DNA from: Bacteroidales bacterium
GTDB lineage: Bacteria; Bacteroidota; Bacteroidia; Bacteroidales; P3
Length of the DNA stretch: 47,744 nucleotides
Assembly: GCA_024400505.1 (NCBI GenBank)
Contig: JAKSMP010000014.1
Span: 1-47,744, forward strand
Reading direction: 5' to 3'
Shown: positions 1 through 47,744 of the stretch, piece after piece
Layout: each line of letters begins with the position of its first letter
Numbering within the stretch: the stretch's first letter is position 1
The notes under the pieces: generated by a model
Seen by the model: the letters and a program-made list of their open reading frames with translations, nothing else
What the model was told of the DNA's origin: nothing
Database searches by the model: none
Position numbers and translations under genes: made by a program

Positions 1-730
1 GTCCGTCCACACCCACGTCCGCTTTGTGGAGCAAATCCACCACCTGCGCCTTGTCGATGTCGGCAGAGGCAATCTTTCTCGTGGTGTATTCAGTCAAATC
101 AGTGTGGGGCGACACGTTGGGCATCATATATTCGTCAAACCAATCCACGACGGCCTTCATCCATGCAAGTGCCACGTTGCTGCGCTGAAACGAGCCGAAC
201 ACCGTCACGTTGTGGGTCAGGTTGAGCTGCAATTTGCGCGCCTCGGCCGATGCGTATTTCTCGCCCCATTTGATGGCGGAAACCAGGCTGGATTCGTCGG
301 TGGTTCTCTCAAATACTGCGTGGTCTTTCTTGGCCCCGAAAGGCTGGCAGCGCAGCTGCTCGTTGCGGACAAAAGTGTTGTTCAGTTCTAGGCGATAATA
401 GTAGCGCTTTTCATCGCAGATGAAGTTGGTCTCTATGATGGTGTCGCGATTCTTCCATGCCGCATCTAGCGCAAATCTGTCGTATTTGATAGGCTCGCTT
501 TTGGAGTTTTTGGGACGCAACACCAGTTCTCTCAAAAACGGAAAGACTTCCAGCACATTGCTCTTGCCCGAGGCATTGGCACCCAGTATCGGCACCATTT
601 TCAGCACTCGGTAGCCACCGGCCTCCATCACGAAATATTCGTCCAGATGTCGGCTGTTGTCGGCCTCAAAAGAGAGTGTCTGCAACTCTTTTATCGAACG
701 GAAATTCTCAACAGCAATATCTAAGAACAT
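1..730 (-). CDS. AAA-family ATPase, N-terminal part (runs off the left edge)
   Basis: An open frame of 243 codons runs leftwards from an ATG at 728-730 and has no stop before the window edge. The protein begins MFLDIAVENFRSIKE, the usual opening of RecF/OLD/SMC-like ATPases of the AAA_15 or AAA_21 type. A Walker A motif, GANASGKSN, follows near residue 50, after the beta strand VLKMVPI. The stretch after it has the mixed alpha/beta character of the insert that separates Walker A from the distal Walker B, which lies outside the window. Proteins of this kind are often found in phage-defence or restriction loci (RloA/AbiL-like, sometimes with an RloB partner). The gene sits 660 bases from a CRISPR array, which would fit a defence neighbourhood. 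The specific role cannot be decided from this fragment. Confidence 0.82.
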   Translation of the reverse strand, partial: MFLDIAVENFRSIKELQTLSFEADNSRHLDEYFVMEAGGYRVLKMVPILGANASGKSNVLEVFPFLRELVLRPKNSKSEPIKYDRFALDAAWKNRDTIIETNFICDEKRYYYRLELNNTFVRNEQLRCQPFGAKKDHAVFERTTDESSLVSAIKWGEKYASAEARKLQLNLTHNVTVFGSFQRSNVALAWMKAVVDWFDEYMMPNVSPHTDLTEYTTRKIASADIDKAQVVDLLHKADVGVDG

Positions 731-927
731 ATCTTATAGTTGTTTGTTATTAATCTAATTTTTGCAATCCGCTTGCAAATATACGACAAATAATTGGTAT
801 TTTTATGTTTTTTCGAGATATTTTTGGTTTTTCTTGATACAATAACGCTTTTGTCGGGCTGACCCTAGGTGCCTTGCCTCTCTTTCTTAGCGGCACCCCT
901 ACTTTGACCTAAGAGATACAAAAACCA

Positions 928-954
928 CAACACCCACAAGTTGAGTTATCAACA
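928..954 (+). repeat. 27-bp direct repeat, left copy
   Basis: This 27-base word begins CAACACCCACAAGTT and ends TCAACA. It recurs at 2746-2772 with one mismatch, so the two copies bracket the CRISPR array in the same orientation. The right half resembles a DnaA box or a small palindrome (TTGAGTTATCAA). No similarity continues beyond the word on either side. Confidence 0.7.
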
Positions 955-1163
955 AACAAGTGCCGTATTGGGTAAGGGCGTGTATATTAGCAGTATGTTT
1001 TTTTTCTTTGGCTTCTTGAGGGGGTGGAAAGGTGGGGGTGTTGGAGGGCGTGGCTGATCTTGGTGTCTGGCAGCGAATAATTACTTTTCCTGCGCCCATG
1101 GGGTGCGGCAGCTGGCGCGTGTCGGAGACACGGATTTTCACCGACCATGAGGGCGGTGCGAAA

Positions 1164-1202
1164 CCCCACAGGCATTGGCCGCCGAGGGCGATGCCTGTGG
1201 GG
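1164..1202. repeat. GC-rich hairpin, left of CRISPR array
   Basis: Perfect 12-bp inverted arms (CCCCACAGGCAT / ATGCCTGTGGGG) enclose a 15-base loop. The sequence lies in a GC-rich, gene-free stretch (about 1020-1380), unlike the AT-rich DNA around it. A second, related hairpin lies at 1318-1346. Confidence 0.6.
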
Positions 1203-1317
1203 GTGTGTATGGCATAGGGTGCAAGTGTGCCGGGGGCACACCCTAAGGGGATGCATGGCCGCTGGGATGGCTCTATTCGAGTCCCCCTCCGGGGAACGCC
1301 CTGCGCCGCCTTCTTTG

Positions 1318-1346
1318 CCCCACACAGGCATCTCCCCTGTGTGGGG
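1318..1346. repeat. GC-rich hairpin, second copy type
   Basis: Perfect 11-bp arms (CCCCACACAGG / CCTGTGTGGGG) enclose a 7-base loop. The flank GGTTTCGC on its right mirrors the GCGAAACC on the left of the hairpin at 1164-1202, so the two structures are relatives in opposite orientation. The rest of the 731-1390 stretch holds no gene I can support. Confidence 0.6.
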
Positions 1347-1390
1347 TTTCGCACAGGCCCGCAGGCCCGTGGAGCAGTATCTCCGATACT

Positions 1391-2318
1391 GGCTGAATCC
1401 TTGTTTTAATGGGATGTGGTCTCGGAGGCAAAAAATTTAGAAACCCTCGGTACCGTGTCTTAATCCTTGTTATAATGGGATATGGTCTCGGAGTTTCATT
1501 CGAGAATTTAAAGATTGTGTTGATTGGTCTTAATCCTTGTTTTAATGGGATATGGTCTCGGAGCATGTCTTTGAAGCAGAAAACAATAACGAAGTCTTAA
1601 TCCTTGTTTTAATGGGATATGGTCTCGGAGTTATTGAAGAAGTAGAAAAAACTACTGAAGAAACTGTCTTAATCCTTGTTTTAATGGGATATGGTCTCGG
1701 AGCCTCGGTGAAACTATTACTGAGGATGAATGGTTAGTGTCTTAATCCTTGTTTTAATGGGATATGGTCTCGGAGTATTTATAATATTTATAAATCTAAA
1801 AACGGTCTTAATCCTTGTTTTAATGGGATATGGTCTCGGAGCTTACATATGTTAAGGCTATGTTTATTGATGATAATGTCTTAATCCTTGTTTTAATGGG
1901 ATATGGTCTCGGAGATAACAACTTAAACGATGATTGGTTTTCTTGTCTTAATCCTTGTTTTAATGGGATATGGTCTCGGAGAGCAAAATATGGTAATAAA
2001 CAACTTGTTCGTCTTAATCCTTGTTTTAATGGGATATGGTCTCGGAGCCTGATATGCCTGCTGCGCTTGCAGAAGAGTCTTAATCCTTGTTTTAATGGGA
2101 TATGGTCTCGGAGGGCAACAACGTCGCTAACAACCAGATGTCCAGGTCTTAATCCTTGTTTTAATGGGATATGGTCTCGGAGACAGCCCGCTATTCCTTT
2201 GACAAGTACTTCAGTCTTAATCCTTGTTTTAATGGGATATGGTCTCGGAGGCGAGAATTTGCCGATAATATCAAACTATAGGTCTTAATCCTTGTTTTAA
2301 TGGGATATGGTCTCGGAG
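1391..2318 (-). CRISPR. CRISPR array, 14 repeats of 37 bp and 13 spacers, no cas genes in view
   Basis: On the + strand the repeat begins GTCTTAATCC and ends GGTCTCGGAG (37 bases). Repeats start at 1391, 1457, 1527, 1594, 1666, 1739, 1805, 1878, 1945, 2011, 2077, 2146, 2214 and 2282. Spacers are 29-36 bases long and all different. The leftmost repeat has three changes and the second has one; the other twelve are identical. Degeneracy marks the leader-distal end, so the leader should be on the right and transcription should run leftwards. In that direction the repeat ends in ATTAAGAC, like the 8-base 5' tag (ATTGAAAC type) of crRNAs from type I-B and type III systems. Spacer lengths as variable as these fit type III better than type II. 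No cas gene lies within the window on either side, so the array must use Cas proteins encoded elsewhere or be a relic. Identical inner repeats argue for recent activity. Confidence 0.98.
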
Positions 2319-2520
2319 GGCAAAATTTGCTGAGTGTTGAATATTAGTCGATTGCGTGTTTTTGTGTGCTGGTTTGGTGCATTTTTGAATCGAAAATTGA
2401 TACCATTTAACATTTGTGTTAAATGGGTTAAGAATCGTTTCGCCTACAGCTTGGGCGAAAGGAAGGGGGCGCAGGATGTCAAAGGTCGCTCTTCAAAATA
2501 TATTTTGCAAAAATACGAAT
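2319..2520 (-). promoter_or_regulatory. Probable CRISPR leader with promoter
   Basis: This AT-rich stretch adjoins the conserved end of the array. On the minus strand a Bacteroidota -7 box, TATTTTTG, lies at 2508-2515, so a transcript would start near 2500 and enter the array about 180 bases later. The -33 element is not clear. The assignment rests mainly on repeat degeneracy at the opposite end. Confidence 0.5.
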
Positions 2521-2745
2521 TTTTTGGCAATTAGCAACTTTTTGGGGCGAAAAAAAAGCTCCAACTTGTTCGTAATGCTGAGGCTGGCCGCAGCGAGGTT
2601 TTGCACCAAGGATTAATTCTTCCAATGGGTTATGTTTGTTTTTAAACATTGCGATTTTTTTTGCGTTTAGTCCGATGAAAAAGTGAGCGCTTTTGGCACT
2701 CTCTAAAATAGCTTCAGTTCGTGAAAAGTGATCGCCCCCAAACCC

Positions 2746-2772
2746 CAACACCCACAAGTTGAGTTGTCAACA
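2746..2772 (+). repeat. 27-bp direct repeat, right copy
   Basis: This is the partner of the word at 928-954, with 26 of 27 bases identical (an A to G change at base 21). The two copies are 1.8 kb apart and flank the CRISPR array. The surrounding stretch, 2521-3365, holds no gene I can support; it is a mixture of AT-rich DNA and G-rich runs. Confidence 0.7.
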
Positions 2773-2970
2773 TGCTGGTGTTGGGGTGGGGATTGAGGCA
2801 CTAGGGGCGAGGCGGGCAGGGCGGGATACGGGGGTGGTAAGTGTTTGAGATGGTGGGATGTAATGATGTTTAGGTGCTGGCAATGGCGGATTTACTACGC
2901 AGGCAGGGGTCAAAGTGAGAAAATGTACAAGGATGGATATCTTGCAGATTATGAGGTGGATGAATGGTGA

Positions 2971-3006
2971 GGGGTGTCAGGTGTCATGGTGTCAAGGTGT
3001 CAAAGT
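2971..3006 (+). repeat. GTGTCA-type dispersed intergenic repeat, copy 1
   Basis: Four GTGTCA words occur within 32 bases. Related copies are at 3112-3149 (inverted), 8635-8670 and 42575-42606, all in intergenic DNA. Copies 1 and 2 face each other across about 105 bases that include a (TA)n run. Confidence 0.7.
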
Positions 3007-3008
3007 AA

Positions 3009-3021
3009 TAATGGGATATGG
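3009..3021. repeat. 13-base fragment identical to the CRISPR repeat core
   Basis: TAATGGGATATGG here is identical to the centre of the 37-base CRISPR repeat, 690 bases beyond the last repeat. Flanking bases do not match. A chance match of 13 bases in a window this size is unlikely but possible. Confidence 0.4.
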
Positions 3022-3111
3022 ATTTTGGGGACTGAAAATTGCGGTAAATATAAATAGAATTTATATATATATATTATAGGACTGGTCTCCCCTACAAAAA
3101 AAATGTGAATT

Positions 3112-3149
3112 TAAGTTTGACACCTGACACCCATGACACTTGACACCTC
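3112..3149 (-). repeat. GTGTCA-type dispersed intergenic repeat, copy 2 (inverted)
   Basis: Four TGACAC words on the + strand make this the reverse complement of the copy at 2971-3006. Read on the minus strand it also shares 21 bases (ending GTCAAACTTAA) with the copy at 8635-8670. Confidence 0.7.
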
Positions 3150-3369
3150 AAAAGGCTCAAATTGCTTGAAATGAGATTTTTATTCAACAAGGGCAGCGCC
3201 CAACAGGGTTGGCCGCATGGGGCAATCTAGGCTAGAATGGCTGAAAAGATTTTGTGGGAAATTATTAACAATCAGTGGCTTTTGATTGATTTCTGAAGTT
3301 TTCTTAATTTCGTATTTTCCGCTTGTGAAGTTGGGGGGGGCACCCAATTTTTTGGGGTGACATGAGTCA

Positions 3370-3401
3370 TTTTGCCGATTAGCAAAAGTATCGTATCTTT
3401 G
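3370..3401 (+). promoter_or_regulatory. Promoter of the DUF4248 cassette
   Basis: A TTTG element at 3371-3374 is separated by 19 bases from TATCTTTG at 3394-3401, matching the primary-sigma promoter of Bacteroidota. Transcription would start about 130 bases ahead of the DUF4248 start codon, leaving a long GC-rich leader. Confidence 0.75.
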
Positions 3402-3539
3402 CACCGCCTTTGCTCTGCCCGCACCCGGGGCGCAACGCTGGGGTAACTACGTGGTAATGCCGCAGTAACGCCCATTGGCGCAGCGGACTGAAGCAGGGCT
3501 CTCAGCACCAAATAATCATCTAAAAAATCTTTGCGGCTT

Positions 3540-3791
3540 ATGAACAGCACTTTTTCTCCCGCCCCCATCAGGGCCTACGGCAAGGCCGAACTTGCCCACC
3601 TCTACTACGGATTGCCTGTGAGCGACAACCGCGCCTGCTCGTGGTTTGCCCAGCAGATGCGGCTGCACCCCCAGCTGATGCGCCGGCTGGCCGACATGGG
3701 CTACTCTACCCGCTGCAGGGTGTTCTCGCCCCAGCAGGTGCGCGCCATCTTCGAGGCGATGGGATGGCCCGAGGTAGTAGGTAGCAGGTAG
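3540..3791 (+). CDS. DUF4248 family small protein
   Basis: An 83-residue protein starts at the ATG at 3540; an in-frame TTG at 3531 is less likely. The pattern IRAYGKAELAHLYYG, then a W-F-x-x-x-M helix, then GYSTRCRVFSPQQVRAIFEAMGWP matches the DUF4248 family of Bacteroidales. Its members look like small DNA-binding (helix-turn-helix or MerR-like) proteins and usually head small cassettes with an HU-like or DUF6266-type protein and a cell-wall hydrolase. That context is present here. The function is unknown. The last codons (EVVGSR) and the stop are written by a GGTAGTA-type heptamer tract, so the C-terminus has been overwritten or extended by the repeat. Confidence 0.85.
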   Translation: MNSTFSPAPIRAYGKAELAHLYYGLPVSDNRACSWFAQQMRLHPQLMRRLADMGYSTRCRVFSPQQVRAIFEAMGWPEVVGSR

Positions 3792-3802
3792 TAGGTAGTA
3801 GG
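3772..3802 (+). repeat. Heptamer repeat tract A (GGTAGTA type)
   Basis: Four units of GGTAGTA or GGTAGCA begin inside the last codons of the DUF4248 gene and supply its stop codon (AGC AGG TAG). The same unit forms the larger tracts at 5458-5613 and 6196-6422. Confidence 0.85.
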
Positions 3803-4037
3803 GGTGATTTTGGCTGATATGGGGCGGGGGCGTGGTGTGCTTTATCGCTTGCTGGCGTTTGGGAGCGTTTGGGGGCGTTTGTTATCGCCCGCGCTGTTTG
3901 GCCGGCGGAGGAAATGGTTGTAATTTTGCAATCGCTTTCGGGACAGCGGGAGCCGATGTTTCCGCCCCCTCCCAGAGCCTTCGCCGCACAAATCACCGGA
4001 CTAAGGACCCGGCGCGGAGATGAAAAACCAAAAAACT

Positions 4038-5057
4038 ATGGGTAAACTCAACGGCATTATAGCCAACCTCAAGGGATCGGTGGGCAACCTCACTTTCGTG
4101 CGCCTCGGCGGCGAGACCATCGTCAAGGAGAAAATCAGCAAGAAGTCGGGCTCCGCCGCCTACAGCAAGGGCCAGCTGCGCCAGCAGGTGCTCTTCGCCC
4201 ACCTGAGCAAGGTGTTCAAGGCATTCGACGGCAAGCTGCGCCCCTCGTTTGAGAACAAGCCCGCCAACATGAGCGATTTCAACGAGTTCATGTCTGCCAA
4301 CATCAACCTTGTGCCTGTGTATATGACCAAGGGCGAGGTGCGCAACGGCGGCTGCGTGGTGGCGGGGTATCAGATCACCCGCGGATCGCTCCCCTCCATC
4401 GTGCACACTATGAACGGCAGCGGCCACGCCGTGACCGACATTGCGCTGGGCGCGCTGGCCATCGACGCCCGCACCACCCTCAAGCAGTTCAGCCAGGCTG
4501 TGGTGGCGCTCAACGACAACTACCGCCACGGCGACCAGATCAGCTGCTTTGTGGCCACCCAGCACCAGAACGCCGAGACGGGCCTGCCCTTTGTGACTGT
4601 GAAGGCGCACGAGGTGACGCTGGACGTGTATGACGGCGAAAGCCTCCTGGGCTCGGTGATGCCGCTGGAGGTGGCAGCCAACGTGGACGGTTTCATGGGC
4701 ACCTCCCTGGCCATCAACGGCGCCATAGCATGGGTGCACAGCCGCAAGAGCGGCGGCAGCGTGAAGGTGAGCTCGCAGCACCTGATGGTGAAGAACCCCC
4801 TGCTGGCCCAGTACCAGACCGACGAGGCCCTGCAGGCTGCCATGACGAGCTACGGCCGCTTGAAGGACGAGCCTTTCTTGACCCCCAACGCCTCGGACGG
4901 CAACACCGCCGCCACCACCCCCGACGCGGGCAGCCAGGGCGGCACCACCGGCGGCAGCACCACCAATCCGCCCTCCGGCAACCAAGGCGGCACCACCGGC
5001 GGCCAAGGCGGCACCACCACTCCCCCTGCTGGCGGCAGCGGCGATGAGGAGGAGTAG
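4038..5057 (+). CDS. DUF6266-like protein with Gly/Thr-rich tail
   Basis: I place the start at the second ATG (4038), giving MGKLNGIIANLKGSVGNLTF, the usual opening of DUF6266 proteins. An ATG at 4020 would add six residues but has GGAG directly against it. The N-terminal block (residues 1-75) carries the family pattern of G-x-V-G-N, then an R-x-Q-x-x-F helix (LRQQVLFAHLSKVFKAF). The middle region predicts mixed beta structure. The last 50 residues are low-complexity repeats of GGTTGG and end in DEEE. DUF6266 proteins are found in Bacteroidales next to DUF4248 and cell-wall hydrolases and resemble structural proteins of phages, but no function is established. The gene is GC-rich (about 65% by eye), well above the neighbouring DNA, which suggests separate descent. 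A perfect terminator hairpin follows. Confidence 0.75.
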   Translation: MGKLNGIIANLKGSVGNLTFVRLGGETIVKEKISKKSGSAAYSKGQLRQQVLFAHLSKVFKAFDGKLRPSFENKPANMSDFNEFMSANINLVPVYMTKGEVRNGGCVVAGYQITRGSLPSIVHTMNGSGHAVTDIALGALAIDARTTLKQFSQAVVALNDNYRHGDQISCFVATQHQNAETGLPFVTVKAHEVTLDVYDGESLLGSVMPLEVAANVDGFMGTSLAINGAIAWVHSRKSGGSVKVSSQHLMVKNPLLAQYQTDEALQAAMTSYGRLKDEPFLTPNASDGNTAATTPDAGSQGGTTGGSTTNPPSGNQGGTTGGQGGTTTPPAGGSGDEEE

Positions 5058-5065
5058 TCGAGAGA

Positions 5066-5098
5066 CCAAAAGCGGGCACCTGCCCGCTTTTGGCCTTT
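5066..5098 (+). terminator. Rho-independent terminator
   Basis: A perfect 13-bp hairpin (CCAAAAGCGGGCA, loop CC, reverse complement) is followed by CCTTTT. It starts eight bases after the stop of the DUF6266-like gene. Confidence 0.85.
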
Positions 5099-5165
5099 TA
5101 AAAAAAAACAATGGGGCGGAGGCAGACAAAGCCCCGCAGCCCCAAAGTCTATAACCACAAAAAAA

Positions 5166-5465
5166 ATGAAACTGATTATGATTGAAATTATTTTAGCTTT
5201 AATATCGTTGTTGGCCAGCTGCGGGTGGCTGGTGAGCGGCAGAAAGTACCGCCAAGAGGTGCGGGCCGCCAAGGCCGAGGCCGAACAGAAAGAGTTTGAC
5301 ATAAGCAAAGAATATGTCAAGGAATTCCGCGAAAACATTGCCCAACCCCTGCAAGAAGAGGTGCAGAAACTGCGCGCCGCCATCGAGGCCGTCAACAGCT
5401 GCGAGCATCGCAATGAGTGCCCTGTGGTGGAGAAGATTGTGGGGAGGGAGGAGGGAGGCAGGTAG
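5166..5465 (+). CDS. Small membrane-anchored coiled-coil protein of the cassette
   Basis: This is a 99-residue protein. Residues 2-24 form one hydrophobic segment (IMIEIILALISLLASCGWLV). It is followed by a basic patch (SGRKYRQEVR) and a charged helix of about 60 residues rich in K and E with heptad-like spacing, then a short Cys pair near the end. The layout resembles phage Rz/spanin-type or holin-associated proteins: an N-terminal anchor and a periplasmic coiled coil. It sits directly before an M15 peptidase, as such proteins do in lysis modules. I recognise no named family. The final residues (EEGGR) and the stop lie in a G-rich run that opens heptamer tract B. Confidence 0.7.
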   Translation: MKLIMIEIILALISLLASCGWLVSGRKYRQEVRAAKAEAEQKEFDISKEYVKEFRENIAQPLQEEVQKLRAAIEAVNSCEHRNECPVVEKIVGREEGGR

Positions 5466-5613
5466 TAGGTTTTTAGGTAGCAGGTAGTAGGTTTTTAGGT
5501 AGGAGGTAGTAGGTAGCAGGTAGTAGGTGGGGAGGTAGTAGGTAGGAGGTAGGAGGTAGGAGGTGGGGAGGTAGTAGGTAGCAGGTAGGAGGTAGTAGGT
5601 GGGCGGGAGCCGT
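5458..5613 (+). repeat. Heptamer repeat tract B
   Basis: About twenty units of GGTAGTA, GGTAGCA and GGTAGGA are mixed with occasional 8-base units (GGTTTTTA, GGTGGGGA). The tract starts at the stop codon of the coiled-coil gene (GGC AGG TAG). It ends in GGTGGGCGGGAGCCGTC, a border shared with tract C except for one base. The gap after it (5614-5781) has no gene. Confidence 0.95.
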
Positions 5614-5781
5614 CGATTCGGGATTTACTTCATTATTTCAACCGCGAAAGACGCGAAAAAACGCTAAATTTATCATCATGCAACGGCTAGATTAAGACAT
5701 CGAAAAACACAAAAACCTCTTTGTTCCAAAGAGTATCCTTGTAACGCCAGATTATTTATCACAGATCACAGAAATCACAAC

Positions 5782-6204
5782 ATGAAATATTTTACCATTA
5801 GAGAACTTAGCAATTCAGCAACCGCCCTCCGTTTGGGCATAGACAACACGCCATCGGCTGAGGTGATGCGCAACCTTGCCAAACTGACCGACCTTTTGCT
5901 TGACCCCGCCCGAGAGCTGTGGGGTAAACCCTTGGTGGTGACCAGCGGATACAGGTGCGCGAAACTGAATGAGCTGGTGGGCGGCGTGGCGGGCAGCCAG
6001 CACCTGAGGGGGTGCGCCGCCGATATAGTGACCCTGGGCAACAACCGGGTGCAGAACTACCAGCTATACCAGATGATAAAATCAAGCTCGCTGCCCTACG
6101 ACCAACTGATAGCCGAGAAAGCCCGCTGCGGCGGCTGCAACTGGCTGCACATCAGCTTCGCCCCAACCGGCAAACCGAGACGCGAAGCGTTGGAGAGCAG
6201 GTAG
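5782..6204 (+). CDS. M15-type cell-wall peptidase (D-Ala-D-Ala carboxypeptidase / endolysin-like)
   Basis: A 140-residue protein with the M15A zinc-peptidase core. It has SGYRC at 55-59, then SQHLRGCAADI with the zinc ligands His74 and Asp81, and WLHIS with His123 as the third ligand. There is no signal peptide, as in phage endolysins that depend on a holin or on lysis from within. It would cut peptide cross-links or stem peptides of peptidoglycan. It is the last gene of the DUF4248 / DUF6266 / coiled-coil cassette, whose layout recalls a small lysis module. The stop codon (AGC AGG TAG) is the first unit of heptamer tract C. The ATG at 5782 follows an AT-rich leader with repeated ATCACAGA words. 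Confidence 0.9.
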   Translation: MKYFTIRELSNSATALRLGIDNTPSAEVMRNLAKLTDLLLDPARELWGKPLVVTSGYRCAKLNELVGGVAGSQHLRGCAADIVTLGNNRVQNYQLYQMIKSSSLPYDQLIAEKARCGGCNWLHISFAPTGKPRREALESR

Positions 6205-6422
6205 CAGGGTTTTAGGTAGCAGGTAGTAGGTAGTAGGTAGGAGGTAGCAGGTAGTAGGTAGTAGGTAGTAGGTAGTAGGTAGTAGGTTTTTAGGTAGCAG
6301 GTAGTAGGTAGCAGGTAGGAGGTAGTAGGTAGCAGGTGGTAGGTAGTAGGTAGTAGGTTTTTAGGTAGTAGGTAGCAGGTAGCAGGTAGCAGGTAGCAGG
6401 TAGTAGGTGGACGGGAGCCGTC
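6196..6422 (+). repeat. Heptamer repeat tract C
   Basis: About thirty units of GGTAGTA, GGTAGCA and GGTAGGA, with GGTTTTTA interruptions, start at the stop codon of the M15 peptidase. The tract ends in GGTGGACGGGAGCCGTC, nearly the same border as tract B. It fills most of the gap before the convergent ispD gene. Confidence 0.95.
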
Positions 6423-6423
6423 A

Positions 6424-6478
6424 CTTCACACTCCACTCTTCACTCTCCACACTTCACACTTCACTCTCCACTCTTCAC
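6424..6478 (+). repeat. Pyrimidine-rich CACTTCACTCT tandem repeat
   Basis: Imperfect units built from CACTTCAC and TCTCCAC run directly on from heptamer tract C to the 3' end of ispD. On the minus strand this is a purine-rich GTGAAGAG tract just after the ispD stop codon. No function can be assigned. Confidence 0.7.
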
Positions 6479-7143
6479 AAGTCTTCTTTGAAGGTGATTT
6501 TGCGGTTTTGCTCTTCGCCGGGGACGATGTGGATGGGGGTGTGGGGCAGGTAGCGGAGCACTACGCCGCAGTCGTCGGTGGCTTGCATGTGGGGGTCGGA
6601 GAGGGCCAGGCGATAGGCTTCGGCAATGAGGGGCAGGCGGAATGCTTGCGGGGTTTGGGCGCGCCACATGGAGGCTCGGGGCGGTATGGCGCTGATGGTT
6701 TGCTGGGCGGGATCGATGCTCCAGACGGTGTCGGTGGAGGGGATGCCCACTCCCACGGCGGGGTGCTGTTCCAGGGCGGCCACCACCCGGTTGACCACCT
6801 CGGACGAAAGCCAGGGGCGGGCAGCGTCGTGCAGAATGAGGTTGGTGTCGGCAGGGGCTTGGGCATAGGCCTGGATGGCGTGGAGGCTGGACATGTATCG
6901 CTCGTTGCCGCCGGGGATGATCTGGCGCACTTTGGGCCATTGGCGCTGCTGCTGGAGCTGGCGCATGAAGTCGAGCCATTGGGGATGCACCACCACGGCC
7001 ACCTCGTGGATGTGGGGCGAAAGGGAGAAGGTATTAATACTATGCTCGATGACCATCTTGCCATCGAGCATAAGAAATTGTTTGGGCTTGTCGGCACCCA
7101 TGCGAGAGCCTGTGCCGCCAGCCAGTATTACGGCAATATTCAT
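6475..7143 (-). CDS. ispD: 2-C-methyl-D-erythritol 4-phosphate cytidylyltransferase
   Basis: IspD joins CTP to methylerythritol phosphate in the non-mevalonate isoprenoid pathway, in the cytosol. The start is set at the ATG at 7141-7143, giving MNIAVILAGGTGSRMGADKPKQF with the nucleotide-binding GGTGSRMG and the Lys of the KPKQ motif. Further family marks are HDAARPW near residue 110, the GVGIPSTDTVW segment and RAQTPQAFR near residue 165, followed by TDDCGVV. Length (222) is normal. It is the last gene of a leftward operon; the stop of the FISUMP-like gene lies only four bases upstream. Confidence 0.96.
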   Translation of the reverse strand: MNIAVILAGGTGSRMGADKPKQFLMLDGKMVIEHSINTFSLSPHIHEVAVVVHPQWLDFMRQLQQQRQWPKVRQIIPGGNERYMSSLHAIQAYAQAPADTNLILHDAARPWLSSEVVNRVVAALEQHPAVGVGIPSTDTVWSIDPAQQTISAIPPRASMWRAQTPQAFRLPLIAEAYRLALSDPHMQATDDCGVVLRYLPHTPIHIVPGEEQNRKITFKEDL

Positions 7144-7147
7144 GATA

Positions 7148-7927
7148 TTACATCTCTTGTACCAAGCGCACAGAGAGACCTGCTGCCTTGGAGGTGGATC
7201 GGCCTTGGGGCACGTAGGGGTCAACAAGCAGATACATGGCTTCGCCACTTTTCTTGACGCTAGGCTGCGAAGTCCAGTAGTGGCAGCTGGATGAAGGTTG
7301 TGCTTGGTCGCCCATGCGTTTTGCCTCGCAGGGGAGGAATACGGCTCCGGCGGCTTCGAGCAGCGCCCATTTCTCGGCAGAATACCAGTTGGCCTGATCT
7401 TCTTTGGGGCCGGGTTTTACATACACTCCCTTGGGGCATTGCCAGTTGTCGGGGAGCAGCAGTAGGCCATATACTTTGTTGACATAGGCGATGGCGTAGA
7501 GGCGGCGGGCGTTTTTGCGCTTGCTGAGCAGGTAGGTCCACTCGTCCATGGAGAGGGTGCGCCATATCTTGCCGCCATTGGTGGGCAGTCCGCAGTAGGT
7601 GCCCCAATCAACGAAGGTGTAGTCATTGGCCTTGTCGGAGAAGTTGGCGGGGTTGAGGGCTGTGCCCCAGCCAAAGAGGTCGAGCCATCCTTTGTAGCGG
7701 GGGAGCGCCCACTTGGTGTCCCATCCCAGCACCTCGGTTTGCGAAGCGGCAAAACGGAAGAGGTGGGTGGAGGGCTGATATTGCAGATTGCCAGGGGCGA
7801 AACGGACCTGGGTGTTTTGGGCCACGGTGAATAGTCCGCGGCAGCAAGCGGCAGAGTCGGCTGCTGTTTCTTGGGCAGCGAGCTGCAGGCCTAGGGCGCA
7901 GAGCAAGAGGAAGACGAGTTTCTTCAT
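7148..7927 (-). CDS. Secreted FISUMP-like protein
   Basis: A 259-residue exported protein. The signal peptide is MKKLVFLLLCALGLQLAAQ. The body carries the pattern of the Fibrobacter succinogenes major paralogous (FISUMP)-like domain: FSVAQNTQVRFAPGNLQYQ-like opening, FGWGT, then TLSMDEWTYLLSKRKNARRLYAIAYV, GLLLLPDNWQCPKG and a final HYWTSQP / AGLSVRLV block. Such domains are common in secreted Bacteroidota proteins and resemble sulfatase-modifying or C-type-lectin folds. No enzymatic role is established and the partner is unknown. It lies between an ECF-S-like membrane protein (14 bases upstream) and ispD (four bases downstream), so the three are probably one transcript. Confidence 0.8.
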   Translation of the reverse strand: MKKLVFLLLCALGLQLAAQETAADSAACCRGLFTVAQNTQVRFAPGNLQYQPSTHLFRFAASQTEVLGWDTKWALPRYKGWLDLFGWGTALNPANFSDKANDYTFVDWGTYCGLPTNGGKIWRTLSMDEWTYLLSKRKNARRLYAIAYVNKVYGLLLLPDNWQCPKGVYVKPGPKEDQANWYSAEKWALLEAAGAVFLPCEAKRMGDQAQPSSSCHYWTSQPSVKKSGEAMYLLVDPYVPQGRSTSKAAGLSVRLVQEM

Positions 7928-7941
7928 AAGGGCAAAAAAGT

Positions 7942-8439
7942 CTATTTTCTAGCAAATGCGGCAAAAATAGCGGCAGCAGACATCACCACCACCAACTGGG
8001 TGAGGACGGGGGTGCTGATGAGCACGGCGGGGCTCAGCACGAGGGCTTTGAGGGCATAATAAACCACCTTGCCGCAGAGCATGGCAGCCACCATGGAGCC
8101 GAGCATGGTCCAATAGGAATGGCTGCGGCTGACGAGCAGGGAGCTGACCAATGCCACGGTGAGCAATTCGGGCACCATGCACAAAGCCTTGAGGGGGGTG
8201 GGCATGCCCACAGCCACCATGGACACCACGGGCAGCAACACGGCCAGGAGGAATGCGTTGCGCTTGTCGCTGACGAGCAGCATGCCAGCCAACAGCACCA
8301 GCAGCATGGGGTTGAGGTGGTAGAGCGGGAGAGCAAACAGGTGGGAGAGGGTGGGGACGAGGCAAGCCACGGTGAGCAGGACCACGTCAATCAGGGCTGT
8401 GCGCCCAAAGGATTGAGTCTTTGCGATTGTAGTGTTCAT
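7942..8439 (-). CDS. Small polytopic membrane protein, ECF transporter S-component-like
   Basis: A 165-residue, highly hydrophobic protein with five to six predicted membrane spans (about residues 16-35, 38-57, 60-78, 85-104, 110-133 and 143-162). The size and the arrangement of short loops fit the substrate-binding S component of energy-coupling-factor vitamin transporters. The match is to overall shape; I see no substrate-specific motif. It is the first gene of the leftward operon that ends in ispD. A candidate promoter (TAATTTTG) lies at 8561-8568. Confidence 0.65.
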   Translation of the reverse strand: MNTTIAKTQSFGRTALIDVVLLTVACLVPTLSHLFALPLYHLNPMLLVLLAGMLLVSDKRNAFLLAVLLPVVSMVAVGMPTPLKALCMVPELLTVALVSSLLVSRSHSYWTMLGSMVAAMLCGKVVYYALKALVLSPAVLISTPVLTQLVVVMSAAAIFAAFARK

Positions 8440-8560
8440 TGTTATTTTGTGTTTTTCTGTTATCTGTTTTCTGTGATGAGTGAACGGTGGTGGGGGCGCT
8501 GGGGGGGGATGTCCGAATAGCTGGTCACCGACAACGGATCACATTAATTATTTAAAAATG

Positions 8561-8568
8561 CAAAATTA
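8561..8568 (-). promoter_or_regulatory. Candidate promoter of the ispD operon
   Basis: TAATTTTG on the minus strand matches the TAnnTTTG -7 box, 120 bases ahead of the first start codon. No good -33 element is visible. Confidence 0.4.
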
Positions 8569-8634
8569 CTAAAAAAAATTGATTCATTGAAAAAATGTTG
8601 TGTTTTTGGGGGATGGGGATGGGCTGTGGAATAC

Positions 8635-8670
8635 GGTGTCAAGGGTGTCGAGGTGTCAGGTGTCAAACTT
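8635..8670 (+). repeat. GTGTCA-type dispersed intergenic repeat, copy 3
   Basis: Four GTGTCA/GTGTCG words. A 21-base stretch ending in GTCAAACTTAA is shared with the reverse complement of copy 2 at 3112-3149. It lies between two divergent promoters. Confidence 0.7.
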
Positions 8671-8746
8671 AATAACGAGGGCTGATGAGGAGGGGAGGGT
8701 GTGGTTGGCTTATATTTTTTTTTTCTGAATAACTTTTATTTTTTCG

Positions 8747-8754
8747 TATCTTTG
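8747..8754 (+). promoter_or_regulatory. Promoter of the first CoA transferase operon
   Basis: TATCTTTG, an exact Bacteroidota -7 box, lies 70 bases ahead of the ATG at 8825. The -33 region is T-rich without a clear TTTG. Confidence 0.65.
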
Positions 8755-8824
8755 CAAATCGTTTTGTACATTTGGGCTGGTGCAGGCAGGCTGTGTCGGC
8801 CAATAAATAATGAGTTAGTATATA

Positions 8825-10138
8825 ATGAAATATATATCAGCACAAGAGGCGGTGAGCCACATACACGATGGCGACAATCTGCATTGGCCATGTGTGGCTG
8901 GTGCGCCAGAGCATCTGATTGAGGCGCTGGTGGCCAGGGCCGACAACGGCGAGTTGCACAATATCCACATCTCTCATCTCTACACCGAGGGCTATGCCGA
9001 CTATGTGCTACCCCAATACAGCGAAATTTTTCACCTCGACTCGTTCTTTGTGGGAGGCAATGTGCGCAAAGCCACCCACAGCAGGCAGGCCGACTATATC
9101 CCCTGTTCGCTCAGCGAGACTTCGCGCATGCTCCGCAGTGGAGCTGTGCCATGCGATGTGGTGTTGCTCACCGTCAGCCAGCCCGATGAGCAGGGCCGAG
9201 TGAGCCTGGGCATTGCCGTGGATTATATGCCAGCTGCCATGGAGCAGGCAAGGCTTATCATAGCCCAGGTGAACAAGTACATGCCTTTCACCTATGGCGA
9301 TGCGGTGATAGAGTTGCGGCAGCAAGGCACCATGGCGCGCTGCAAGAATGGCCGAGAAGTGCCCATCTTGCTGGTGCAGCACGATAAGGAGCTCATAGAC
9401 TCTGCCCCGATGCCCCTCACCGAGACCGACATTGCCATTGGACGGCATACCGCCCAGTTGATACCCGACGGAGCCACCCTGCAGATTGGCATTGGCAATA
9501 TTCCCACTGCCATCCTCTCGCAGTTGGGCGGCCACAAGGATTTGGGCGTGCACTCCGAGATGATATCGGATGATGTGATGCCCTTGGTGGAGCAGGGCGT
9601 GATCAATGGCCGATACAAGAAAACCGACCCGGGCAAGATGGCGGCCATGTTCCTGAAAGGGAGCCGCAAGCTCTACGACTTTGTGGATCGCAACCCGATG
9701 CTGCTCATGGATGAAGTGGGACGGACCAATTCACCTTTCGTCATTGCGCAGAATCCCAAGGTGATGGCGCTCAATTCTGCCATCGAGATTGACCTCACGG
9801 GGCAGGTGTGTGCCGACTCCATTGGCACAAGGATATTCAGCGGCAGCGGCGGACAGCTGGACTTTATGCTGGGAGCCACCTACAGCGAGGGCGGCAAACC
9901 CATCATTGCCATGAGTTCGCTCACCGGTCGAGGACAGAGCAAGATAGTGCCCACCCTCACCCCGGGCGCAGGCGTGGTCACCCCTCGCACCCTGGTGCAA
10001 TGGGTGGTGACCGAGCATGGGGCGGTGAACCTCTATGGCAAGTCCATCAAGGAGCGGGCTAGGTTGCTCATCGGCATTGCCGACCCCAGCTGCCAAGACG
10101 ACCTGCAGCGCCAAGCCAAAGAAAAAGGAATAATCTAA
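8825..10138 (+). CDS. Acetyl-CoA hydrolase/transferase family protein (4-hydroxybutyrate/butyrate CoA-transferase type)
   Basis: A 437-residue family I CoA transferase. Enzymes of this group move CoA between acetate and acids such as butyrate or 4-hydroxybutyrate, passing through a glutamyl-CoA thioester. The expected glutamate is Glu245 in GVHSEMISDD, preceded by the glycine-rich IGIGNIPTAI. The C-terminal domain shows DLTGQVCADSIGTRIFSGSGGQLDF and the family-typical LTPGAGVVTPR. It is full length. A clear paralog lies at 26012-27319, next to the Etf/acyl-CoA dehydrogenase operon, and the two share most motifs. The exact acid substrate cannot be read from the sequence. A thioredoxin-like gene follows after 16 bases. 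Confidence 0.92.
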   Translation: MKYISAQEAVSHIHDGDNLHWPCVAGAPEHLIEALVARADNGELHNIHISHLYTEGYADYVLPQYSEIFHLDSFFVGGNVRKATHSRQADYIPCSLSETSRMLRSGAVPCDVVLLTVSQPDEQGRVSLGIAVDYMPAAMEQARLIIAQVNKYMPFTYGDAVIELRQQGTMARCKNGREVPILLVQHDKELIDSAPMPLTETDIAIGRHTAQLIPDGATLQIGIGNIPTAILSQLGGHKDLGVHSEMISDDVMPLVEQGVINGRYKKTDPGKMAAMFLKGSRKLYDFVDRNPMLLMDEVGRTNSPFVIAQNPKVMALNSAIEIDLTGQVCADSIGTRIFSGSGGQLDFMLGATYSEGGKPIIAMSSLTGRGQSKIVPTLTPGAGVVTPRTLVQWVVTEHGAVNLYGKSIKERARLLIGIADPSCQDDLQRQAKEKGII

Positions 10139-10154
10139 TACATTAAATATTATC

Positions 10155-10697
10155 ATGAAAAAAATCGCATTAATTCTGATGGCCCTTGCATTGGCCATGC
10201 CCATGATGGCTCAAACCAAGAAGAACACCAACGCTGGCAAGTCTGGCGCCAAGACCGAGGTGAAAGAGGTGCAGGCTCCCCTGCCCAAAGTGTATGACGA
10301 AGACATCAACGCCATGGAACAGATAGAGCAGGCCCTGGACATTGCCCGCACCACCAACCGCAAAGTGATCTGCCAGGTGGGTGGCAACTGGTGCCCCTGG
10401 TGCCTCCGTTTTGCCAACTTCATCACCAAAGACGATGAAATTGCCAAGCTGATTGAAGAAAACTTTGTCTATATCCACGTCAACACCTCCAAGGAAAACA
10501 AAAACACCGAGGCCATGAAATTCTTGGGCAACCCCGGTCGCTTTGGCTATCCTGTATTTGTGATTTTGGACCGTGAAGGACGCGTGATGCAGACCGAAAG
10601 CAGCGCCTATCTGGAGAAAGACAAGAGCTACGACCGCGAGAAGGTGAAGGCTTTCTTTGCCAACTGGACCGACGCTGCCATCGACAACCTGAAATAG
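10155..10697 (+). CDS. Exported thioredoxin-fold protein
   Basis: A 180-residue protein with signal peptide MKKIALILMALALAMPMMAQ and a thioredoxin fold. The redox site is CPWC in GGNWCPWCLRF near residue 78, followed by VYIHVNTSKEN and the cis-Pro-like FGYPVFVILD near residue 138. It probably acts as a periplasmic thiol-disulfide reductase or isomerase. The family resembles DUF255/thioredoxin_7 proteins. It lies in a tight rightward run after a CoA transferase and before an EEP lipoprotein gene (10 bases apart). Confidence 0.88.
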   Translation: MKKIALILMALALAMPMMAQTKKNTNAGKSGAKTEVKEVQAPLPKVYDEDINAMEQIEQALDIARTTNRKVICQVGGNWCPWCLRFANFITKDDEIAKLIEENFVYIHVNTSKENKNTEAMKFLGNPGRFGYPVFVILDREGRVMQTESSAYLEKDKSYDREKVKAFFANWTDAAIDNLK

Positions 10698-10707
10698 CCG
10701 TAGGCCG

Positions 10708-11562
10708 ATGAAAAAGACCCTTCTGTTGCTACTGGCCGGTTGGCTGCTCACCGCATGCGCTTCGCACCGCGAGCTAAAGTTCATTTCGTTCAACATTCGC
10801 AACAGCAGCGCATGGCAAGAGGATGGCAGCAACGCTTGGCAGTATCGCCGCGATGCTGTGCTGAAAATGGTTGAGCAGGAGCGGCCCGATGCCATGGGTA
10901 TGCAGGAAATGCTGCCCGACCAGCTGCATTTCTTGGATAGTGCCTTGGCTGGCGACTATGGCCGCATTGGCGTGGGACGCGACGACGGCATGGACGGAGG
11001 CGAGAACATGTGCATCTACTATCGCCGCAGTAGGTTGGGCCTTGTGGATTGGCACACCTATTGGCTCTCGCAAACACCCGATAGCGTCAGCTTTGGCTGG
11101 GACGCAGCTTGCCGCCGCACAGCCACAGTGGCCCAGTTTGTTGACCTGAGCAATGGCGACACGCTGGTGTATGTCAACACCCACCTCGACCATGTAGGTC
11201 CCGAGGCGCGCAAGAATTCTATACTGCTGCTGGTGGATATCTGCCAAAGTTTGCCTTATCCCACCATCATCGGAGGCGATATGAATAGCGATGTGCGCAC
11301 CGACTCCATCTTCTCTCCCCTGAGAGGTGCTGGTTTCCGTCCCGCTCGCGACATGGCACAGTGCAGCGACACGGCCATCACCTTCACCGGATATGGCAAG
11401 TATCCGGCCACGGTGATCGACCACTTTTTTGTGCGACAAAGCCAAGTGAGCCGTTTCCGCACCCTCAATGGCGACTATGGTGTGCCCTATATCTCCGACC
11501 ATTACCCCGTGATGATGGAATTTCGCGTTCATGGACATAAGTCAGCCGTTGACAGCAAGTAG
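10708..11562 (+). CDS. Endonuclease/exonuclease/phosphatase family lipoprotein
   Basis: A 284-residue lipoprotein with lipobox LLTAC near residue 17. It has the EEP fold: FISFNIRNSS at the start of the domain, the metal-binding Glu in MGMQEMLPDQ, YVNTHLDHVG, GGDMNSD and the closing YISDHYPVMMEF, all in order. These give the usual metal and phosphate ligands (N, E, D, H, D/N, SDH). Surface EEP proteins of this type act on nucleic acids, phospholipids or sugar phosphates; the substrate here is unknown. The 3' end overlaps the start of the Dus gene by 32 bases. Confidence 0.9.
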   Translation: MKKTLLLLLAGWLLTACASHRELKFISFNIRNSSAWQEDGSNAWQYRRDAVLKMVEQERPDAMGMQEMLPDQLHFLDSALAGDYGRIGVGRDDGMDGGENMCIYYRRSRLGLVDWHTYWLSQTPDSVSFGWDAACRRTATVAQFVDLSNGDTLVYVNTHLDHVGPEARKNSILLLVDICQSLPYPTIIGGDMNSDVRTDSIFSPLRGAGFRPARDMAQCSDTAITFTGYGKYPATVIDHFFVRQSQVSRFRTLNGDYGVPYISDHYPVMMEFRVHGHKSAVDSK

Positions 11563-12280
11563 TCTTATTACCAAGCCGATATTTTTTGCGCCTATGCAGG
11601 GCATCACCGATGCCCGCTACCGCAGGCAGCATTATACCACTTATGGGGGTGTGGCCGAGTACTACACCCCCTTTGCTCGTGTGGAGCGGGGGCGCATACG
11701 CGACAAAGAGAAGAAAGACTTGCTGCCCGAAAGAAATCAAGGGGTGCCCACCGTGCCGCAAGTGATAGCGCGCGACAGAAGCGAGTTTGCCACGCTCTGC
11801 GACAGCCTCCAGCGCATGGGGTGGGGGCGCATAGACATCAACATGGGGTGCCCATTTCCGCTGCAGGCCACCGCTGGCCGGGGAAGCGGCATACTGCCCC
11901 ATGTGGAGCGAATCGAGGGCATACTGCAAGAGGTGGCGCTGCGCACAGATGTGGCGTTCTCTATCAAGATGCGCCTGGGGTGGGACGACCCGATGCAATG
12001 CTTCGAGATATTGCCCATGATCAACCAATCGCCCATCATGCAAGTGACGCTCCATCCCCGCTTGGGGGTGCAGCAATACGAGGGGACGGTGGATATGGAC
12101 GCATGCTCGCTCTTCTACGACGGTTGCGAGAAACCGCTTGTGTATAATGGCGATATCCACTCCGTTGCCGATATTCGCCGTGTGGTCAAGGCCTTCCCTC
12201 GGCTGCACGCCGTGATGATAGGGCGCGGCCTAGTAGAAAACCCTACGCTGGCACGCGACTACAGCATGGATCAGCGTTAG
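11531..12280 (+). CDS. tRNA-dihydrouridine synthase family protein, short C-terminus
   Basis: Dus enzymes reduce uridines in the tRNA D-loop using FMN and NADPH. The 249-residue product has the FMN-barrel opening KPIFFAPMQGITDARYR, VPQVIARD, INMGCPFPLQ with the catalytic Cys, SIKMRLGWDD, a His near TLHPRLG, YNGDIHSV and MIGRGLVENP. The protein then stops 11 residues after the GRGL motif. Most Dus proteins carry a further helical tRNA-binding domain of about 60-80 residues, which is missing or very short here. The start overlaps the EEP gene. Either the C-terminal domain has been lost or the family branch is naturally short. Confidence 0.88.
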   Translation: MDISQPLTASSLITKPIFFAPMQGITDARYRRQHYTTYGGVAEYYTPFARVERGRIRDKEKKDLLPERNQGVPTVPQVIARDRSEFATLCDSLQRMGWGRIDINMGCPFPLQATAGRGSGILPHVERIEGILQEVALRTDVAFSIKMRLGWDDPMQCFEILPMINQSPIMQVTLHPRLGVQQYEGTVDMDACSLFYDGCEKPLVYNGDIHSVADIRRVVKAFPRLHAVMIGRGLVENPTLARDYSMDQR

Positions 12281-12375
12281 CCCATGCTTATCATGCCGCT
12301 CAAAGGTAAGTAATGATATCCACCAAGGATGCTGCATGCTGCAGCCATAGTTGGTTTACTTCATGAGAGTGGCTG

Positions 12376-12939
12376 TCAGAATACTAGATGTTCCAGCAGG
12401 GTGTAGGTGCCCAGGCCAATCAGCACCAAGCCGGCAATGATGGTGGCAGTCTTTTCGGGGATGGGAATGTTGCGCTTGCCCAGAAAGAGACCTATGATGG
12501 ACACCAACACCGTCACCACTCCAATCACCAGCACGGTGAAAAGGGTTTGGCTCAAGGTGCTTTTAAGGCCAAAGCCAATGCCCACCACAAAGGCGTCGAT
12601 GCTGGTGGCGATGCCAAGGAGGCACATGGTGGATACCTTGGTGACATCAAGGGAATTGGCTTCGTCGTCATCGTGGAAAGCGTCCCATATCATCTTGCCA
12701 CCCACAACGAGCAGCAAGCCGAAAGCAATCCAATGATCAACCGAGGCTACAAAATCTTTGAATGCACCGCCGAGCAAGGCTCCCAACAGAGGGAACAACC
12801 CTTGGAAGAAGCCAAATATCAAGGCCATGAGCAAGCCTCGGCGATAGGGCATCTTGCTCTTGAAGGCACTTGTGGTGGACACCACCAGGCTGTCAACACA
12901 CAAGGCCAGCGCCAACAGAAACGACTCAACAATCAACAT
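12376..12939 (-). CDS. mntP: Manganese efflux pump MntP
   Basis: MntP exports Mn2+ across the inner membrane. I start it at the ATG at 12937-12939 (MLIVESFLLALALCVDSLVVS) and not at 12987. The 187-residue protein has six membrane spans in two similar halves, each with the conserved intramembrane Asp (ALCVDSLVVS and GIATSIDAFVVGIGFG). The start codon overlaps the 3' end of terC by 14 bases, suggesting translational coupling. Both genes fall under the candidate Mn2+ riboswitch upstream of terC, which supports a shared role in manganese homeostasis. Confidence 0.94.
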   Translation of the reverse strand: MLIVESFLLALALCVDSLVVSTTSAFKSKMPYRRGLLMALIFGFFQGLFPLLGALLGGAFKDFVASVDHWIAFGLLLVVGGKMIWDAFHDDDEANSLDVTKVSTMCLLGIATSIDAFVVGIGFGLKSTLSQTLFTVLVIGVVTVLVSIIGLFLGKRNIPIPEKTATIIAGLVLIGLGTYTLLEHLVF

Positions 12940-13981
12940 GCTGCTTTTTCTTTTGGGGGAACAACAACGAGAGGGTGATGGAGCCAACCAGGATGCCGAG
13001 AATGACCATCAGCGAAGCCAGGGTGGAAATTTCGAGGTGGAAGAATTCGTGACCAATCATCTTCACGCCGATGAAGCAAAGCAGCACGCCCAATCCGTAT
13101 TTCAGCAGCCAGAACATGTCGGTGACATTGCTGAGCAGGAAGAACAGCGAGCGCAAACCCATGATGGCAAAGATGTTGGAAAAATAGACGATGAAAGTGT
13201 CGGTGGTGACGGAGAATACAGCCGGAATGCTGTCAACAGCAAAGATGATATCAGAGAATTCAATCACCAGCAGCACCAAAAAAAGCGGGGTGAGATAGGT
13301 CTTGCCTTCCTTTTTGATGAAAAAGTCGTGGCCATGCACCTCGCGTGTCACGGGGAAAAAACGGCTTGCAAACTTCACGGCGGGGTGGTTGGCAGTGTCG
13401 ATTTGCTCATCGCCTTTGTCGCGGAACATCTTGATACCGCTCCATATCAGCACCACACCAAAGATGGCCAGCACCCATGAGAAGCGTTCCACCACGGCAC
13501 CCAGCAGGAAGATGAACAGAAAACGCATCACGATGGCACCCAAGATGCCCCAGAAGAGGATGCGGTGGTAGTACTTCTTGTCGATGCCGAAGCTCACAAA
13601 AATCATGATCATCACAAATATGTTGTCGATAGAAAGCGACTCCTCTAAGAAATAGCCTGCCAGATATTGCGAGAAGATTTCCTTGCGGTAGATGTCCAAT
13701 GCTGAGGCAAAATCGGAGGAGGAAGAAATCAAAGCCCCCAGGCCCGACTGCTGGGCATAAGCCAGGAGGTCTTCCATGGAGCTGATGCCGTGTACCCATT
13801 CGGCCTTGAAGCGAAGCAGCAAGCCGAAGAGCATGGCCAGCACCACCCACACGATGGTCCAGCCGGCGGCCTCTTTGATTTTGATTTCGTGGTCTTTCTT
13901 GTGGAAAAGACCCAAGTCCATGGCCAGCATCAGGATGATGAATACCATGAATGCTGCAAAAAATACTACTCTTGTTGTCAT
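12926..13981 (-). CDS. terC: TerC/Alx family integral membrane protein (probable metal exporter)
   Basis: A 351-residue polytopic protein with about nine membrane spans. It carries the TerC signatures: SIDNIFVMIMIFVSFGI near residue 118 and the acidic EFSDIIFAVDSIPAVF near residue 245, whose Asp and Glu residues are thought to bind the metal. TerC/Alx proteins are linked to Mn2+ export and envelope metal supply. It is the first gene of a two-gene operon with mntP. The 5' leader contains a Mn2+-riboswitch-like element and a terminator, so expression is probably induced by manganese. Confidence 0.93.
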   Translation of the reverse strand: MTTRVVFFAAFMVFIILMLAMDLGLFHKKDHEIKIKEAAGWTIVWVVLAMLFGLLLRFKAEWVHGISSMEDLLAYAQQSGLGALISSSSDFASALDIYRKEIFSQYLAGYFLEESLSIDNIFVMIMIFVSFGIDKKYYHRILFWGILGAIVMRFLFIFLLGAVVERFSWVLAIFGVVLIWSGIKMFRDKGDEQIDTANHPAVKFASRFFPVTREVHGHDFFIKKEGKTYLTPLFLVLLVIEFSDIIFAVDSIPAVFSVTTDTFIVYFSNIFAIMGLRSLFFLLSNVTDMFWLLKYGLGVLLCFIGVKMIGHEFFHLEISTLASLMVILGILVGSITLSLLFPQKKKQHVDC

Positions 13982-14024
13982 AACAATTCTATGTCTTTTT
14001 TATTCTTTTCTATTACTCAATAAC

Positions 14025-14064
14025 AAAAATAACTCATAGACGCACCCCTGGTGCACCTATGAGT
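14025..14064 (-). terminator. Riboswitch-controlled intrinsic terminator before terC
   Basis: On the minus strand a near-perfect hairpin (ACTCATAG...CTATGAGT, inner stem GTGCACC/GGTGCGT) is followed by TATTTTTGTTATT. It lies between the riboswitch aptamer and the terC start codon. Its left arm reuses the 3' strand of the aptamer P1 stem, so the two structures exclude each other. Confidence 0.8.
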
Positions 14065-14155
14065 CTCATTGCTTGCGAGAGATGCCAAGTCATTGCTGAC
14101 CAGGGATCTGTTGACAACTCTCACGGCCTCTGCCGCCAATTACTCCCTCATAATT
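14056..14155 (-). ncRNA. Candidate yybP-ykoY (Mn2+) riboswitch upstream of terC-mntP
   Basis: Read on the minus strand, the leader holds TATGAGGGAGTAA (GGGAGTA is the hallmark of the class), an internal GTCAACA, further paired segments (GGTCAGCAATGACT) and a closing GCAATGAGACTCATA. The outer TATGAG pairs with CTCATA to form P1. The class binds Mn2+ and typically controls mntP and terC/alx genes, exactly the two genes downstream. P1 formation would block the terminator at 14025-14064, predicting an ON switch with manganese. The match is from memory of the consensus; a covariance search was not possible. Confidence 0.78.
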
Positions 14156-14163
14156 TTGGACTG

Positions 14164-14171
14164 CAAAGATA
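14164..14171 (-). promoter_or_regulatory. Promoter of the terC-mntP operon
   Basis: An exact TATCTTTG -7 box on the minus strand lies immediately ahead of the riboswitch, so the transcript would begin with the aptamer. Confidence 0.75.
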
Positions 14172-14352
14172 CATGTTTTATTTAGAATAATAATTTTTTT
14201 TTACATCTTGTCTGCTTTGGTGTATGGAAATCAGCGAACTATAGTGTCAATTGCTATTTGATGCAAGCTATCCATCAGCAGGAAAAATGTTAAACGAATA
14301 CTAAATTCAGCTGTATGCCGTTATAGTAAGTCAATTTAATACATTAAATATA

Positions 14353-15987
14353 GTGCGTCACGAATTTAACTCACTCACCAGCCTCTATACCTATGCCATC
14401 AAGAAATATGGCAAATGCATGGCTTCGGACTATGTGGATGGTGGACAACGATATACCTACGCTGAACTGGACGATGTGTGCCGTCGTGCATCAAAGCTTT
14501 TGGCCAACTTTGGCATTATGCCCTACGACAAGGTGGCCATCTTCTCGCAGAATATGCCCAACTGGACGGTGGCGTTTTTTGCCATCACCGCCTTTGGCCG
14601 TATTGCTGTGCCCATGCTCACCGAACTGACCGTGAATGAGATCCGAAATATCCTGATTCACTCCGACTCCAAAGCATTGTTTGTGTCTAAGAAATTGTTT
14701 ACAAAGGTGCCGATGGATATTGTTGACCGCATGTCGGTGGTGATATGTACGGATGACCTTTCGGTGTTGGCCAGCCGCGACGAGGACTATACCTGTGATG
14801 GCCAGCTGAGCAAGCCGCGCGAGGACGACACGGCAGCCATCATCTACACTTCGGGCACCACTGGCAATGCCAAGGGTGTGATGCTGAGCCATCGCAATCT
14901 TTGTGCCAATGTGTTGGCTGCTTGGCACGCCCAGCGTATCCACAAGAAAGATATTTTCCTTTCCATCCTTCCGATGGCCCATGCCTACGAATTGAGTATC
15001 GGCATGTTGTATCCTTTCTCTTGTGGCGCTTCGGTTTATTATATCCAGAAACCGCCAACGCCCACCGTGTTGATTAAAGCCCTCAAAGAGATTCGTCCCA
15101 CGTTGATGCTCTCCGTCCCCTTGGTGATTGAGAAAATCTATCGCAACAGTGTGTTGCCAACGGTGGAGAAGAGTGTGCTGCTCAGTTGGATGCGTCAATA
15201 TATTCCTTGGCTGCTCTACCTGATAGTGGGGTGGAAGGTGAAAAGCGTCTTCGGTGGCCGAATCAAATTCTTTGGCATCGGCGGTGCCAAGCTCGACCCT
15301 CAAGTGGAGGCTTTCTTGCACAAAGCTCATTTCCCCTACGCTATTGGCTACGGACTTACCGAGACCGCCCCACTGGTATGCGATGCTTCGCCCAGAAGGA
15401 CCAAGGTGGGCTCCACCGGCAAACCTTCCTACGGCGTGAAAGTGAAGTTGGAAAATGTGAATCCTGCCACGGGCGAGGGCGAATTGGTAGTGAAAGGCGA
15501 TTGCCTCATGCGCGGGTACTACAAAGATTATAGTCGCACCAAAGAGGTGATAACCGACGACGGCTGGTTCCACACGGGCGACCTGGCTATGTGCGACAAG
15601 CGTGGACGCTACTATATCAAGGGCCGTATGGGTAATATGATCCTTGGCGCCTCGGGCGAGAATATTTATCCCGAAGAGATTGAGTGCGTGATCAATAGTA
15701 TGGAGGGTATCAACGAATCGTTGGTGGTAGAGCGCAACGGACAGCTTGTGGCATTGGTGCACTACAACGACAATGTGCTCGACTGGAACTTTGAAAGCGA
15801 AGAAAAGTTCCTCAAGAATTTGGAAGAGCGCAAGCAAGCCGTCCTCGATTATGTCAACTCTCATGTCAACAAGAATTCGCATATCAAAGAGGTGAAGGTA
15901 CAGAAAGAACCTTTTATCAAGACTGCTACAAAGAAAATCAAGCGCTTCCGCTATAAAGATGGCGAAAACGCCGAAAACGAGAAATAA
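14353..15987 (+). CDS. AMP-dependent acyl-CoA synthetase (long-chain fatty acid ligase type)
   Basis: A 544-residue member of the ANL adenylating superfamily. It activates a carboxylic acid with ATP and CoA. The P-loop IIYTSGTTGNAKGVMLSH is near residue 165, followed by GYGLTETAPLV near 335, DDGWFHTGDLAM near 400, KGRMGNMILGASGENIYPEE near 420, and a C-terminal Lys in the expected TATKKIKRF segment. The frame opens with GTG at 14353, with no nearby ATG giving a complete N-terminus. It is followed after one base by a PlsC-like acyltransferase, suggesting that exogenous or recycled fatty acids are activated and then attached to a lipid. The free-acid substrate is not known. Confidence 0.93.
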   Translation: MRHEFNSLTSLYTYAIKKYGKCMASDYVDGGQRYTYAELDDVCRRASKLLANFGIMPYDKVAIFSQNMPNWTVAFFAITAFGRIAVPMLTELTVNEIRNILIHSDSKALFVSKKLFTKVPMDIVDRMSVVICTDDLSVLASRDEDYTCDGQLSKPREDDTAAIIYTSGTTGNAKGVMLSHRNLCANVLAAWHAQRIHKKDIFLSILPMAHAYELSIGMLYPFSCGASVYYIQKPPTPTVLIKALKEIRPTLMLSVPLVIEKIYRNSVLPTVEKSVLLSWMRQYIPWLLYLIVGWKVKSVFGGRIKFFGIGGAKLDPQVEAFLHKAHFPYAIGYGLTETAPLVCDASPRRTKVGSTGKPSYGVKVKLENVNPATGEGELVVKGDCLMRGYYKDYSRTKEVITDDGWFHTGDLAMCDKRGRYYIKGRMGNMILGASGENIYPEEIECVINSMEGINESLVVERNGQLVALVHYNDNVLDWNFESEEKFLKNLEERKQAVLDYVNSHVNKNSHIKEVKVQKEPFIKTATKKIKRFRYKDGENAENEK

Positions 15988-15988
15988 G

Positions 15989-16537
15989 ATGGAGAAATTT
16001 TGTGCGTGGTTGCTGCGCTTGCTAGGCTGGACTGTGGATAGTGGTCTGGCACCTGAAAAGAAATGTATCCTGCTGGGTGCTCCCCACACCAGCATTTGGG
16101 ATTTTGTGATAGCATACCTTTACTATCGCTCCAACGGCGGTCATGCCAAATGTATGGTAAAGAAAGAGTTGTTTGTGCCCGTGTTGGGCAGCATCATTCG
16201 TGCCATGGGTGGAATACCTGTGGATAGAAAAAATGCCACTACCATGCTCCGCAGCATAATTGCAGAGATGAACAACTCCGACTCTTTCCACTTGGCCATC
16301 GCACCCGAAGGCACCCGCAAACCCGTCAAAAAGTGGAAGACAGGTTTCCATACCATTGCCCGCAATGCCAACATACCTGTATATCTGGCTTATTTCGATT
16401 GGGGTACCAAACATGTGGGATTCACGCAGAAAGTGGAATTGACCGACGACCCCCATGCCGACATGGCTCGTATCCAAGCTCTCTATGAAGAGATGCACTT
16501 GGTGGGCAAACACCCAAAGAATTATGTGACAAAATAA
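15989..16537 (+). CDS. PlsC-like 1-acylglycerol-3-phosphate acyltransferase
   Basis: A 182-residue glycerophospholipid acyltransferase. The start is the ATG at 15989, one base after the stop of the ligase. The catalytic HX4D motif is APHTSIWDF (His33, Asp38), and the acceptor-binding APEGTRK follows near residue 113. An N-terminal amphipathic helix (MEKFCAWLLRLLGW) probably attaches it to the inner membrane face. It would transfer an acyl group to a lysophospholipid or glycerol phosphate. Short for PlsC (usually 230-250) but close to the YihG/short Bacteroidales type. The partner ligase upstream likely supplies the acyl-CoA. Confidence 0.88.
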   Translation: MEKFCAWLLRLLGWTVDSGLAPEKKCILLGAPHTSIWDFVIAYLYYRSNGGHAKCMVKKELFVPVLGSIIRAMGGIPVDRKNATTMLRSIIAEMNNSDSFHLAIAPEGTRKPVKKWKTGFHTIARNANIPVYLAYFDWGTKHVGFTQKVELTDDPHADMARIQALYEEMHLVGKHPKNYVTK

Positions 16538-16564
16538 GGATGGGAGTTTCGCCCCTACACTTAA

Positions 16565-17452
16565 TCAATCGCAATTCATCATTCGCCAAGTCTGCCCCAT
16601 CTCCTCGGGGTGCTGTTGGCGATATCGGCAAGCCACAAGTCCCATTGTGTGTCTAAGGTTGATTTCTGAAATGAAGCATCCTTGGTCGGTGTGCAATACA
16701 TCCACACCTAGAGGTCCTTCGTACTGGGGTGCAATCTGTTCCGTAAGCCAGCTTTCCAACACTTCTTGCTGTTGCTTTGCAAAACCCACCCGTGCGGCTA
16801 TCTCCTCGTCGGGGAGCAGCAGATTGTGCTGGTAAACCCCATTCGCTGATTCAAACAAAGAGTATCCTTCAAAATACAATTCGCCCCCTTGGGCGGTGTA
16901 TTCCAATGCAAAGTCATGCAACACTTGCCGCCTCGGCTCCACAATCACACAGCCTTGGTTGCGCACCACTTTCTCCATCCAGCTGATATCGTGAGGACTC
17001 ATGGCTCCTGTCACCCATCTCAACCCCCTGCCTGAACCCGACCAAGGGGCTTTCAGCACCACGGCATGATGCTGCGCTATCATTTCTTCCACCTCTTTTT
17101 GCTCTTTGGCGGCTCGGCTTTGTGGCTGGAGCGGCAGTAGCGTGGTGCGATGCTGCAATTGTCGTATGGTGTTGATTGTGTCGTCCGATGGAAGCCATTG
17201 AGGAACTACACCCAACTTCTTCAGCTGCGATTTCAGCACGGCATTCCATCCCCATGGCACTATGGGCGCTGACATGTCATTGATGCTGTCGGCCAGCTGC
17301 CTGATAGAAAAGCAGTAATCTGCAGCTGGGTAAAGTATCTGCATGATTTTGGCACAGCTATCGGCAAAAAGCAAAGCTGATGCAGGTGCCATATAGTTGC
17401 TGCTGCCATTGGCCAAGCATAGGTCGTGTTCGGGGTTGAAGATGCAAAGCAT
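16565..17452 (-). CDS. Conserved ATP-grasp-like protein of unknown role
   Basis: A 295-residue protein with no signal peptide or membrane span. The order of motifs resembles ATP-grasp ligases: VVLKAPWSGSGRGLRWV near residue 130 (lysine plus glycine-rich loop), CVIVEPRR near 170, and a C-terminal EINLRHTMGLV with the metal-binding Glu-x-Asn. The N-terminus MLCIFNPEHDLCLANG is characteristic of a family I have seen in Bacteroidales genomes without a known function. The start lies 13 bases after the stop of the LytTR regulator, so the two are probably co-transcribed. The ligated substrates are unknown. Confidence 0.75.
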   Translation of the reverse strand: MLCIFNPEHDLCLANGSSNYMAPASALLFADSCAKIMQILYPAADYCFSIRQLADSINDMSAPIVPWGWNAVLKSQLKKLGVVPQWLPSDDTINTIRQLQHRTTLLPLQPQSRAAKEQKEVEEMIAQHHAVVLKAPWSGSGRGLRWVTGAMSPHDISWMEKVVRNQGCVIVEPRRQVLHDFALEYTAQGGELYFEGYSLFESANGVYQHNLLLPDEEIAARVGFAKQQQEVLESWLTEQIAPQYEGPLGVDVLHTDQGCFISEINLRHTMGLVACRYRQQHPEEMGQTWRMMNCD

Positions 17453-17465
17453 AGCAGGGCGGTAC

Positions 17466-18338
17466 TTAGCTGTTCACGGTGAAACAATGGGCCACACGAT
17501 CCACATAGCTTTTGGACACAGGTATAGGTTTGTCGCAGTTGGCCAGTTCCAATACTAGGTTTTCCTTGTCGCGCCGCAAGAGCTTCACATTGCTCAGATT
17601 CACCAGATAACTTCTGTGGCAACGCATCATACCCTGTTGGGCATAGGCTTCTTCAATCTGTTTCATCGAAGTGTGCAGGATGAAACAGTCGGGCTTGTCG
17701 CCGTTGATATAGTGGATGTTGGTGTAGTTGTCTGAGGCCTCCACATATAGCACGTTGGAACGCTTGGTGGCAAATGCTAGGCGCCCCCCCTTGTCGTAGA
17801 AGTTGATAGAATCGTCAATCAGCAGGGGGACTCCGCTTTGCGAATTCAACATGGCTTGCAGCGCTTCTATCTCCAGATTCTTCTCTTTAATAAGATATAT
17901 CAATATAGATATAATATAAGGGATAAAAAGAATGGCCACAATGTCCAGTGCCACACGCCATAAGATATGAGGGTAGGAGAGAGCGTCGTTGCCATTGATG
18001 AAATGGGCGATGGTGGTGATCACGAGGGTGAAAATACCAATCTCGGCAGCCAGCCAGATAACATACACCTTTAGTTCTAGTTGGTGTCGCCGCTGAACCC
18101 TATAAAGAATCATGCGCGAGAGGAACATGACCACCAATCCAGAGAACGATAAGATGACAGTGTAAAGTATGGGTCCGTAGTGGGTGAATCCCTTCGAAAC
18201 GGGGATGTATCCGACCGGTTTATACACCAGCACAAAAAGTATGATGAAGACTACAACTGATATGAAAAAATGAAAAATGCTCCGCTTTTCTGTGAGAAAA
18301 TGGGGTGCGTGAAGTTCTGTCTTTTGTAACAAATCCAT
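17466..18338 (-). CDS. Membrane-bound LytTR transcriptional regulator
   Basis: The start is set at the ATG at 18338 (MDLLQKTELHAPHF), 290 residues. Four hydrophobic spans (about residues 24-44, 57-80, 94-117 and 131-150) precede a short helix (IKEKNLEIEALQAML). A LytTR DNA-binding domain follows (about 190-288), with VLYVEASDNYTNIHY, LHTSMKQIEEAY, MMRCHRSYLVNLSNV and PIPVSKSYVDRV. These membrane LytTR proteins probably sense a membrane or metabolite signal and bind direct repeats. The gene diverges from the fab-etf operon at 18566, making that operon a likely target. TTTTTCGCC words at 18352-18360 and 18393-18401 could be binding sites. Confidence 0.88.
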   Translation of the reverse strand: MDLLQKTELHAPHFLTEKRSIFHFFISVVVFIILFVLVYKPVGYIPVSKGFTHYGPILYTVILSFSGLVVMFLSRMILYRVQRRHQLELKVYVIWLAAEIGIFTLVITTIAHFINGNDALSYPHILWRVALDIVAILFIPYIISILIYLIKEKNLEIEALQAMLNSQSGVPLLIDDSINFYDKGGRLAFATKRSNVLYVEASDNYTNIHYINGDKPDCFILHTSMKQIEEAYAQQGMMRCHRSYLVNLSNVKLLRRDKENLVLELANCDKPIPVSKSYVDRVAHCFTVNS

Positions 18339-18359
18339 TGTTAATTTTCTGTTTTTCGC

Positions 18360-18367
18360 CAAAAATA
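18360..18367 (-). promoter_or_regulatory. Promoter of the LytTR regulator
   Basis: TATTTTTG on the minus strand matches the -7 box. It lies about 20 bases ahead of the start codon, implying a very short leader, and within the 230-base divergent region shared with fabH. Confidence 0.5.
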
Positions 18368-18453
18368 GCCGTTTTTTACCCAAAATAACGACTTTTCGCC
18401 CACTTTATTATATAGTTTATCATAATTAATGTGAATACTTGAAAAAATGTTAG

Positions 18454-18461
18454 TTTCTTTG
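18454..18461 (+). promoter_or_regulatory. Possible promoter of the fab-etf operon
   Basis: TTTCTTTG, one base from the TAnnTTTG box, has TTGAAAAA ahead of it. It is the best candidate in the divergent region, 105 bases before fabH. A weak core would fit dependence on a regulator such as the adjacent LytTR protein. Confidence 0.35.
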
Positions 18462-18565
18462 CACTTTCAAAAAAATGTGCCTATATACTAGTTATGCTCA
18501 TTTTTTGATGCGATAAAGCACGTTTTTCAGGTAAGAAAAAACAAAACAAAATATAAACATAAATT

Positions 18566-19522
18566 ATGAAGATTATTGGAACAGGAAGTGCTCTGCCCAG
18601 CTTGGAAGTGACGAATGATATGCTGGCTGAGTTCCTTGACACTAATGACGAATGGATCAGTAGCCGCACTGGTATCAGATCCCGTCGTCTCCGCAGTACT
18701 GAAACTTTGGTTGATTTGGCAGTGAGTGCCTCTCGCTCGGCTCTTGAGTCGGCTGGCTTGAATCCCGAAGAAATAGATTTCTGCATCTGCTCTAATGTTG
18801 CCAACAATTATGTGACCCCTGCTATGAGCTGCATCATTCAGCAACATATCGGCAGCCATTGCCCTTGCTTTGATTTGAATGGTGCATGTGCAGGTTTCCT
18901 TGATGCCATGGAAGTGGCTGAAGCTTTGCTTAAGACCGACAGAGCCGAAAATATTTTGATTGTTTGCGCTGAAGAACCCTCTAGATTCTGCAACTGGGAA
19001 CGCCGTGAGACCAGTATCCTTTTCGCTGATGGTGCTGGTGCAGTGGTTGTGAGCAAGGGTGATGCCCTCAAGGCCATCCGTCTTACCACTGTCCCCAACC
19101 GCGATGTGATCGTTTACCAGCGTCGCCTGGAGACTACTCCCTTCGAGGTTCCTGGTGTTGATGTCACTGAGCCTTTGAAGATGAATGGTCGCGAAGTGTT
19201 CCGTATGGCTGTTGAAACTTCGCAGCGCGACCTTCATGCCATGATGGAAGAGACTGGCATCTCCGCTGACATGATTGACTACTATGTCCTGCATCAGGCC
19301 AACTTGCGTATCATTTCCTCCATCAGAGAACACCTCGGGCAGCCCGAATATAAGTTCCCCACCAACATCGAGCGCACCGGCAACATCTCCTCTGCTAGTA
19401 TTCCCATCTTGTTGGATGAGCTTTACAGCGCTGGACGCCTCAAGAAAGGCGATATGCTTGCTCTGAGCGCTTTTGGTGCTGGATTTGTGTCAGGCTCTGC
19501 AATCATTGAATGGACCAAATAA
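18566..19522 (+). CDS. fabH: 3-oxoacyl-ACP synthase III (KAS III)
   Basis: A 318-residue KAS III of normal length with the Cys-His-Asn triad at Cys108 (NGACAGF), His243 (LHQANLR) and Asn273 (TGNISSAS). The family condenses a CoA-bound primer such as acetyl-CoA with malonyl-ACP to start fatty-acid chains. It is the first gene of an operon that continues with KAS II, FabZ, FabG, EtfB, EtfA and an acyl-CoA dehydrogenase. No acyl carrier protein or malonyl transferase is encoded nearby. Its place in this operon makes a role in a dedicated short-chain pathway likely, though a backup role in normal lipid synthesis cannot be excluded. Confidence 0.95.
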   Translation: MKIIGTGSALPSLEVTNDMLAEFLDTNDEWISSRTGIRSRRLRSTETLVDLAVSASRSALESAGLNPEEIDFCICSNVANNYVTPAMSCIIQQHIGSHCPCFDLNGACAGFLDAMEVAEALLKTDRAENILIVCAEEPSRFCNWERRETSILFADGAGAVVVSKGDALKAIRLTTVPNRDVIVYQRRLETTPFEVPGVDVTEPLKMNGREVFRMAVETSQRDLHAMMEETGISADMIDYYVLHQANLRIISSIREHLGQPEYKFPTNIERTGNISSASIPILLDELYSAGRLKKGDMLALSAFGAGFVSGSAIIEWTK

Positions 19523-19604
19523 TTTAGCTCCTAATCAAATGTGTCTCCGCTTTTTGCGGTATGGCCAATTAAGTATTAATTGACAATTAAAGAAACAAAC
19601 AAAA

Positions 19605-20840
19605 ATGAAAAGAGTAGTAATCACCGGTATGGGTTGCGTCAACCCTCTTGGTAACGATATCAACACCCTTTGGGACAACTTGCTGAAAGGTAAGAATGCC
19701 ATCGATTTTATTTCATCCATCGACAACCCTGATCTGCCCGTTAAAGTGGCTGCTGAGGTAAAAGATTTTGACCCAATCGCCTTGGGTTTGGACAAAGCAA
19801 TGGTTCGTCGTAACGACCGTTATGCCCAGTTTGCTTTGGCTGCTGCCAAGCAGGCCATGGAAGATAGCGGCCTCGTTGTGGGTGAGCATGTTGAGCCCGA
19901 ACGCATTGGTACTGCCATCGGTAGCGGTATCGGCGGCATCCACACCTTCATCAAGGAGCAGACCAACATCCTCTCTGCAGGTGTTCGTCGTGTGAGCCCC
20001 CTTTTCATCCCCATGATGATTGCCAACATCGCTTCTGCCAATGTTGCCATCATGTGCAACTGCCAGGGTCCCAACCTCCCCATCGTCACCGCTTGTGCCA
20101 CCGGCACCCACTCCATCGGTGAGGCTTATCGCATGATCAAGGAAGGCTTGGCCGACGCTATGATCACTGGCGGCACCGAGGCTGCTATCACCGAGATCGC
20201 CATTGGCGGTTTTGCCAACAGCAAGGCGCTCTCCACTGCCGACGATCCCAATGCAGCATCCATCCCCTTCGACGCTCGTCGTCATGGTTTCGTGATGGGC
20301 GAAGGCTCTGGTATCATGGTGCTCGAAGACTACGACATTGCTGTGAAGCGTGGCGCTCACATCTATGCCGAGGTGGTTGGCTATGGCAACACCTGCGATG
20401 CTCACCACTACACCGCTCCTCGTCCCGATGGTAAGTGCGCTGCTCAGGCTCTCCGCCTGGCTCTGCAGGGCGCTGACTATAAGGGCGAAAAACTCTATAT
20501 CAACGCTCACGGTACCTCCACTCCCCTCAACGACAAGAGTGAGACCAGCGCCATCAAGCAGGCTTTGGGCGAAGAGATGGCTCGCAAGGCTGTGATCAGC
20601 TCCACAAAATCCATGATGGGCCACATGCTCGGCGCAGCTGGCGCTATCGAACTTGTGATTAGCGCACTCACCCTGAAACACGGCGCAGTGGCTCCCACCA
20701 TCAACTATCGTGAGGCCGACCCCGAGTGCGACCTGAACTATACCCCAAACACCGCTGTGGATTTCGCTGCCGAGGTGGCCATCTCCAACAGCTTCGGTTT
20801 CGGCGGTCAGAACGCTTGCGTTGCACTTAGGAAACTGTAA
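19605..20840 (+). CDS. fabF: 3-oxoacyl-ACP synthase II (KAS II)
   Basis: A 411-residue elongating condensing enzyme with the Cys-His-His triad Cys164 (VTACATGTHS), His302 (INAHGTSTP) and His340 (KSMMGHMLGA). It extends acyl-ACP with malonyl-ACP. The wording of several blocks (RRVSPLFIPMMIANIAS, TINYREADPECDLNYTPN) recalls clostridial FabF more than the FabF that sits beside acpP in Bacteroides; this comparison is from memory. It lies 82 bases after fabH and is followed by a 111-base gap with a large hairpin. Confidence 0.95.
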   Translation: MKRVVITGMGCVNPLGNDINTLWDNLLKGKNAIDFISSIDNPDLPVKVAAEVKDFDPIALGLDKAMVRRNDRYAQFALAAAKQAMEDSGLVVGEHVEPERIGTAIGSGIGGIHTFIKEQTNILSAGVRRVSPLFIPMMIANIASANVAIMCNCQGPNLPIVTACATGTHSIGEAYRMIKEGLADAMITGGTEAAITEIAIGGFANSKALSTADDPNAASIPFDARRHGFVMGEGSGIMVLEDYDIAVKRGAHIYAEVVGYGNTCDAHHYTAPRPDGKCAAQALRLALQGADYKGEKLYINAHGTSTPLNDKSETSAIKQALGEEMARKAVISSTKSMMGHMLGAAGAIELVISALTLKHGAVAPTINYREADPECDLNYTPNTAVDFAAEVAISNSFGFGGQNACVALRKL

Positions 20841-20852
20841 TTTAGTATTTTC

Positions 20853-20917
20853 GCAGCAGCCTTCCCTTGCTCAGTTATGGTGCCCCAATGCCATACTGAG
20901 GGTAGGGAAGGCCTCTG
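20853..20917 (+). repeat. Large hairpin between fabF and fabZ
   Basis: GCAG..GCCTTCCC..CTCAGT on the left pairs with CTGAG..GGGAAGGC..CTGC on the right, around a central ATGGTG / GCCAT stem. The structure spans 65 bases with few mismatches. No U-run follows, so it is not a simple terminator; it may be an RNA processing or stability element inside the operon. Confidence 0.65.
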
Positions 20918-20951
20918 CACAATAATATAACGAAAAAAAAATAATAGATAT

Positions 20952-21377
20952 ATGGTTATGAATAGAGAAGAAATTAAGACCTTCATGCCCCATCGTGAGC
21001 CAATGCTCATGGTTGATGATGTAGAGTTGCAAGGCGAAGTGGGTGTAGCCCACTATCATGTGACTGGTGATGAGTTTTTCCTTCAAGGTCACTATCCCGG
21101 ATACCCTGTAGTTCCCGGTGTTATCCTGTGTGAAATCATGGCGCAGTCCAGCTGCATCCTCCTCAGGGAAGCATTGGAGAATGCCACTCCTTTCTACAGC
21201 GGCATCGATGGCGCTCGTTTCAAACGTCAGGTACGCCCCGGCGACACAGTGGAAATCACCAGCAAGATTGTAGAGAGCCGTATGGGCACCTACATCGTTG
21301 AGTCCAAAGCCACCGTCGAAGGCCAACTTTGCGTAAGAGGCAAACTCATGTTCACCCTCGTGCCCAAGAACAAATAG
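20952..21377 (+). CDS. fabZ: 3-hydroxyacyl-ACP dehydratase (FabZ type)
   Basis: A 141-residue hotdog-fold dehydratase; an alternative start two codons in (20958) gives MNREEIKTF and is equally good. The active-site His47 lies in GHYPGYPVVPG and the catalytic Glu61 in ILCEIMAQ. DGARFKRQVRPGD near residue 75 is also typical. It removes water from 3-hydroxyacyl thioesters to give trans-2-enoyl thioesters, the position held by crotonase in standard butyrate operons. Stand-alone FabZ is notable because many Bacteroidales carry it fused to LpxC. Confidence 0.93.
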   Translation: MVMNREEIKTFMPHREPMLMVDDVELQGEVGVAHYHVTGDEFFLQGHYPGYPVVPGVILCEIMAQSSCILLREALENATPFYSGIDGARFKRQVRPGDTVEITSKIVESRMGTYIVESKATVEGQLCVRGKLMFTLVPKNK

Positions 21378-21415
21378 TATATTGAATCAATTATTAATAA
21401 TAATAAATAAGCACT

Positions 21416-22162
21416 ATGAAACTGTTAGAAAATAAAATTGCGCTCATCACTGGTGCATCCCGCGGTATTGGCCGTGCCACCGCATTGATGTTTGCTGAGA
21501 ATGGCGCTGATGTGATATTCACCGATTTCCGCGAAGACGAAAACAGCCAGTCCTTGGTAGAAGAAATCAAGGCAAAGGGTGTGCGTTGCACCTTCTTTGC
21601 TGCCGATGCTTCCAACCACGAACGCACCCTGGAGATTGCCAAAGCAGTTGAAGCAGAGTATGGCCGTTTGGACATCCTCATCAACAATGCTGGTATCACC
21701 CGCGACAATCTGCTCATGCGCATGAGCGAAGCCGACTGGGACCTCGTGATGAACTGCAACCTCAAGTCCGTCTTCAACTATTGCAAAGCTTTCACCCCCA
21801 TGATGCTGAAGAAGCGCAGCGGCTCTATCATCAACATCAGCTCCATCGTGGGCATCAACGGCAACGCTGGCCAGTGCAACTATAGCTCCACCAAGGCTGG
21901 TATCATCGGTTTCACCCGCTCTTTGGCCAAGGAGATTGGCTCCCGCAGCGTGCGTGTGAATGCTGTTGCTCCTGGTTTCATCGAGACCCCCATGACCAAG
22001 CAGCTTGGCGAGGCAGCCCTCAACGAGTGGCTCAAAGCCATCCCCATGCGTCGTCCTGGTCAGGCCGACGATATCGCTCGCACTTGCGTTTATCTCGCTT
22101 GCGACCTCTCCACTTACATCACTGGTCAGGTGCTCCGTTGCGACGGCGGTCTCTCCCTCTAA
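21416..22162 (+). CDS. fabG: 3-oxoacyl-ACP reductase (FabG type)
   Basis: A 248-residue short-chain dehydrogenase. The cofactor loop is TGASRGIG (12-19), and NNAGITRDN and the catalytic set Asn115, Ser143, Tyr156 (YSSTK) and Lys160 are present. It reduces 3-oxoacyl thioesters to 3-hydroxyacyl thioesters. Asp37 after the second strand (IFTDFRE) is the type of residue that favours NADH over NADPH in this superfamily; some Bacteroidales FabG proteins share it, so it is suggestive only. It follows fabZ by 38 bases and precedes etfB by 34. Confidence 0.94.
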   Translation: MKLLENKIALITGASRGIGRATALMFAENGADVIFTDFREDENSQSLVEEIKAKGVRCTFFAADASNHERTLEIAKAVEAEYGRLDILINNAGITRDNLLMRMSEADWDLVMNCNLKSVFNYCKAFTPMMLKKRSGSIINISSIVGINGNAGQCNYSSTKAGIIGFTRSLAKEIGSRSVRVNAVAPGFIETPMTKQLGEAALNEWLKAIPMRRPGQADDIARTCVYLACDLSTYITGQVLRCDGGLSL

Positions 22163-22196
22163 TTTCATGAATCAATAGTAATACCAATTAATTACC

Positions 22197-23000
22197 ATGT
22201 CAGGTTTGAAAATTGTTGTACTCGCTAAGCAAGTGCCCGACACTCACAATGTGGGCGCCAATGCTATGAATCCCGACGGCACCGTCAACCGTGCCGCTCT
22301 GCCCACTGTCTTCAACCCCGAAGACTTGAACGCACTGGAAATGGCTCTCCAGATCAAAGACCGTGTGCCCGGCACCCACATCACCGTGGTCACCATGGGT
22401 CTGCCCAAAGCCGCTGGCATCATCACCGACTCCATGAGCCGTGGTGCCGATGCTGGCTTTGTGCTGAGCGACCCCCGTCTGGGTGGCGCCGACACTTTGG
22501 CCACCTCCTACGCCCTCTCCAAGGCTGTTGAGATGGTTGGCAACGTCGATCTCATCATTGGTGGCCGCCAGGCAATCGATGGCGATACCGCTCAGGTAGG
22601 TCCCCAGGTGGCTGAGAAATTGGACATCCCCCAGGTCACCTATGCCGAGACCCTCGTGAATGTTGATGCCAAGAGCATTGAACTCACCCGTCGTTTGGCT
22701 GATGGTATCGAGCAGGTGCGTGTTAACATGCCCGCCGTCATCACCGTCACTGGCACCGCCAAGCCTTGCCGCTTCCCCCATGCCCATCGCCTCATCAAGC
22801 TCGACGGCATGACCGTGGAAACCCGCAATGCTGATGATATCAAACCCGATCTCGAACGTATCGGCAAGAAGGGCTCCCCCACCAAGGTGAAGAAAATCCA
22901 GAACGTAGTACTTGCTCACAAAGAAAGCCAGCAGGTGGCTCCCACCACCGAGGCTCTCAGCGAACTGATGGGTTCACTCATTGCAGAGCATATCATCTAA
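22197..23000 (+). CDS. etfB: Electron transfer flavoprotein, beta subunit
   Basis: A 267-residue EtfB. Family marks are VVLAKQVPDTHNVG at the N-terminus, the EtfB signature GGRQAIDGDTAQVGPQVAEKLDIPQ near residue 121 and the VITVTGTAKPCRFPHAHRLI block. With EtfA it carries electrons between NADH, ferredoxin or other carriers and acyl-CoA dehydrogenase. Whether the complex bifurcates electrons cannot be read safely by eye. A 103-base gap to etfA follows, containing two direct copies of AATTAACAATTAAG and a small GC hairpin. Confidence 0.96.
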   Translation: MSGLKIVVLAKQVPDTHNVGANAMNPDGTVNRAALPTVFNPEDLNALEMALQIKDRVPGTHITVVTMGLPKAAGIITDSMSRGADAGFVLSDPRLGGADTLATSYALSKAVEMVGNVDLIIGGRQAIDGDTAQVGPQVAEKLDIPQVTYAETLVNVDAKSIELTRRLADGIEQVRVNMPAVITVTGTAKPCRFPHAHRLIKLDGMTVETRNADDIKPDLERIGKKGSPTKVKKIQNVVLAHKESQQVAPTTEALSELMGSLIAEHII

Positions 23001-23103
23001 TGAATTAACAATTAAGAATTAACAATTAAGAGCGGTGCTTGCCCCGCTGCACCCACCATCCACACTCTTAAAACATTAAATCTTAAATCCTCAATAGACA
23101 ATT

Positions 23104-24126
23104 ATGAACAATGTATTAGTATATTGCGAACTGACAGAAAATAACCACATCGCAGATATCAGCCTCGAACTCTGCACCAAGGGTCGCCAGTTGGCCACCG
23201 AGATGAACGGTCGCCTCCAGGCAGTAGTGGCTGGCAGCAATATCAAAGAGGTGGCTGCCGAGCTTTATCCCTATGGCGTGGACGAAGTGTTCCTGGCCGA
23301 CGACGCTCGCCTGTCTCCCTATCGCACCCTGCCTCATTTCGAGGTGGTACTCAAGGTCATCAACGAGCAGCAGCCTGATGTAGTGCTCTTCGGCGCCACC
23401 ACCGTGGGCCGCGACTTGGCACCCCGCATCTCTTCACGTCTGCAGTGCGGCCTCACCGCCGACTGCACCGCGCTCGAACTGGGCGACCACACCGACACCC
23501 TCACTGGCAAAGAATACAAAGGCATCCTTCATCAGATCCGTCCCGCCTTCGGCGGCAACATCATTGCCACCATCATCACCCCCGAGAACAAGCCTCAGAT
23601 GGCCACCGTTCGTGAGGGTGTGATGCGCAAAGAGATTTTCGATGCCAATCACAAAGGTACCGTTGCCATGGTTGACGTTTCCGACAAGCTGCATGCTGCC
23701 GACAAGGCTGTCACCATCATCCGTCGCGAAATCGTAGAAAAGAGCATCAACATCAAGGGCGCTTCCATCGTTGTGGCAGGTGGCTATGGTATGGGTTCCA
23801 AAGAGAACTTCCAGCTCCTCCACGACCTTGCTCACCTCATCGGTGGCGAGGTAGGAGCCACCCGTGCTGCTGTTGACGCTGGCTTCTGCGAGCCCGAGCG
23901 CCAGATTGGTCAAACCGGTGTCACCGTGCGTCCTCGTCTCTACATCGCTTGCGGTATCAGCGGCGCTGTTCAACATCGTGCCGGTATGGAGGATTCTGCC
24001 AAGATCATCTCCATCAACACCGACCCCAACGCACCCATCAATGCCATTGCCGACTACACCATCATCGGCGATGCCTGCACCGTGCTGCCTATGATGATGG
24101 ATTGTTATTCCAATAATTTGAAGTAA
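23104..24126 (+). CDS. etfA: Electron transfer flavoprotein, alpha subunit
   Basis: A 340-residue EtfA of normal length. The FAD-binding C-terminal half shows VAGGYGMGSKENFQLLHDLA, GGEVGATRAAVDAGF, ERQIGQTGVTVRPRLYIACGISGAVQH and INTDPNAPINAIADYTIIGD, in the standard order. It pairs with EtfB upstream and with the acyl-CoA dehydrogenase one base downstream (stop 24126, next start 24128). The three together form the Bcd-Etf-like unit that reduces enoyl-CoA or oxidises acyl-CoA. Confidence 0.96.
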   Translation: MNNVLVYCELTENNHIADISLELCTKGRQLATEMNGRLQAVVAGSNIKEVAAELYPYGVDEVFLADDARLSPYRTLPHFEVVLKVINEQQPDVVLFGATTVGRDLAPRISSRLQCGLTADCTALELGDHTDTLTGKEYKGILHQIRPAFGGNIIATIITPENKPQMATVREGVMRKEIFDANHKGTVAMVDVSDKLHAADKAVTIIRREIVEKSINIKGASIVVAGGYGMGSKENFQLLHDLAHLIGGEVGATRAAVDAGFCEPERQIGQTGVTVRPRLYIACGISGAVQHRAGMEDSAKIISINTDPNAPINAIADYTIIGDACTVLPMMMDCYSNNLK

Positions 24127-24127
24127 T

Positions 24128-25714
24128 ATGAATTTTTATACCGACAACCCTAGTCTTTCTTTTTATCTTCATCATCCCGATATGGCTCAGGTCACCGAGG
24201 CTCGTGAGCAGGGATATAGCAAAACCGAAGAAGGCGGTCCCGCCGATAACGAGACTGCGCTGAGACAATACGAAATGGTCCTCAACCTCGTGGGCGAGGT
24301 GGCTGGCGAAGTAATCGCCCCCAATGCTGCCGAAGTTGACCATGTGGGTCCCCAGCTAGTTGACGGCCGTGTGGAGTATGCTCCCGGCACCCGCCAGAAT
24401 CTCGACGCCATCGTTCAGTCCGGTCTTTTCGGCCTCTCGCTCGAACGCCGTTTCAATGGTCTCAATATGCCTCGTGCAGCCATCGTCATGGCTGCCGAGA
24501 TGATTGCTCGCGCCGATGTGGGCTTTGCCACCATCTGGGGCTTGCAAGACTGCGCCGACACTATCCAAGAGTTTGCCGACGAAGAACTCAAGGTCAAATA
24601 CCTCCCCCGCATCTATGAGGGTGCCACCTGCTCCATGGACCTCACCGAGCCCGACGCAGGTTCCGACCTCCAGAGCGTCCGCCTCAAAGCCACTTGGGAC
24701 GAAGCCAACAACTGCTGGCGCCTCAATGGTGTGAAGCGTTTCATCACCAACGGCGATGCCGACATCCACCTCGTGCTTGCACGCTCCGAGGAGGGCACCA
24801 CCGATGGTCGCGGCCTCTCTTACTTCGTTTTCGACAAAGCCGATGGTGGTATGACCGTCCGTCGCATCGAGAACAAGATGGGTATCAAGGGATCCCCCAC
24901 CGCCGAACTCGTTTTCCGCAATGCTCCCGCACAGCTCGTGGGCCAGCGCAAACTCGGTCTCATCAAGTATGTGATGTCACTGATGAATGGCGCTCGCTTG
25001 GGCGTAGGTGCTCAGTCCATCGGCCTTTGCGAAGCTGCCCTTCGCGAAGCTGAGGTCTATGCTGCCAGCCGCGAACAGTTTGGCCATGCCATTGGTCAGT
25101 TCGTAGCTGTTCAGGATCTCATCAGCGCCATCCGCTCCCGCACCGAGGGCGCTCGCACCCTTATGTATGAGACCGCTCGTTGGGTCGATCTCTCTGCCTC
25201 ATCCAAGGCTGCTGCCCGCATCGCCGACATCCTCACTCCTCTGGTCAAGATGACTGCCAGTGAGTTTGCCAACAAGTGCGCCTACGACTGCATCCAGGTT
25301 CACGGCGGTTCCGGCTTCATGAAAGAATATCCTTGCGAACGCCTCTATCGTGATGCCCGCATCCTCACCATCTACGAAGGCACCAGCCAGCTGCAGGTAG
25401 TGGCTGCCATCAAGGGCATTGCCAACGGCGCCTACACCAAGCTCATTGCCGACTACGATGCCAAGGCTGCTCTTGTGGCCACCGAAGGCGAAATGGCTGA
25501 ATGCCTGGCCGCCCTCCGCGCTCGCAGCGCCGAATACGAGGCCCTCTATGCCAAGGCAACCGCCAACGGCACCACCGATCCTCTCTTCGACCACATGGCT
25601 CGCAAACTCACCGAGCACATCGCCACCACCGTTATGGGCTACCTCCTACTTCTCGACTCCGCTCGCGACGCACACTTCATGGGTTCCCTCAAGTGGTTCC
25701 TGGAACAGAACTAA
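24128..25714 (+). CDS. Acyl-CoA dehydrogenase with C-terminal extension
   Basis: A 528-residue flavoprotein, longer than the 380-residue classical Bcd by an N-terminal segment and a C-terminal helical extension of roughly 110 residues. The core carries CSMDLTEPDAGSDLQSVRL, FITNGDADIHLVLAR, KMGIKGSPTAELVF, ASREQFGHAIGQFVAVQ, the QVHGGSGFMKEYPCERLYRDARI block and the catalytic Glu in TIYEGTSQLQ. The same long form occurs beside etf genes in butyrate-forming Porphyromonas. In this operon it would complete the cycle by reducing enoyl thioesters through Etf, the step FabI or FabK performs in lipid synthesis. A strong terminator follows 21 bases after the stop. Confidence 0.94.
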   Translation: MNFYTDNPSLSFYLHHPDMAQVTEAREQGYSKTEEGGPADNETALRQYEMVLNLVGEVAGEVIAPNAAEVDHVGPQLVDGRVEYAPGTRQNLDAIVQSGLFGLSLERRFNGLNMPRAAIVMAAEMIARADVGFATIWGLQDCADTIQEFADEELKVKYLPRIYEGATCSMDLTEPDAGSDLQSVRLKATWDEANNCWRLNGVKRFITNGDADIHLVLARSEEGTTDGRGLSYFVFDKADGGMTVRRIENKMGIKGSPTAELVFRNAPAQLVGQRKLGLIKYVMSLMNGARLGVGAQSIGLCEAALREAEVYAASREQFGHAIGQFVAVQDLISAIRSRTEGARTLMYETARWVDLSASSKAAARIADILTPLVKMTASEFANKCAYDCIQVHGGSGFMKEYPCERLYRDARILTIYEGTSQLQVVAAIKGIANGAYTKLIADYDAKAALVATEGEMAECLAALRARSAEYEALYAKATANGTTDPLFDHMARKLTEHIATTVMGYLLLLDSARDAHFMGSLKWFLEQN

Positions 25715-25735
25715 TATCACGTTCCTCAATACCTT

Positions 25736-25773
25736 CAGGGCGAGAACCAGAATGGTTCTCGCCCTGTTTTTTT
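25736..25773 (+). terminator. Rho-independent terminator of the fab-etf-acd operon
   Basis: A 13-bp hairpin (CAGGGCGAGAACC, loop AGAAT, GGTTCTCGCCCTG) is followed by seven Ts. It separates the operon from the second CoA transferase. Confidence 0.93.
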
Positions 25774-25880
25774 CCAAAAATCCCTTTCCCCAGTCGGCGA
25801 TAGTCATGCTAAATTCTTAAAATTTAAATACAAATTCATGCCAAACACCAATCTCCGCTCACAATTCACAATTTTTTTTG

Positions 25881-25888
25881 TATCTTTG
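25881..25888 (+). promoter_or_regulatory. Promoter of the second CoA transferase
   Basis: An exact TATCTTTG box in AT-rich DNA, about 120 bases before the ATG at 26012. It shows that the gene is transcribed separately from the fab-etf operon. Confidence 0.65.
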
Positions 25889-26011
25889 TTTCATATAAAT
25901 AAAAGGCAGAAAATGCTCAAACTATTGTGTATTAAGTGGTAACGTGCTTGCTGAGGGGCTGAATATTATAGTTTGAAAGACAGAAAATACAAATATAAAT
26001 ATATATTATAT

Positions 26012-27319
26012 ATGAAACCTATTAAATTTGTGTCGGCTGACGAGGCCGTAAAGGTTGTCAAGAGTGGCGACCACATCCATTTCAGCAGTGTTTCCGCTTA
26101 TCCCGTCATCTTGGGTGAAGCTTTGGCCCGCCGTGGCGACAGCGGCGAACTCAAAGACGTTCGCATCCACCACCTCCACACCGAGGGCTATGCCCCCTAC
26201 ACCCAGGAGAAATACAATGGTGTATTCTTCGCTCAGGGCTTCTTCGTGGGTGGCAATGTCCGCAAAGACACCCAGGCAGGTTGGGCCGACTATATCCCCA
26301 TCTTCCTCCGCGAGACCCAGAAACTCTATCGCGAGGGCGTTCTCCCCTGCGATGTGGCCATGATTCAGGTCTCCCCCGTCGATAAGCACGGCTATGTCTC
26401 CCTCGGCACCTCCGTCGATGCCACCTTGGCTGCCATCGAGTGCGCCAAGACCGTCATCGCCGTCATGAACCCCAACGTGCCTCGCGCATGGGGCAATGCC
26501 AACATCCCTGCCGACATGGTTGACATCTGGGTTGAGGACGACACCCCCCTCACTCCCGCAAAACCCGCCGCTCCCTCCGAGACCGATATGCTCATTGGTG
26601 AGCACGTGGCTGCCTTGGTTGAAGATGGCGCTTGCCTCCAGATGGGTATTGGTGCTATCCCCAATGCTGTGCTTGCCAAGATTGGCGACCACAAGAATTT
26701 GGGTGTCCACACCGAGATGTTCTCCGATGGTCTGCTCCCCCTCATCGAGAGTGGCGCCGTCAACGGCATGAACAAGAAATATCGTCGTGGCCGTATCGTT
26801 TCCACCTTCCTCATGGGCTCCAAAGAACTCTACGACTTCATCGACGACAACCCCGCTGTTTATATGACCGATGTAAAATACTCCAACGATCCCCAAATCA
26901 TTGGTATGAACCCCAAAGTCACCGCCATCAACTCTGCCCTGCAGGTTGACCTCACCGGCCAGGTGTGCGCCGACTCCATCGGCACCAAGTTCTACAGCGG
27001 TGTAGGCGGCCAGATCGACTTTGTGGACGGAGCCAACCTCTCCGAAGGTGGTAAGGCCATTATCGCCATGCCCTCCATCACCGCCAAGGGTGTCAGCAAG
27101 ATTGCTCCCATTCTCACCCCCGGTGCTGGCGTAGTCACCACCCGCAACCACATCCACTGGCTTGTTACCGAAAATGGTGCTGTTGACCTCTATGGCAAGA
27201 GCCTCCAGGAGCGTGCCAAACTCATCATCAGCATTGCTCACCCCAGCGCACAAGAGGAATTGGATCGTGCTGCATTCGAGCGTTTCGGTCCCCACTATCT
27301 CTCTGTCAACATCAAATAG
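26012..27319 (+). CDS. Acetyl-CoA hydrolase/transferase family protein (butyrate/4-hydroxybutyrate CoA-transferase type), second copy
   Basis: The start is the ATG at 26012 (MKPIKFVSADEAVKVVKSGD); an in-frame TTG at 25973 only adds a translated leader. The 435-residue protein has the expected thioester-forming Glu235 in GVHTEMFSDG, the glycine-rich MGIGAIPNAV before it, and DLTGQVCADSIGTKFYSGVGGQIDF in the C-terminal half. It is a clear paralog of the protein at 8825-10138. Placed just after Etf and acyl-CoA dehydrogenase it most likely transfers CoA from the finished acyl-CoA to acetate, releasing an acid such as butyrate. Substrate choice is inferred from position. Confidence 0.93.
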   Translation: MKPIKFVSADEAVKVVKSGDHIHFSSVSAYPVILGEALARRGDSGELKDVRIHHLHTEGYAPYTQEKYNGVFFAQGFFVGGNVRKDTQAGWADYIPIFLRETQKLYREGVLPCDVAMIQVSPVDKHGYVSLGTSVDATLAAIECAKTVIAVMNPNVPRAWGNANIPADMVDIWVEDDTPLTPAKPAAPSETDMLIGEHVAALVEDGACLQMGIGAIPNAVLAKIGDHKNLGVHTEMFSDGLLPLIESGAVNGMNKKYRRGRIVSTFLMGSKELYDFIDDNPAVYMTDVKYSNDPQIIGMNPKVTAINSALQVDLTGQVCADSIGTKFYSGVGGQIDFVDGANLSEGGKAIIAMPSITAKGVSKIAPILTPGAGVVTTRNHIHWLVTENGAVDLYGKSLQERAKLIISIAHPSAQEELDRAAFERFGPHYLSVNIK

Positions 27320-27343
27320 TTCTATACTATCCGCTATTTTTCA

Positions 27344-27374
27344 GGCGGCGGCCATCATGGCCGCCGCCTTTTTT
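27344..27374 (+). terminator. Rho-independent terminator after the second CoA transferase
   Basis: GGCGGCGGCC / GGCCGCCGCC hairpin with a loop of ATCAT, followed by six Ts, 25 bases after the stop codon. Confidence 0.93.
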
Positions 27375-27512
27375 GGGTGTGCTTTGCCCAGTTTCTGTTC
27401 TGTCTATTCCCTCATGGAGTAGTCTGTTGTCATGGTCCGAAATTGCTTGTCAAGTCCTCGCCTGGCATGGGCAAAAAAGCAAGTTTGACCTTTTCAAATT
27501 GGATGATTTTGG

Positions 27513-27644
27513 GAGATATGGGGTCTGTCAAAAAAAAGAGCGGTCTTTTTTTTCGGCAGATATATGGTTTACGACCGTCAGATATATGGTTTCTTGTGGG
27601 GAAGTATGGGGTTGCTCGCCGTCAGATATATGGTTTTTGGCAGG
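27513..27644 (+). repeat. 22-bp periodic repeat (CAGATATATGGTTT core)
   Basis: The 14-base core CAGATATATGGTTT occurs exactly at 27557, 27579 and 27623. The spacings are 22 and 44 bases. Degenerate copies fall on the same 22-base phase at 27601 (8 of 14) and 27513 (10 of 14). The 8-base parts between cores differ. Because 22 is not a multiple of three the tract is not coding. No gene lies in 27320-27738. Confidence 0.8.
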
Positions 27645-27669
27645 GGACAGTAACTCTGCCCCCAAAGCA

Positions 27670-27702
27670 AAGCCCCCGCCAACAAATTTGTTGCGGGGGC
27701 TT
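27670..27702. terminator. Hairpin between converging transcripts
   Basis: AAGCCCCCGC / GCGGGGGCTT arms enclose CAACAAATTTGTTG, itself a palindrome. It lies 37 bases past the stop of the leftward DUF285 gene, where a terminator is expected; the U-run on the minus strand (TTTGCTTT) is interrupted. Confidence 0.6.
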
Positions 27703-27738
27703 GTTGCATTATGCTATTGAAGCACCTGGGTCGGGGGC

Positions 27739-29583
27739 TCAATTGAGGATGTCGAATTGAATTCTAGAATCACTGTCGGTAGTAGTTTCTAGCGCGGTTT
27801 TTGTTGCATTGTTGCAATGGATGGTGCATCCATTGGGTGAATTGGGAATATATGAGCCTAACCTATAACAAGCGCCATTGCAGCTACCATTAGGCATATT
27901 GAACTGGCGGTTGAAATAAATATTGTTCATATCGTGGCAAGAATTGAACATATTAGAGGCATTTGTGAGGCTATTGCTGGAGAAAGAGGTTAGGTCGAGG
28001 TTGGGGAGGTAGGAACACCAATAAAACATGTCGCTCATATCAGTCACATTGGCAGTGTTGAAGTTGGAAATGTCGAGACTGGTGAGATTTTCACACCAAT
28101 AAAACATGTATCTCATATTCGTTACATTGGCAGTGTTGAAGTGGGATAGGTCTAGGCTGGTGAGTGCCTTGCAGTAGTAGAACATGTCTTCCATATCTGT
28201 TACATTGGCAGTGTTGAAGTTGGATATGTCAAGGGTCTCAAGGACTTGGCATTCCGAAAACATAAAAGCCATACCTTCCGTATTAGTAGTGTTGAAAGAG
28301 GATAGGTCTAAGTTGGTGAGGCTTTTGCATTTACAGAACATAGCATCCATACGCTCCACTCTTTCAGTGTTGAATGAGGAAAGATCTAGGCTAGTTAGTT
28401 TTTCGCATCGGAGGAACATGTAATGCATGTCTGTTACATTTTCGGTGTTGAAAGTGGATAAGTCCAAGCTTAAGAGCGACTTGCAATCTACAAACATATT
28501 ATTCATATCTGTTGCATAATCGGTTCTGAATCCATCGCCAAAATCTATAGAGGTGGTATTTTCGATATGATAAAACAACATCATGCTGTTGACCGGGGCT
28601 TGGATAATGGGGGCGGGGGTATGCAAATGTAATGTGCGGGTAGATGGTGTGTTGTACTCCACAACCATATAAATGGGTGCTGAATTGGTGCTGCGATCGT
28701 GTAAGGTTGTGTTTGAAGTGACGTTTGAGTTGTAGTGGAAAATAATCTTATTAGCAGAGCTAATACTCAATCCTCTTTCCACGAGGTATGCTACTTGCTG
28801 AAACTCCAGCTCGGCATCGAAACGAAGGGTGACAAACTGGCTGCGGCGCAGGGTGACTCCGTTCTCGGATGCGAGCGACTTGATGCCCACGCGGCCCTGG
28901 TTGTCGTACACCCTGAGGGTAAGGCTGTGGTAGGTGCCGGCGGGCAGGGTGATGTAGTAGTAGTGGTCGGTGTTGTAGCTTGTGGGGTTGTCCACCATAA
29001 GGGTCACATAGCGGCTTTCGTTGGAGCCTATCTGCGCGTAGGGCTTGCCATCGGCACCGGTGCCGATGGTGCAGTTGCCGCAGATGGACTGGTCGGCTTC
29101 CACCTCAATCATCTTCACGGCGGGGGTGCCGGCGGGGATGCGCACACGCAGGGCGGAGCAGAGGTTGGTAAACTGTAGTTCGGTGGAGTTGGCGGTTGCC
29201 ATCATTGGAAAATTGCTGAGGTTGCCGTCGGTGCTGGTCTGCACACGGGGCAGTATTATGTCGTTGGGGGTGTAGGTGACCATGCTGGCGGGGTAGATGG
29301 CGGTGTAGGGGCCTTCGCCTATGTTGTCGCCCGTGAGCTCGGCCCAGGTGGGGTCGCTGTTGCGGGGATCCACCGTGAAGGTGGCATGGCCCATGGCGCC
29401 AAAGATTTCCACCTCGTCGGTGTTCTGCCAAGTGGCGTAGCCCTCGCTGTTGAGGGCGGTTTTGGCGCCGTCGGCCTCGGTGTGGGCGGAGAAGGTAAGG
29501 GTGGCGGTCTCATCCTTTTGGCAGGATACAAAGCCCAAGGTCAGGGTTGCCAGGGCGGCAAAAAGAATACTGATTCTCTTCAT
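27739..29583 (-). CDS. Surface lipoprotein with DUF285 (BspA-like) repeats
   Basis: A 614-residue lipoprotein (leader ending LGFVSC, Cys21). Residues 25-265 resemble the fimbrillin-like Bacteroidales domain (GYATWQNTDEVEIFG, YTAIYPASM, LRVRIPAG). Residues about 350-560 are eight tandem units of roughly 25 residues with the DUF285 pattern LTSLDLSxFNTxNVTDMxxMFxxC; the same period (about 75 bases) is visible in the DNA. The C-terminal part is a Cys-containing cap. DUF285 repeats occur in leucine-rich, BspA-like surface adhesins. A 54-residue companion gene lies 21 bases upstream. The repeat number could vary by recombination between the DNA units. Confidence 0.9.
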   Translation of the reverse strand: MKRISILFAALATLTLGFVSCQKDETATLTFSAHTEADGAKTALNSEGYATWQNTDEVEIFGAMGHATFTVDPRNSDPTWAELTGDNIGEGPYTAIYPASMVTYTPNDIILPRVQTSTDGNLSNFPMMATANSTELQFTNLCSALRVRIPAGTPAVKMIEVEADQSICGNCTIGTGADGKPYAQIGSNESRYVTLMVDNPTSYNTDHYYYITLPAGTYHSLTLRVYDNQGRVGIKSLASENGVTLRRSQFVTLRFDAELEFQQVAYLVERGLSISSANKIIFHYNSNVTSNTTLHDRSTNSAPIYMVVEYNTPSTRTLHLHTPAPIIQAPVNSMMLFYHIENTTSIDFGDGFRTDYATDMNNMFVDCKSLLSLDLSTFNTENVTDMHYMFLRCEKLTSLDLSSFNTERVERMDAMFCKCKSLTNLDLSSFNTTNTEGMAFMFSECQVLETLDISNFNTANVTDMEDMFYYCKALTSLDLSHFNTANVTNMRYMFYWCENLTSLDISNFNTANVTDMSDMFYWCSYLPNLDLTSFSSNSLTNASNMFNSCHDMNNIYFNRQFNMPNGSCNGACYRLGSYIPNSPNGCTIHCNNATKTALETTTDSDSRIQFDILN

Positions 29584-29604
29584 AAAATGAGCGTTTTTTG
29601 CGGT

Positions 29605-29769
29605 TCAACTGAGGGTGAATTCGTCGCCTGAATTGGAAAAGGCCTCGGTGCCGTGGTTGGGCATTTCGGGAGGGAGGTTGGGCGAATCGGTGGTGTGGCT
29701 GAGGGCATAGCCGCTCTCCACGCTCATTTCGATGAGTCTGATTTCGGGTGTTTGGTAATTTTTGTTCAT
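29605..29769 (-). CDS. Small companion peptide of the DUF285 lipoprotein
   Basis: A 54-residue protein from the ATG at 29767-29769, MNKNYQTPEIRLIEMSVESGYALS, with an acidic, Pro-rich tail. The opening xYxTPEIRxIExxxESGxALS recurs in small Bacteroidales genes placed before fimbrillin-like or LRR lipoprotein genes. No signal peptide and no known function. It would be the first gene of the transcript that includes the DUF285 gene, from the promoter at 29881-29888. Confidence 0.75.
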   Translation of the reverse strand: MNKNYQTPEIRLIEMSVESGYALSHTTDSPNLPPEMPNHGTEAFSNSGDEFTLS

Positions 29770-29880
29770 ATTGTTGTTGTGTTTAAAAAAAATGATTTCG
29801 TTTGGTGTGTGGGTGGTGTCCAAAAGTGGCATGGCAGCCATGCCCTGCTGGTATGGGGTAAGTGGGTGATTAGTAGGATG

Positions 29881-29888
29881 CAAAGATA
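29881..29888 (-). promoter_or_regulatory. Promoter of the DUF285 locus
   Basis: Exact TATCTTTG on the minus strand, about 110 bases ahead of the small companion gene, within an AT-rich stretch. Confidence 0.7.
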
Positions 29889-30087
29889 CTAATTTTTTTT
29901 ATCAAAATAGCAACAAATCAAACATTATTTTCTTGGGTTGGTGGGTAAAATGTTGATATATAGCGTATTGTAAAATGAATATTTTTGCCGTTGCGCTCTT
30001 GCATCCTCCTCAGAAACTGATGATTGAGGGCTTCGTGGCGCAAAATGAGGCCTTGCGGCAGGGGGAGAGGGGTGGATTTTTTTTCCG

Positions 30088-30095
30088 TAACTTTG
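30088..30095 (+). promoter_or_regulatory. Isolated promoter-like box facing a terminator
   Basis: TAACTTTG on the + strand lies 15 bases before a strong hairpin terminator. If active it would make a transcript of about 45 bases and no protein. No -33 element is evident. Confidence 0.3.
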
Positions 30096-30109
30096 CTCAG
30101 TAGGAGATG

Positions 30110-30147
30110 AAAAAAAGCGGTGGCCTTCACGGCCGCCGCTTTTTTTG
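30110..30147. terminator. Bidirectional terminator after the OmpA-like gene
   Basis: AAAAAAGCGG-GGCC / GGCC-CCGCTTTTTTT arms with a TTCA loop, flanked by A-run and T-run. It lies 20 bases past the stop of the leftward OmpA-like gene and works equally in the other direction. The rest of 29890-30109 has no gene. Confidence 0.88.
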
Positions 30148-30166
30148 GGGATTGCAGCTGTGTGGG

Positions 30167-31792
30167 CTATTTGCCTATGGTGATGATGATGCAGCGGTTT
30201 TGTGCGCGGCCGGCGGGAGTGGTGTTGGGAGCCACGGGCTGCTCCTGCCCCACACCGGTGGCGGTGATGCGGGTGGCGTCGATGCCTTTGAGCACGAGCA
30301 TATTCTTGATATTGTCGGCACGACGTTGGGAGAGGGCTTTGTTGGACTTGGGCGATCCCACGTTGTCGGTGTGGCCCACTATGCGCACATTGATTTCGGT
30401 GTGGCTGTCCATGACGGATTTGAGGTTGTCCCACGAGTCGGCATTGAGGGCGGCGAAGATGGGCATGTCTTTGCCCGTTTCGAAATGGGCCGTGTCGGAG
30501 AATCCGGCTATGAAGGCGGCTTCTTCGCGTGCGCGCTGTTCGGCTTTGGCGCGCAGGGCGGCTTCGGCCTCGGCACGGGCGCGAGCTTCGGCCTCGGCTT
30601 GTGCTTGTGCTTCGGCTTGTGCGGCGGCGCGTGCCAGCGAGTCGGCTGCTTGTGCGGCGGCACGGGCCTGGGCTTCGGCCTGAGCGCGGGCTTGTGCCAG
30701 GGCGGCAGCTTGTGCCTCGGCTTCGGCACGGGCACGGGCCAGCTCGGCAGCGTGGATGGCGGCAATGGAATCGGCCGCACGGCGGGCTTGCGCCTCGGCT
30801 TCGGCGCGGGCACGCGCCACGGCTTCGTTGCGCAAACGCTGTTCTTCGGCCAGGCGGGCTCGCTCGGCCTCCTGGGCGGCAGCCACAGAGTCGGCATGGG
30901 CTTGGGCGGCAGCGGCTTGGGCGGCTTGCTGGGCGGCACGCCAGCCAATGAAATGACCGGTGCCTATGCGGAGGGCTATTTTTACACCGCACTGGAGGGG
31001 GGTGACGGTTTGCACGCGGTCGGAGGCAAAGGTGCTGCTATAGTGGTATTGCTGGGCGTTGTTGTCGTAGGTGAAGAGGGGAGCGGTGTGTGTGCTCTCG
31101 GGCAAGATGTTGTGGTGGTGGTAGATGGCGTAGAGACCCAGATAGAGGGCGGTGGCATGGGAAATGTTGAAGGCTACGCCCAGGTCGGCGGCCAGGTCGG
31201 CGGTGGTGGAGGCGGTGAGGAATGTTCCAGACTGGATGTCGTTGTGAGCGCCAAGGAGCGGGTTGTCTTGCTCGTCGGCAGGGAGGGGGGTGAGGGTTTG
31301 GCGGATGTAGGCTCCGCTGGTAGTGTTGAAGGTGGAGGTGAAGGGGTGGTTGATGGTCATGCCCAAGCCACATTGGATGCTACGGCGTGCGCCAATGGGG
31401 GCGCGCAGGATGAGCTGGAGGGGAAGGGCCATGTAGCCTAGCTGCTGATGCTCCTGCCACTTGTAGTACCGTGTGGACACATCGGTGGCCACGGAGGTTC
31501 CCGGCAGCTGGATGGTGGGGGAAACCTGGGTGTAGTTGTAGGTGGCTGAGGCGTTGAGATAGCTGCCTTGGAGTCCTATGCCGAAACCGATGTAGCGATT
31601 GACCATCACTTGGTATTGGGCTTGCAGCAGCGGACCGAAGCCCAGGTGATATTGGGCCTCGGCAGGGGTGTAGAGCAGGCTGTGGATTCCGCCACCGATA
31701 GAGAATTGGAGGTTGTGGGTGTAGTCGGTCATTTGGGCAGAGGCACCCAGGGTGGCGCAAAAGAGGATGAGTGAGAGTATGATTCGTTTCAT
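30167..31792 (-). CDS. OmpA family outer-membrane protein with long Ala-rich coiled coil
   Basis: A 541-residue protein. The signal peptide is MKRIILSLILFCATLGASAQ. Residues 20-280 have the alternating pattern of an outer-membrane beta barrel (FSIGGGIHSLLY, IGFGIGLQGSYLN, IHHHNIL). Residues about 285-435 are a nearly pure A/E/R/Q stretch (RARAEAEAQARRAADS) that should form a long coiled coil. Residues 440-541 form an OmpA-like peptidoglycan-binding domain: FETGKDMPIF, INVRIVGHTDNVGS, LSQRRADNIKNMLV, ATGVGQEQPVAPN. The unusual length of the coiled coil suggests it spans the periplasm between barrel and wall. It is the only gene on its transcript. Confidence 0.92.
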   Translation of the reverse strand: MKRIILSLILFCATLGASAQMTDYTHNLQFSIGGGIHSLLYTPAEAQYHLGFGPLLQAQYQVMVNRYIGFGIGLQGSYLNASATYNYTQVSPTIQLPGTSVATDVSTRYYKWQEHQQLGYMALPLQLILRAPIGARRSIQCGLGMTINHPFTSTFNTTSGAYIRQTLTPLPADEQDNPLLGAHNDIQSGTFLTASTTADLAADLGVAFNISHATALYLGLYAIYHHHNILPESTHTAPLFTYDNNAQQYHYSSTFASDRVQTVTPLQCGVKIALRIGTGHFIGWRAAQQAAQAAAAQAHADSVAAAQEAERARLAEEQRLRNEAVARARAEAEAQARRAADSIAAIHAAELARARAEAEAQAAALAQARAQAEAQARAAAQAADSLARAAAQAEAQAQAEAEARARAEAEAALRAKAEQRAREEAAFIAGFSDTAHFETGKDMPIFAALNADSWDNLKSVMDSHTEINVRIVGHTDNVGSPKSNKALSQRRADNIKNMLVLKGIDATRITATGVGQEQPVAPNTTPAGRAQNRCIIITIGK

Positions 31793-31872
31793 GGTAATGT
31801 ATGTGTAATTTATTGATATAATGGTGTGTTAGCGGAGTCTCTCCCAGGGGATGGCGGTTTGCTAACGATGTG

Positions 31873-31880
31873 CAAAGATA
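31873..31880 (-). promoter_or_regulatory. Promoter of the OmpA-like gene
   Basis: Exact TATCTTTG on the minus strand, 80 bases ahead of the start codon. The stretch 31793-32030 contains no gene. Confidence 0.7.
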
Positions 31881-32030
31881 CATAAAAAAAACTGTTGGAT
31901 GAATTATTCTCCCACAAAGGTTAAAGGATAAAAGCTTGCTTATTGATTTACTTGCAACAAGAATTGAGGGAGAAAGTAGGTGGCGATATAGTGGTTGGCT
32001 TATCAAAAATTGTGGCAGTGAGTAAGGGCG

Positions 32031-32065
32031 AAAAAAAAAACTGCGTTCCCATTCGGGGAACGCAG
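32031..32065 (-). terminator. Terminator of the PAD-like gene
   Basis: On the minus strand CTGCGTTCCC-loop-GGGAACGCAG is followed by ten Us, 28 bases past the stop codon. Confidence 0.92.
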
Positions 32066-32093
32066 CTTGGATTTATCACAGAAGGATGACGGG

Positions 32094-34415
32094 TTACTTG
32101 ACCATGAGGCGGCGCACAATCTGATGTCCGTTGCCAGCGAAGCGAACGGTGTAAATGCCTGGGGCAAAGTGGTCGGTGCGGATGGCGAAGGTGATGGAGC
32201 CTGCGGTTTGGAGGGTGGTGGTGTGGATGGTGCGACCGAGCTCGTCGATGATGGCCACCTGATAACGGCCACCGTCACCAAGGTTGATGTTGATCTTGGC
32301 TTGGTCGGAAGCGGGGTTGGGGTAGAACTGGCCAAAGGCGTTGTCGAGATTGGCCTCGTCGATGCCCACAGGGTGGACAGGGGGCTGGGGAGCCTCGTTG
32401 GTATCGAGGTAGGTGCGGTTGGCGGCAAAGGTGAAGGTGATGTCGGTGAGGGGACGGGGCTCGGTGGAGAAGTCGTAGTTGACGCTGTCGAGCACCTCTT
32501 CCTGGCCATTGAAATAGAAGCTGTAGTAGCCTCCCTGGTGGGCGGTCATGGGCTTGGTGATGGTCTTGCCGTTGTTGGAAGTGGCGGAGATGTAGTACTC
32601 AAAGGTGATATTGGTGTCGCGGAGGGTGGCGATAGTGTCGGTGTAGTTGACGGTGTCGAGGCTATAGGTGTAGTTGTAGTTTACCACAGAGTCGATGACC
32701 ACGGTGTCGATGGAGATGAGTGTACTATCCACGCGGCTCATGGCAGCGAAAGTGGTGTCGAACACACGGTCGTTGATGGAGGCGGTGGGGATGACACTGG
32801 AGAATTTGTTGCCATTGGCGTTGAGGGCGATGGTCTGCCACTCGCCGCCATTGATGCGGTAGATGCACTCAGCATGATCGATGCCGCTACGGTTGGTGAT
32901 GATGGCCGACACGGGGATGTCGTGGCCGCGCATGTCGTTGGCGGTGCCCACAATGCTTTTGTGGAGGATGCGCACGGGGTTGTCGGCAGGAATTTGCTTG
33001 GTGATGCAGTGAATGGCGCCACCGGAACCGTCGTAGTCGCGCACGTCAATGGGATAGATGGTGTAGCCGGGGTAGGCGGCCTTGAGTTGCTCGATGTTAT
33101 GGCGATCCCAGGCAGCGGTGGGCTGGCCGTTGATTACGCTGGAGAAAACGGGCTGGAGGATGAGGTCGTTGACAAAGGTGTGGTTGCTATAGGTGCGGGT
33201 GTACTGCTCGTTGTAGGTTGACTGGTTGGCGAAGTTGCCACCATTGTCGGTGCTGGGGAAGGGGATGGATGCCTTATAGTAGGGGCGGTCGAAGATGCTG
33301 GTGTAGGAGCAGAGGGAGTCGATGTTGCGGGCTCCGGTGCGATAGTCAGTCCATGAGCTATAGGTGTCGGGCATGATGGAGAACACAAAGCCGTTTTCTT
33401 CGCACATATCGGCATAGAGGTCGATGTGGCCGGTGCCGCCGTCATAGCGGTAGGCGGTCAGCACGTGGGTCTCGCGCTGGCCAAGGAGGTCGCGCAGGGC
33501 CTGGCGGGTTTGGTTGTTGGTGAGGCTGGTCTTGGTGGTGTAGTGGATGCTACTGGGGTTGCGTCCGTCCCAGGTGATTTGCCCCACTTGGTCGCGGTTG
33601 TTGGCATAAACGGCATCGCTGGTGAAGAGGAATCCGGCGCCATCAACGAGGCAGTTGCCACCTTCCCACTCGATGGTGTTGATGTAGTTGGGAATGTTCA
33701 TCTGGCGGGTGATGAGCGAGGGGAGGGAGTCGTCGAGGGCACGGCCGGGATAGTACTCGAAGTCGAGCATGGCCAGACTGTCTTGGTCGCCATAGTAGAA
33801 GCAGATGGGACCGCAGTCGCGATACCAGAAGGAGTTGCCGGAGCCTACGATAAAGCGGACGCTATCGTGGCGGAAACCCAGGCGAGCGAGGGTGCGAAGC
33901 ACGGCGAGGGAATCTTGTGCTTTCTCCACGCGTACCCATGCCTCGGCATGGCCGCGCTGGATGCCGTCCATGAGGCTGAAGGCGGTTCGACCGAAGGAGG
34001 ATGCGGTGTCCATCTCGCTGACGTAGGGGCCTTGGATGCCCATGGAGATCCATCCACGGGTGAAGTTATACTGGTAGTAGTCGGCAACGCCAGTGACGAG
34101 GGGGTCGGCAGAGAAATAACCTGAACCGAGGTTGGTGTCGGGCAAGTATTCATAGTAGGGGGTGACCACAATGGCTTTCACCTCTTCCCATTCGCCGGGG
34201 AACCACACTCGGTCTTCGGGGAGTGATTTGCCCTGCTTGGCAGCAGGAGCGGCTTCGCCCATGGGGATGTTGCTTTTGGCGGCTTGGCCAGAGATGTTGC
34301 GCTGGTGCTTTACTTGGCGCCATTCGCGCATCATTTGCTCTTTGTTGGTTGCGTTCTGGGCCATAGAGGCCAAGGCGAGGCCCAGAAAGAGCACGGATAA
34401 AATTATTTTTTTCAT
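32094..34415 (-). CDS. T9SS-secreted peptidylarginine deiminase-like protein
   Basis: A 773-residue exported protein starting at the ATG at 34413-34415 with signal peptide MKKIILSVLFLGLALASMAQ. Residues about 70-480 belong to the agmatine/peptidylarginine deiminase family (PF04371 type) that includes Porphyromonas PPAD. Active-site marks are in the family order: Asp200 in WYRDCGP, WEGGNCLVDG near 250, His330 and Asp332 in GGTGHIDLY, and the nucleophile Cys470 in SGGAIHCITKQ. An Ig-like region with YYISATS follows. The last 75 residues are a type A T9SS sorting domain (FYPNPASDQ ... GIYTVRF ... RRLMVK). It would turn arginine residues or free arginine derivatives into citrulline at the cell surface or outside. 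The domain order matches PPAD, but the protein is about 200 residues longer. Confidence 0.9.
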   Translation of the reverse strand: MKKIILSVLFLGLALASMAQNATNKEQMMREWRQVKHQRNISGQAAKSNIPMGEAAPAAKQGKSLPEDRVWFPGEWEEVKAIVVTPYYEYLPDTNLGSGYFSADPLVTGVADYYQYNFTRGWISMGIQGPYVSEMDTASSFGRTAFSLMDGIQRGHAEAWVRVEKAQDSLAVLRTLARLGFRHDSVRFIVGSGNSFWYRDCGPICFYYGDQDSLAMLDFEYYPGRALDDSLPSLITRQMNIPNYINTIEWEGGNCLVDGAGFLFTSDAVYANNRDQVGQITWDGRNPSSIHYTTKTSLTNNQTRQALRDLLGQRETHVLTAYRYDGGTGHIDLYADMCEENGFVFSIMPDTYSSWTDYRTGARNIDSLCSYTSIFDRPYYKASIPFPSTDNGGNFANQSTYNEQYTRTYSNHTFVNDLILQPVFSSVINGQPTAAWDRHNIEQLKAAYPGYTIYPIDVRDYDGSGGAIHCITKQIPADNPVRILHKSIVGTANDMRGHDIPVSAIITNRSGIDHAECIYRINGGEWQTIALNANGNKFSSVIPTASINDRVFDTTFAAMSRVDSTLISIDTVVIDSVVNYNYTYSLDTVNYTDTIATLRDTNITFEYYISATSNNGKTITKPMTAHQGGYYSFYFNGQEEVLDSVNYDFSTEPRPLTDITFTFAANRTYLDTNEAPQPPVHPVGIDEANLDNAFGQFYPNPASDQAKININLGDGGRYQVAIIDELGRTIHTTTLQTAGSITFAIRTDHFAPGIYTVRFAGNGHQIVRRLMVK

Positions 34416-34489
34416 TGAGTGATTTATATAAGTATTATTCAATAATTATTATTTTGTTTTGCAATGAGTGAGTTTATTGCAAAAGCGAA

Positions 34490-34524
34490 CTGGCCGCTTG
34501 TAGATGAAATAGCAAGACGGCCAG
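34490..34524 (-). terminator. Possible terminator of the Kce gene
   Basis: CTGGCCG / CGGCCAG arms around a 20-base loop, with the run CGCTTTTGC after it on the minus strand, 27 bases past the stop. The stem has mismatches and the U-run is short. Confidence 0.45.
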
Positions 34525-34550
34525 CGCAAATATGTTGATTTTGGGGTATA

Positions 34551-35381
34551 TTATCTCTTCTTGAGACCGAGGATTTCACGAGCTTCGTCGCTGGTGGCGA
34601 TGGGGCGGCCGAGGAGTTTGGCCATGCGCACTACCTTGTCAACGAGTTCGCCGTTGCTCTTGGCAAGCACGCCGCGCTCGAGATAAAGGTTGTCTTCGAA
34701 ACCTACGCGCACATTGCCGCCCATGGCGATGGCAGGAGCTGCCAGGGTGAAAGCATGGCGGCCGATGCCGGTGGCGGTCCAAGTGGAGCCAGCAGGGATG
34801 TTGCGAACAAGCCAGCAGAGGTTGTCAACGGTGGCGGGGGTGCAGCCGGGTACGCCAAGCACAAAGTTGAACTGCATGGGAGCAGCAGGAACTTCGCCTT
34901 TGCGGGCCATGGTGAGGATGGTGTCGAGGTGACCCATCTCAAAGCACTCGTATTCGGGCTTGATGCCGCGCTCCATCATGCGCTTGCCAAAAGCACGCAT
35001 GGTGGGCATGGTGTTGTCGAAAATTTCATCGCCGAAATTGCAGGTGCCGCAGTCGAGAGTGGCCATTTCGGGGAGGGGAGTGGTGTCGGTGCTCTGGAGA
35101 CGCTCATCGGGGGTCATGCCTACTGCGCCGCCGGTGGAAGGAATAAGAATCACGTTGGGGCAAGCTTTGTAGATGGCCTCTTCGCACTCCTGGAAACGGT
35201 CGCGGCTCTGGGTGGGGGTGCCGTCATCGTGGCGGACGTGGAGGTGAACGATGGCTGCACCAGCATCAACAGCTGATTTAGCTTCTCTTACAATTTCTTC
35301 TACGGTATAAGGAACAGCAGGATTCTGCTCTTTGGTGACTTCTGCGCCACAGATGGCAGCGGTGATAATGAGTTTATCCAT
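34551..35381 (-). CDS. kce: 3-keto-5-aminohexanoate cleavage enzyme (BKACE family)
   Basis: A 276-residue TIM-barrel enzyme that, in lysine fermentation, condenses 3-keto-5-aminohexanoate with acetyl-CoA to give acetoacetate and 3-aminobutyryl-CoA. The zinc ligands His46 and His48 lie in IVHLHVRHDDG and the third ligand Glu229 in VRVGFEDN, the positions seen in characterised Kce. IPSTGGAVGMT, the ECFEMGH segment and FVLGVPGC are further family marks. The BKACE family is diverse, so another beta-keto acid could be the substrate, but the close positional match favours Kce. No kamA, kamDE, kdd or kal gene is present; the gene stands alone with its own promoter, divergent from ruvC. Confidence 0.9.
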   Translation of the reverse strand: MDKLIITAAICGAEVTKEQNPAVPYTVEEIVREAKSAVDAGAAIVHLHVRHDDGTPTQSRDRFQECEEAIYKACPNVILIPSTGGAVGMTPDERLQSTDTTPLPEMATLDCGTCNFGDEIFDNTMPTMRAFGKRMMERGIKPEYECFEMGHLDTILTMARKGEVPAAPMQFNFVLGVPGCTPATVDNLCWLVRNIPAGSTWTATGIGRHAFTLAAPAIAMGGNVRVGFEDNLYLERGVLAKSNGELVDKVVRMAKLLGRPIATSDEAREILGLKKR

Positions 35382-35425
35382 GGTATTGATGTGATTAAAG
35401 ATTTATTGTTTTTATTTTATCAAAA

Positions 35426-35458
35426 TGCAAAGATACAAAAAAAAATCGTATCTTTGCA
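35426..35458. promoter_or_regulatory. Divergent promoter pair for kce and ruvC in a perfect inverted repeat
   Basis: TGCAAAGATAC (35426-35436) and GTATCTTTGCA (35448-35458) are exact 11-base inverted arms, 11 bases apart. Each carries a -7 box: TATCTTTG at 35428-35435 on the minus strand for kce and at 35449-35456 on the plus strand for ruvC. The two polymerases would overlap and should compete. Confidence 0.8.
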
Positions 35459-35473
35459 AAAATATTATGTATT

Positions 35474-36052
35474 ATGCTTATCCTTGGAATAGACCCCGGT
35501 ACACGCATTTTGGGCTATAGCCTGCTGGACACAGATGGTGCCAAACCACAATTGGTGCTGATGGACGTGCTGTATCTGCGCCAATTGGGTGAGCTCCCTT
35601 TGAGAATACGCAAGATTTTTGATACCACGCAACGCATTATTGACAGCTACCACCCCGACCACCTGGCCATTGAAGCCCCTTTTGCAGGCAAGAATGTGCA
35701 GTCGATGCTGAAACTGGGCAAGGCGCAGGGGGTGGCGATTGGCGCCGCGATGAGCCGCGACTTGAGCTATACCGAATATGAGCCTGCGGCGGTGAAACAG
35801 CGCGTGACGGGCAACGGCAATGCGGCCAAGGAGCAGGTGGCAATGATGCTTCAGAGTATTTTCGGCTTTAAGGATATGCCGCAATATTTGGATGCTTCGG
35901 ATGCGTTGGCGGTGGCCTATACTTGTTATCTTGAACAGTCGGACCCGCTGGGCGACCTGCGTCAGCAACTCAAGCCCAAGCGCAGCTCGAAGAGCAAGAA
36001 GCAGCAATGGGGCGATTTTGTGAAGGATAACCCTGATTTGATTAACTACTAA
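35474..36052 (+). CDS. ruvC: Holliday junction resolvase RuvC
   Basis: RuvC cuts four-way junctions at the end of homologous recombination together with RuvAB. The 192-residue protein has the RNase H fold with the acidic active site: Asp7 (ILGIDPGT), Glu67 (LAIEAPFAGKN), Asp140 and Asp143 (YLDASDALAVA). A basic C-terminal tail (KPKRSSKSKKQQW) is longer than in E. coli RuvC. The ATG at 35474 lies only about 18 bases past the -7 box. A membrane transporter gene follows after 27 bases. Confidence 0.96.
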   Translation: MLILGIDPGTRILGYSLLDTDGAKPQLVLMDVLYLRQLGELPLRIRKIFDTTQRIIDSYHPDHLAIEAPFAGKNVQSMLKLGKAQGVAIGAAMSRDLSYTEYEPAAVKQRVTGNGNAAKEQVAMMLQSIFGFKDMPQYLDASDALAVAYTCYLEQSDPLGDLRQQLKPKRSSKSKKQQWGDFVKDNPDLINY

Positions 36053-36079
36053 ATTTTTAACTAAAAATAATTTCTACCA

Positions 36080-37435
36080 ATGGCAACACAACAAAAGTCA
36101 TTCTCATCCAATCTGGGTGCCATCATGGCAGCCGTGGGCTCGGCCGTGGGCTTGGGCAATATTTGGCGATTCCCTTATATATGCGGTCAATATGGCGGCG
36201 GCGCTTTTTTGATTGTATATCTCTGTTTTGTATTTCTGCTAGGAGCTGTGCTGATGATGTCGGAATTTGTTATCGGCCGCCGTTCGCAGCATCGCACGTT
36301 GCAGGCTTACGGCGTTGTGGCCAAGGGCAAGAAGGGGTGGAATGTAATTGGTGTGCTGGGTTTGATCACTTGTTTCTTCATCCTGTCTCAGTATTTGGTG
36401 CTCTCAGGCTGGACCACTAGTTATATATGGGATGCCGTGGATGGCACGTTGGCTTCGTTGGGAACAGATGCGGGTGCTATATCCGATCATTTCTCGTCTT
36501 TCTCGGTCAGCACTTGGCGTCCTGTGCTGTGCCTCAGTATCTTTGCTGTGCTGGTGCTGGTGGTGGTGCTGGGCGGCGTGCAGAGCGGTATTGAGAGTGT
36601 GAGCAAATTGCTCATGCCGTTGCTGGTACTGCTGGTGTTGGTGTTGTGTGTGCGCAGTCTCACTTTGCCCAATGCTGGTCGTGGCGTGGAGTATCTGTTC
36701 ATGCCTGATTTTAGCCGACTCACGGGTCAGGGTATCCTGGCTGCGTTGGGTCAGGCTCTTTTCTCGCTGAGTGTGGGTATGGGTGCCATGATTGTGTATG
36801 GTTCCTATATCCCTGTGAAGGACAATCTTTTCTCAACGGCCATGTGGATTACGGCATGCGACACGCTGATTGCTGTGCTTTCGGGTTTGGCCATCTTCCC
36901 CGCTGTGTTCAGCTGCGGATTCGACCCCACTGGCGGCCCTGGATTGGTGTTTTGCGTGTTGCCCAACGTGTTCAATATGATGGGTGGTGCCGGTGTGGTG
37001 TTTGCTGCCATTTTCTTCATCCTGCTGATGGTGGCTGCTTTGACCAGCGCTATTTCGCTGCTGGAGACGTTGGCCGCTTCGTGCAGCGAGCGTTTCAATT
37101 GGAAACGCCTCAACAGCTCTATGGCGCTGTTTGTGCTCACCACTGCCGCTGGCGTGGTATTCTCGCTGTCGCTGGGTCGTCTTTCTCATATCAAGATTGC
37201 CGACCTCACGCTGTTTGACCTTGTGGATAAACTCAATAGCATCTATCTGCCTCCTCTCACCGCTTTGGCCACCATTATCTTCCTGGGATGGGTGGTGCCT
37301 GATGCTGATGTTCGCGACGAGCTTTCCAATCATGGAACCATCAAGATTGGTTATTATCCAGTATTCCGTTTCTTGGTGCGTTTTGTGGTGCCCGTGGCAC
37401 TGACTGTGGTGTTGATTACCGGCATTAAAGGTTGA
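36080..37435 (+). CDS. Sodium-dependent transporter of the NSS (SNF) family
   Basis: A 451-residue LeuT-fold transporter with eleven to twelve membrane spans. The first span has the Na+ and substrate motif GSAVGLGNIWRFPYICGQYGGGAFL, followed by the GVQSGIESVSKLLMPLL segment and SLSVGMGAMIVYGSYI near residue 235, which is typical of span 6. It probably imports an amino acid or amine with Na+. Substrate cannot be inferred safely. The stop codon overlaps the following lipoprotein locus (TGATG), which suggests coupling. Confidence 0.94.
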   Translation: MATQQKSFSSNLGAIMAAVGSAVGLGNIWRFPYICGQYGGGAFLIVYLCFVFLLGAVLMMSEFVIGRRSQHRTLQAYGVVAKGKKGWNVIGVLGLITCFFILSQYLVLSGWTTSYIWDAVDGTLASLGTDAGAISDHFSSFSVSTWRPVLCLSIFAVLVLVVVLGGVQSGIESVSKLLMPLLVLLVLVLCVRSLTLPNAGRGVEYLFMPDFSRLTGQGILAALGQALFSLSVGMGAMIVYGSYIPVKDNLFSTAMWITACDTLIAVLSGLAIFPAVFSCGFDPTGGPGLVFCVLPNVFNMMGGAGVVFAAIFFILLMVAALTSAISLLETLAASCSERFNWKRLNSSMALFVLTTAAGVVFSLSLGRLSHIKIADLTLFDLVDKLNSIYLPPLTALATIIFLGWVVPDADVRDELSNHGTIKIGYYPVFRFLVRFVVPVALTVVLITGIKG

Positions 37436-37440
37436 TGGCA

Positions 37441-38715
37441 ATGAAAAAGAATTTATATCTTGTATTTTGGGTCCTTATGCTGGTAGTGGGCTGCCAGCAT
37501 AAGAGCAGGGTTTATGACCCAGCTCAAGTGAAGTTCAACGTTAGTTATAATTCGATTTTGGAGAATCAGCTCTATCCCTCTATGGTGCTGAGCGAGACAA
37601 CCCTTTCCGATCCATCCACCACGCTGAACGACACTACGGCACTTTTCACCATTTCGGTGACGGCCCCGGTCAGCAATGCGGTGGTGAGGGTGACAATCGA
37701 CTCTACCAACTTGAATTATGTGACCATTTTTCAAGAGGTGCTGCCGGTGAAAGGTATGAGATATACTTTCTATCCTACAATCAAGTGGAAATACGACAAC
37801 CTATATCGCACTCGCCAGCAGGGATCGATGGACGTGACGTTCACCTGCTATATCAACGACGAAGAGGTGGATGTGAAGAATCTCCGCATCAACTATCGGT
37901 CGGCCAATGATTGCTTGCTGAGTGTGAGCGATATCAACAATCATTTCTATGATTTCCGCCGTCTCTTTGCCGCCTATGTGAATGAGGAACACCCCTATAT
38001 TGACAGTATTTTGACTGAAATCATGCAGCAGGGGGTGGTGAACACTATCACGGGCTATCAGAAAGATACCACCAGCGTGGTGAAGCAGGTGGAGGCCATT
38101 TGGTATTATGCTTTGGAGCATGGCATCACTTATTCGTCCATCTCCTGCACCTCGTCGCCCACCAAGAAATCCAATGTCCAGCATATCCGCTTTTTTGATG
38201 AGGTGTATCACTCCCGTCAGGCCAACTGCATTGATGCCTGCGTTTTCTTTGCCTCTATCATGCGCAAGATAGGCCTCAAACCGGTGATTTTTGTGGAGCC
38301 CTGCCATGCTTATCTGGGCTACTATACCGATAAGAAGCGCAAATATTTGAAACTGCTGGAAACCACCATCACTTCGTGGGTGGATTTTCCCGCTTTGACC
38401 AAAAATCATAATGAAATAATTGCTTCAAATCCGGCAGCCGTGGGGCCTGAGAGCATTGCTCCTGCGCTCAATACCAAGTATTGCCGCTATATCACCGACA
38501 AACAAAGGGCGCAATGGGAGAGTGGCAAGATGTCGTTTGAGGAGTTTAAACGTGCCGTGGCACATGGCATTTTTGTCAAAGCTTCGGCCTATGATATGGA
38601 CAACTACAAGGCAAACAAGAAATATTTTGAGGAAGCTGACAATTTGCAATACCAGCAGTTGGATATTGAAACCCTCCGCAAAGTGATACAGCCCGTGAGT
38701 GGCGGAAACTTCTAA
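37441..38715 (+). CDS. Lipoprotein with transglutaminase-like (papain-fold) domain
   Basis: A 424-residue lipoprotein (MKKNLYLVFWVLMLVVGC, Cys18); an upstream in-frame ATG at 37435 overlaps the stop of the NSS transporter gene. The N-terminal 150 residues predict beta-sandwich domains. The papain-like core holds the nucleophile in RQANCIDACVFFASIMRKIGL near residue 275, the His in VEPCHAYLGY near 300 and LLETT in the third active-site position, where Asp is usual. Such domains act as peptidases or cross-linkers at the outer membrane or have lost activity. Pairing with an amino-acid-type transporter may indicate peptide or amide turnover, but this is inference. Confidence 0.8.
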   Translation: MKKNLYLVFWVLMLVVGCQHKSRVYDPAQVKFNVSYNSILENQLYPSMVLSETTLSDPSTTLNDTTALFTISVTAPVSNAVVRVTIDSTNLNYVTIFQEVLPVKGMRYTFYPTIKWKYDNLYRTRQQGSMDVTFTCYINDEEVDVKNLRINYRSANDCLLSVSDINNHFYDFRRLFAAYVNEEHPYIDSILTEIMQQGVVNTITGYQKDTTSVVKQVEAIWYYALEHGITYSSISCTSSPTKKSNVQHIRFFDEVYHSRQANCIDACVFFASIMRKIGLKPVIFVEPCHAYLGYYTDKKRKYLKLLETTITSWVDFPALTKNHNEIIASNPAAVGPESIAPALNTKYCRYITDKQRAQWESGKMSFEEFKRAVAHGIFVKASAYDMDNYKANKKYFEEADNLQYQQLDIETLRKVIQPVSGGNF

Positions 38716-38732
38716 TCGAGGCAACTTATAGC

Positions 38733-38770
38733 AAAAATAAAGGGAATCCAATCGGATTCCCTTTATTTTT
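38733..38770. terminator. Bidirectional terminator between the lipoprotein and secA genes
   Basis: AAAAATAAAGGGAATCC, loop AATC, GGATTCCCTTTATTTTT: perfect 17-bp arms with A-run and T-run ends. It serves the rightward lipoprotein gene and possibly leftward secA. Confidence 0.92.
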
Positions 38771-38848
38771 ATGGTGGGTTCTATAAATCACTGAAAAATG
38801 AAAATACATTTCATAACTTCAAAATGTGGAATATATAGAACCTACCAT
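38771..38848. repeat. Inverted repeat downstream of secA
   Basis: ATGGTGGGTTCTATA at 38771-38785 and TATAGAACCTACCAT at 38834-38848 are reverse complements with one mismatch. They enclose 48 AT-rich bases just past the secA stop. The neighbouring bidirectional terminator suggests a compound 3'-end structure, but an insertion footprint is also possible. Confidence 0.6.
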
Positions 38849-38861
38849 TATATGTTAGCCA

Positions 38862-41800
38862 TTAGAGGTCGCGGCCACAGCATTTCTTATATTTCTTTCC
38901 GCTTCCGCAGGGACAGGGATCGTTGGGACCAATCTTCTTCTCCACACGGATGGGCTGGGGCTTGGGACGCTCGCCGGTTTGTTGGCGTGCTGCCTGGTCC
39001 ATGGCGCGTTGGGTTTGGGTGGCGGTGGAGTCGTGGCTCTCGCGCATACCGCGGTTGCTGGTTCTCTGCTGGCGTGCTTCGTGCATGTCGTTGTCTTCAC
39101 GCACGGGGAGTGATGCGCGGATAAGGAATGATGAGATCTCGCGATTGATTTCCAGAAGCATTCTTTCAAAGAGGTTGAAACTCTCAAATTTGTAGATCAA
39201 CAGAGGATCCTTCTGCTCGTAGGAAGCATTCTGTACCGAGGTTTTCAATTCATCCAGTTCGCGCAGATGGTCTTTCCACAGGTCGTCGATAATGGCCAGG
39301 GTGATACCTTTCTCAATGCTGAGCTGCACCTCGCGTCCCTTGTTGTCGTAGGATTTCTGCACCGGAGTCACCACGTTGAGCACTTTCTTGCCATCGGTGA
39401 TGGGGAATGCTACGTTGATATACTGGGTGTTGTCGTGGATGCGAACGATGAATGGGTATGCCAGTTCGGTGATGCGCTGCATGCGTTCTTTATAGGTGTT
39501 GTAAACGATGTCGTAAAGTTTCTTGACGGCATCTTCCTGTTTGGCATTGAAAAGTTCTTTCTCGGTGAAAGGCACTTCGAGCGCAAATATGCGAATCATC
39601 TCCATCTTGAATCCTTCCCAGTCATGGTTCTTCTTGGACTCTTCAAAGATGAGCGAGCAAGTGTCGTAGAACATGTTGGAGATGTCGATGCTCAAACGGT
39701 CGCCATAGAGGGCATTGCGGCGTTTGTTGTAGATAACGGTGCGCTGGTTGTTCATCACATCGTCATATTCAAGCAAACGTTTACGCATACCAAAGTTGTT
39801 CTCCTCCACCTTCTTCTGTGCTTTCTCGATCTGTTTGGTGATCATGGAGTGCTGAATCACTTCGCCTTCTTGCAGTCCCAGGCGGTCCATGATGGTGGCA
39901 ATACGCTCTGAACCGAAGATGCGCATCAGGTCGTCTTCCAACGATACGAAGAACAAGCTGCTACCGGGGTCGCCCTGACGGCCAGCACGGCCGCGCAACT
40001 GACGGTCAACACGGCGAGACTCGTGGCGTTCGGTGCCGATGATGGCCAGACCGCCAGCATCTTTCACACCACCCTTGAGCTTGATATCCGTACCACGACC
40101 TGCCATGTTAGTGGCAATGGTCACATGGCCGGGTTCGCCAGCATGGGCCACGATTTCAGCCTCTTTCTGGTGGAGCTTGGCGTTGAGCACGCTGTGCTCG
40201 ATGTGGCGCATCTTGAGCATTTTGCTCAGCAATTCTGATGTTTCCACGTTGGTGGTACCCACCAGCACGGGGCGGCCCATCCCTATGAGGCGTTCCACTT
40301 CGCCGATAACGGCGGTATATTTCTCGCGCTTGGTTTTGTAAATCATGTCGTCCATATCGTCGCGGGCGATGGGACGATTGGTGGGGATTACTACCACATC
40401 CAATTTATAGATATCCCAAAACTCACCAGCCTCGGTCTCTGCTGTACCCGTCATACCGGAGAGTTTTTTATACATGCGGAAATAGTTCTGCAGCGTGATG
40501 GTGGCATAGGTCTGGGTGGCAGCCTCAATCTTGGCATTCTCCTTGGCTTCCACGGCCTGGTGCAGTCCGTCGCTCCAGCGGCGGCCTTCCATGATACGGC
40601 CTGTTTGCTCATCCACAATCTTCACCTGCTTGTTCTCATCCACAATATAGTCGATGTCTTTCTCGAAGAGGGTGTAGGCCTTGAGCAATTGGTCCACGGT
40701 GTGCACCCTGTCGCTCTGTATGGCGAAGTCGTTGTAGATTTTCTCTTTGCGGGCAGCCTTCTCCTCGGGGGTGAGGTCCATGTGTTCCAATTCGGCAATC
40801 ATGCCGCCGATGTCGGGCAACTGGTAGAAGTTGCGGTCTTCTCCCATGGCGGTGAGAAAATCCATACCCTTATCGGTGAGCTCCACCTGGCGGTTTTTCT
40901 CATCAATCACAAAGTACAGTTCATCATCGATGATGTGCATATACTTGTTCTGCTCCTGCATATAAAAGTTCTCGGTGCGCTGGAGAATGGCTCTCATGCC
41001 AGTTTCGGAGAGGAATTTGATCAGGGCCTTGCTCTTGGGCAAACCGCGGTAGGCGCGCAGCAACAGTTTGGCGCACTCTTCTTCGGGTTTGGGGTCGGGA
41101 TGCTGTGCCAAGCCGGCTTTGGCATCGGCAAGCACCTTGGTGATCATGGTGCGTTGAGCGTTGTAGAGCTTCTCGATAACGGGTTTGAAACGGTCAAACT
41201 CTTGGTCTTCGTCGCCTTTGCCCGTGGGACCGCTGATGATCAAAGGTGTGCGGGCATCATCAATGAGCACAGAGTCAACCTCATCCACGATGGCAAAGTT
41301 GTGGCCTCTCTGCACCAATTCTTCCGGATTGCGGCACATATTGTCGCGAAGATAGTCGAAACCAAACTCGTTGTTGGTACCAAAGGTGATATCGGCATTA
41401 TAAGCAGCTTTACGTTCGTCGCTGTGGGGCTCATGCTTGTCAATGCAGTCCACGCTCAGACCGTGGAACTCATAGAGCATACCCATCCATTCCGAGTCAC
41501 GTTTGGCCAGATAGTCGTTCACCGTCACCACGTGCACACCCTTGCCGGGCAAAGCGTTCAGGTAAACGGGGAGGGTGGCCACCAACGTTTTACCCTCACC
41601 AGTGGCCATCTCAGCAATCTTGCCGCTGTGCAGCACAGCACCACCAATCAGCTGGACATCATAGTGGACCATGTCCCATTTGATCATGTTGCCACCGGCC
41701 ATCCAACTGTTGTTGTAAACTGCTTGCTCGCCCACGATATTCACATTGTCGCGTTTCACGGCCAGCGCGCGGTCGTGCTCGGTGGCAGTCACCACCACCT

Positions 41801-42179
41801 GCTCGTTTTCGGCAAAACGGCGAGCCGTTTCTTTCACCACGCCGAAAGCCTCGGGCAAGATGTCGTTGAGCACCTTCTGGGTTTTGTCATACGACTCCTT
41901 TTCCAGCTTGTCAATGCGTTTGTAGATATCCTCTTTTTCATCAACGGGCATATCGTATTCTTCTTCGATACGTATGCGGAGGGTTTTCAACTCTTCTTCT
42001 TCTGCAGCCACTTCGTTGTGGATGCGTTCTTTGAATTCGATAGTCTTGGCACGCAGCTCATCGTTGCTGAGTTTTTGTATCTCAGGATATAATTTGAGCG
42101 TGGCGTTGAGCAAAGGCTGCACCTCTTTCAGGTCGCGGTCGGCCTTTGTGCCAAATAGTTTGGACAGGAAATTTGCCAT
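38862..42179 (-). CDS. secA: Preprotein translocase ATPase SecA
   Basis: SecA drives export of unfolded preproteins through SecYEG. The 1105-residue protein has the full domain order: [20 protein letters not shown] (Walker A), [20 protein letters not shown] (DEVD Walker B), the preprotein cross-linking region, [49 protein letters not shown], the helical scaffold near residue 860, and a C-terminal zinc site [18 protein letters not shown]. At 1105 residues it is longer than E. coli SecA (901), as usual in Bacteroidota, which carry insertions around the nucleotide-binding domains. It stands alone on its transcript. Confidence 0.98.
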
Positions 42180-42256
42180 TTATTATTATTATTTTATTAA
42201 TTATTTACTTATTATACAAAGTTTTGTCTTTTGCCCAAGGGACAATCGCACGTGTG

Positions 42257-42264
42257 CAAAGATA
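42257..42264 (-). promoter_or_regulatory. Promoter of secA
   Basis: Exact TATCTTTG on the minus strand, about 80 bases before the start codon. Confidence 0.75.
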
Positions 42265-42574
42265 CAAAAAAAAATTAACTATACTGTCTTTGAACATAAT
42301 ATTTATTTCTGATTTGCCCTTATCAAATTCCGTGCCACGCTTGTGGGCAGATCTTCTCCCCCTATTCCCCCCAAAAAACTCCAGGCTCCATCAAGGACTT
42401 AAAATCGCTAGCCTCCACTCACAAATTCCAGCCACCATTGCGGGGGATATCTTTTATTTTGCCCCTATTGTGCGGCGGGCGTTCCCCTAGGCAATACCAC
42501 GGCGTTACCGCGGCATATCTCAGCGGCCTCTTGTTCCCAATTGCCTTCCATGAGCAACGAACAAAAATACTGGG

Positions 42575-42606
42575 TGGTGTCTAAGTGTCATGGGTGTCAA
42601 GTGTCA
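42575..42606 (+). repeat. GTGTCA-type dispersed intergenic repeat, copy 4
   Basis: GGTGTC, then AAGTGTCATGGGTGTCA, close to the reverse complement of the copy at 3112-3149. It lies in the 590-base gap between secA and nadR, which otherwise has only AT-rich and GC-rich patches and no gene. Confidence 0.65.
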
Positions 42607-42713
42607 TTTTTATATTCGTTTTTTTTTGGTGGGCGAAGCCGAATTCAATAAACAAACGCAACAGCGGTTGACTCTGTCCAAAGTGCAAAAATGATTATCG
42701 TGATTTTTTTTAG

Positions 42714-42721
42714 TAACTTTG
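42714..42721 (+). promoter_or_regulatory. Promoter of nadR-pnuC
   Basis: TAACTTTG matches TAnnTTTG, about 45 bases before the nadR start codon. Confidence 0.6.
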
Positions 42722-42767
42722 CAGCACAAAAGATAACTGATGAGTTTGAGAAAATTTATTGAAAATC

Positions 42768-43793
42768 ATGAAAATATCGATGTGCGTAGGCCGATTTGAT
42801 CCACTGCATCAAGGCCATTTGGAAATGATAATGCGTGCCAAAAAAAAGCATGATAGGTGCTGTGTGGTGGTGTGTGATTTTGCCGAGGATGAATCGGCAG
42901 GATCTATGCCTCTGGCCAAGCGCACCCAGCTTGTGCGGGAGTTTTTTATGGGCGATGATCTAGTGTCGGTGATGGGGGTGGATTGCTGTGGATGGGAAGA
43001 ACTGTTGGAGGAGTTTGTCAAACGCACCGGAGAATCGATGGATGACGTGGTGGTGTATGTGCAGGATGCGGCCAATGCAGCTCGGCTGAAAAACTGTGGT
43101 GTGCGGGTGGCTGAGTGGGATAACGTTGATGCTATCAGCAGTATTGAAGTGCGACAGCATCCTTTGCGTTATTGGCATCAGATAGCAGCGCCCTTTAGAC
43201 CCTACCTCACCAAGAATATACTTGTGATAGGCACCGCCTCGGAGGGGAAAAGCACCCTGGTGAGTGATATCTCCAAATATTTCAATTTGACTTGCACTCA
43301 GGAATGGGCCAGAGTGTATATGGAGCAGCACGCTTTGTTGGACGAAGAACTGGCGGTGGAGGATTTTGTTGAGTTCCTCACAGGGCAAGTGCGTCTATAC
43401 CAAGAGGCTGTGCTCAATGCTTCGCGTGGTGTGATGATTGCCGATACTGACAATTTGGTTACGCTCATGTATGCGCTGTCGTATGTGCGCTCGGGGAATT
43501 TCAACCTCACTCAAGCTGACTATGTCGAAGTGCTTCTGCCGCTTGCTTGGGCATTGCGCAAGGTGGTGCGTTGGGATAAGATATTTGTGGTGGTGCCTGG
43601 TGGAGTGTATGTGGATGACGGATTCAGATACATGGGGCAGTCATCGATGGATGAGCGAATGGCCAACCACCATATTTTGATGAACTTGCTGGAAGAATTC
43701 GGCTTGACGGACCGTGTGATTTATCTGCAGGGTGGCGCATATCTGGATAATTTTAATATTGTTAAAACGTATATTGATGGCCTCTTATCGTAA
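42768..43793 (+). CDS. nadR: NadR-like bifunctional NMN adenylyltransferase / nicotinamide riboside kinase
   Basis: A 341-residue protein from the ATG at 42768. The N-terminal half is a nucleotidyltransferase: GRFDPLHQGHLEMI, with the HxGH-type HQGH, and a later SSIEVRQHP segment that replaces the ISxTxxR motif. The C-terminal half is a P-loop kinase: VIGTASEGKSTLVSDISKYF near residue 155, and DTDNLVTLMYA near 222. The two activities make NMN from nicotinamide riboside and then NAD. The helix-turn-helix of enterobacterial NadR is absent. The next gene, pnuC, overlaps by 17 bases and supplies the substrate. Confidence 0.92.
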   Translation: MKISMCVGRFDPLHQGHLEMIMRAKKKHDRCCVVVCDFAEDESAGSMPLAKRTQLVREFFMGDDLVSVMGVDCCGWEELLEEFVKRTGESMDDVVVYVQDAANAARLKNCGVRVAEWDNVDAISSIEVRQHPLRYWHQIAAPFRPYLTKNILVIGTASEGKSTLVSDISKYFNLTCTQEWARVYMEQHALLDEELAVEDFVEFLTGQVRLYQEAVLNASRGVMIADTDNLVTLMYALSYVRSGNFNLTQADYVEVLLPLAWALRKVVRWDKIFVVVPGGVYVDDGFRYMGQSSMDERMANHHILMNLLEEFGLTDRVIYLQGGAYLDNFNIVKTYIDGLLS

Positions 43794-44460
43794 TAGGTTG
43801 AAGCACGAACTGGTGGGCGACGGCTGGTTTGGTGTTGCTTTCATAGGCTTGGGTTTGATCACCCAAATTGTTTCATATTGCTTGACCGAATCGTCGGCAC
43901 TGTCGCTGATATGCGGTATGCTGGGCATCATAGGTGTGGTGCTGTATAGTCAGAAAAAGTTTTCGGCATATATATTCTCTTTTGGCCAATTGTTTCTGTA
44001 TGTATATCTGGCCTGGCAAGAGCATTTGTGGGGTGAGGTGGTAGAGAATGGCTTTTATTTTGTGACCATGCTGGGCGGTATGTGGATTTGGCTGAAGCAT
44101 TATCGCAGCTCGGAAGAAGAGTCGGAGGTAGAAACGCTGCAATTAAGCAAGCCGTGGCTGTATGGCATTTTTGTGGGCACGATGGTGCTGGTGGGGGTGT
44201 TGTATATGGTATTGCGGCTGACCAACGACTCGCAGCCATTTATGGATTCACTCACAACAGTTCCGGCTTTTGTGGCGCAGGTGCTGCTCATGTTGCGTTA
44301 TCGCGAGAATTGGATGTTCTGGGCAATCATCAATGTGGCGTCAATCGTGTTGTGGGCAATAGCTGGCGATTATTGTTTGATGATGCAATATATCTTTTGG
44401 ACCATCAATTGCGCCTACGGCTATTGGCTGTGGAAGGATAGTGAATCCAATTCCCGCTAA
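43777..44460 (+). CDS. pnuC: Nicotinamide riboside transporter PnuC
   Basis: A 227-residue protein from the ATG at 43777, overlapping the 3' end of nadR. It has seven membrane spans and the family pattern (WFGVAFIGLGLITQIVSYCL, FGQLFLYVYLAWQEHLWGEVVENGFYFVTMLGGMWIWLKHY, LRYRENWMFWAIINVASIVLW). PnuC carries nicotinamide riboside into the cell by facilitated diffusion, driven by phosphorylation by NadR, which explains the gene pair. The stop codon overlaps the stop codon of the convergent RNase Z gene. Confidence 0.92.
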   Translation: MASYRNRLKHELVGDGWFGVAFIGLGLITQIVSYCLTESSALSLICGMLGIIGVVLYSQKKFSAYIFSFGQLFLYVYLAWQEHLWGEVVENGFYFVTMLGGMWIWLKHYRSSEEESEVETLQLSKPWLYGIFVGTMVLVGVLYMVLRLTNDSQPFMDSLTTVPAFVAQVLLMLRYRENWMFWAIINVASIVLWAIAGDYCLMMQYIFWTINCAYGYWLWKDSESNSR

Positions 44461-45278
44461 GAGATTGGCGGTTGCTCGGCTGGCTTGTTGTAATGCACTT
44501 CTATTCGGTCGCCGTCGGCGGCGATAGTGGTGCTGGGAAAGATGGCTTGGGCCTCGGATAAAAGTGTTTCGGGCTCTTTGTATCGTGCGCTGATATGGGT
44601 GAGCAGTAGATGCTGCACGTTGGCTTTGTGGGCCAATGTGGCAGCTTGTGCGGCTGTGAGATGCTGTTTCTCGGCAGCAACGGAGGCGAATGCGGTGTTG
44701 AAAGTGCTCTCAAGGCACAGGAGGTTTGCACCTTGGACGAAGGGTAGGAACGATTCGGTGTAGCCCGTGTCGGTGCAGTAGGCGTATTTTCGGGATGGAT
44801 TTTTGCCGCGAGGTTTTTCTTCAATCAAATAGCCATAAGTGGGCACGGAGTGCATCAGAGGGAAGGCATAAATGCGGCAACGCAGATTCTCTAGAATCAG
44901 TTGCATGCCCTCGGTGTGGGAGAGTTCGTGGTATCGGATTTCGAATTCAAGATGGCTGCCAGAGGCGGTGAGTATTGTGGAAAGCACTTGGCTGATGCCT
45001 TCAGGGGCAATAATATCCACGGGCTCGGTTCGTCCGCAGAGGTGCATGCTGCTGATGAGCCCCGGGAGACCGAAGAAATGATCGCCATGCAGGTGGGTGA
45101 TGCAAATGGTGCTGAGCCCTTGCATCTTTTGATGATATACACGGATTTGAGTTTGGGTGTTCTCGCCGCAGTCGAGCAGAATTCTGTGCCCGTTGAGATT
45201 CACCACTTGGCCACTACAGTGGCGAGCCACAGTGGGCAGGGCTGCCCCAGAACCGAGTACGGTAGTGTAGAAATTCAT
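44457..45278 (-). CDS. rnz: Ribonuclease Z (tRNA 3' end processing)
   Basis: A 273-residue metallo-beta-lactamase fold nuclease that removes 3' trailers from tRNA precursors. The metal motif HLHGDHFFGLPGL contains His62, His64, Asp66 and His67. Further ligands appear at FPLMHSVPTYGYLIEE, CTDTGY and LLLTHISARYKEP. It is somewhat shorter than typical rnz (about 305), mostly by a short C-terminus. The start codon lies four bases after the stop of the DUF4831 gene, so the two share a transcript. Its stop overlaps that of pnuC tail to tail. Confidence 0.93.
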   Translation of the reverse strand: MNFYTTVLGSGAALPTVARHCSGQVVNLNGHRILLDCGENTQTQIRVYHQKMQGLSTICITHLHGDHFFGLPGLISSMHLCGRTEPVDIIAPEGISQVLSTILTASGSHLEFEIRYHELSHTEGMQLILENLRCRIYAFPLMHSVPTYGYLIEEKPRGKNPSRKYAYCTDTGYTESFLPFVQGANLLCLESTFNTAFASVAAEKQHLTAAQAATLAHKANVQHLLLTHISARYKEPETLLSEAQAIFPSTTIAADGDRIEVHYNKPAEQPPIS

Positions 45279-45282
45279 GTGG

Positions 45283-46416
45283 CTAGTTCTCGAAATAAAT
45301 GATGGCGCCGGTGGTGGGGTCGAAAAGTGCTTTGAAATGCTTGTGGGGCAGGTCGATGATGGGTCCGTATTGGGCCACGGGCAACGTCACTTGGAAATCG
45401 AAGAGCTCGCAGTGGAGGTTCATCTGAGCCTGGGCCGGCAGTCGATATTGGAAGTTGCGGTGGAAGTTGAGCAGCGGTTTCTTGCTCTCCTGGCTTTTTT
45501 TGCGCACCTGCTGTAATTGCTTGTCGGGGCGGAGTGTGCAAATGACAGGCAGCGCATCGTAGTCGTCCTCTTCGCAGATGCCCTCGGCACGGCTGAAATA
45601 GAAGAGTACCATCTCTTGGATGGTGTCGTTGGACTGGTGCAGACTCTTGGGCTCGATGAAGAAGTGTACGGTTTCCTCGATGGGCTTGCCAATGAACTGG
45701 GCCATGAGCACAGCCTCTTTCTCTTCAAGCTGCTTGAGTAGTTGGGCTTTGCCCTCCAGGGTATAGCGGTCGGAGAGTGTGATGTCGGCGCGGGTGTCTT
45801 CCAACTCTGCTATTTCGGCTGCTGCAGCTTGGGCTCTTTGGCGTAGCGAGCGGGGAGCTTTCTTGGTGGAGGTGCCGGTGGGCTTGCCAGGGCGGTCGCC
45901 TTTAACGTAGAAGGTGTCGGTGCGGTCATAGAGGTTGTAGGTGGGCAGCATTTTGTCGGCAGTGGCGTTGTGAAGCACCAGCTTGGCATCCGACGCCTCG
46001 GCCAGATCGGTTAGGGTGCTGTTGCCTAGTTGAATGGAGGACTCTTGGGGAGTCATGCCTACAGAACGGAGCAGGTGGTGGTTATCCACTTGCACGGATA
46101 TGCCATTGGGGGTGACCAGATAGTAATTGTTTGGGTCGGCTGTGACGGTATATGATGTTTCTACATTCTTAATACGGTAGGGTTTGGCCACATCAAAATT
46201 GTCAAGCGCCAACATTTCCGATGCAAAATCGCTAAACACGGCATCGGTAAGGTCGTAGTATTGATAAGTCACGTCCACGCATATCTGGGTCATGGGCAGC
46301 GCATAGTAGAGGCCACCATAATTGGGTGTGGCGGAGTTGGTGCTGAGGGGGGTGACATGATAGCAACTGGCAAATAGCAGGGTTGCAGAAAGGATGAAAA
46401 TGTATTTTTTTATCAT
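45283..46416 (-). CDS. DUF4831 family lipoprotein
   Basis: A 377-residue lipoprotein (MIKKYIFILSATLLFASC, Cys18). The N-terminal YGGLYYALPMTQICVDVTYQ, a central YTVTADPNNYYLVTPNG, and a C-terminal LHCELFDFQVTLPVAQYGPIIDLP match the DUF4831 family of Bacteroidales. A Lys/Ala-rich, mostly helical segment (about 190-225) lies in the middle. No catalytic motif is visible and no function is known. It leads a two-gene transcript with RNase Z. Confidence 0.85.
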   Translation of the reverse strand: MIKKYIFILSATLLFASCYHVTPLSTNSATPNYGGLYYALPMTQICVDVTYQYYDLTDAVFSDFASEMLALDNFDVAKPYRIKNVETSYTVTADPNNYYLVTPNGISVQVDNHHLLRSVGMTPQESSIQLGNSTLTDLAEASDAKLVLHNATADKMLPTYNLYDRTDTFYVKGDRPGKPTGTSTKKAPRSLRQRAQAAAAEIAELEDTRADITLSDRYTLEGKAQLLKQLEEKEAVLMAQFIGKPIEETVHFFIEPKSLHQSNDTIQEMVLFYFSRAEGICEEDDYDALPVICTLRPDKQLQQVRKKSQESKKPLLNFHRNFQYRLPAQAQMNLHCELFDFQVTLPVAQYGPIIDLPHKHFKALFDPTTGAIIYFEN

Positions 46417-46523
46417 ACTATGTATTATTCGTAAGTGAACGTTATTTAACGCCGATACATCAGTTTTAGTGTGTCGAGATTCGTTTTTTCTGGTAATTAT
46501 TTATTTTAATAACATTTTTTGTG

Positions 46524-46531
46524 TATATTTG
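46524..46531 (+). promoter_or_regulatory. Promoter of the lipocalin-like lipoprotein gene
   Basis: TATATTTG in an AT-rich stretch, about 65 bases before the ATG at 46595. Confidence 0.55.
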
Positions 46532-46594
46532 CATGTTCTCTAAGTCTGATATGGGGATAATAATCAATTTTGTTTCAATAAAATAACTATCATT

Positions 46595-47053
46595 ATGAGA
46601 AAAGTATTTGTTTTTGCAGCTTTTTGTTTAGTGGCCACACTGGGCCTAATGGTATCATCTTGCGGCAAGGAGGAAGAGCCCATAGCCCCTGTGGTGGATG
46701 ACACCACTGCCGACACGATTCCTGTCACCCCTGAAAACACCCCCACCATTATTGGTGTATGGCACATGATAGAAGCCACCCAGGATGTGCAAGGCAATGT
46801 GGTTGATATGATCAATTTTTATGGCGAAAATTTTTGCCTTACCTTTATGGAAGACGGCACGCTGATTACTTCTGATGGGATAAACGATACCCAGATGCAG
46901 TGGACCTTGGAAGGAAATCAGCTAGGCTTTATTCAGGCACCTGGCGCACCGGCTGTGATGTATGAGCTGAGAGAACTCACCGATGAGCGACTTGTAATCG
47001 TCAATGGTGTGGGCACAGGGATTGAAACTACCATGATTTTCGAGCGCAAATAA
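46595..47053 (+). CDS. Lipocalin-like lipoprotein
   Basis: A 152-residue lipoprotein with lipobox VSSC (Cys23) after a hydrophobic leader. A Pro/Thr-rich linker (EEEPIAPVVDDTTADTIPVTPENTP) connects to a small beta-rich domain: IIGVWHMIEATQDVQG, FCLTFMEDGTLITSDG, QMQWTLEGNQLGF, YELRELTDERLVIV. The pattern GxWx and the closing strand fit the lipocalin_4/lipocalin-like family of Bacteroidota. It is probably displayed on the outer membrane. Ligand unknown. A strong terminator follows. Confidence 0.82.
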   Translation: MRKVFVFAAFCLVATLGLMVSSCGKEEEPIAPVVDDTTADTIPVTPENTPTIIGVWHMIEATQDVQGNVVDMINFYGENFCLTFMEDGTLITSDGINDTQMQWTLEGNQLGFIQAPGAPAVMYELRELTDERLVIVNGVGTGIETTMIFERK

Positions 47054-47075
47054 TCCCGTTGGAAACCCTATACCC

Positions 47076-47117
47076 AAGAGGGGTGGATTGGCATCAATCC
47101 ACCCCTCTTTGCGTTTT
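47076..47117 (+). terminator. Rho-independent terminator
   Basis: AAGAGGGGTGGATTG, loop GCAT, CAATCCACCCCTCTT, then GCGTTTTT: perfect arms, 22 bases past the stop codon. Confidence 0.92.
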
Positions 47118-47299
47118 TGTGTGGACTTCAATACTCCGTGGCCATGCTGCAGCGTGCCGTTCTGCGTCTGCACCTCCCTCAGGGCTGAAACGCTTGTCAG
47201 ATAACCTTGATAAATCATAATGTTGTTTTTTTTGTGTTAGTAATAATTTAAGCGATGTCTTTTTGGAAATCCCATTGTAGTTTTCGTGATGCAAATATA
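47118..47299 (-). other. Possible short leftward transcript of unknown nature
   Basis: A TATATTTG box on the minus strand (47292-47299) would start a leftward transcript. An ATG at 47218 opens a frame beginning MIYQGYLTSVSALREVQTQ. The frame runs through the terminator hairpin and into the antisense of the lipocalin-like gene, so a real protein is doubtful. I would treat the stretch 47118-47299 as unexplained. Confidence 0.25.
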
Positions 47300-47533
47300 C
47301 AACTATTTTGGAATATTAAGTATTTATTGCAAATTTTTTTTATCCATGAATGGTTATATTGTTGTCACTCAATGAAATATTTTTTAAGTTTTTGTCTGTT
47401 AAATCACCATTTTTACACCATGTTTTCACAAAATCACCGTAAAATCTTAAAAAAATGACAATCAAATTTGGGTTTTATTGAAAAGAATTACGTTTCTTGC
47501 TGAGGCATAGCATGTTATGCACTTTTGCCCCCT

Positions 47534-47707
47534 AATTTGTCATTTGTCACTTGTCATTTGCAATGCTCTGGCACATCCATGCGCTAAAAAGAGTTTTTTA
47601 TATTTGTATTTTATAATAATTAATAATTATTTATTTAATTATTTAATTTATAAAGGGGTGGCGCACCTCCCTTGCATTGCAAAATGACAAATGACAAATG
47701 ACAAATT
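47534..47707. repeat. Long inverted repeat of TGTCATT units at the right edge
   Basis: The left arm (47534-47565) starts AATTTGTCATTTGTCA and ends TTGCAATG. The right arm (47675-47707) is its reverse complement with one mismatch and one extra base. Each arm has three or four GTCA(T/C)TT units. The 109 bases between are very AT-rich apart from a short GC patch (GGGGTGGCGCACC). Together with 47300-47533 this is DNA without a gene I can support. Confidence 0.85.
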
Positions 47708-47744
47708 CCAATTTTGTCTGTCGATCAGCGGCAAAAAAAAAGCA

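Follow-up and report, generated by a model that had tools for sequence, protein, structure and literature searches.

A proposed enoyl-ACP reductase function in a Fab-Etf-Acd operon

The locus studied here joins four fatty acid synthesis genes to genes for EtfB, EtfA and an acyl-CoA dehydrogenase (Acd), and raises the question of whether such an operon serves core lipid synthesis or a separate route to acids, and which of its products acts on the enoyl intermediate. The window, meaning the whole stretch of 47,744 nucleotides that was analysed, had been described in the initial annotation as holding a seven-gene rightward run at 18566–25714, in the order FabH-FabF-FabZ-FabG-EtfB-EtfA-Acd, closed by a single strong terminator. 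All seven ORFs were recovered at these coordinates on the + strand, as was the terminator. The features of the locus were as follows:

17466..18383, - strand, LytTR-type regulator, divergent from the operon (PF04397)
18566..19522, + strand, FabH, 3-ketoacyl-ACP synthase III (NF006829 over cut-off)
19605..20840, + strand, FabF, 3-ketoacyl-ACP synthase II (TIGR03150 over cut-off)
20952..21377, + strand, FabZ, 3-hydroxyacyl-ACP dehydratase (NF000582 over cut-off)
21416..22162, + strand, FabG, 3-ketoacyl-ACP reductase (TIGR01830 over cut-off)
22197..23000, + strand, EtfB, bifurcating-type (closest solved chains and diagnostic Gly in AIDGDTAQVGP)
23104..24126, + strand, EtfA (PF01012 and PF00766)
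24128..25714, + strand, long acyl-CoA dehydrogenase Acd, proposed enoyl-ACP reductase (Pfam ACAD domains and PF12186)
25736..25766, + strand, intrinsic terminator (14-pair stem, then seven T)

Intergenic gaps from FabH through to Acd were 82, 111, 38, 34, 103 and 1 bases. Upstream of FabH no Bacteroidales promoter of the form TAnnTTTG was found, with a single near match at 18454. The reported lack of an ACP gene held for the window, in which one regular expression found no ACP-like motif, and neither crotonase nor 3-hydroxyacyl-CoA dehydrogenase was present in the operon itself. Two CoA-transferase-like genes were located in the window, one just downstream of the operon (26012–27319) and the other at 8825–10138.

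Recurrence of the cluster in Bacteroidales

The coupling of Fab enzymes to Etf and Acd was not peculiar to this contig. We identified the cluster, variously arranged, at 53 distinct loci of Bacteroidales, a recurrence which indicates that the association is more than chance. A divergent LytTR relative was present directly before FabH in 44 of the 53 distinct linked loci. FabD was placed between FabG and EtfB in eight genomes (from coordinates, with gene maps for two), the order ACP-FabF-FabH-EtfB-EtfA-Acd was seen in two other loci, and G093 displayed the order EtfB-EtfA-Acd-FabD; arrangements varied across diverged Acd lineages. Within the source genus, FabH and a long Acd co-occurred in 62 genomes. 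The window-type Acd, carried by 32 genomes of the genus, lay no more than 8 kb from FabH in 30 of them and on a different contig from it in two. A different Acd, approximately 52 % identical, was carried by 30 genomes, lying within 8 kb of FabH in seven, at 8–17 kb in nine, beyond 17 kb in two and on other contigs in 12.

Fab enzymes and the acyl carrier

The initial annotation had stated that active sites were intact, and the catalytic residues of FabH, FabF, FabZ, FabG and Acd were indeed all kept. The window FabH scored 279.9 bits against TIGR00747 (fabH), under the cut-off of 292.1, and passed NF006829 (beta-ketoacyl-ACP synthase 3). In residue alignments whose rows for the Fab proteins include some contigs twice, Cys-His-Asn of FabH and its counterpart of E. 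coli R249 were kept in 60/60 rows, Cys-His-His of FabF in 58/58, His-Glu of FabZ in 55/55 and Asn-Ser-Tyr-Lys of FabG in 56/56. We also inspected positions that we take to function in ACP docking, namely R249 and K256/K257 of FabH, R129/R172 of FabG, and R69 and K66 of FabF. FabG position 129 was R or K in 56/56 rows and R172 was present in 56/56, FabF R69 was kept in 58/58, and in the same alignments FabF K66 and FabH K256/K257 were not conserved. Of the two possible carriers, CoA and ACP, between which the initial annotation left the choice undecided, ACP seems the likelier for the Fab steps.

We consider it probable, at roughly 0.78, that the operon is the elongation module of an ordinary type II fatty acid synthesis (FAS) system in which Acd-EtfAB replaces FabI, FabK or FabV as enoyl-ACP reductase. 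Chains would be started by FabH from acyl-CoA and malonyl-ACP and extended by FabF, with FabG reducing and FabZ dehydrating the intermediates, and EtfAB would then feed electrons to Acd for conversion of trans-2-enoyl-ACP to acyl-ACP. Given an EtfAB of the bifurcating type, the electrons probably come from NADH, and reduced ferredoxin may conserve a share of the energy. We infer the enoyl-ACP activity of Acd-EtfAB, its NADH donor and bifurcation.

Search for known enoyl-ACP reductases

In the initial annotation an Etf-linked flavoprotein took the place of the usual enoyl-ACP reductase, and this appears to be the case, as FabK, recognisable FabI and FabV were found in 0/67 genomes of the source genus, which were searched as part of a set of 115 genomes of the family. 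For FabK (TIGR03151), the best score in the genus was below 30 bits; other genera of the family carried FabK in 21 of the 115 genomes, at 278–320 bits. For FabI, the best match in the 67 genomes reached 64 bits with the E. coli FabI query and 96 bits with the FabI model, and the SDR proteins matched carried, where read, YxxxK, as other SDRs do. G113, with a genuine FabI (YX6K, 121 bits), served as a positive control. FabV (PF12241) was found in 0/67 genomes of the genus and 0/115 over cut-off, with a model that was also silent in 14/14 control genomes; sub-cut-off matches occurred in three of the 115 genomes, all outside the genus. Outside the family the association with FabK loss was weak, given that FabK was present in 2/11 linked genomes of other lineages versus 14/39 unlinked genomes, in a wider set that, from identical match coordinates, appears to share some assemblies with the family set. 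Six further unlinked genomes displayed FabK matches of only 132–138 bits. Searches of the open-licence PMC literature brought up nothing on an enoyl-ACP reductase that depends on Etf, and acyl-CoA dehydrogenase, electron transfer and Etf were all absent from the word-searched text of a 2022 enoyl reductase review (PMC9260719).

Several genomes count against a reductase role for Acd-EtfAB. Five genomes of the source genus (G004, G010, G012, G049 and G062) were without a long Acd and a good FabH; four of these keep FabD, all five keep a housekeeping-type FabF, and a replacement reductase was not found in them. In some of the five, the neighbourhoods of FabD, acpP-fabF and an accessory ketosynthase held no alternative reductase among the genes compared with the reference set, most genes in these neighbourhoods carrying no annotation. 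Two genomes of other genera (G108 and G114) contained FabH, with long Acd, FabK and FabI not found, and G094, of another genus, was without a long Acd and had only weak FabH and FabK-like matches. The same reading is also weighed against by the occurrence of EtfBA-Acd genes with no adjoining FAS gene in many Bacteroidales, by the approximately 52 % identical Acd lying within 8 kb of FabH in only seven of its 30 genomes, and by the non-conservation of FabF K66 and FabH K256/K257.

EtfAB and the possibility of bifurcation

The best solved matches of EtfB were bifurcating Etfs at 136–174 bits, compared with at most 65 bits for canonical Etfs. No NCBIfam Etf model reached cut-off for EtfB or EtfA, which the Pfam ETF models did. 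A Gly in an EtfB motif is described in PMC12630350 as diagnostic of bifurcating Etfs and as letting the second FAD bind. By pattern, this Gly was present in 55/57 linked EtfB sequences, the window motif being AIDGDTAQVGP; of the two misses, one still has the Gly and the other is without the motif. The nearest solved sequences to EtfA were C. difficile 5ol2 and CarE 6fah. As EtfB carries the bifurcation Gly, chain elongation may also reduce ferredoxin. We tentatively suggest, at somewhat less than even odds, that core fatty acid synthesis in a large group of gut Bacteroidales uses a new Etf-dependent, electron-bifurcating class of enoyl-ACP reductase, in which each round of elongation would saturate the chain via NADH and make reduced ferredoxin. 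It is less likely, though a serious alternative, that Acd is the enoyl-ACP reductase while EtfAB is non-bifurcating in practice and passes on electrons from NADH or another dehydrogenase; the Gly is evidence of room for an FAD and not of coupling, but the closest solved EtfB relatives are all bifurcating or confurcating, and the EtfA Arg that matches C. difficile R136, close to the second flavin, is conserved in 57/57 linked loci.

Acd and the direction of the reaction

Acd is 528 aa long, bears an extension at its C-terminus (PF12186) and retains its catalytic base Glu, in YEGT. The closest solved folds to its predicted model (pLDDT 85.5) were FadE2 and FadE1, both long-chain acyl-CoA dehydrogenases, and weaker matches included the prolyl-ACP dehydrogenase 4irn and models of MbtN, RedW and PigA. 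The existence of these ACAD-fold carrier-protein dehydrogenases is consistent with a reading in which Acd-EtfAB oxidises acyl-ACP or acyl-CoA, in desaturation or breakdown, and the enoyl-ACP reductase comes from an unknown or very diverged family, as are the wide distribution of long Acd-EtfBA without FAS genes and the five genomes of the genus described above, which keep FAS genes, ACP among them. We nonetheless regard oxidation as improbable, since a breakdown gene is unlikely to sit inside a synthesis operon in several arrangements, thiolase is missing from the genus, and the EtfB Gly is typical of Etfs that feed reductions.

Core synthesis or a separate route

The initial annotation had allowed that the operon might simply be the housekeeping Fab set. 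This holds for FabH, the only PF08541 match in 51/67 genomes of the genus, and does not hold for FabF, a second copy of which adjoins acpP. FabG was counted indirectly: a FabI-model search at 1e-15 across the 67 genomes returned one SDR match in 42, two in 11 and none in 14, and in G026 and G061 at least, the single match differs from the cluster FabG. A proposed check for thiolase in relatives found PF02803 in 0/67 genomes of the genus (16/115 in the family), ruling out thiolase-based butyrate production in the genus.

The initial annotation had suggested a separate decarboxylative, malonyl-driven route that would yield short- or medium-chain acids and dispose of electrons, with the chain on either CoA or ACP. 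Such a route, taken here to be finished by a nearby CoA-transferase, is the least probable of the alternatives: it draws on the two CoA-transferase-like genes of the window, on a CoA-transferase three genes downstream in one close relative (L084/L105, one contig) and on the usual reduction of crotonyl-CoA by an Acd-Etf pair, but with FabH generally the sole one, membrane lipids must depend on this module too, the cluster of relatives takes in FabD or ACP, the CoA-transferase lies beyond the terminator and adjoins the operon in few relatives, and Acd is of the long-chain type. The usually single FabH and the joining of FabD or ACP to the cluster led us to reject an extra short-chain route as the main reading, and the operon has the appearance of a core type II fatty acid synthesis module.

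Comparison with known systems

Enoyl-ACP reduction is essential and is the target of triclosan, isoniazid and inhibitors of FabI or FabK. If Acd-EtfAB does perform this step, a class with a different fold, donor and mechanism would be added to the enoyl-ACP reductases, and gut bacteria spared by FabI/FabK-type inhibitors would be predicted. Such a role also raises the question of whether lipid synthesis in anaerobes can couple to ferredoxin-based energy saving, and suggests a function for the long Acd-EtfBA genes, which are widespread in Bacteroidales and lack an explanation.

The operon resembles type II FAS systems that use FabI, FabK, FabV or FabL in its intact FabH, FabF, FabZ and FabG, in the residues kept at several putative ACP-docking positions and in the presence of FabD or ACP in the cluster of relatives. 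It differs from those with FabI, FabK or FabV in containing an acyl-CoA dehydrogenase with EtfAB, none of the three reductases being detectable in the genus. EtfB and EtfA are closest by sequence to the bifurcating Bcd-EtfAB of C. difficile (5ol2) and A. fermentans (4kpu/4l1f) and to caffeyl-CoA reductase-Etf (6fah), with which they share the EtfB Gly and the EtfA Arg. In contrast to Bcd (~380 aa), Acd is of 528 aa with PF12186 and a FadE-like long-chain fold, and its partners are FAS II genes rather than the thiolase, hydroxyacyl-CoA dehydrogenase and crotonase of bifurcating Bcd operons. With the ACAD-fold carrier-protein dehydrogenases (4irn; MbtN, RedW and PigA), Acd would share the use of an ACAD-fold enzyme on a carrier-protein thioester. 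Those enzymes oxidise their substrates in secondary metabolism, whereas the reaction proposed here is a reduction in core lipid synthesis.

Operon structure and genomic surroundings

The hybrid Fab-Etf-Acd operon described in the initial annotation was borne out, with seven ORFs separated by gaps of 82, 111, 38, 34, 103 and 1 bases, in order, and no loss of any checked catalytic residue in the encoded enzymes. The features are as follows.

17466-18383 (-), LytTR-domain gene with hydrophobic N-terminal stretches, divergent and just upstream of the operon
18566-25714 (+), genes for FabH, FabF, FabZ, FabG, EtfB, EtfA and a long acyl-CoA dehydrogenase (Acd)
25736-25766, strong terminator after Acd

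Just upstream (14353-16537), an acyl-CoA synthetase-like gene overlaps a PlsC-like acyltransferase gene; this pair did not adjoin the cluster in mapped relatives. Elsewhere, the window carries a CRISPR-like array (1391-2333; 14 copies of a conserved ~37-base repeat spaced at 66-73 bases), a beta-keto acid cleavage enzyme gene (BKACE, PF05853; 34554-35381, minus strand) and two acetyl-CoA hydrolase/transferase family genes (8825-10138 and 26012-27319), the second of which most resembled butyryl-CoA:acetate CoA-transferase with a score below the cut-off.

Recurrence of the Fab-Etf-Acd association

The window is an entire contig from a metagenome-assembled genome (2.09 Mb); because this genome is only 73.5 % complete, absence is unprovable from it alone. 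The search set comprised this genome and 114 others of the same family, each at least 90 % complete (115 in total, 67 in the genus including the window's own). The named relatives were 'Bacteroidales bacterium' assemblies from rumen and gut.

After removal of repeats of the same Acd, 111 long-Acd loci were mapped; in 53 of them, here termed linked, both FabH and FabF lay within the mapped stretch. The window's gene order recurred in 37 of these 53, some with FabD, split ORFs or unrecognised FabZ/FabG, and two with other ORFs separating the Fab part from the Etf part. The remaining linked loci displayed FabG relocated to the cluster end (10), EtfBA-Acd placed first (one, L097), Fab and Etf parts within one 19 kb stretch (three) or the arrangement ACP-FabF-FabH-EtfB-EtfA-Acd (two, L096 and L130). 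Ten changes of the linked label were required on the Acd tree (117 rows), and the Acd of one linked group (L100) was only about half identical to that of the window. Because the association repeats in differing arrangements, these data argue for a functional link between the Fab and Etf-Acd genes. EtfBA-Acd without fatty acid synthesis neighbours was found in many Bacteroidales. A divergent LytTR relative preceded FabH in 44/53 linked loci; the LytTR protein may regulate fatty acid synthesis.

A probable role of the cluster in core fatty acid synthesis

The cluster probably belongs to core fatty acid synthesis. Thiolase was found in none of the 67 genus genomes. The check for separate housekeeping genes suggested in the initial annotation gave a divided answer. 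FabF usually had two matches per genome (47/67), and among the best-scoring 30 FabF loci fetched, ACP adjoined FabF in 28 and another locus was the cluster copy, consistent with a separate FabF beside ACP. A separate FabH was not supported for most genomes, with exactly one PF08541 match in 51/67 genomes, two or three in 12 and none in four. FabD lay between FabG and EtfB in eight genomes (G007, G026, G039, G041, G042, G045, G055 and G068), two of which are represented by mapped loci L092 and L093; it immediately followed Acd in G093 and stood ~3 kb beyond Acd in G089 and G096. ACP with a DSL motif headed the cluster in L096 and L130. Given the usually single FabH and the FabD and ACP genes joining the cluster in relatives, the suggested additional route to short- or medium-chain acids is unlikely. 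At positions equivalent to ACP-docking residues of E. coli, FabH R249, FabG R129 (R or K) and R172 and FabF R69 were conserved, and FabF K66 and FabH K256/K257 were not. An accessory cluster in the window's own genome (L265, contig G000:C1, 8370-13751) encodes a FabH-like protein along with two FabG-like SDRs.

Known enoyl reductases and co-occurrence of FabH and Acd

No genus genome (0/67) reached 30 bits for FabK, which scored 278-320 bits in 21/115 family genomes, all of other genera. No FabI was recognisable in the 67 genus genomes (best 64 bits by tblastn, 96 bits by model; those loci that were read carried the YxxxK motif). A genus FabI would have been seen, since the real FabI of G113 from another genus (YX6K, 121 bits) was picked up. 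FabV was not detected in the genus or above cut-off in the 115 genomes, by a model equally silent in all 14 control genomes. Acd-EtfAB is the one candidate enoyl-thioester reductase standing with the fatty acid genes, and the earlier suggestion that an Etf-linked flavoprotein replaces the usual reductase is supported at the level of gene content.

FabH and long Acd occurred together in 62 genus genomes. Window-type Acd lay at most 8 kb from FabH in 30/32 pairs; for a second type (n=30) the distance was below 8 kb in seven, 8-17 kb in nine and further in two, with 12 on other contigs. This second EtfBA-Acd, about half identical and present in part of the genus (L100 of G005, L062-L065, L101), was fused to the Fab genes of G005, with a looser association in other genomes, an apparent reductase replacement within the genus. 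Five genus genomes (G004, G010, G012, G049 and G062) lacked both long Acd and a good FabH; all five kept a high-scoring FabF and four kept FabD, acpP-fabF was read in two, and no reductase was recognised in their accessory ketosynthase clusters. This joint loss fits a single module. In G108 and G114, FabH was present and no long Acd, FabK or FabI was found. Outside the family, FabK occurred in 2/11 linked versus 14/39 unlinked genomes, showing no strong association between FabK absence and linkage.

Proposed mechanism and comparison with known systems

EtfB scored 136-174 bits against bifurcating Etfs and at most 65 bits against canonical Etfs. According to a passage in PMC12630350, Gly at Acidaminococcus fermentans position 123 is invariant in bifurcating EtfB; it was present in the window EtfB and in 55/57 linked EtfB by pattern, with one more by eye. 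The Arg equivalent to Clostridioides difficile EtfA R136, which adjoins the second flavin according to an excerpt of PMC5691135, was present in 57/57 linked loci. We propose that Acd-EtfAB would convert enoyl-ACP to acyl-ACP, with NADH as the putative donor and reduction as the presumed direction; ferredoxin would be reduced in parallel if bifurcation, and its coupling to this step, are real.

Within open-licence literature, Etf-Acd was not found described as an enoyl-ACP reductase, and the terms acyl-CoA dehydrogenase, electron transfer, Etf and Bacteroid were absent from the word-searched text of a 2022 enoyl reductase review (PMC9260719). The predicted Acd model (pLDDT 85.5) was nearest to the Pseudomonas aeruginosa long-chain acyl-CoA dehydrogenases FadE2 and FadE1 (TM ~0.8), a fold that would suit chains of many lengths. 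The parts are known; what would be new is their combination as an enoyl-ACP reductase within type II fatty acid synthesis.

What the first reader, a model, noticed from the sequence alone, without database searches (positions are those of the whole stretch)
18566..25714. Hybrid operon: fatty-acid-synthesis enzymes coupled to Etf and acyl-CoA dehydrogenase
Seven genes lie in one rightward run with gaps of 1-111 bases and a single strong terminator at the end: KASIII, KASII, FabZ, FabG, EtfB, EtfA and acyl-CoA dehydrogenase. All active-site residues are intact. In known butyrate or reverse beta-oxidation operons the first steps are done by thiolase, hydroxyacyl-CoA dehydrogenase and crotonase. 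Here the Fab enzymes hold those places, and the usual enoyl-ACP reductase (FabI/FabK/FabV) is replaced by an Etf-linked flavoprotein. This could be a decarboxylative, malonyl-driven route to short- or medium-chain acids that ends in electron disposal. The open question is whether the chain is carried on CoA or on an ACP, since no ACP gene is present.
Basis: partly seen in the sequence, partly recalled or inferred. Interest (0 to 1): 0.88.

Follow-up and report, generated by a model that had tools for sequence, protein, structure and literature searches.

The report
Fatty-acid operon with swapped last enzyme
A group of uncultured gut Bacteroidales seems to have lost the usual enzyme for the last step of fatty-acid synthesis and may use an electron-transfer flavoprotein with an acyl dehydrogenase instead, which could let the cell recover energy while it builds its membrane fats.

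Summary
The seven-gene operon is real at the stated coordinates. The order fabH-F-Z-G-etfB-etfA-acad is complete in 26 of 28 related loci; a second order holds in 10 of 10 others. It looks like the lineage's fatty-acid-synthesis set, not a fermentation side route. Canonical FabH was found only there or in the matching fab cluster. Thiolase is absent in 59 of 59 genus genomes. ACP genes lie in or beside 16 of 28 first-layout operons and inside 10 of 10 second-layout ones. No FabI, FabK or FabV was recognised in the 59, while 32 of 40 other Bacteroidales families have FabI. FabH and the long ACAD disappear together: 49 genomes have both, 7 neither, 3 ACAD only. The Etf is of bifurcating type. 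Best reading: Etf-ACAD is the enoyl-ACP reductase, possibly coupled to ferredoxin. Reaction and carrier are inferred. Caveats: some genomes keep FabG and KAS without any recognised reductase or long ACAD, and the window encodes a lysine-fermentation enzyme and two CoA-transferases, so a butyrate role is not excluded.

The parts
17466..18383 (-). LytTR-type transcription regulator with about four hydrophobic N-terminal helices, divergent from the operon; the real start is probably an internal ATG near 18338
   Evidence: PF04397 64.6 bits; helices read from the translation; found beside fabH in 24 of 28 group A and 10 of 10 group B loci
18372..18407 (.). degenerate 20-bp-spaced repeat (ACCCAAAAT / GCCCACTTT), possible LytTR operator
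   Evidence: read (the repeat finder lists no direct repeat in the window); 20-bp lag in 44 of 67 LytTR-fabH intergenic regions against 9.5 in shuffles (some of the 67 are two records of one genome)
18566..19522 (+). fabH, beta-ketoacyl-ACP synthase III
   Evidence: NF006829 327.6 bits over cut-off 249; TIGR00747 279.9, under its cut-off 292.1
19605..20840 (+). fabF, beta-ketoacyl-ACP synthase II
   Evidence: TIGR03150 563.2 bits over cut-off
20952..21377 (+). fabZ, 3-hydroxyacyl-ACP dehydratase
   Evidence: NF000582 120.7 bits over cut-off 113; TIGR01750 107.4, under its cut-off 155.15
21416..22162 (+). fabG, 3-oxoacyl-ACP reductase
   Evidence: TIGR01830 323.5 bits over cut-off
22197..23000 (+). 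etfB, bifurcating-type Etf small subunit
   Evidence: best five PDB matches are bifurcating or confurcating Etfs (labels partly recalled); Gly129 aligns with A. fermentans Gly123
23104..24126 (+). etfA, Etf large subunit, with RPAFGG motif
   Evidence: 5ol2_A 286.4 bits, 6fah_A 280.3 bits
24128..25714 (+). acyl-CoA dehydrogenase family protein, 528 aa, catalytic Glu417; proposed enoyl-ACP reductase
   Evidence: PF02771/02770/00441/12186; model pLDDT 88.5, closest full-length folds FadE2, MMPA-CoA dehydrogenase, FadE1, FadE5
25736..25766 (+). intrinsic-terminator-like hairpin ending the operon
   Evidence: 14-pair stem, T run
26012..27319 (+). 4-hydroxybutyrate/butyryl-type CoA-transferase, separate unit, not part of the conserved operon
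   Evidence: 2oas 440.2 bits; TIGR03948 313 bits, under cut-off 674.8; in the held flanks found elsewhere only in L034

Best explanation
The operon is this lineage's type II fatty-acid-synthesis set, in which FabI/FabK/FabV has been replaced by an unrelated module: a bifurcating-type EtfAB plus a large acyl-CoA-dehydrogenase-family protein run in the reductive direction. FabH, FabF, FabG and FabZ make trans-2-enoyl-ACP; NADH reduces EtfAB, and Etf passes electrons to the FAD of the dehydrogenase, which reduces enoyl-ACP to acyl-ACP. A membrane-anchored LytTR regulator divergent from fabH probably controls it. Shown: genes, conserved linkage, ACP in or beside many sister operons, no recognised classical reductase, joint absence with FabH, Etf sequence type. 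Inferred: the reaction, ACP as carrier, NADH as donor, and ferredoxin co-reduction (about even odds given the rest).
For: 1) FabI: none recognised in 59 genus genomes (best 93.7 bits, not FabI by motif); 32 of 40 other-family Bacteroidales have 95-131 bits (Y-x6-K read in the six of twelve printed; one scanned, best matches FabI models). FabV: only three borderline hits under cut-off in the 59, 2 of 40 elsewhere (it rings in 0 of 14 controls). FabK: none above 29 bits in the 59, while 9 of 26 other genomes have 288-432 bits, all under the cut-off 453. 2) FabH (best KASIII hit 102-118 bits) in 49 of 52 genomes with the long ACAD and 0 of 7 without; 31/31 and 0/3 at 90% completeness. G040's two KASIII proteins, 24-28% identical to the window FabH, were not counted. 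3) Two recurrent orders: full fabH-F-Z-G-etfB-etfA-acad in 26 of 28 loci, FabH-F-Z-EtfB-ACP-EtfA-ACAD-FabG in 10 of 10; permuted in G003, and ACP-FabF-FabH-EtfB-EtfA-ACAD in L059. 4) ACP in or beside 16 of 28 and inside 10 of 10; four scanned ACPs exceed TIGR00517's cut-off. 5) Inside the genus a distant Etf-ACAD lineage (C) replaces lineage A, shares the fabH contig in 15 of 22 genomes with both, and in G031 rebuilds the contiguous order (lineage by identity where not in the tree). 6) No thiolase in 59 of 59. 7) A separate short ACAD-EtfB-EtfA set exists in relatives and could do catabolic crotonyl-CoA reduction. 8) EtfB type. 9) Full-length fold neighbours include FadE1 and FadE5 entries with C4- to C20-CoA ligands.
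Against: G013, G014, G037, G040 and G049 lack FabH and the long ACAD yet keep a FabG and KAS genes (an ACP-fabF pair seen in G014 and G037) with no recognised reductase; G059 and G061 (98-99% complete) have no FabI, FabK, FabV or long ACAD. So an unknown reductase may exist; a short ACAD is present in G059, G061, G013, G037 and G049. Two of ten group B genomes also carry a FabK-like gene, and FabV was not tested in group B. Of the 32 FabI-bearing genomes, 20 also have a long ACAD, so it has some other or overlapping use there. Many C-lineage genomes have the fab cluster and Etf-ACAD apart, 7 of 22 on different contigs. The own genome is 73% complete. The window carries Kce and two CoA-transferases, and in L089 a Kce lies about 6 kb from an unlinked Etf-ACAD. 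The dehydrogenase's closest solved relatives mostly act on CoA esters. The group 2 Etf motif RXGV is only partly kept.
Confidence: 0.68

Rival explanations
1. Fermentative route: Fab enzymes build short- or medium-chain acyl groups from malonyl units; Etf-ACAD disposes of electrons; a CoA-transferase releases the acid.
For: No thiolase in the genus. A CoA-transferase lies 297 bases downstream and another at 8825-10138. Bifurcating-type Etf is usual in fermenting anaerobes (recalled). A second fabF in most relatives and a second FabG in many could be a separate lipid set.
Against: No other canonical FabH was found, and 8 of 14 near-complete A-lineage genomes have no other FabG at E<=1e-40. The CoA-transferase is a separate unit behind a terminator and, in the held flanks, was found near the operon only in L034. 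ACP, not a CoA enzyme, is the recurrent extra gene.
Confidence: 0.1
2. Dual or catabolic use: Etf-ACAD is mainly the crotonyl-CoA reductase (Bcd) of lysine fermentation to butyrate and sits with fab genes for co-regulation, perhaps also serving fatty-acid synthesis.
For: The window encodes 3-keto-5-aminohexanoate cleavage enzyme over its cut-off and two 4-hydroxybutyrate/butyryl-type CoA-transferases. Only the operon ACAD was found in the own genome. In L089 a Kce lies about 6 kb from EtfB-EtfA-ACAD.
Against: A separate short ACAD-EtfB-EtfA set, 88-98% identical to that of G037 in 12 relatives that were picked for having it, is available for that step; the own genome is 73% complete. No kce was found in the held flanks of the fab-linked loci other than the window's contig itself, where it is 9 kb downstream. 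FabH and ACAD are absent together and no other enoyl-ACP reductase is recognised.
Confidence: 0.12
3. An unrecognised enoyl-ACP reductase (for example an SDR, an MDR or the short Etf-ACAD set) serves fatty-acid synthesis, and Etf-ACAD in the operon does something else, such as an acyl-ACP oxidation.
For: Some genomes have FabG and KAS but neither a classical reductase nor the long ACAD.
Against: In the own genome the five SDR-C2 matches are the operon FabG and four others without the FabI motif. A bifurcating-type Etf favours the reductive direction with NADH (inference). It leaves unexplained why Etf-ACAD goes with FabH.
Confidence: 0.1

Closest known systems
Type II fatty-acid synthesis with FabI, FabK, FabL or FabV
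   Same: FabH, FabF, FabZ, FabG and (in many sister operons) ACP; enoyl thioester to acyl thioester as the proposed final step
   Different: no FabI/FabK/FabV recognised; an Etf plus ACAD-family protein stands in the reductase position
Bifurcating EtfAB-Bcd (Clostridioides difficile 5ol2, Acidaminococcus fermentans 4kpu/4l1f) and caffeyl-CoA reductase CarCDE (6fah)
   Same: EtfB/EtfA sequence type and adjacent acyl-CoA-dehydrogenase partner with catalytic Glu
   Different: embedded in a fab operon with ACP in many relatives; partner is 528 aa with an extra C-terminal domain, fold nearest over full length to FadE2, MMPA-CoA dehydrogenase, FadE1, FadE5; ferredoxin reduction untested
Carrier-protein ACADs: prolyl-ACP dehydrogenase (4irn), TcsD acyl-ACP/acyl-CoA dehydrogenase (6u1v), ColB1 (7xp7)
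   Same: ACAD fold reported to act on carrier-bound substrates (entry titles only)
   Different: secondary-metabolism enzymes (recalled) working as dehydrogenases; not fatty-acid-synthesis reductases with Etf
Helicobacter pylori FabX
   Same: handles acyl-ACP in fatty-acid synthesis (PMC8626469, search listing and start of abstract only); flavoprotein is recalled
   Different: recalled as another protein family (NMO/FabK-like); described as dehydrogenase/isomerase

Membership tests
Type II fatty-acid-synthesis operon | FabH, FabF, FabG, FabZ with intact catalytic motifs | tested here: met
   (motifs recalled)
Type II fatty-acid-synthesis operon | ACP present | tested here: inconclusive
   no ACP motif in the window; in or beside 16 of 28 group A and inside 10 of 10 group B operons; ACP content of the own genome was not searched
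Type II fatty-acid-synthesis operon | sole canonical initiating enzyme (housekeeping role) | tested here: met
   own genome: operon copy plus one KASIII 26% identical in another cluster. Eight genus genomes have extra KASIII matches; those aligned (G000, G031, G040) are 24-28% identical, the others (G012, G016, G020, G021, G056) were judged by score only, 46-96 bits
Classical enoyl-ACP reductase (FabI/FabK/FabV) | a homologue in the genome | tested here: not met
   none recognised in 59 genus genomes; own genome is 73% complete, 34 of the 59 are at least 90% complete
Enoyl-ACP reductase (by activity) | reduces enoyl-ACP | not testable with these tools
   needs an enzyme assay
Electron-bifurcating (group 2) Etf | Gly at A. 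fermentans EtfB position 123 | tested here: met
   Gly129 of window EtfB aligns with it; criterion from passages of PMC12630350. In other loci: 100 of 122 EtfB by pattern; of the 22 misses, three of five printed have it, two are N-masked, 17 (loci L001-L028) were not printed one by one, L001 being cut before the site
Electron-bifurcating (group 2) Etf | RPXFGG motif | tested here: met
   RPAFGG in the window EtfA; 122 of 128 loci by pattern, six misses not inspected; motif from passages of PMC10734219
Electron-bifurcating (group 2) Etf | RXGV motif ('most group 2 sequences') | tested here: not met
   window has RAAL at that place: Arg kept, Gly-Val not
Electron-bifurcating (group 2) Etf | GXXSPTXV motif | tested here: inconclusive
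   window reads GKKGSPTKV; T. maritima's own aligned sequence reads GFFGSPTRV, so the printed motif may be short by one letter
Electron-bifurcating (group 2) Etf | NADH-dependent ferredoxin reduction | not testable with these tools
   assay needed
Acetyl-CoA butyrate / reverse beta-oxidation pathway | thiolase | tested here: not met
   0 of 59 genomes
Acetyl-CoA butyrate / reverse beta-oxidation pathway | hydroxyacyl-CoA dehydrogenase and crotonase | not tested
Lysine fermentation to butyrate | Kce present | tested here: met
   NF052387 409.5 bits over 382 at 34554-35381
Lysine fermentation to butyrate | aminomutases, Kdd, Kal | not tested

The most novel reading that the evidence does not exclude
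A new kind of enoyl-ACP reductase, unrelated to FabI/FabL/FabV and to FabK: a ferredoxin-reducing, electron-bifurcating EtfAB-ACAD complex built into type II fatty-acid synthesis. Each elongation cycle would oxidise two NADH, reduce one enoyl-ACP and two ferredoxins, so that membrane-lipid synthesis returns energy that FabI-type enzymes let go.
Probability: 0.38. Interest if true: 0.92.

Novelty: new variant of a known kind. Interest (0 to 1): 0.78.

Why it matters
Enoyl-ACP reductase is a control point and drug target of bacterial fatty-acid synthesis, with a few forms known (recalled: FabI, FabK, FabL, FabV). A gut lineage that uses an Etf-linked dehydrogenase would add another form, explain how these uncultured bacteria make membranes, and predict that FabI or FabK inhibitors spare them. 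If the Etf bifurcates, lipid synthesis would be tied to ferredoxin-based energy conservation. The Bcd complex couples crotonyl-CoA reduction (E0' -10 mV) to ferredoxin reduction (-405 mV) with NADH (-320 mV) (PMC5691135, passages); the same arithmetic would hold for an enoyl-ACP of similar potential (inference). The idea is testable with a handful of purified proteins.

Tried and rejected
Reverse beta-oxidation or thiolase butyrate operon: rejected, no thiolase in 59 of 59. Aryl-polyene/flexirubin cluster: the operon lacks its typical partners; such a cluster (MMPL, LolA, acyltransferase, methyltransferase, KAS fusion; labels from reading the ORFs, recalled) is separate in G014 and G037. A hidden FabI in G031 (93.7 bits, the genus maximum): its motif is Y-x3-K, not Y-x6-K, so an ordinary SDR. 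CoA-transferase as an operon member: rejected, terminator between and not conserved there. Horizontal one-off in one species: rejected by the genus-wide linkage.

Led nowhere or stayed open: one fold and two structure comparisons gave the ACAD fold and large FadE-type relatives, but nothing on ACP versus CoA. A protein search with FabH (capped candidates) listed 120 relatives; the few named ones are Bacteroidales bacteria, no well-studied isolate. Paper searches for an Etf- or ACAD-type enoyl-ACP reductase and for the general topic listed none whose title or abstract start describes one; only open-licence full texts are held. Of the two papers listed I saw passages: one is about lipid hydrogen isotopes (PMC4916218); the other says no close homologue of fabI was identified in the anaerobe Caldithrix abyssi (PMC5317091). 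The Fisher p-values ignore shared ancestry.

Full report
OBSERVATION. The seven genes are at the stated coordinates on one strand with gaps of 82, 111, 38, 34, 103 and 1 bases, match FabH, FabF, FabZ, FabG, EtfB, EtfA and an acyl-CoA dehydrogenase, and end at a strong terminator-like hairpin, 25736-25766. Two neighbours were missed. A divergent LytTR-family regulator with about four hydrophobic helices lies at 17466-18383 (helices read). A CoA-transferase follows at 26012-27319 as a separate unit with its own terminator. The window is a whole contig of a 73%-complete genome. The titles of the group A and B relatives are uncultured Bacteroidales MAGs, many from herbivore guts; the genus name is not known to me.

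CONSERVED LINKAGE. One search kept the best 80 loci with the dehydrogenase. Twenty-eight (group A) carry the operon; the full order FabH-FabF-FabZ-FabG-EtfB-EtfA-ACAD is in 26 of them (in L039 FabF is matched in two pieces), L038 starts inside fabF at a contig end and L045 shows no FabG; LytTR was found in 24 of 28. Ten (group B) carry LytTR-FabH-FabF-FabZ-EtfB-ACP-EtfA-ACAD-FabG. Of the other 42, L059 has ACP-FabF-FabH(33% identical)-EtfB-EtfA-ACAD, L077 and L082 show a FabH-like gene (32-33%) on the opposite strand, and 39 show no FabH, FabF or FabZ within the held flank, some flanks being short. In G003 the order is EtfB-EtfA-ACAD-FabH-FabF-FabZ-FabG.

ACP. ACP genes were found between FabG and EtfB in 9 of 28 group A loci, just beyond LytTR in 7, and in none of the other 12; in group B between EtfB and EtfA in 10 of 10. 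Four sampled ACPs exceed TIGR00517's cut-off. The window shows no ACP motif.

MISSING REDUCTASE. The NCBIfam FabI model (NF006369) gives 95-131 bits in 32 of 40 Bacteroidales genomes of other families, all under its curated cut-off of 370 but with the FabI motif in the six printed. None of the 59 genus genomes exceeds 93.7 bits, and that best match has an ordinary SDR motif. The FabV domain has three borderline hits of about 20 bits, under the cut-off, in the 59 and two clear ones in the 40; it rings in none of the 14 controls. The FabK model gives no match above 29 bits in the 59; 9 of 26 genomes tested later have 288-432 bits, under the cut-off of 453. In the own genome the five SDR-C2 matches are the operon FabG and four proteins with Y-x3-K.

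HOUSEKEEPING STATUS. The KASIII C-terminal domain is found in 50 of 59 genus genomes. I counted 49 as FabH by their best score (102-118 bits) and left out G040, whose two KASIII proteins are 24-28% identical to the window FabH. Eight genomes have extra KASIII matches; those of G000, G031 and G040 were aligned (24-28%), the rest judged by score. The 59 genomes often have two or more KAS (PF02801) matches, the own genome only one; a second fabF beside an ACP gene was seen in G014, G037 and G020. The cluster FabG is the only FabG at E<=1e-40 in 8 of 14 A-lineage genomes at least 90% complete; the other six have a second of 41-49% identity, and so do most C-lineage genomes.

JOINT LOSS AND REPLACEMENT. 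The long ACAD is in 52 of 59 genus genomes (entered). FabH is in 49 of those 52 and in 0 of the 7 without the ACAD; at 90% completeness the counts are 31/31 and 0/3. Of the three ACAD-positive genomes without FabH, G041's cluster is cut by a contig end (L038), G025's FabF lies near a contig start, and in G026 no fab gene was found on its 9.5-kb contig. FabH and ACAD share a contig in 41 of 49, within 8 kb in 28. By identity 29 of the 52 carry the A lineage and 23 the C lineage; on the ACAD tree (97 rows, quick method, seven of them C) groups A and B, G003 and L059 fall in one supported clade and group C far away, beside a sequence from another family. So the Etf-ACAD module has been exchanged inside the genus. 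In lineage C it is on the fabH contig in 15 of 22 genomes, 5 to 22 kb away, and in G031 it again forms the contiguous order FabH-F-Z-G-EtfB-EtfA-ACAD. In L109 and L110 FabI itself lies directly upstream of EtfB-EtfA-ACAD.

REGULATION. Between LytTR and fabH, 10-mers repeat at a 20-bp lag in 44 of 67 regions against 9.5 in shuffles (some regions are two records of one genome), as an operator for LytTR might (inference). The repeat is degenerate in the window.

AGAINST. Operon-less genomes G013, G014, G037, G040 and G049 keep a FabG and KAS genes; G059 and G061 lack every classical reductase tested and the long ACAD. They may scavenge fatty acids, may use the short ACAD that G013, G037, G049, G059 and G061 have, or an unknown reductase may exist. 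Two of ten group B genomes also have a FabK-like gene, and FabV was not tested in group B. Twenty of the 32 FabI-bearing genomes also carry a long ACAD. The window encodes Kce over its cut-off and a second CoA-transferase, and L089 has Kce about 6 kb from an Etf-ACAD, so lysine fermentation to butyrate is possible and would need a crotonyl-CoA reductase. A short ACAD-EtfB-EtfA set, 88-98% identical to that of G037 in 12 relatives picked for having it, is the natural candidate but was not seen in the own genome.

CONCLUSION. The best reading is a type II fatty-acid-synthesis operon whose enoyl-ACP reductase has been replaced by an Etf-linked dehydrogenase. Activity, carrier and ferredoxin coupling remain to be shown by experiment.

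Noticed in passing
window 34554-35381 (-): 3-keto-5-aminohexanoate cleavage enzyme (NF052387 over cut-off), a marker of lysine fermentation to butyrate.
   Followed up: partly
window 8825-10138 (+): Second 4-hydroxybutyrate/butyryl-type CoA-transferase in the same contig.
   Followed up: partly
L252, L254-L265: Separate short ACAD-EtfB-EtfA set, 88-98% identical to that of G037 in 12 relatives sampled (EtfA cut off in L260), far more conserved than the fab-linked module.
   Followed up: partly
G059, G061: Near-complete Bacteroidales genomes with no FabI, FabK, FabV or long ACAD recognised; how they reduce enoyl-ACP is unknown.
   Followed up: no
L109, L110 (also G063, G078): FabI lies directly upstream of EtfB-EtfA-ACAD, behind RecN, in L109 and L110; in G063 and G078 FabI is within 4 kb of the ACAD.
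   Followed up: partly
L089 1627 and 8030-11605: Kce relative (64%) about 6 kb from EtfB-EtfA-ACAD that has no fab genes nearby; two LytTR-like hits and an AMP-ligase lie between or around.
   Followed up: no
L060 5011-5155: Six 22-nt direct repeats (TTCGTCACAAAA...) at 20-41 bp spacing between LytTR and fabH in a group B locus.
   Followed up: partly
window 32097-34442 (-): Porphyromonas-type peptidyl-arginine deiminase domain with a Por secretion tail.
   Followed up: no
L077, L082: FabH-like gene (32-33%) on the opposite strand about 3.5 kb from EtfB-EtfA-ACAD in MAGs titled Prevotellaceae.
   Followed up: no
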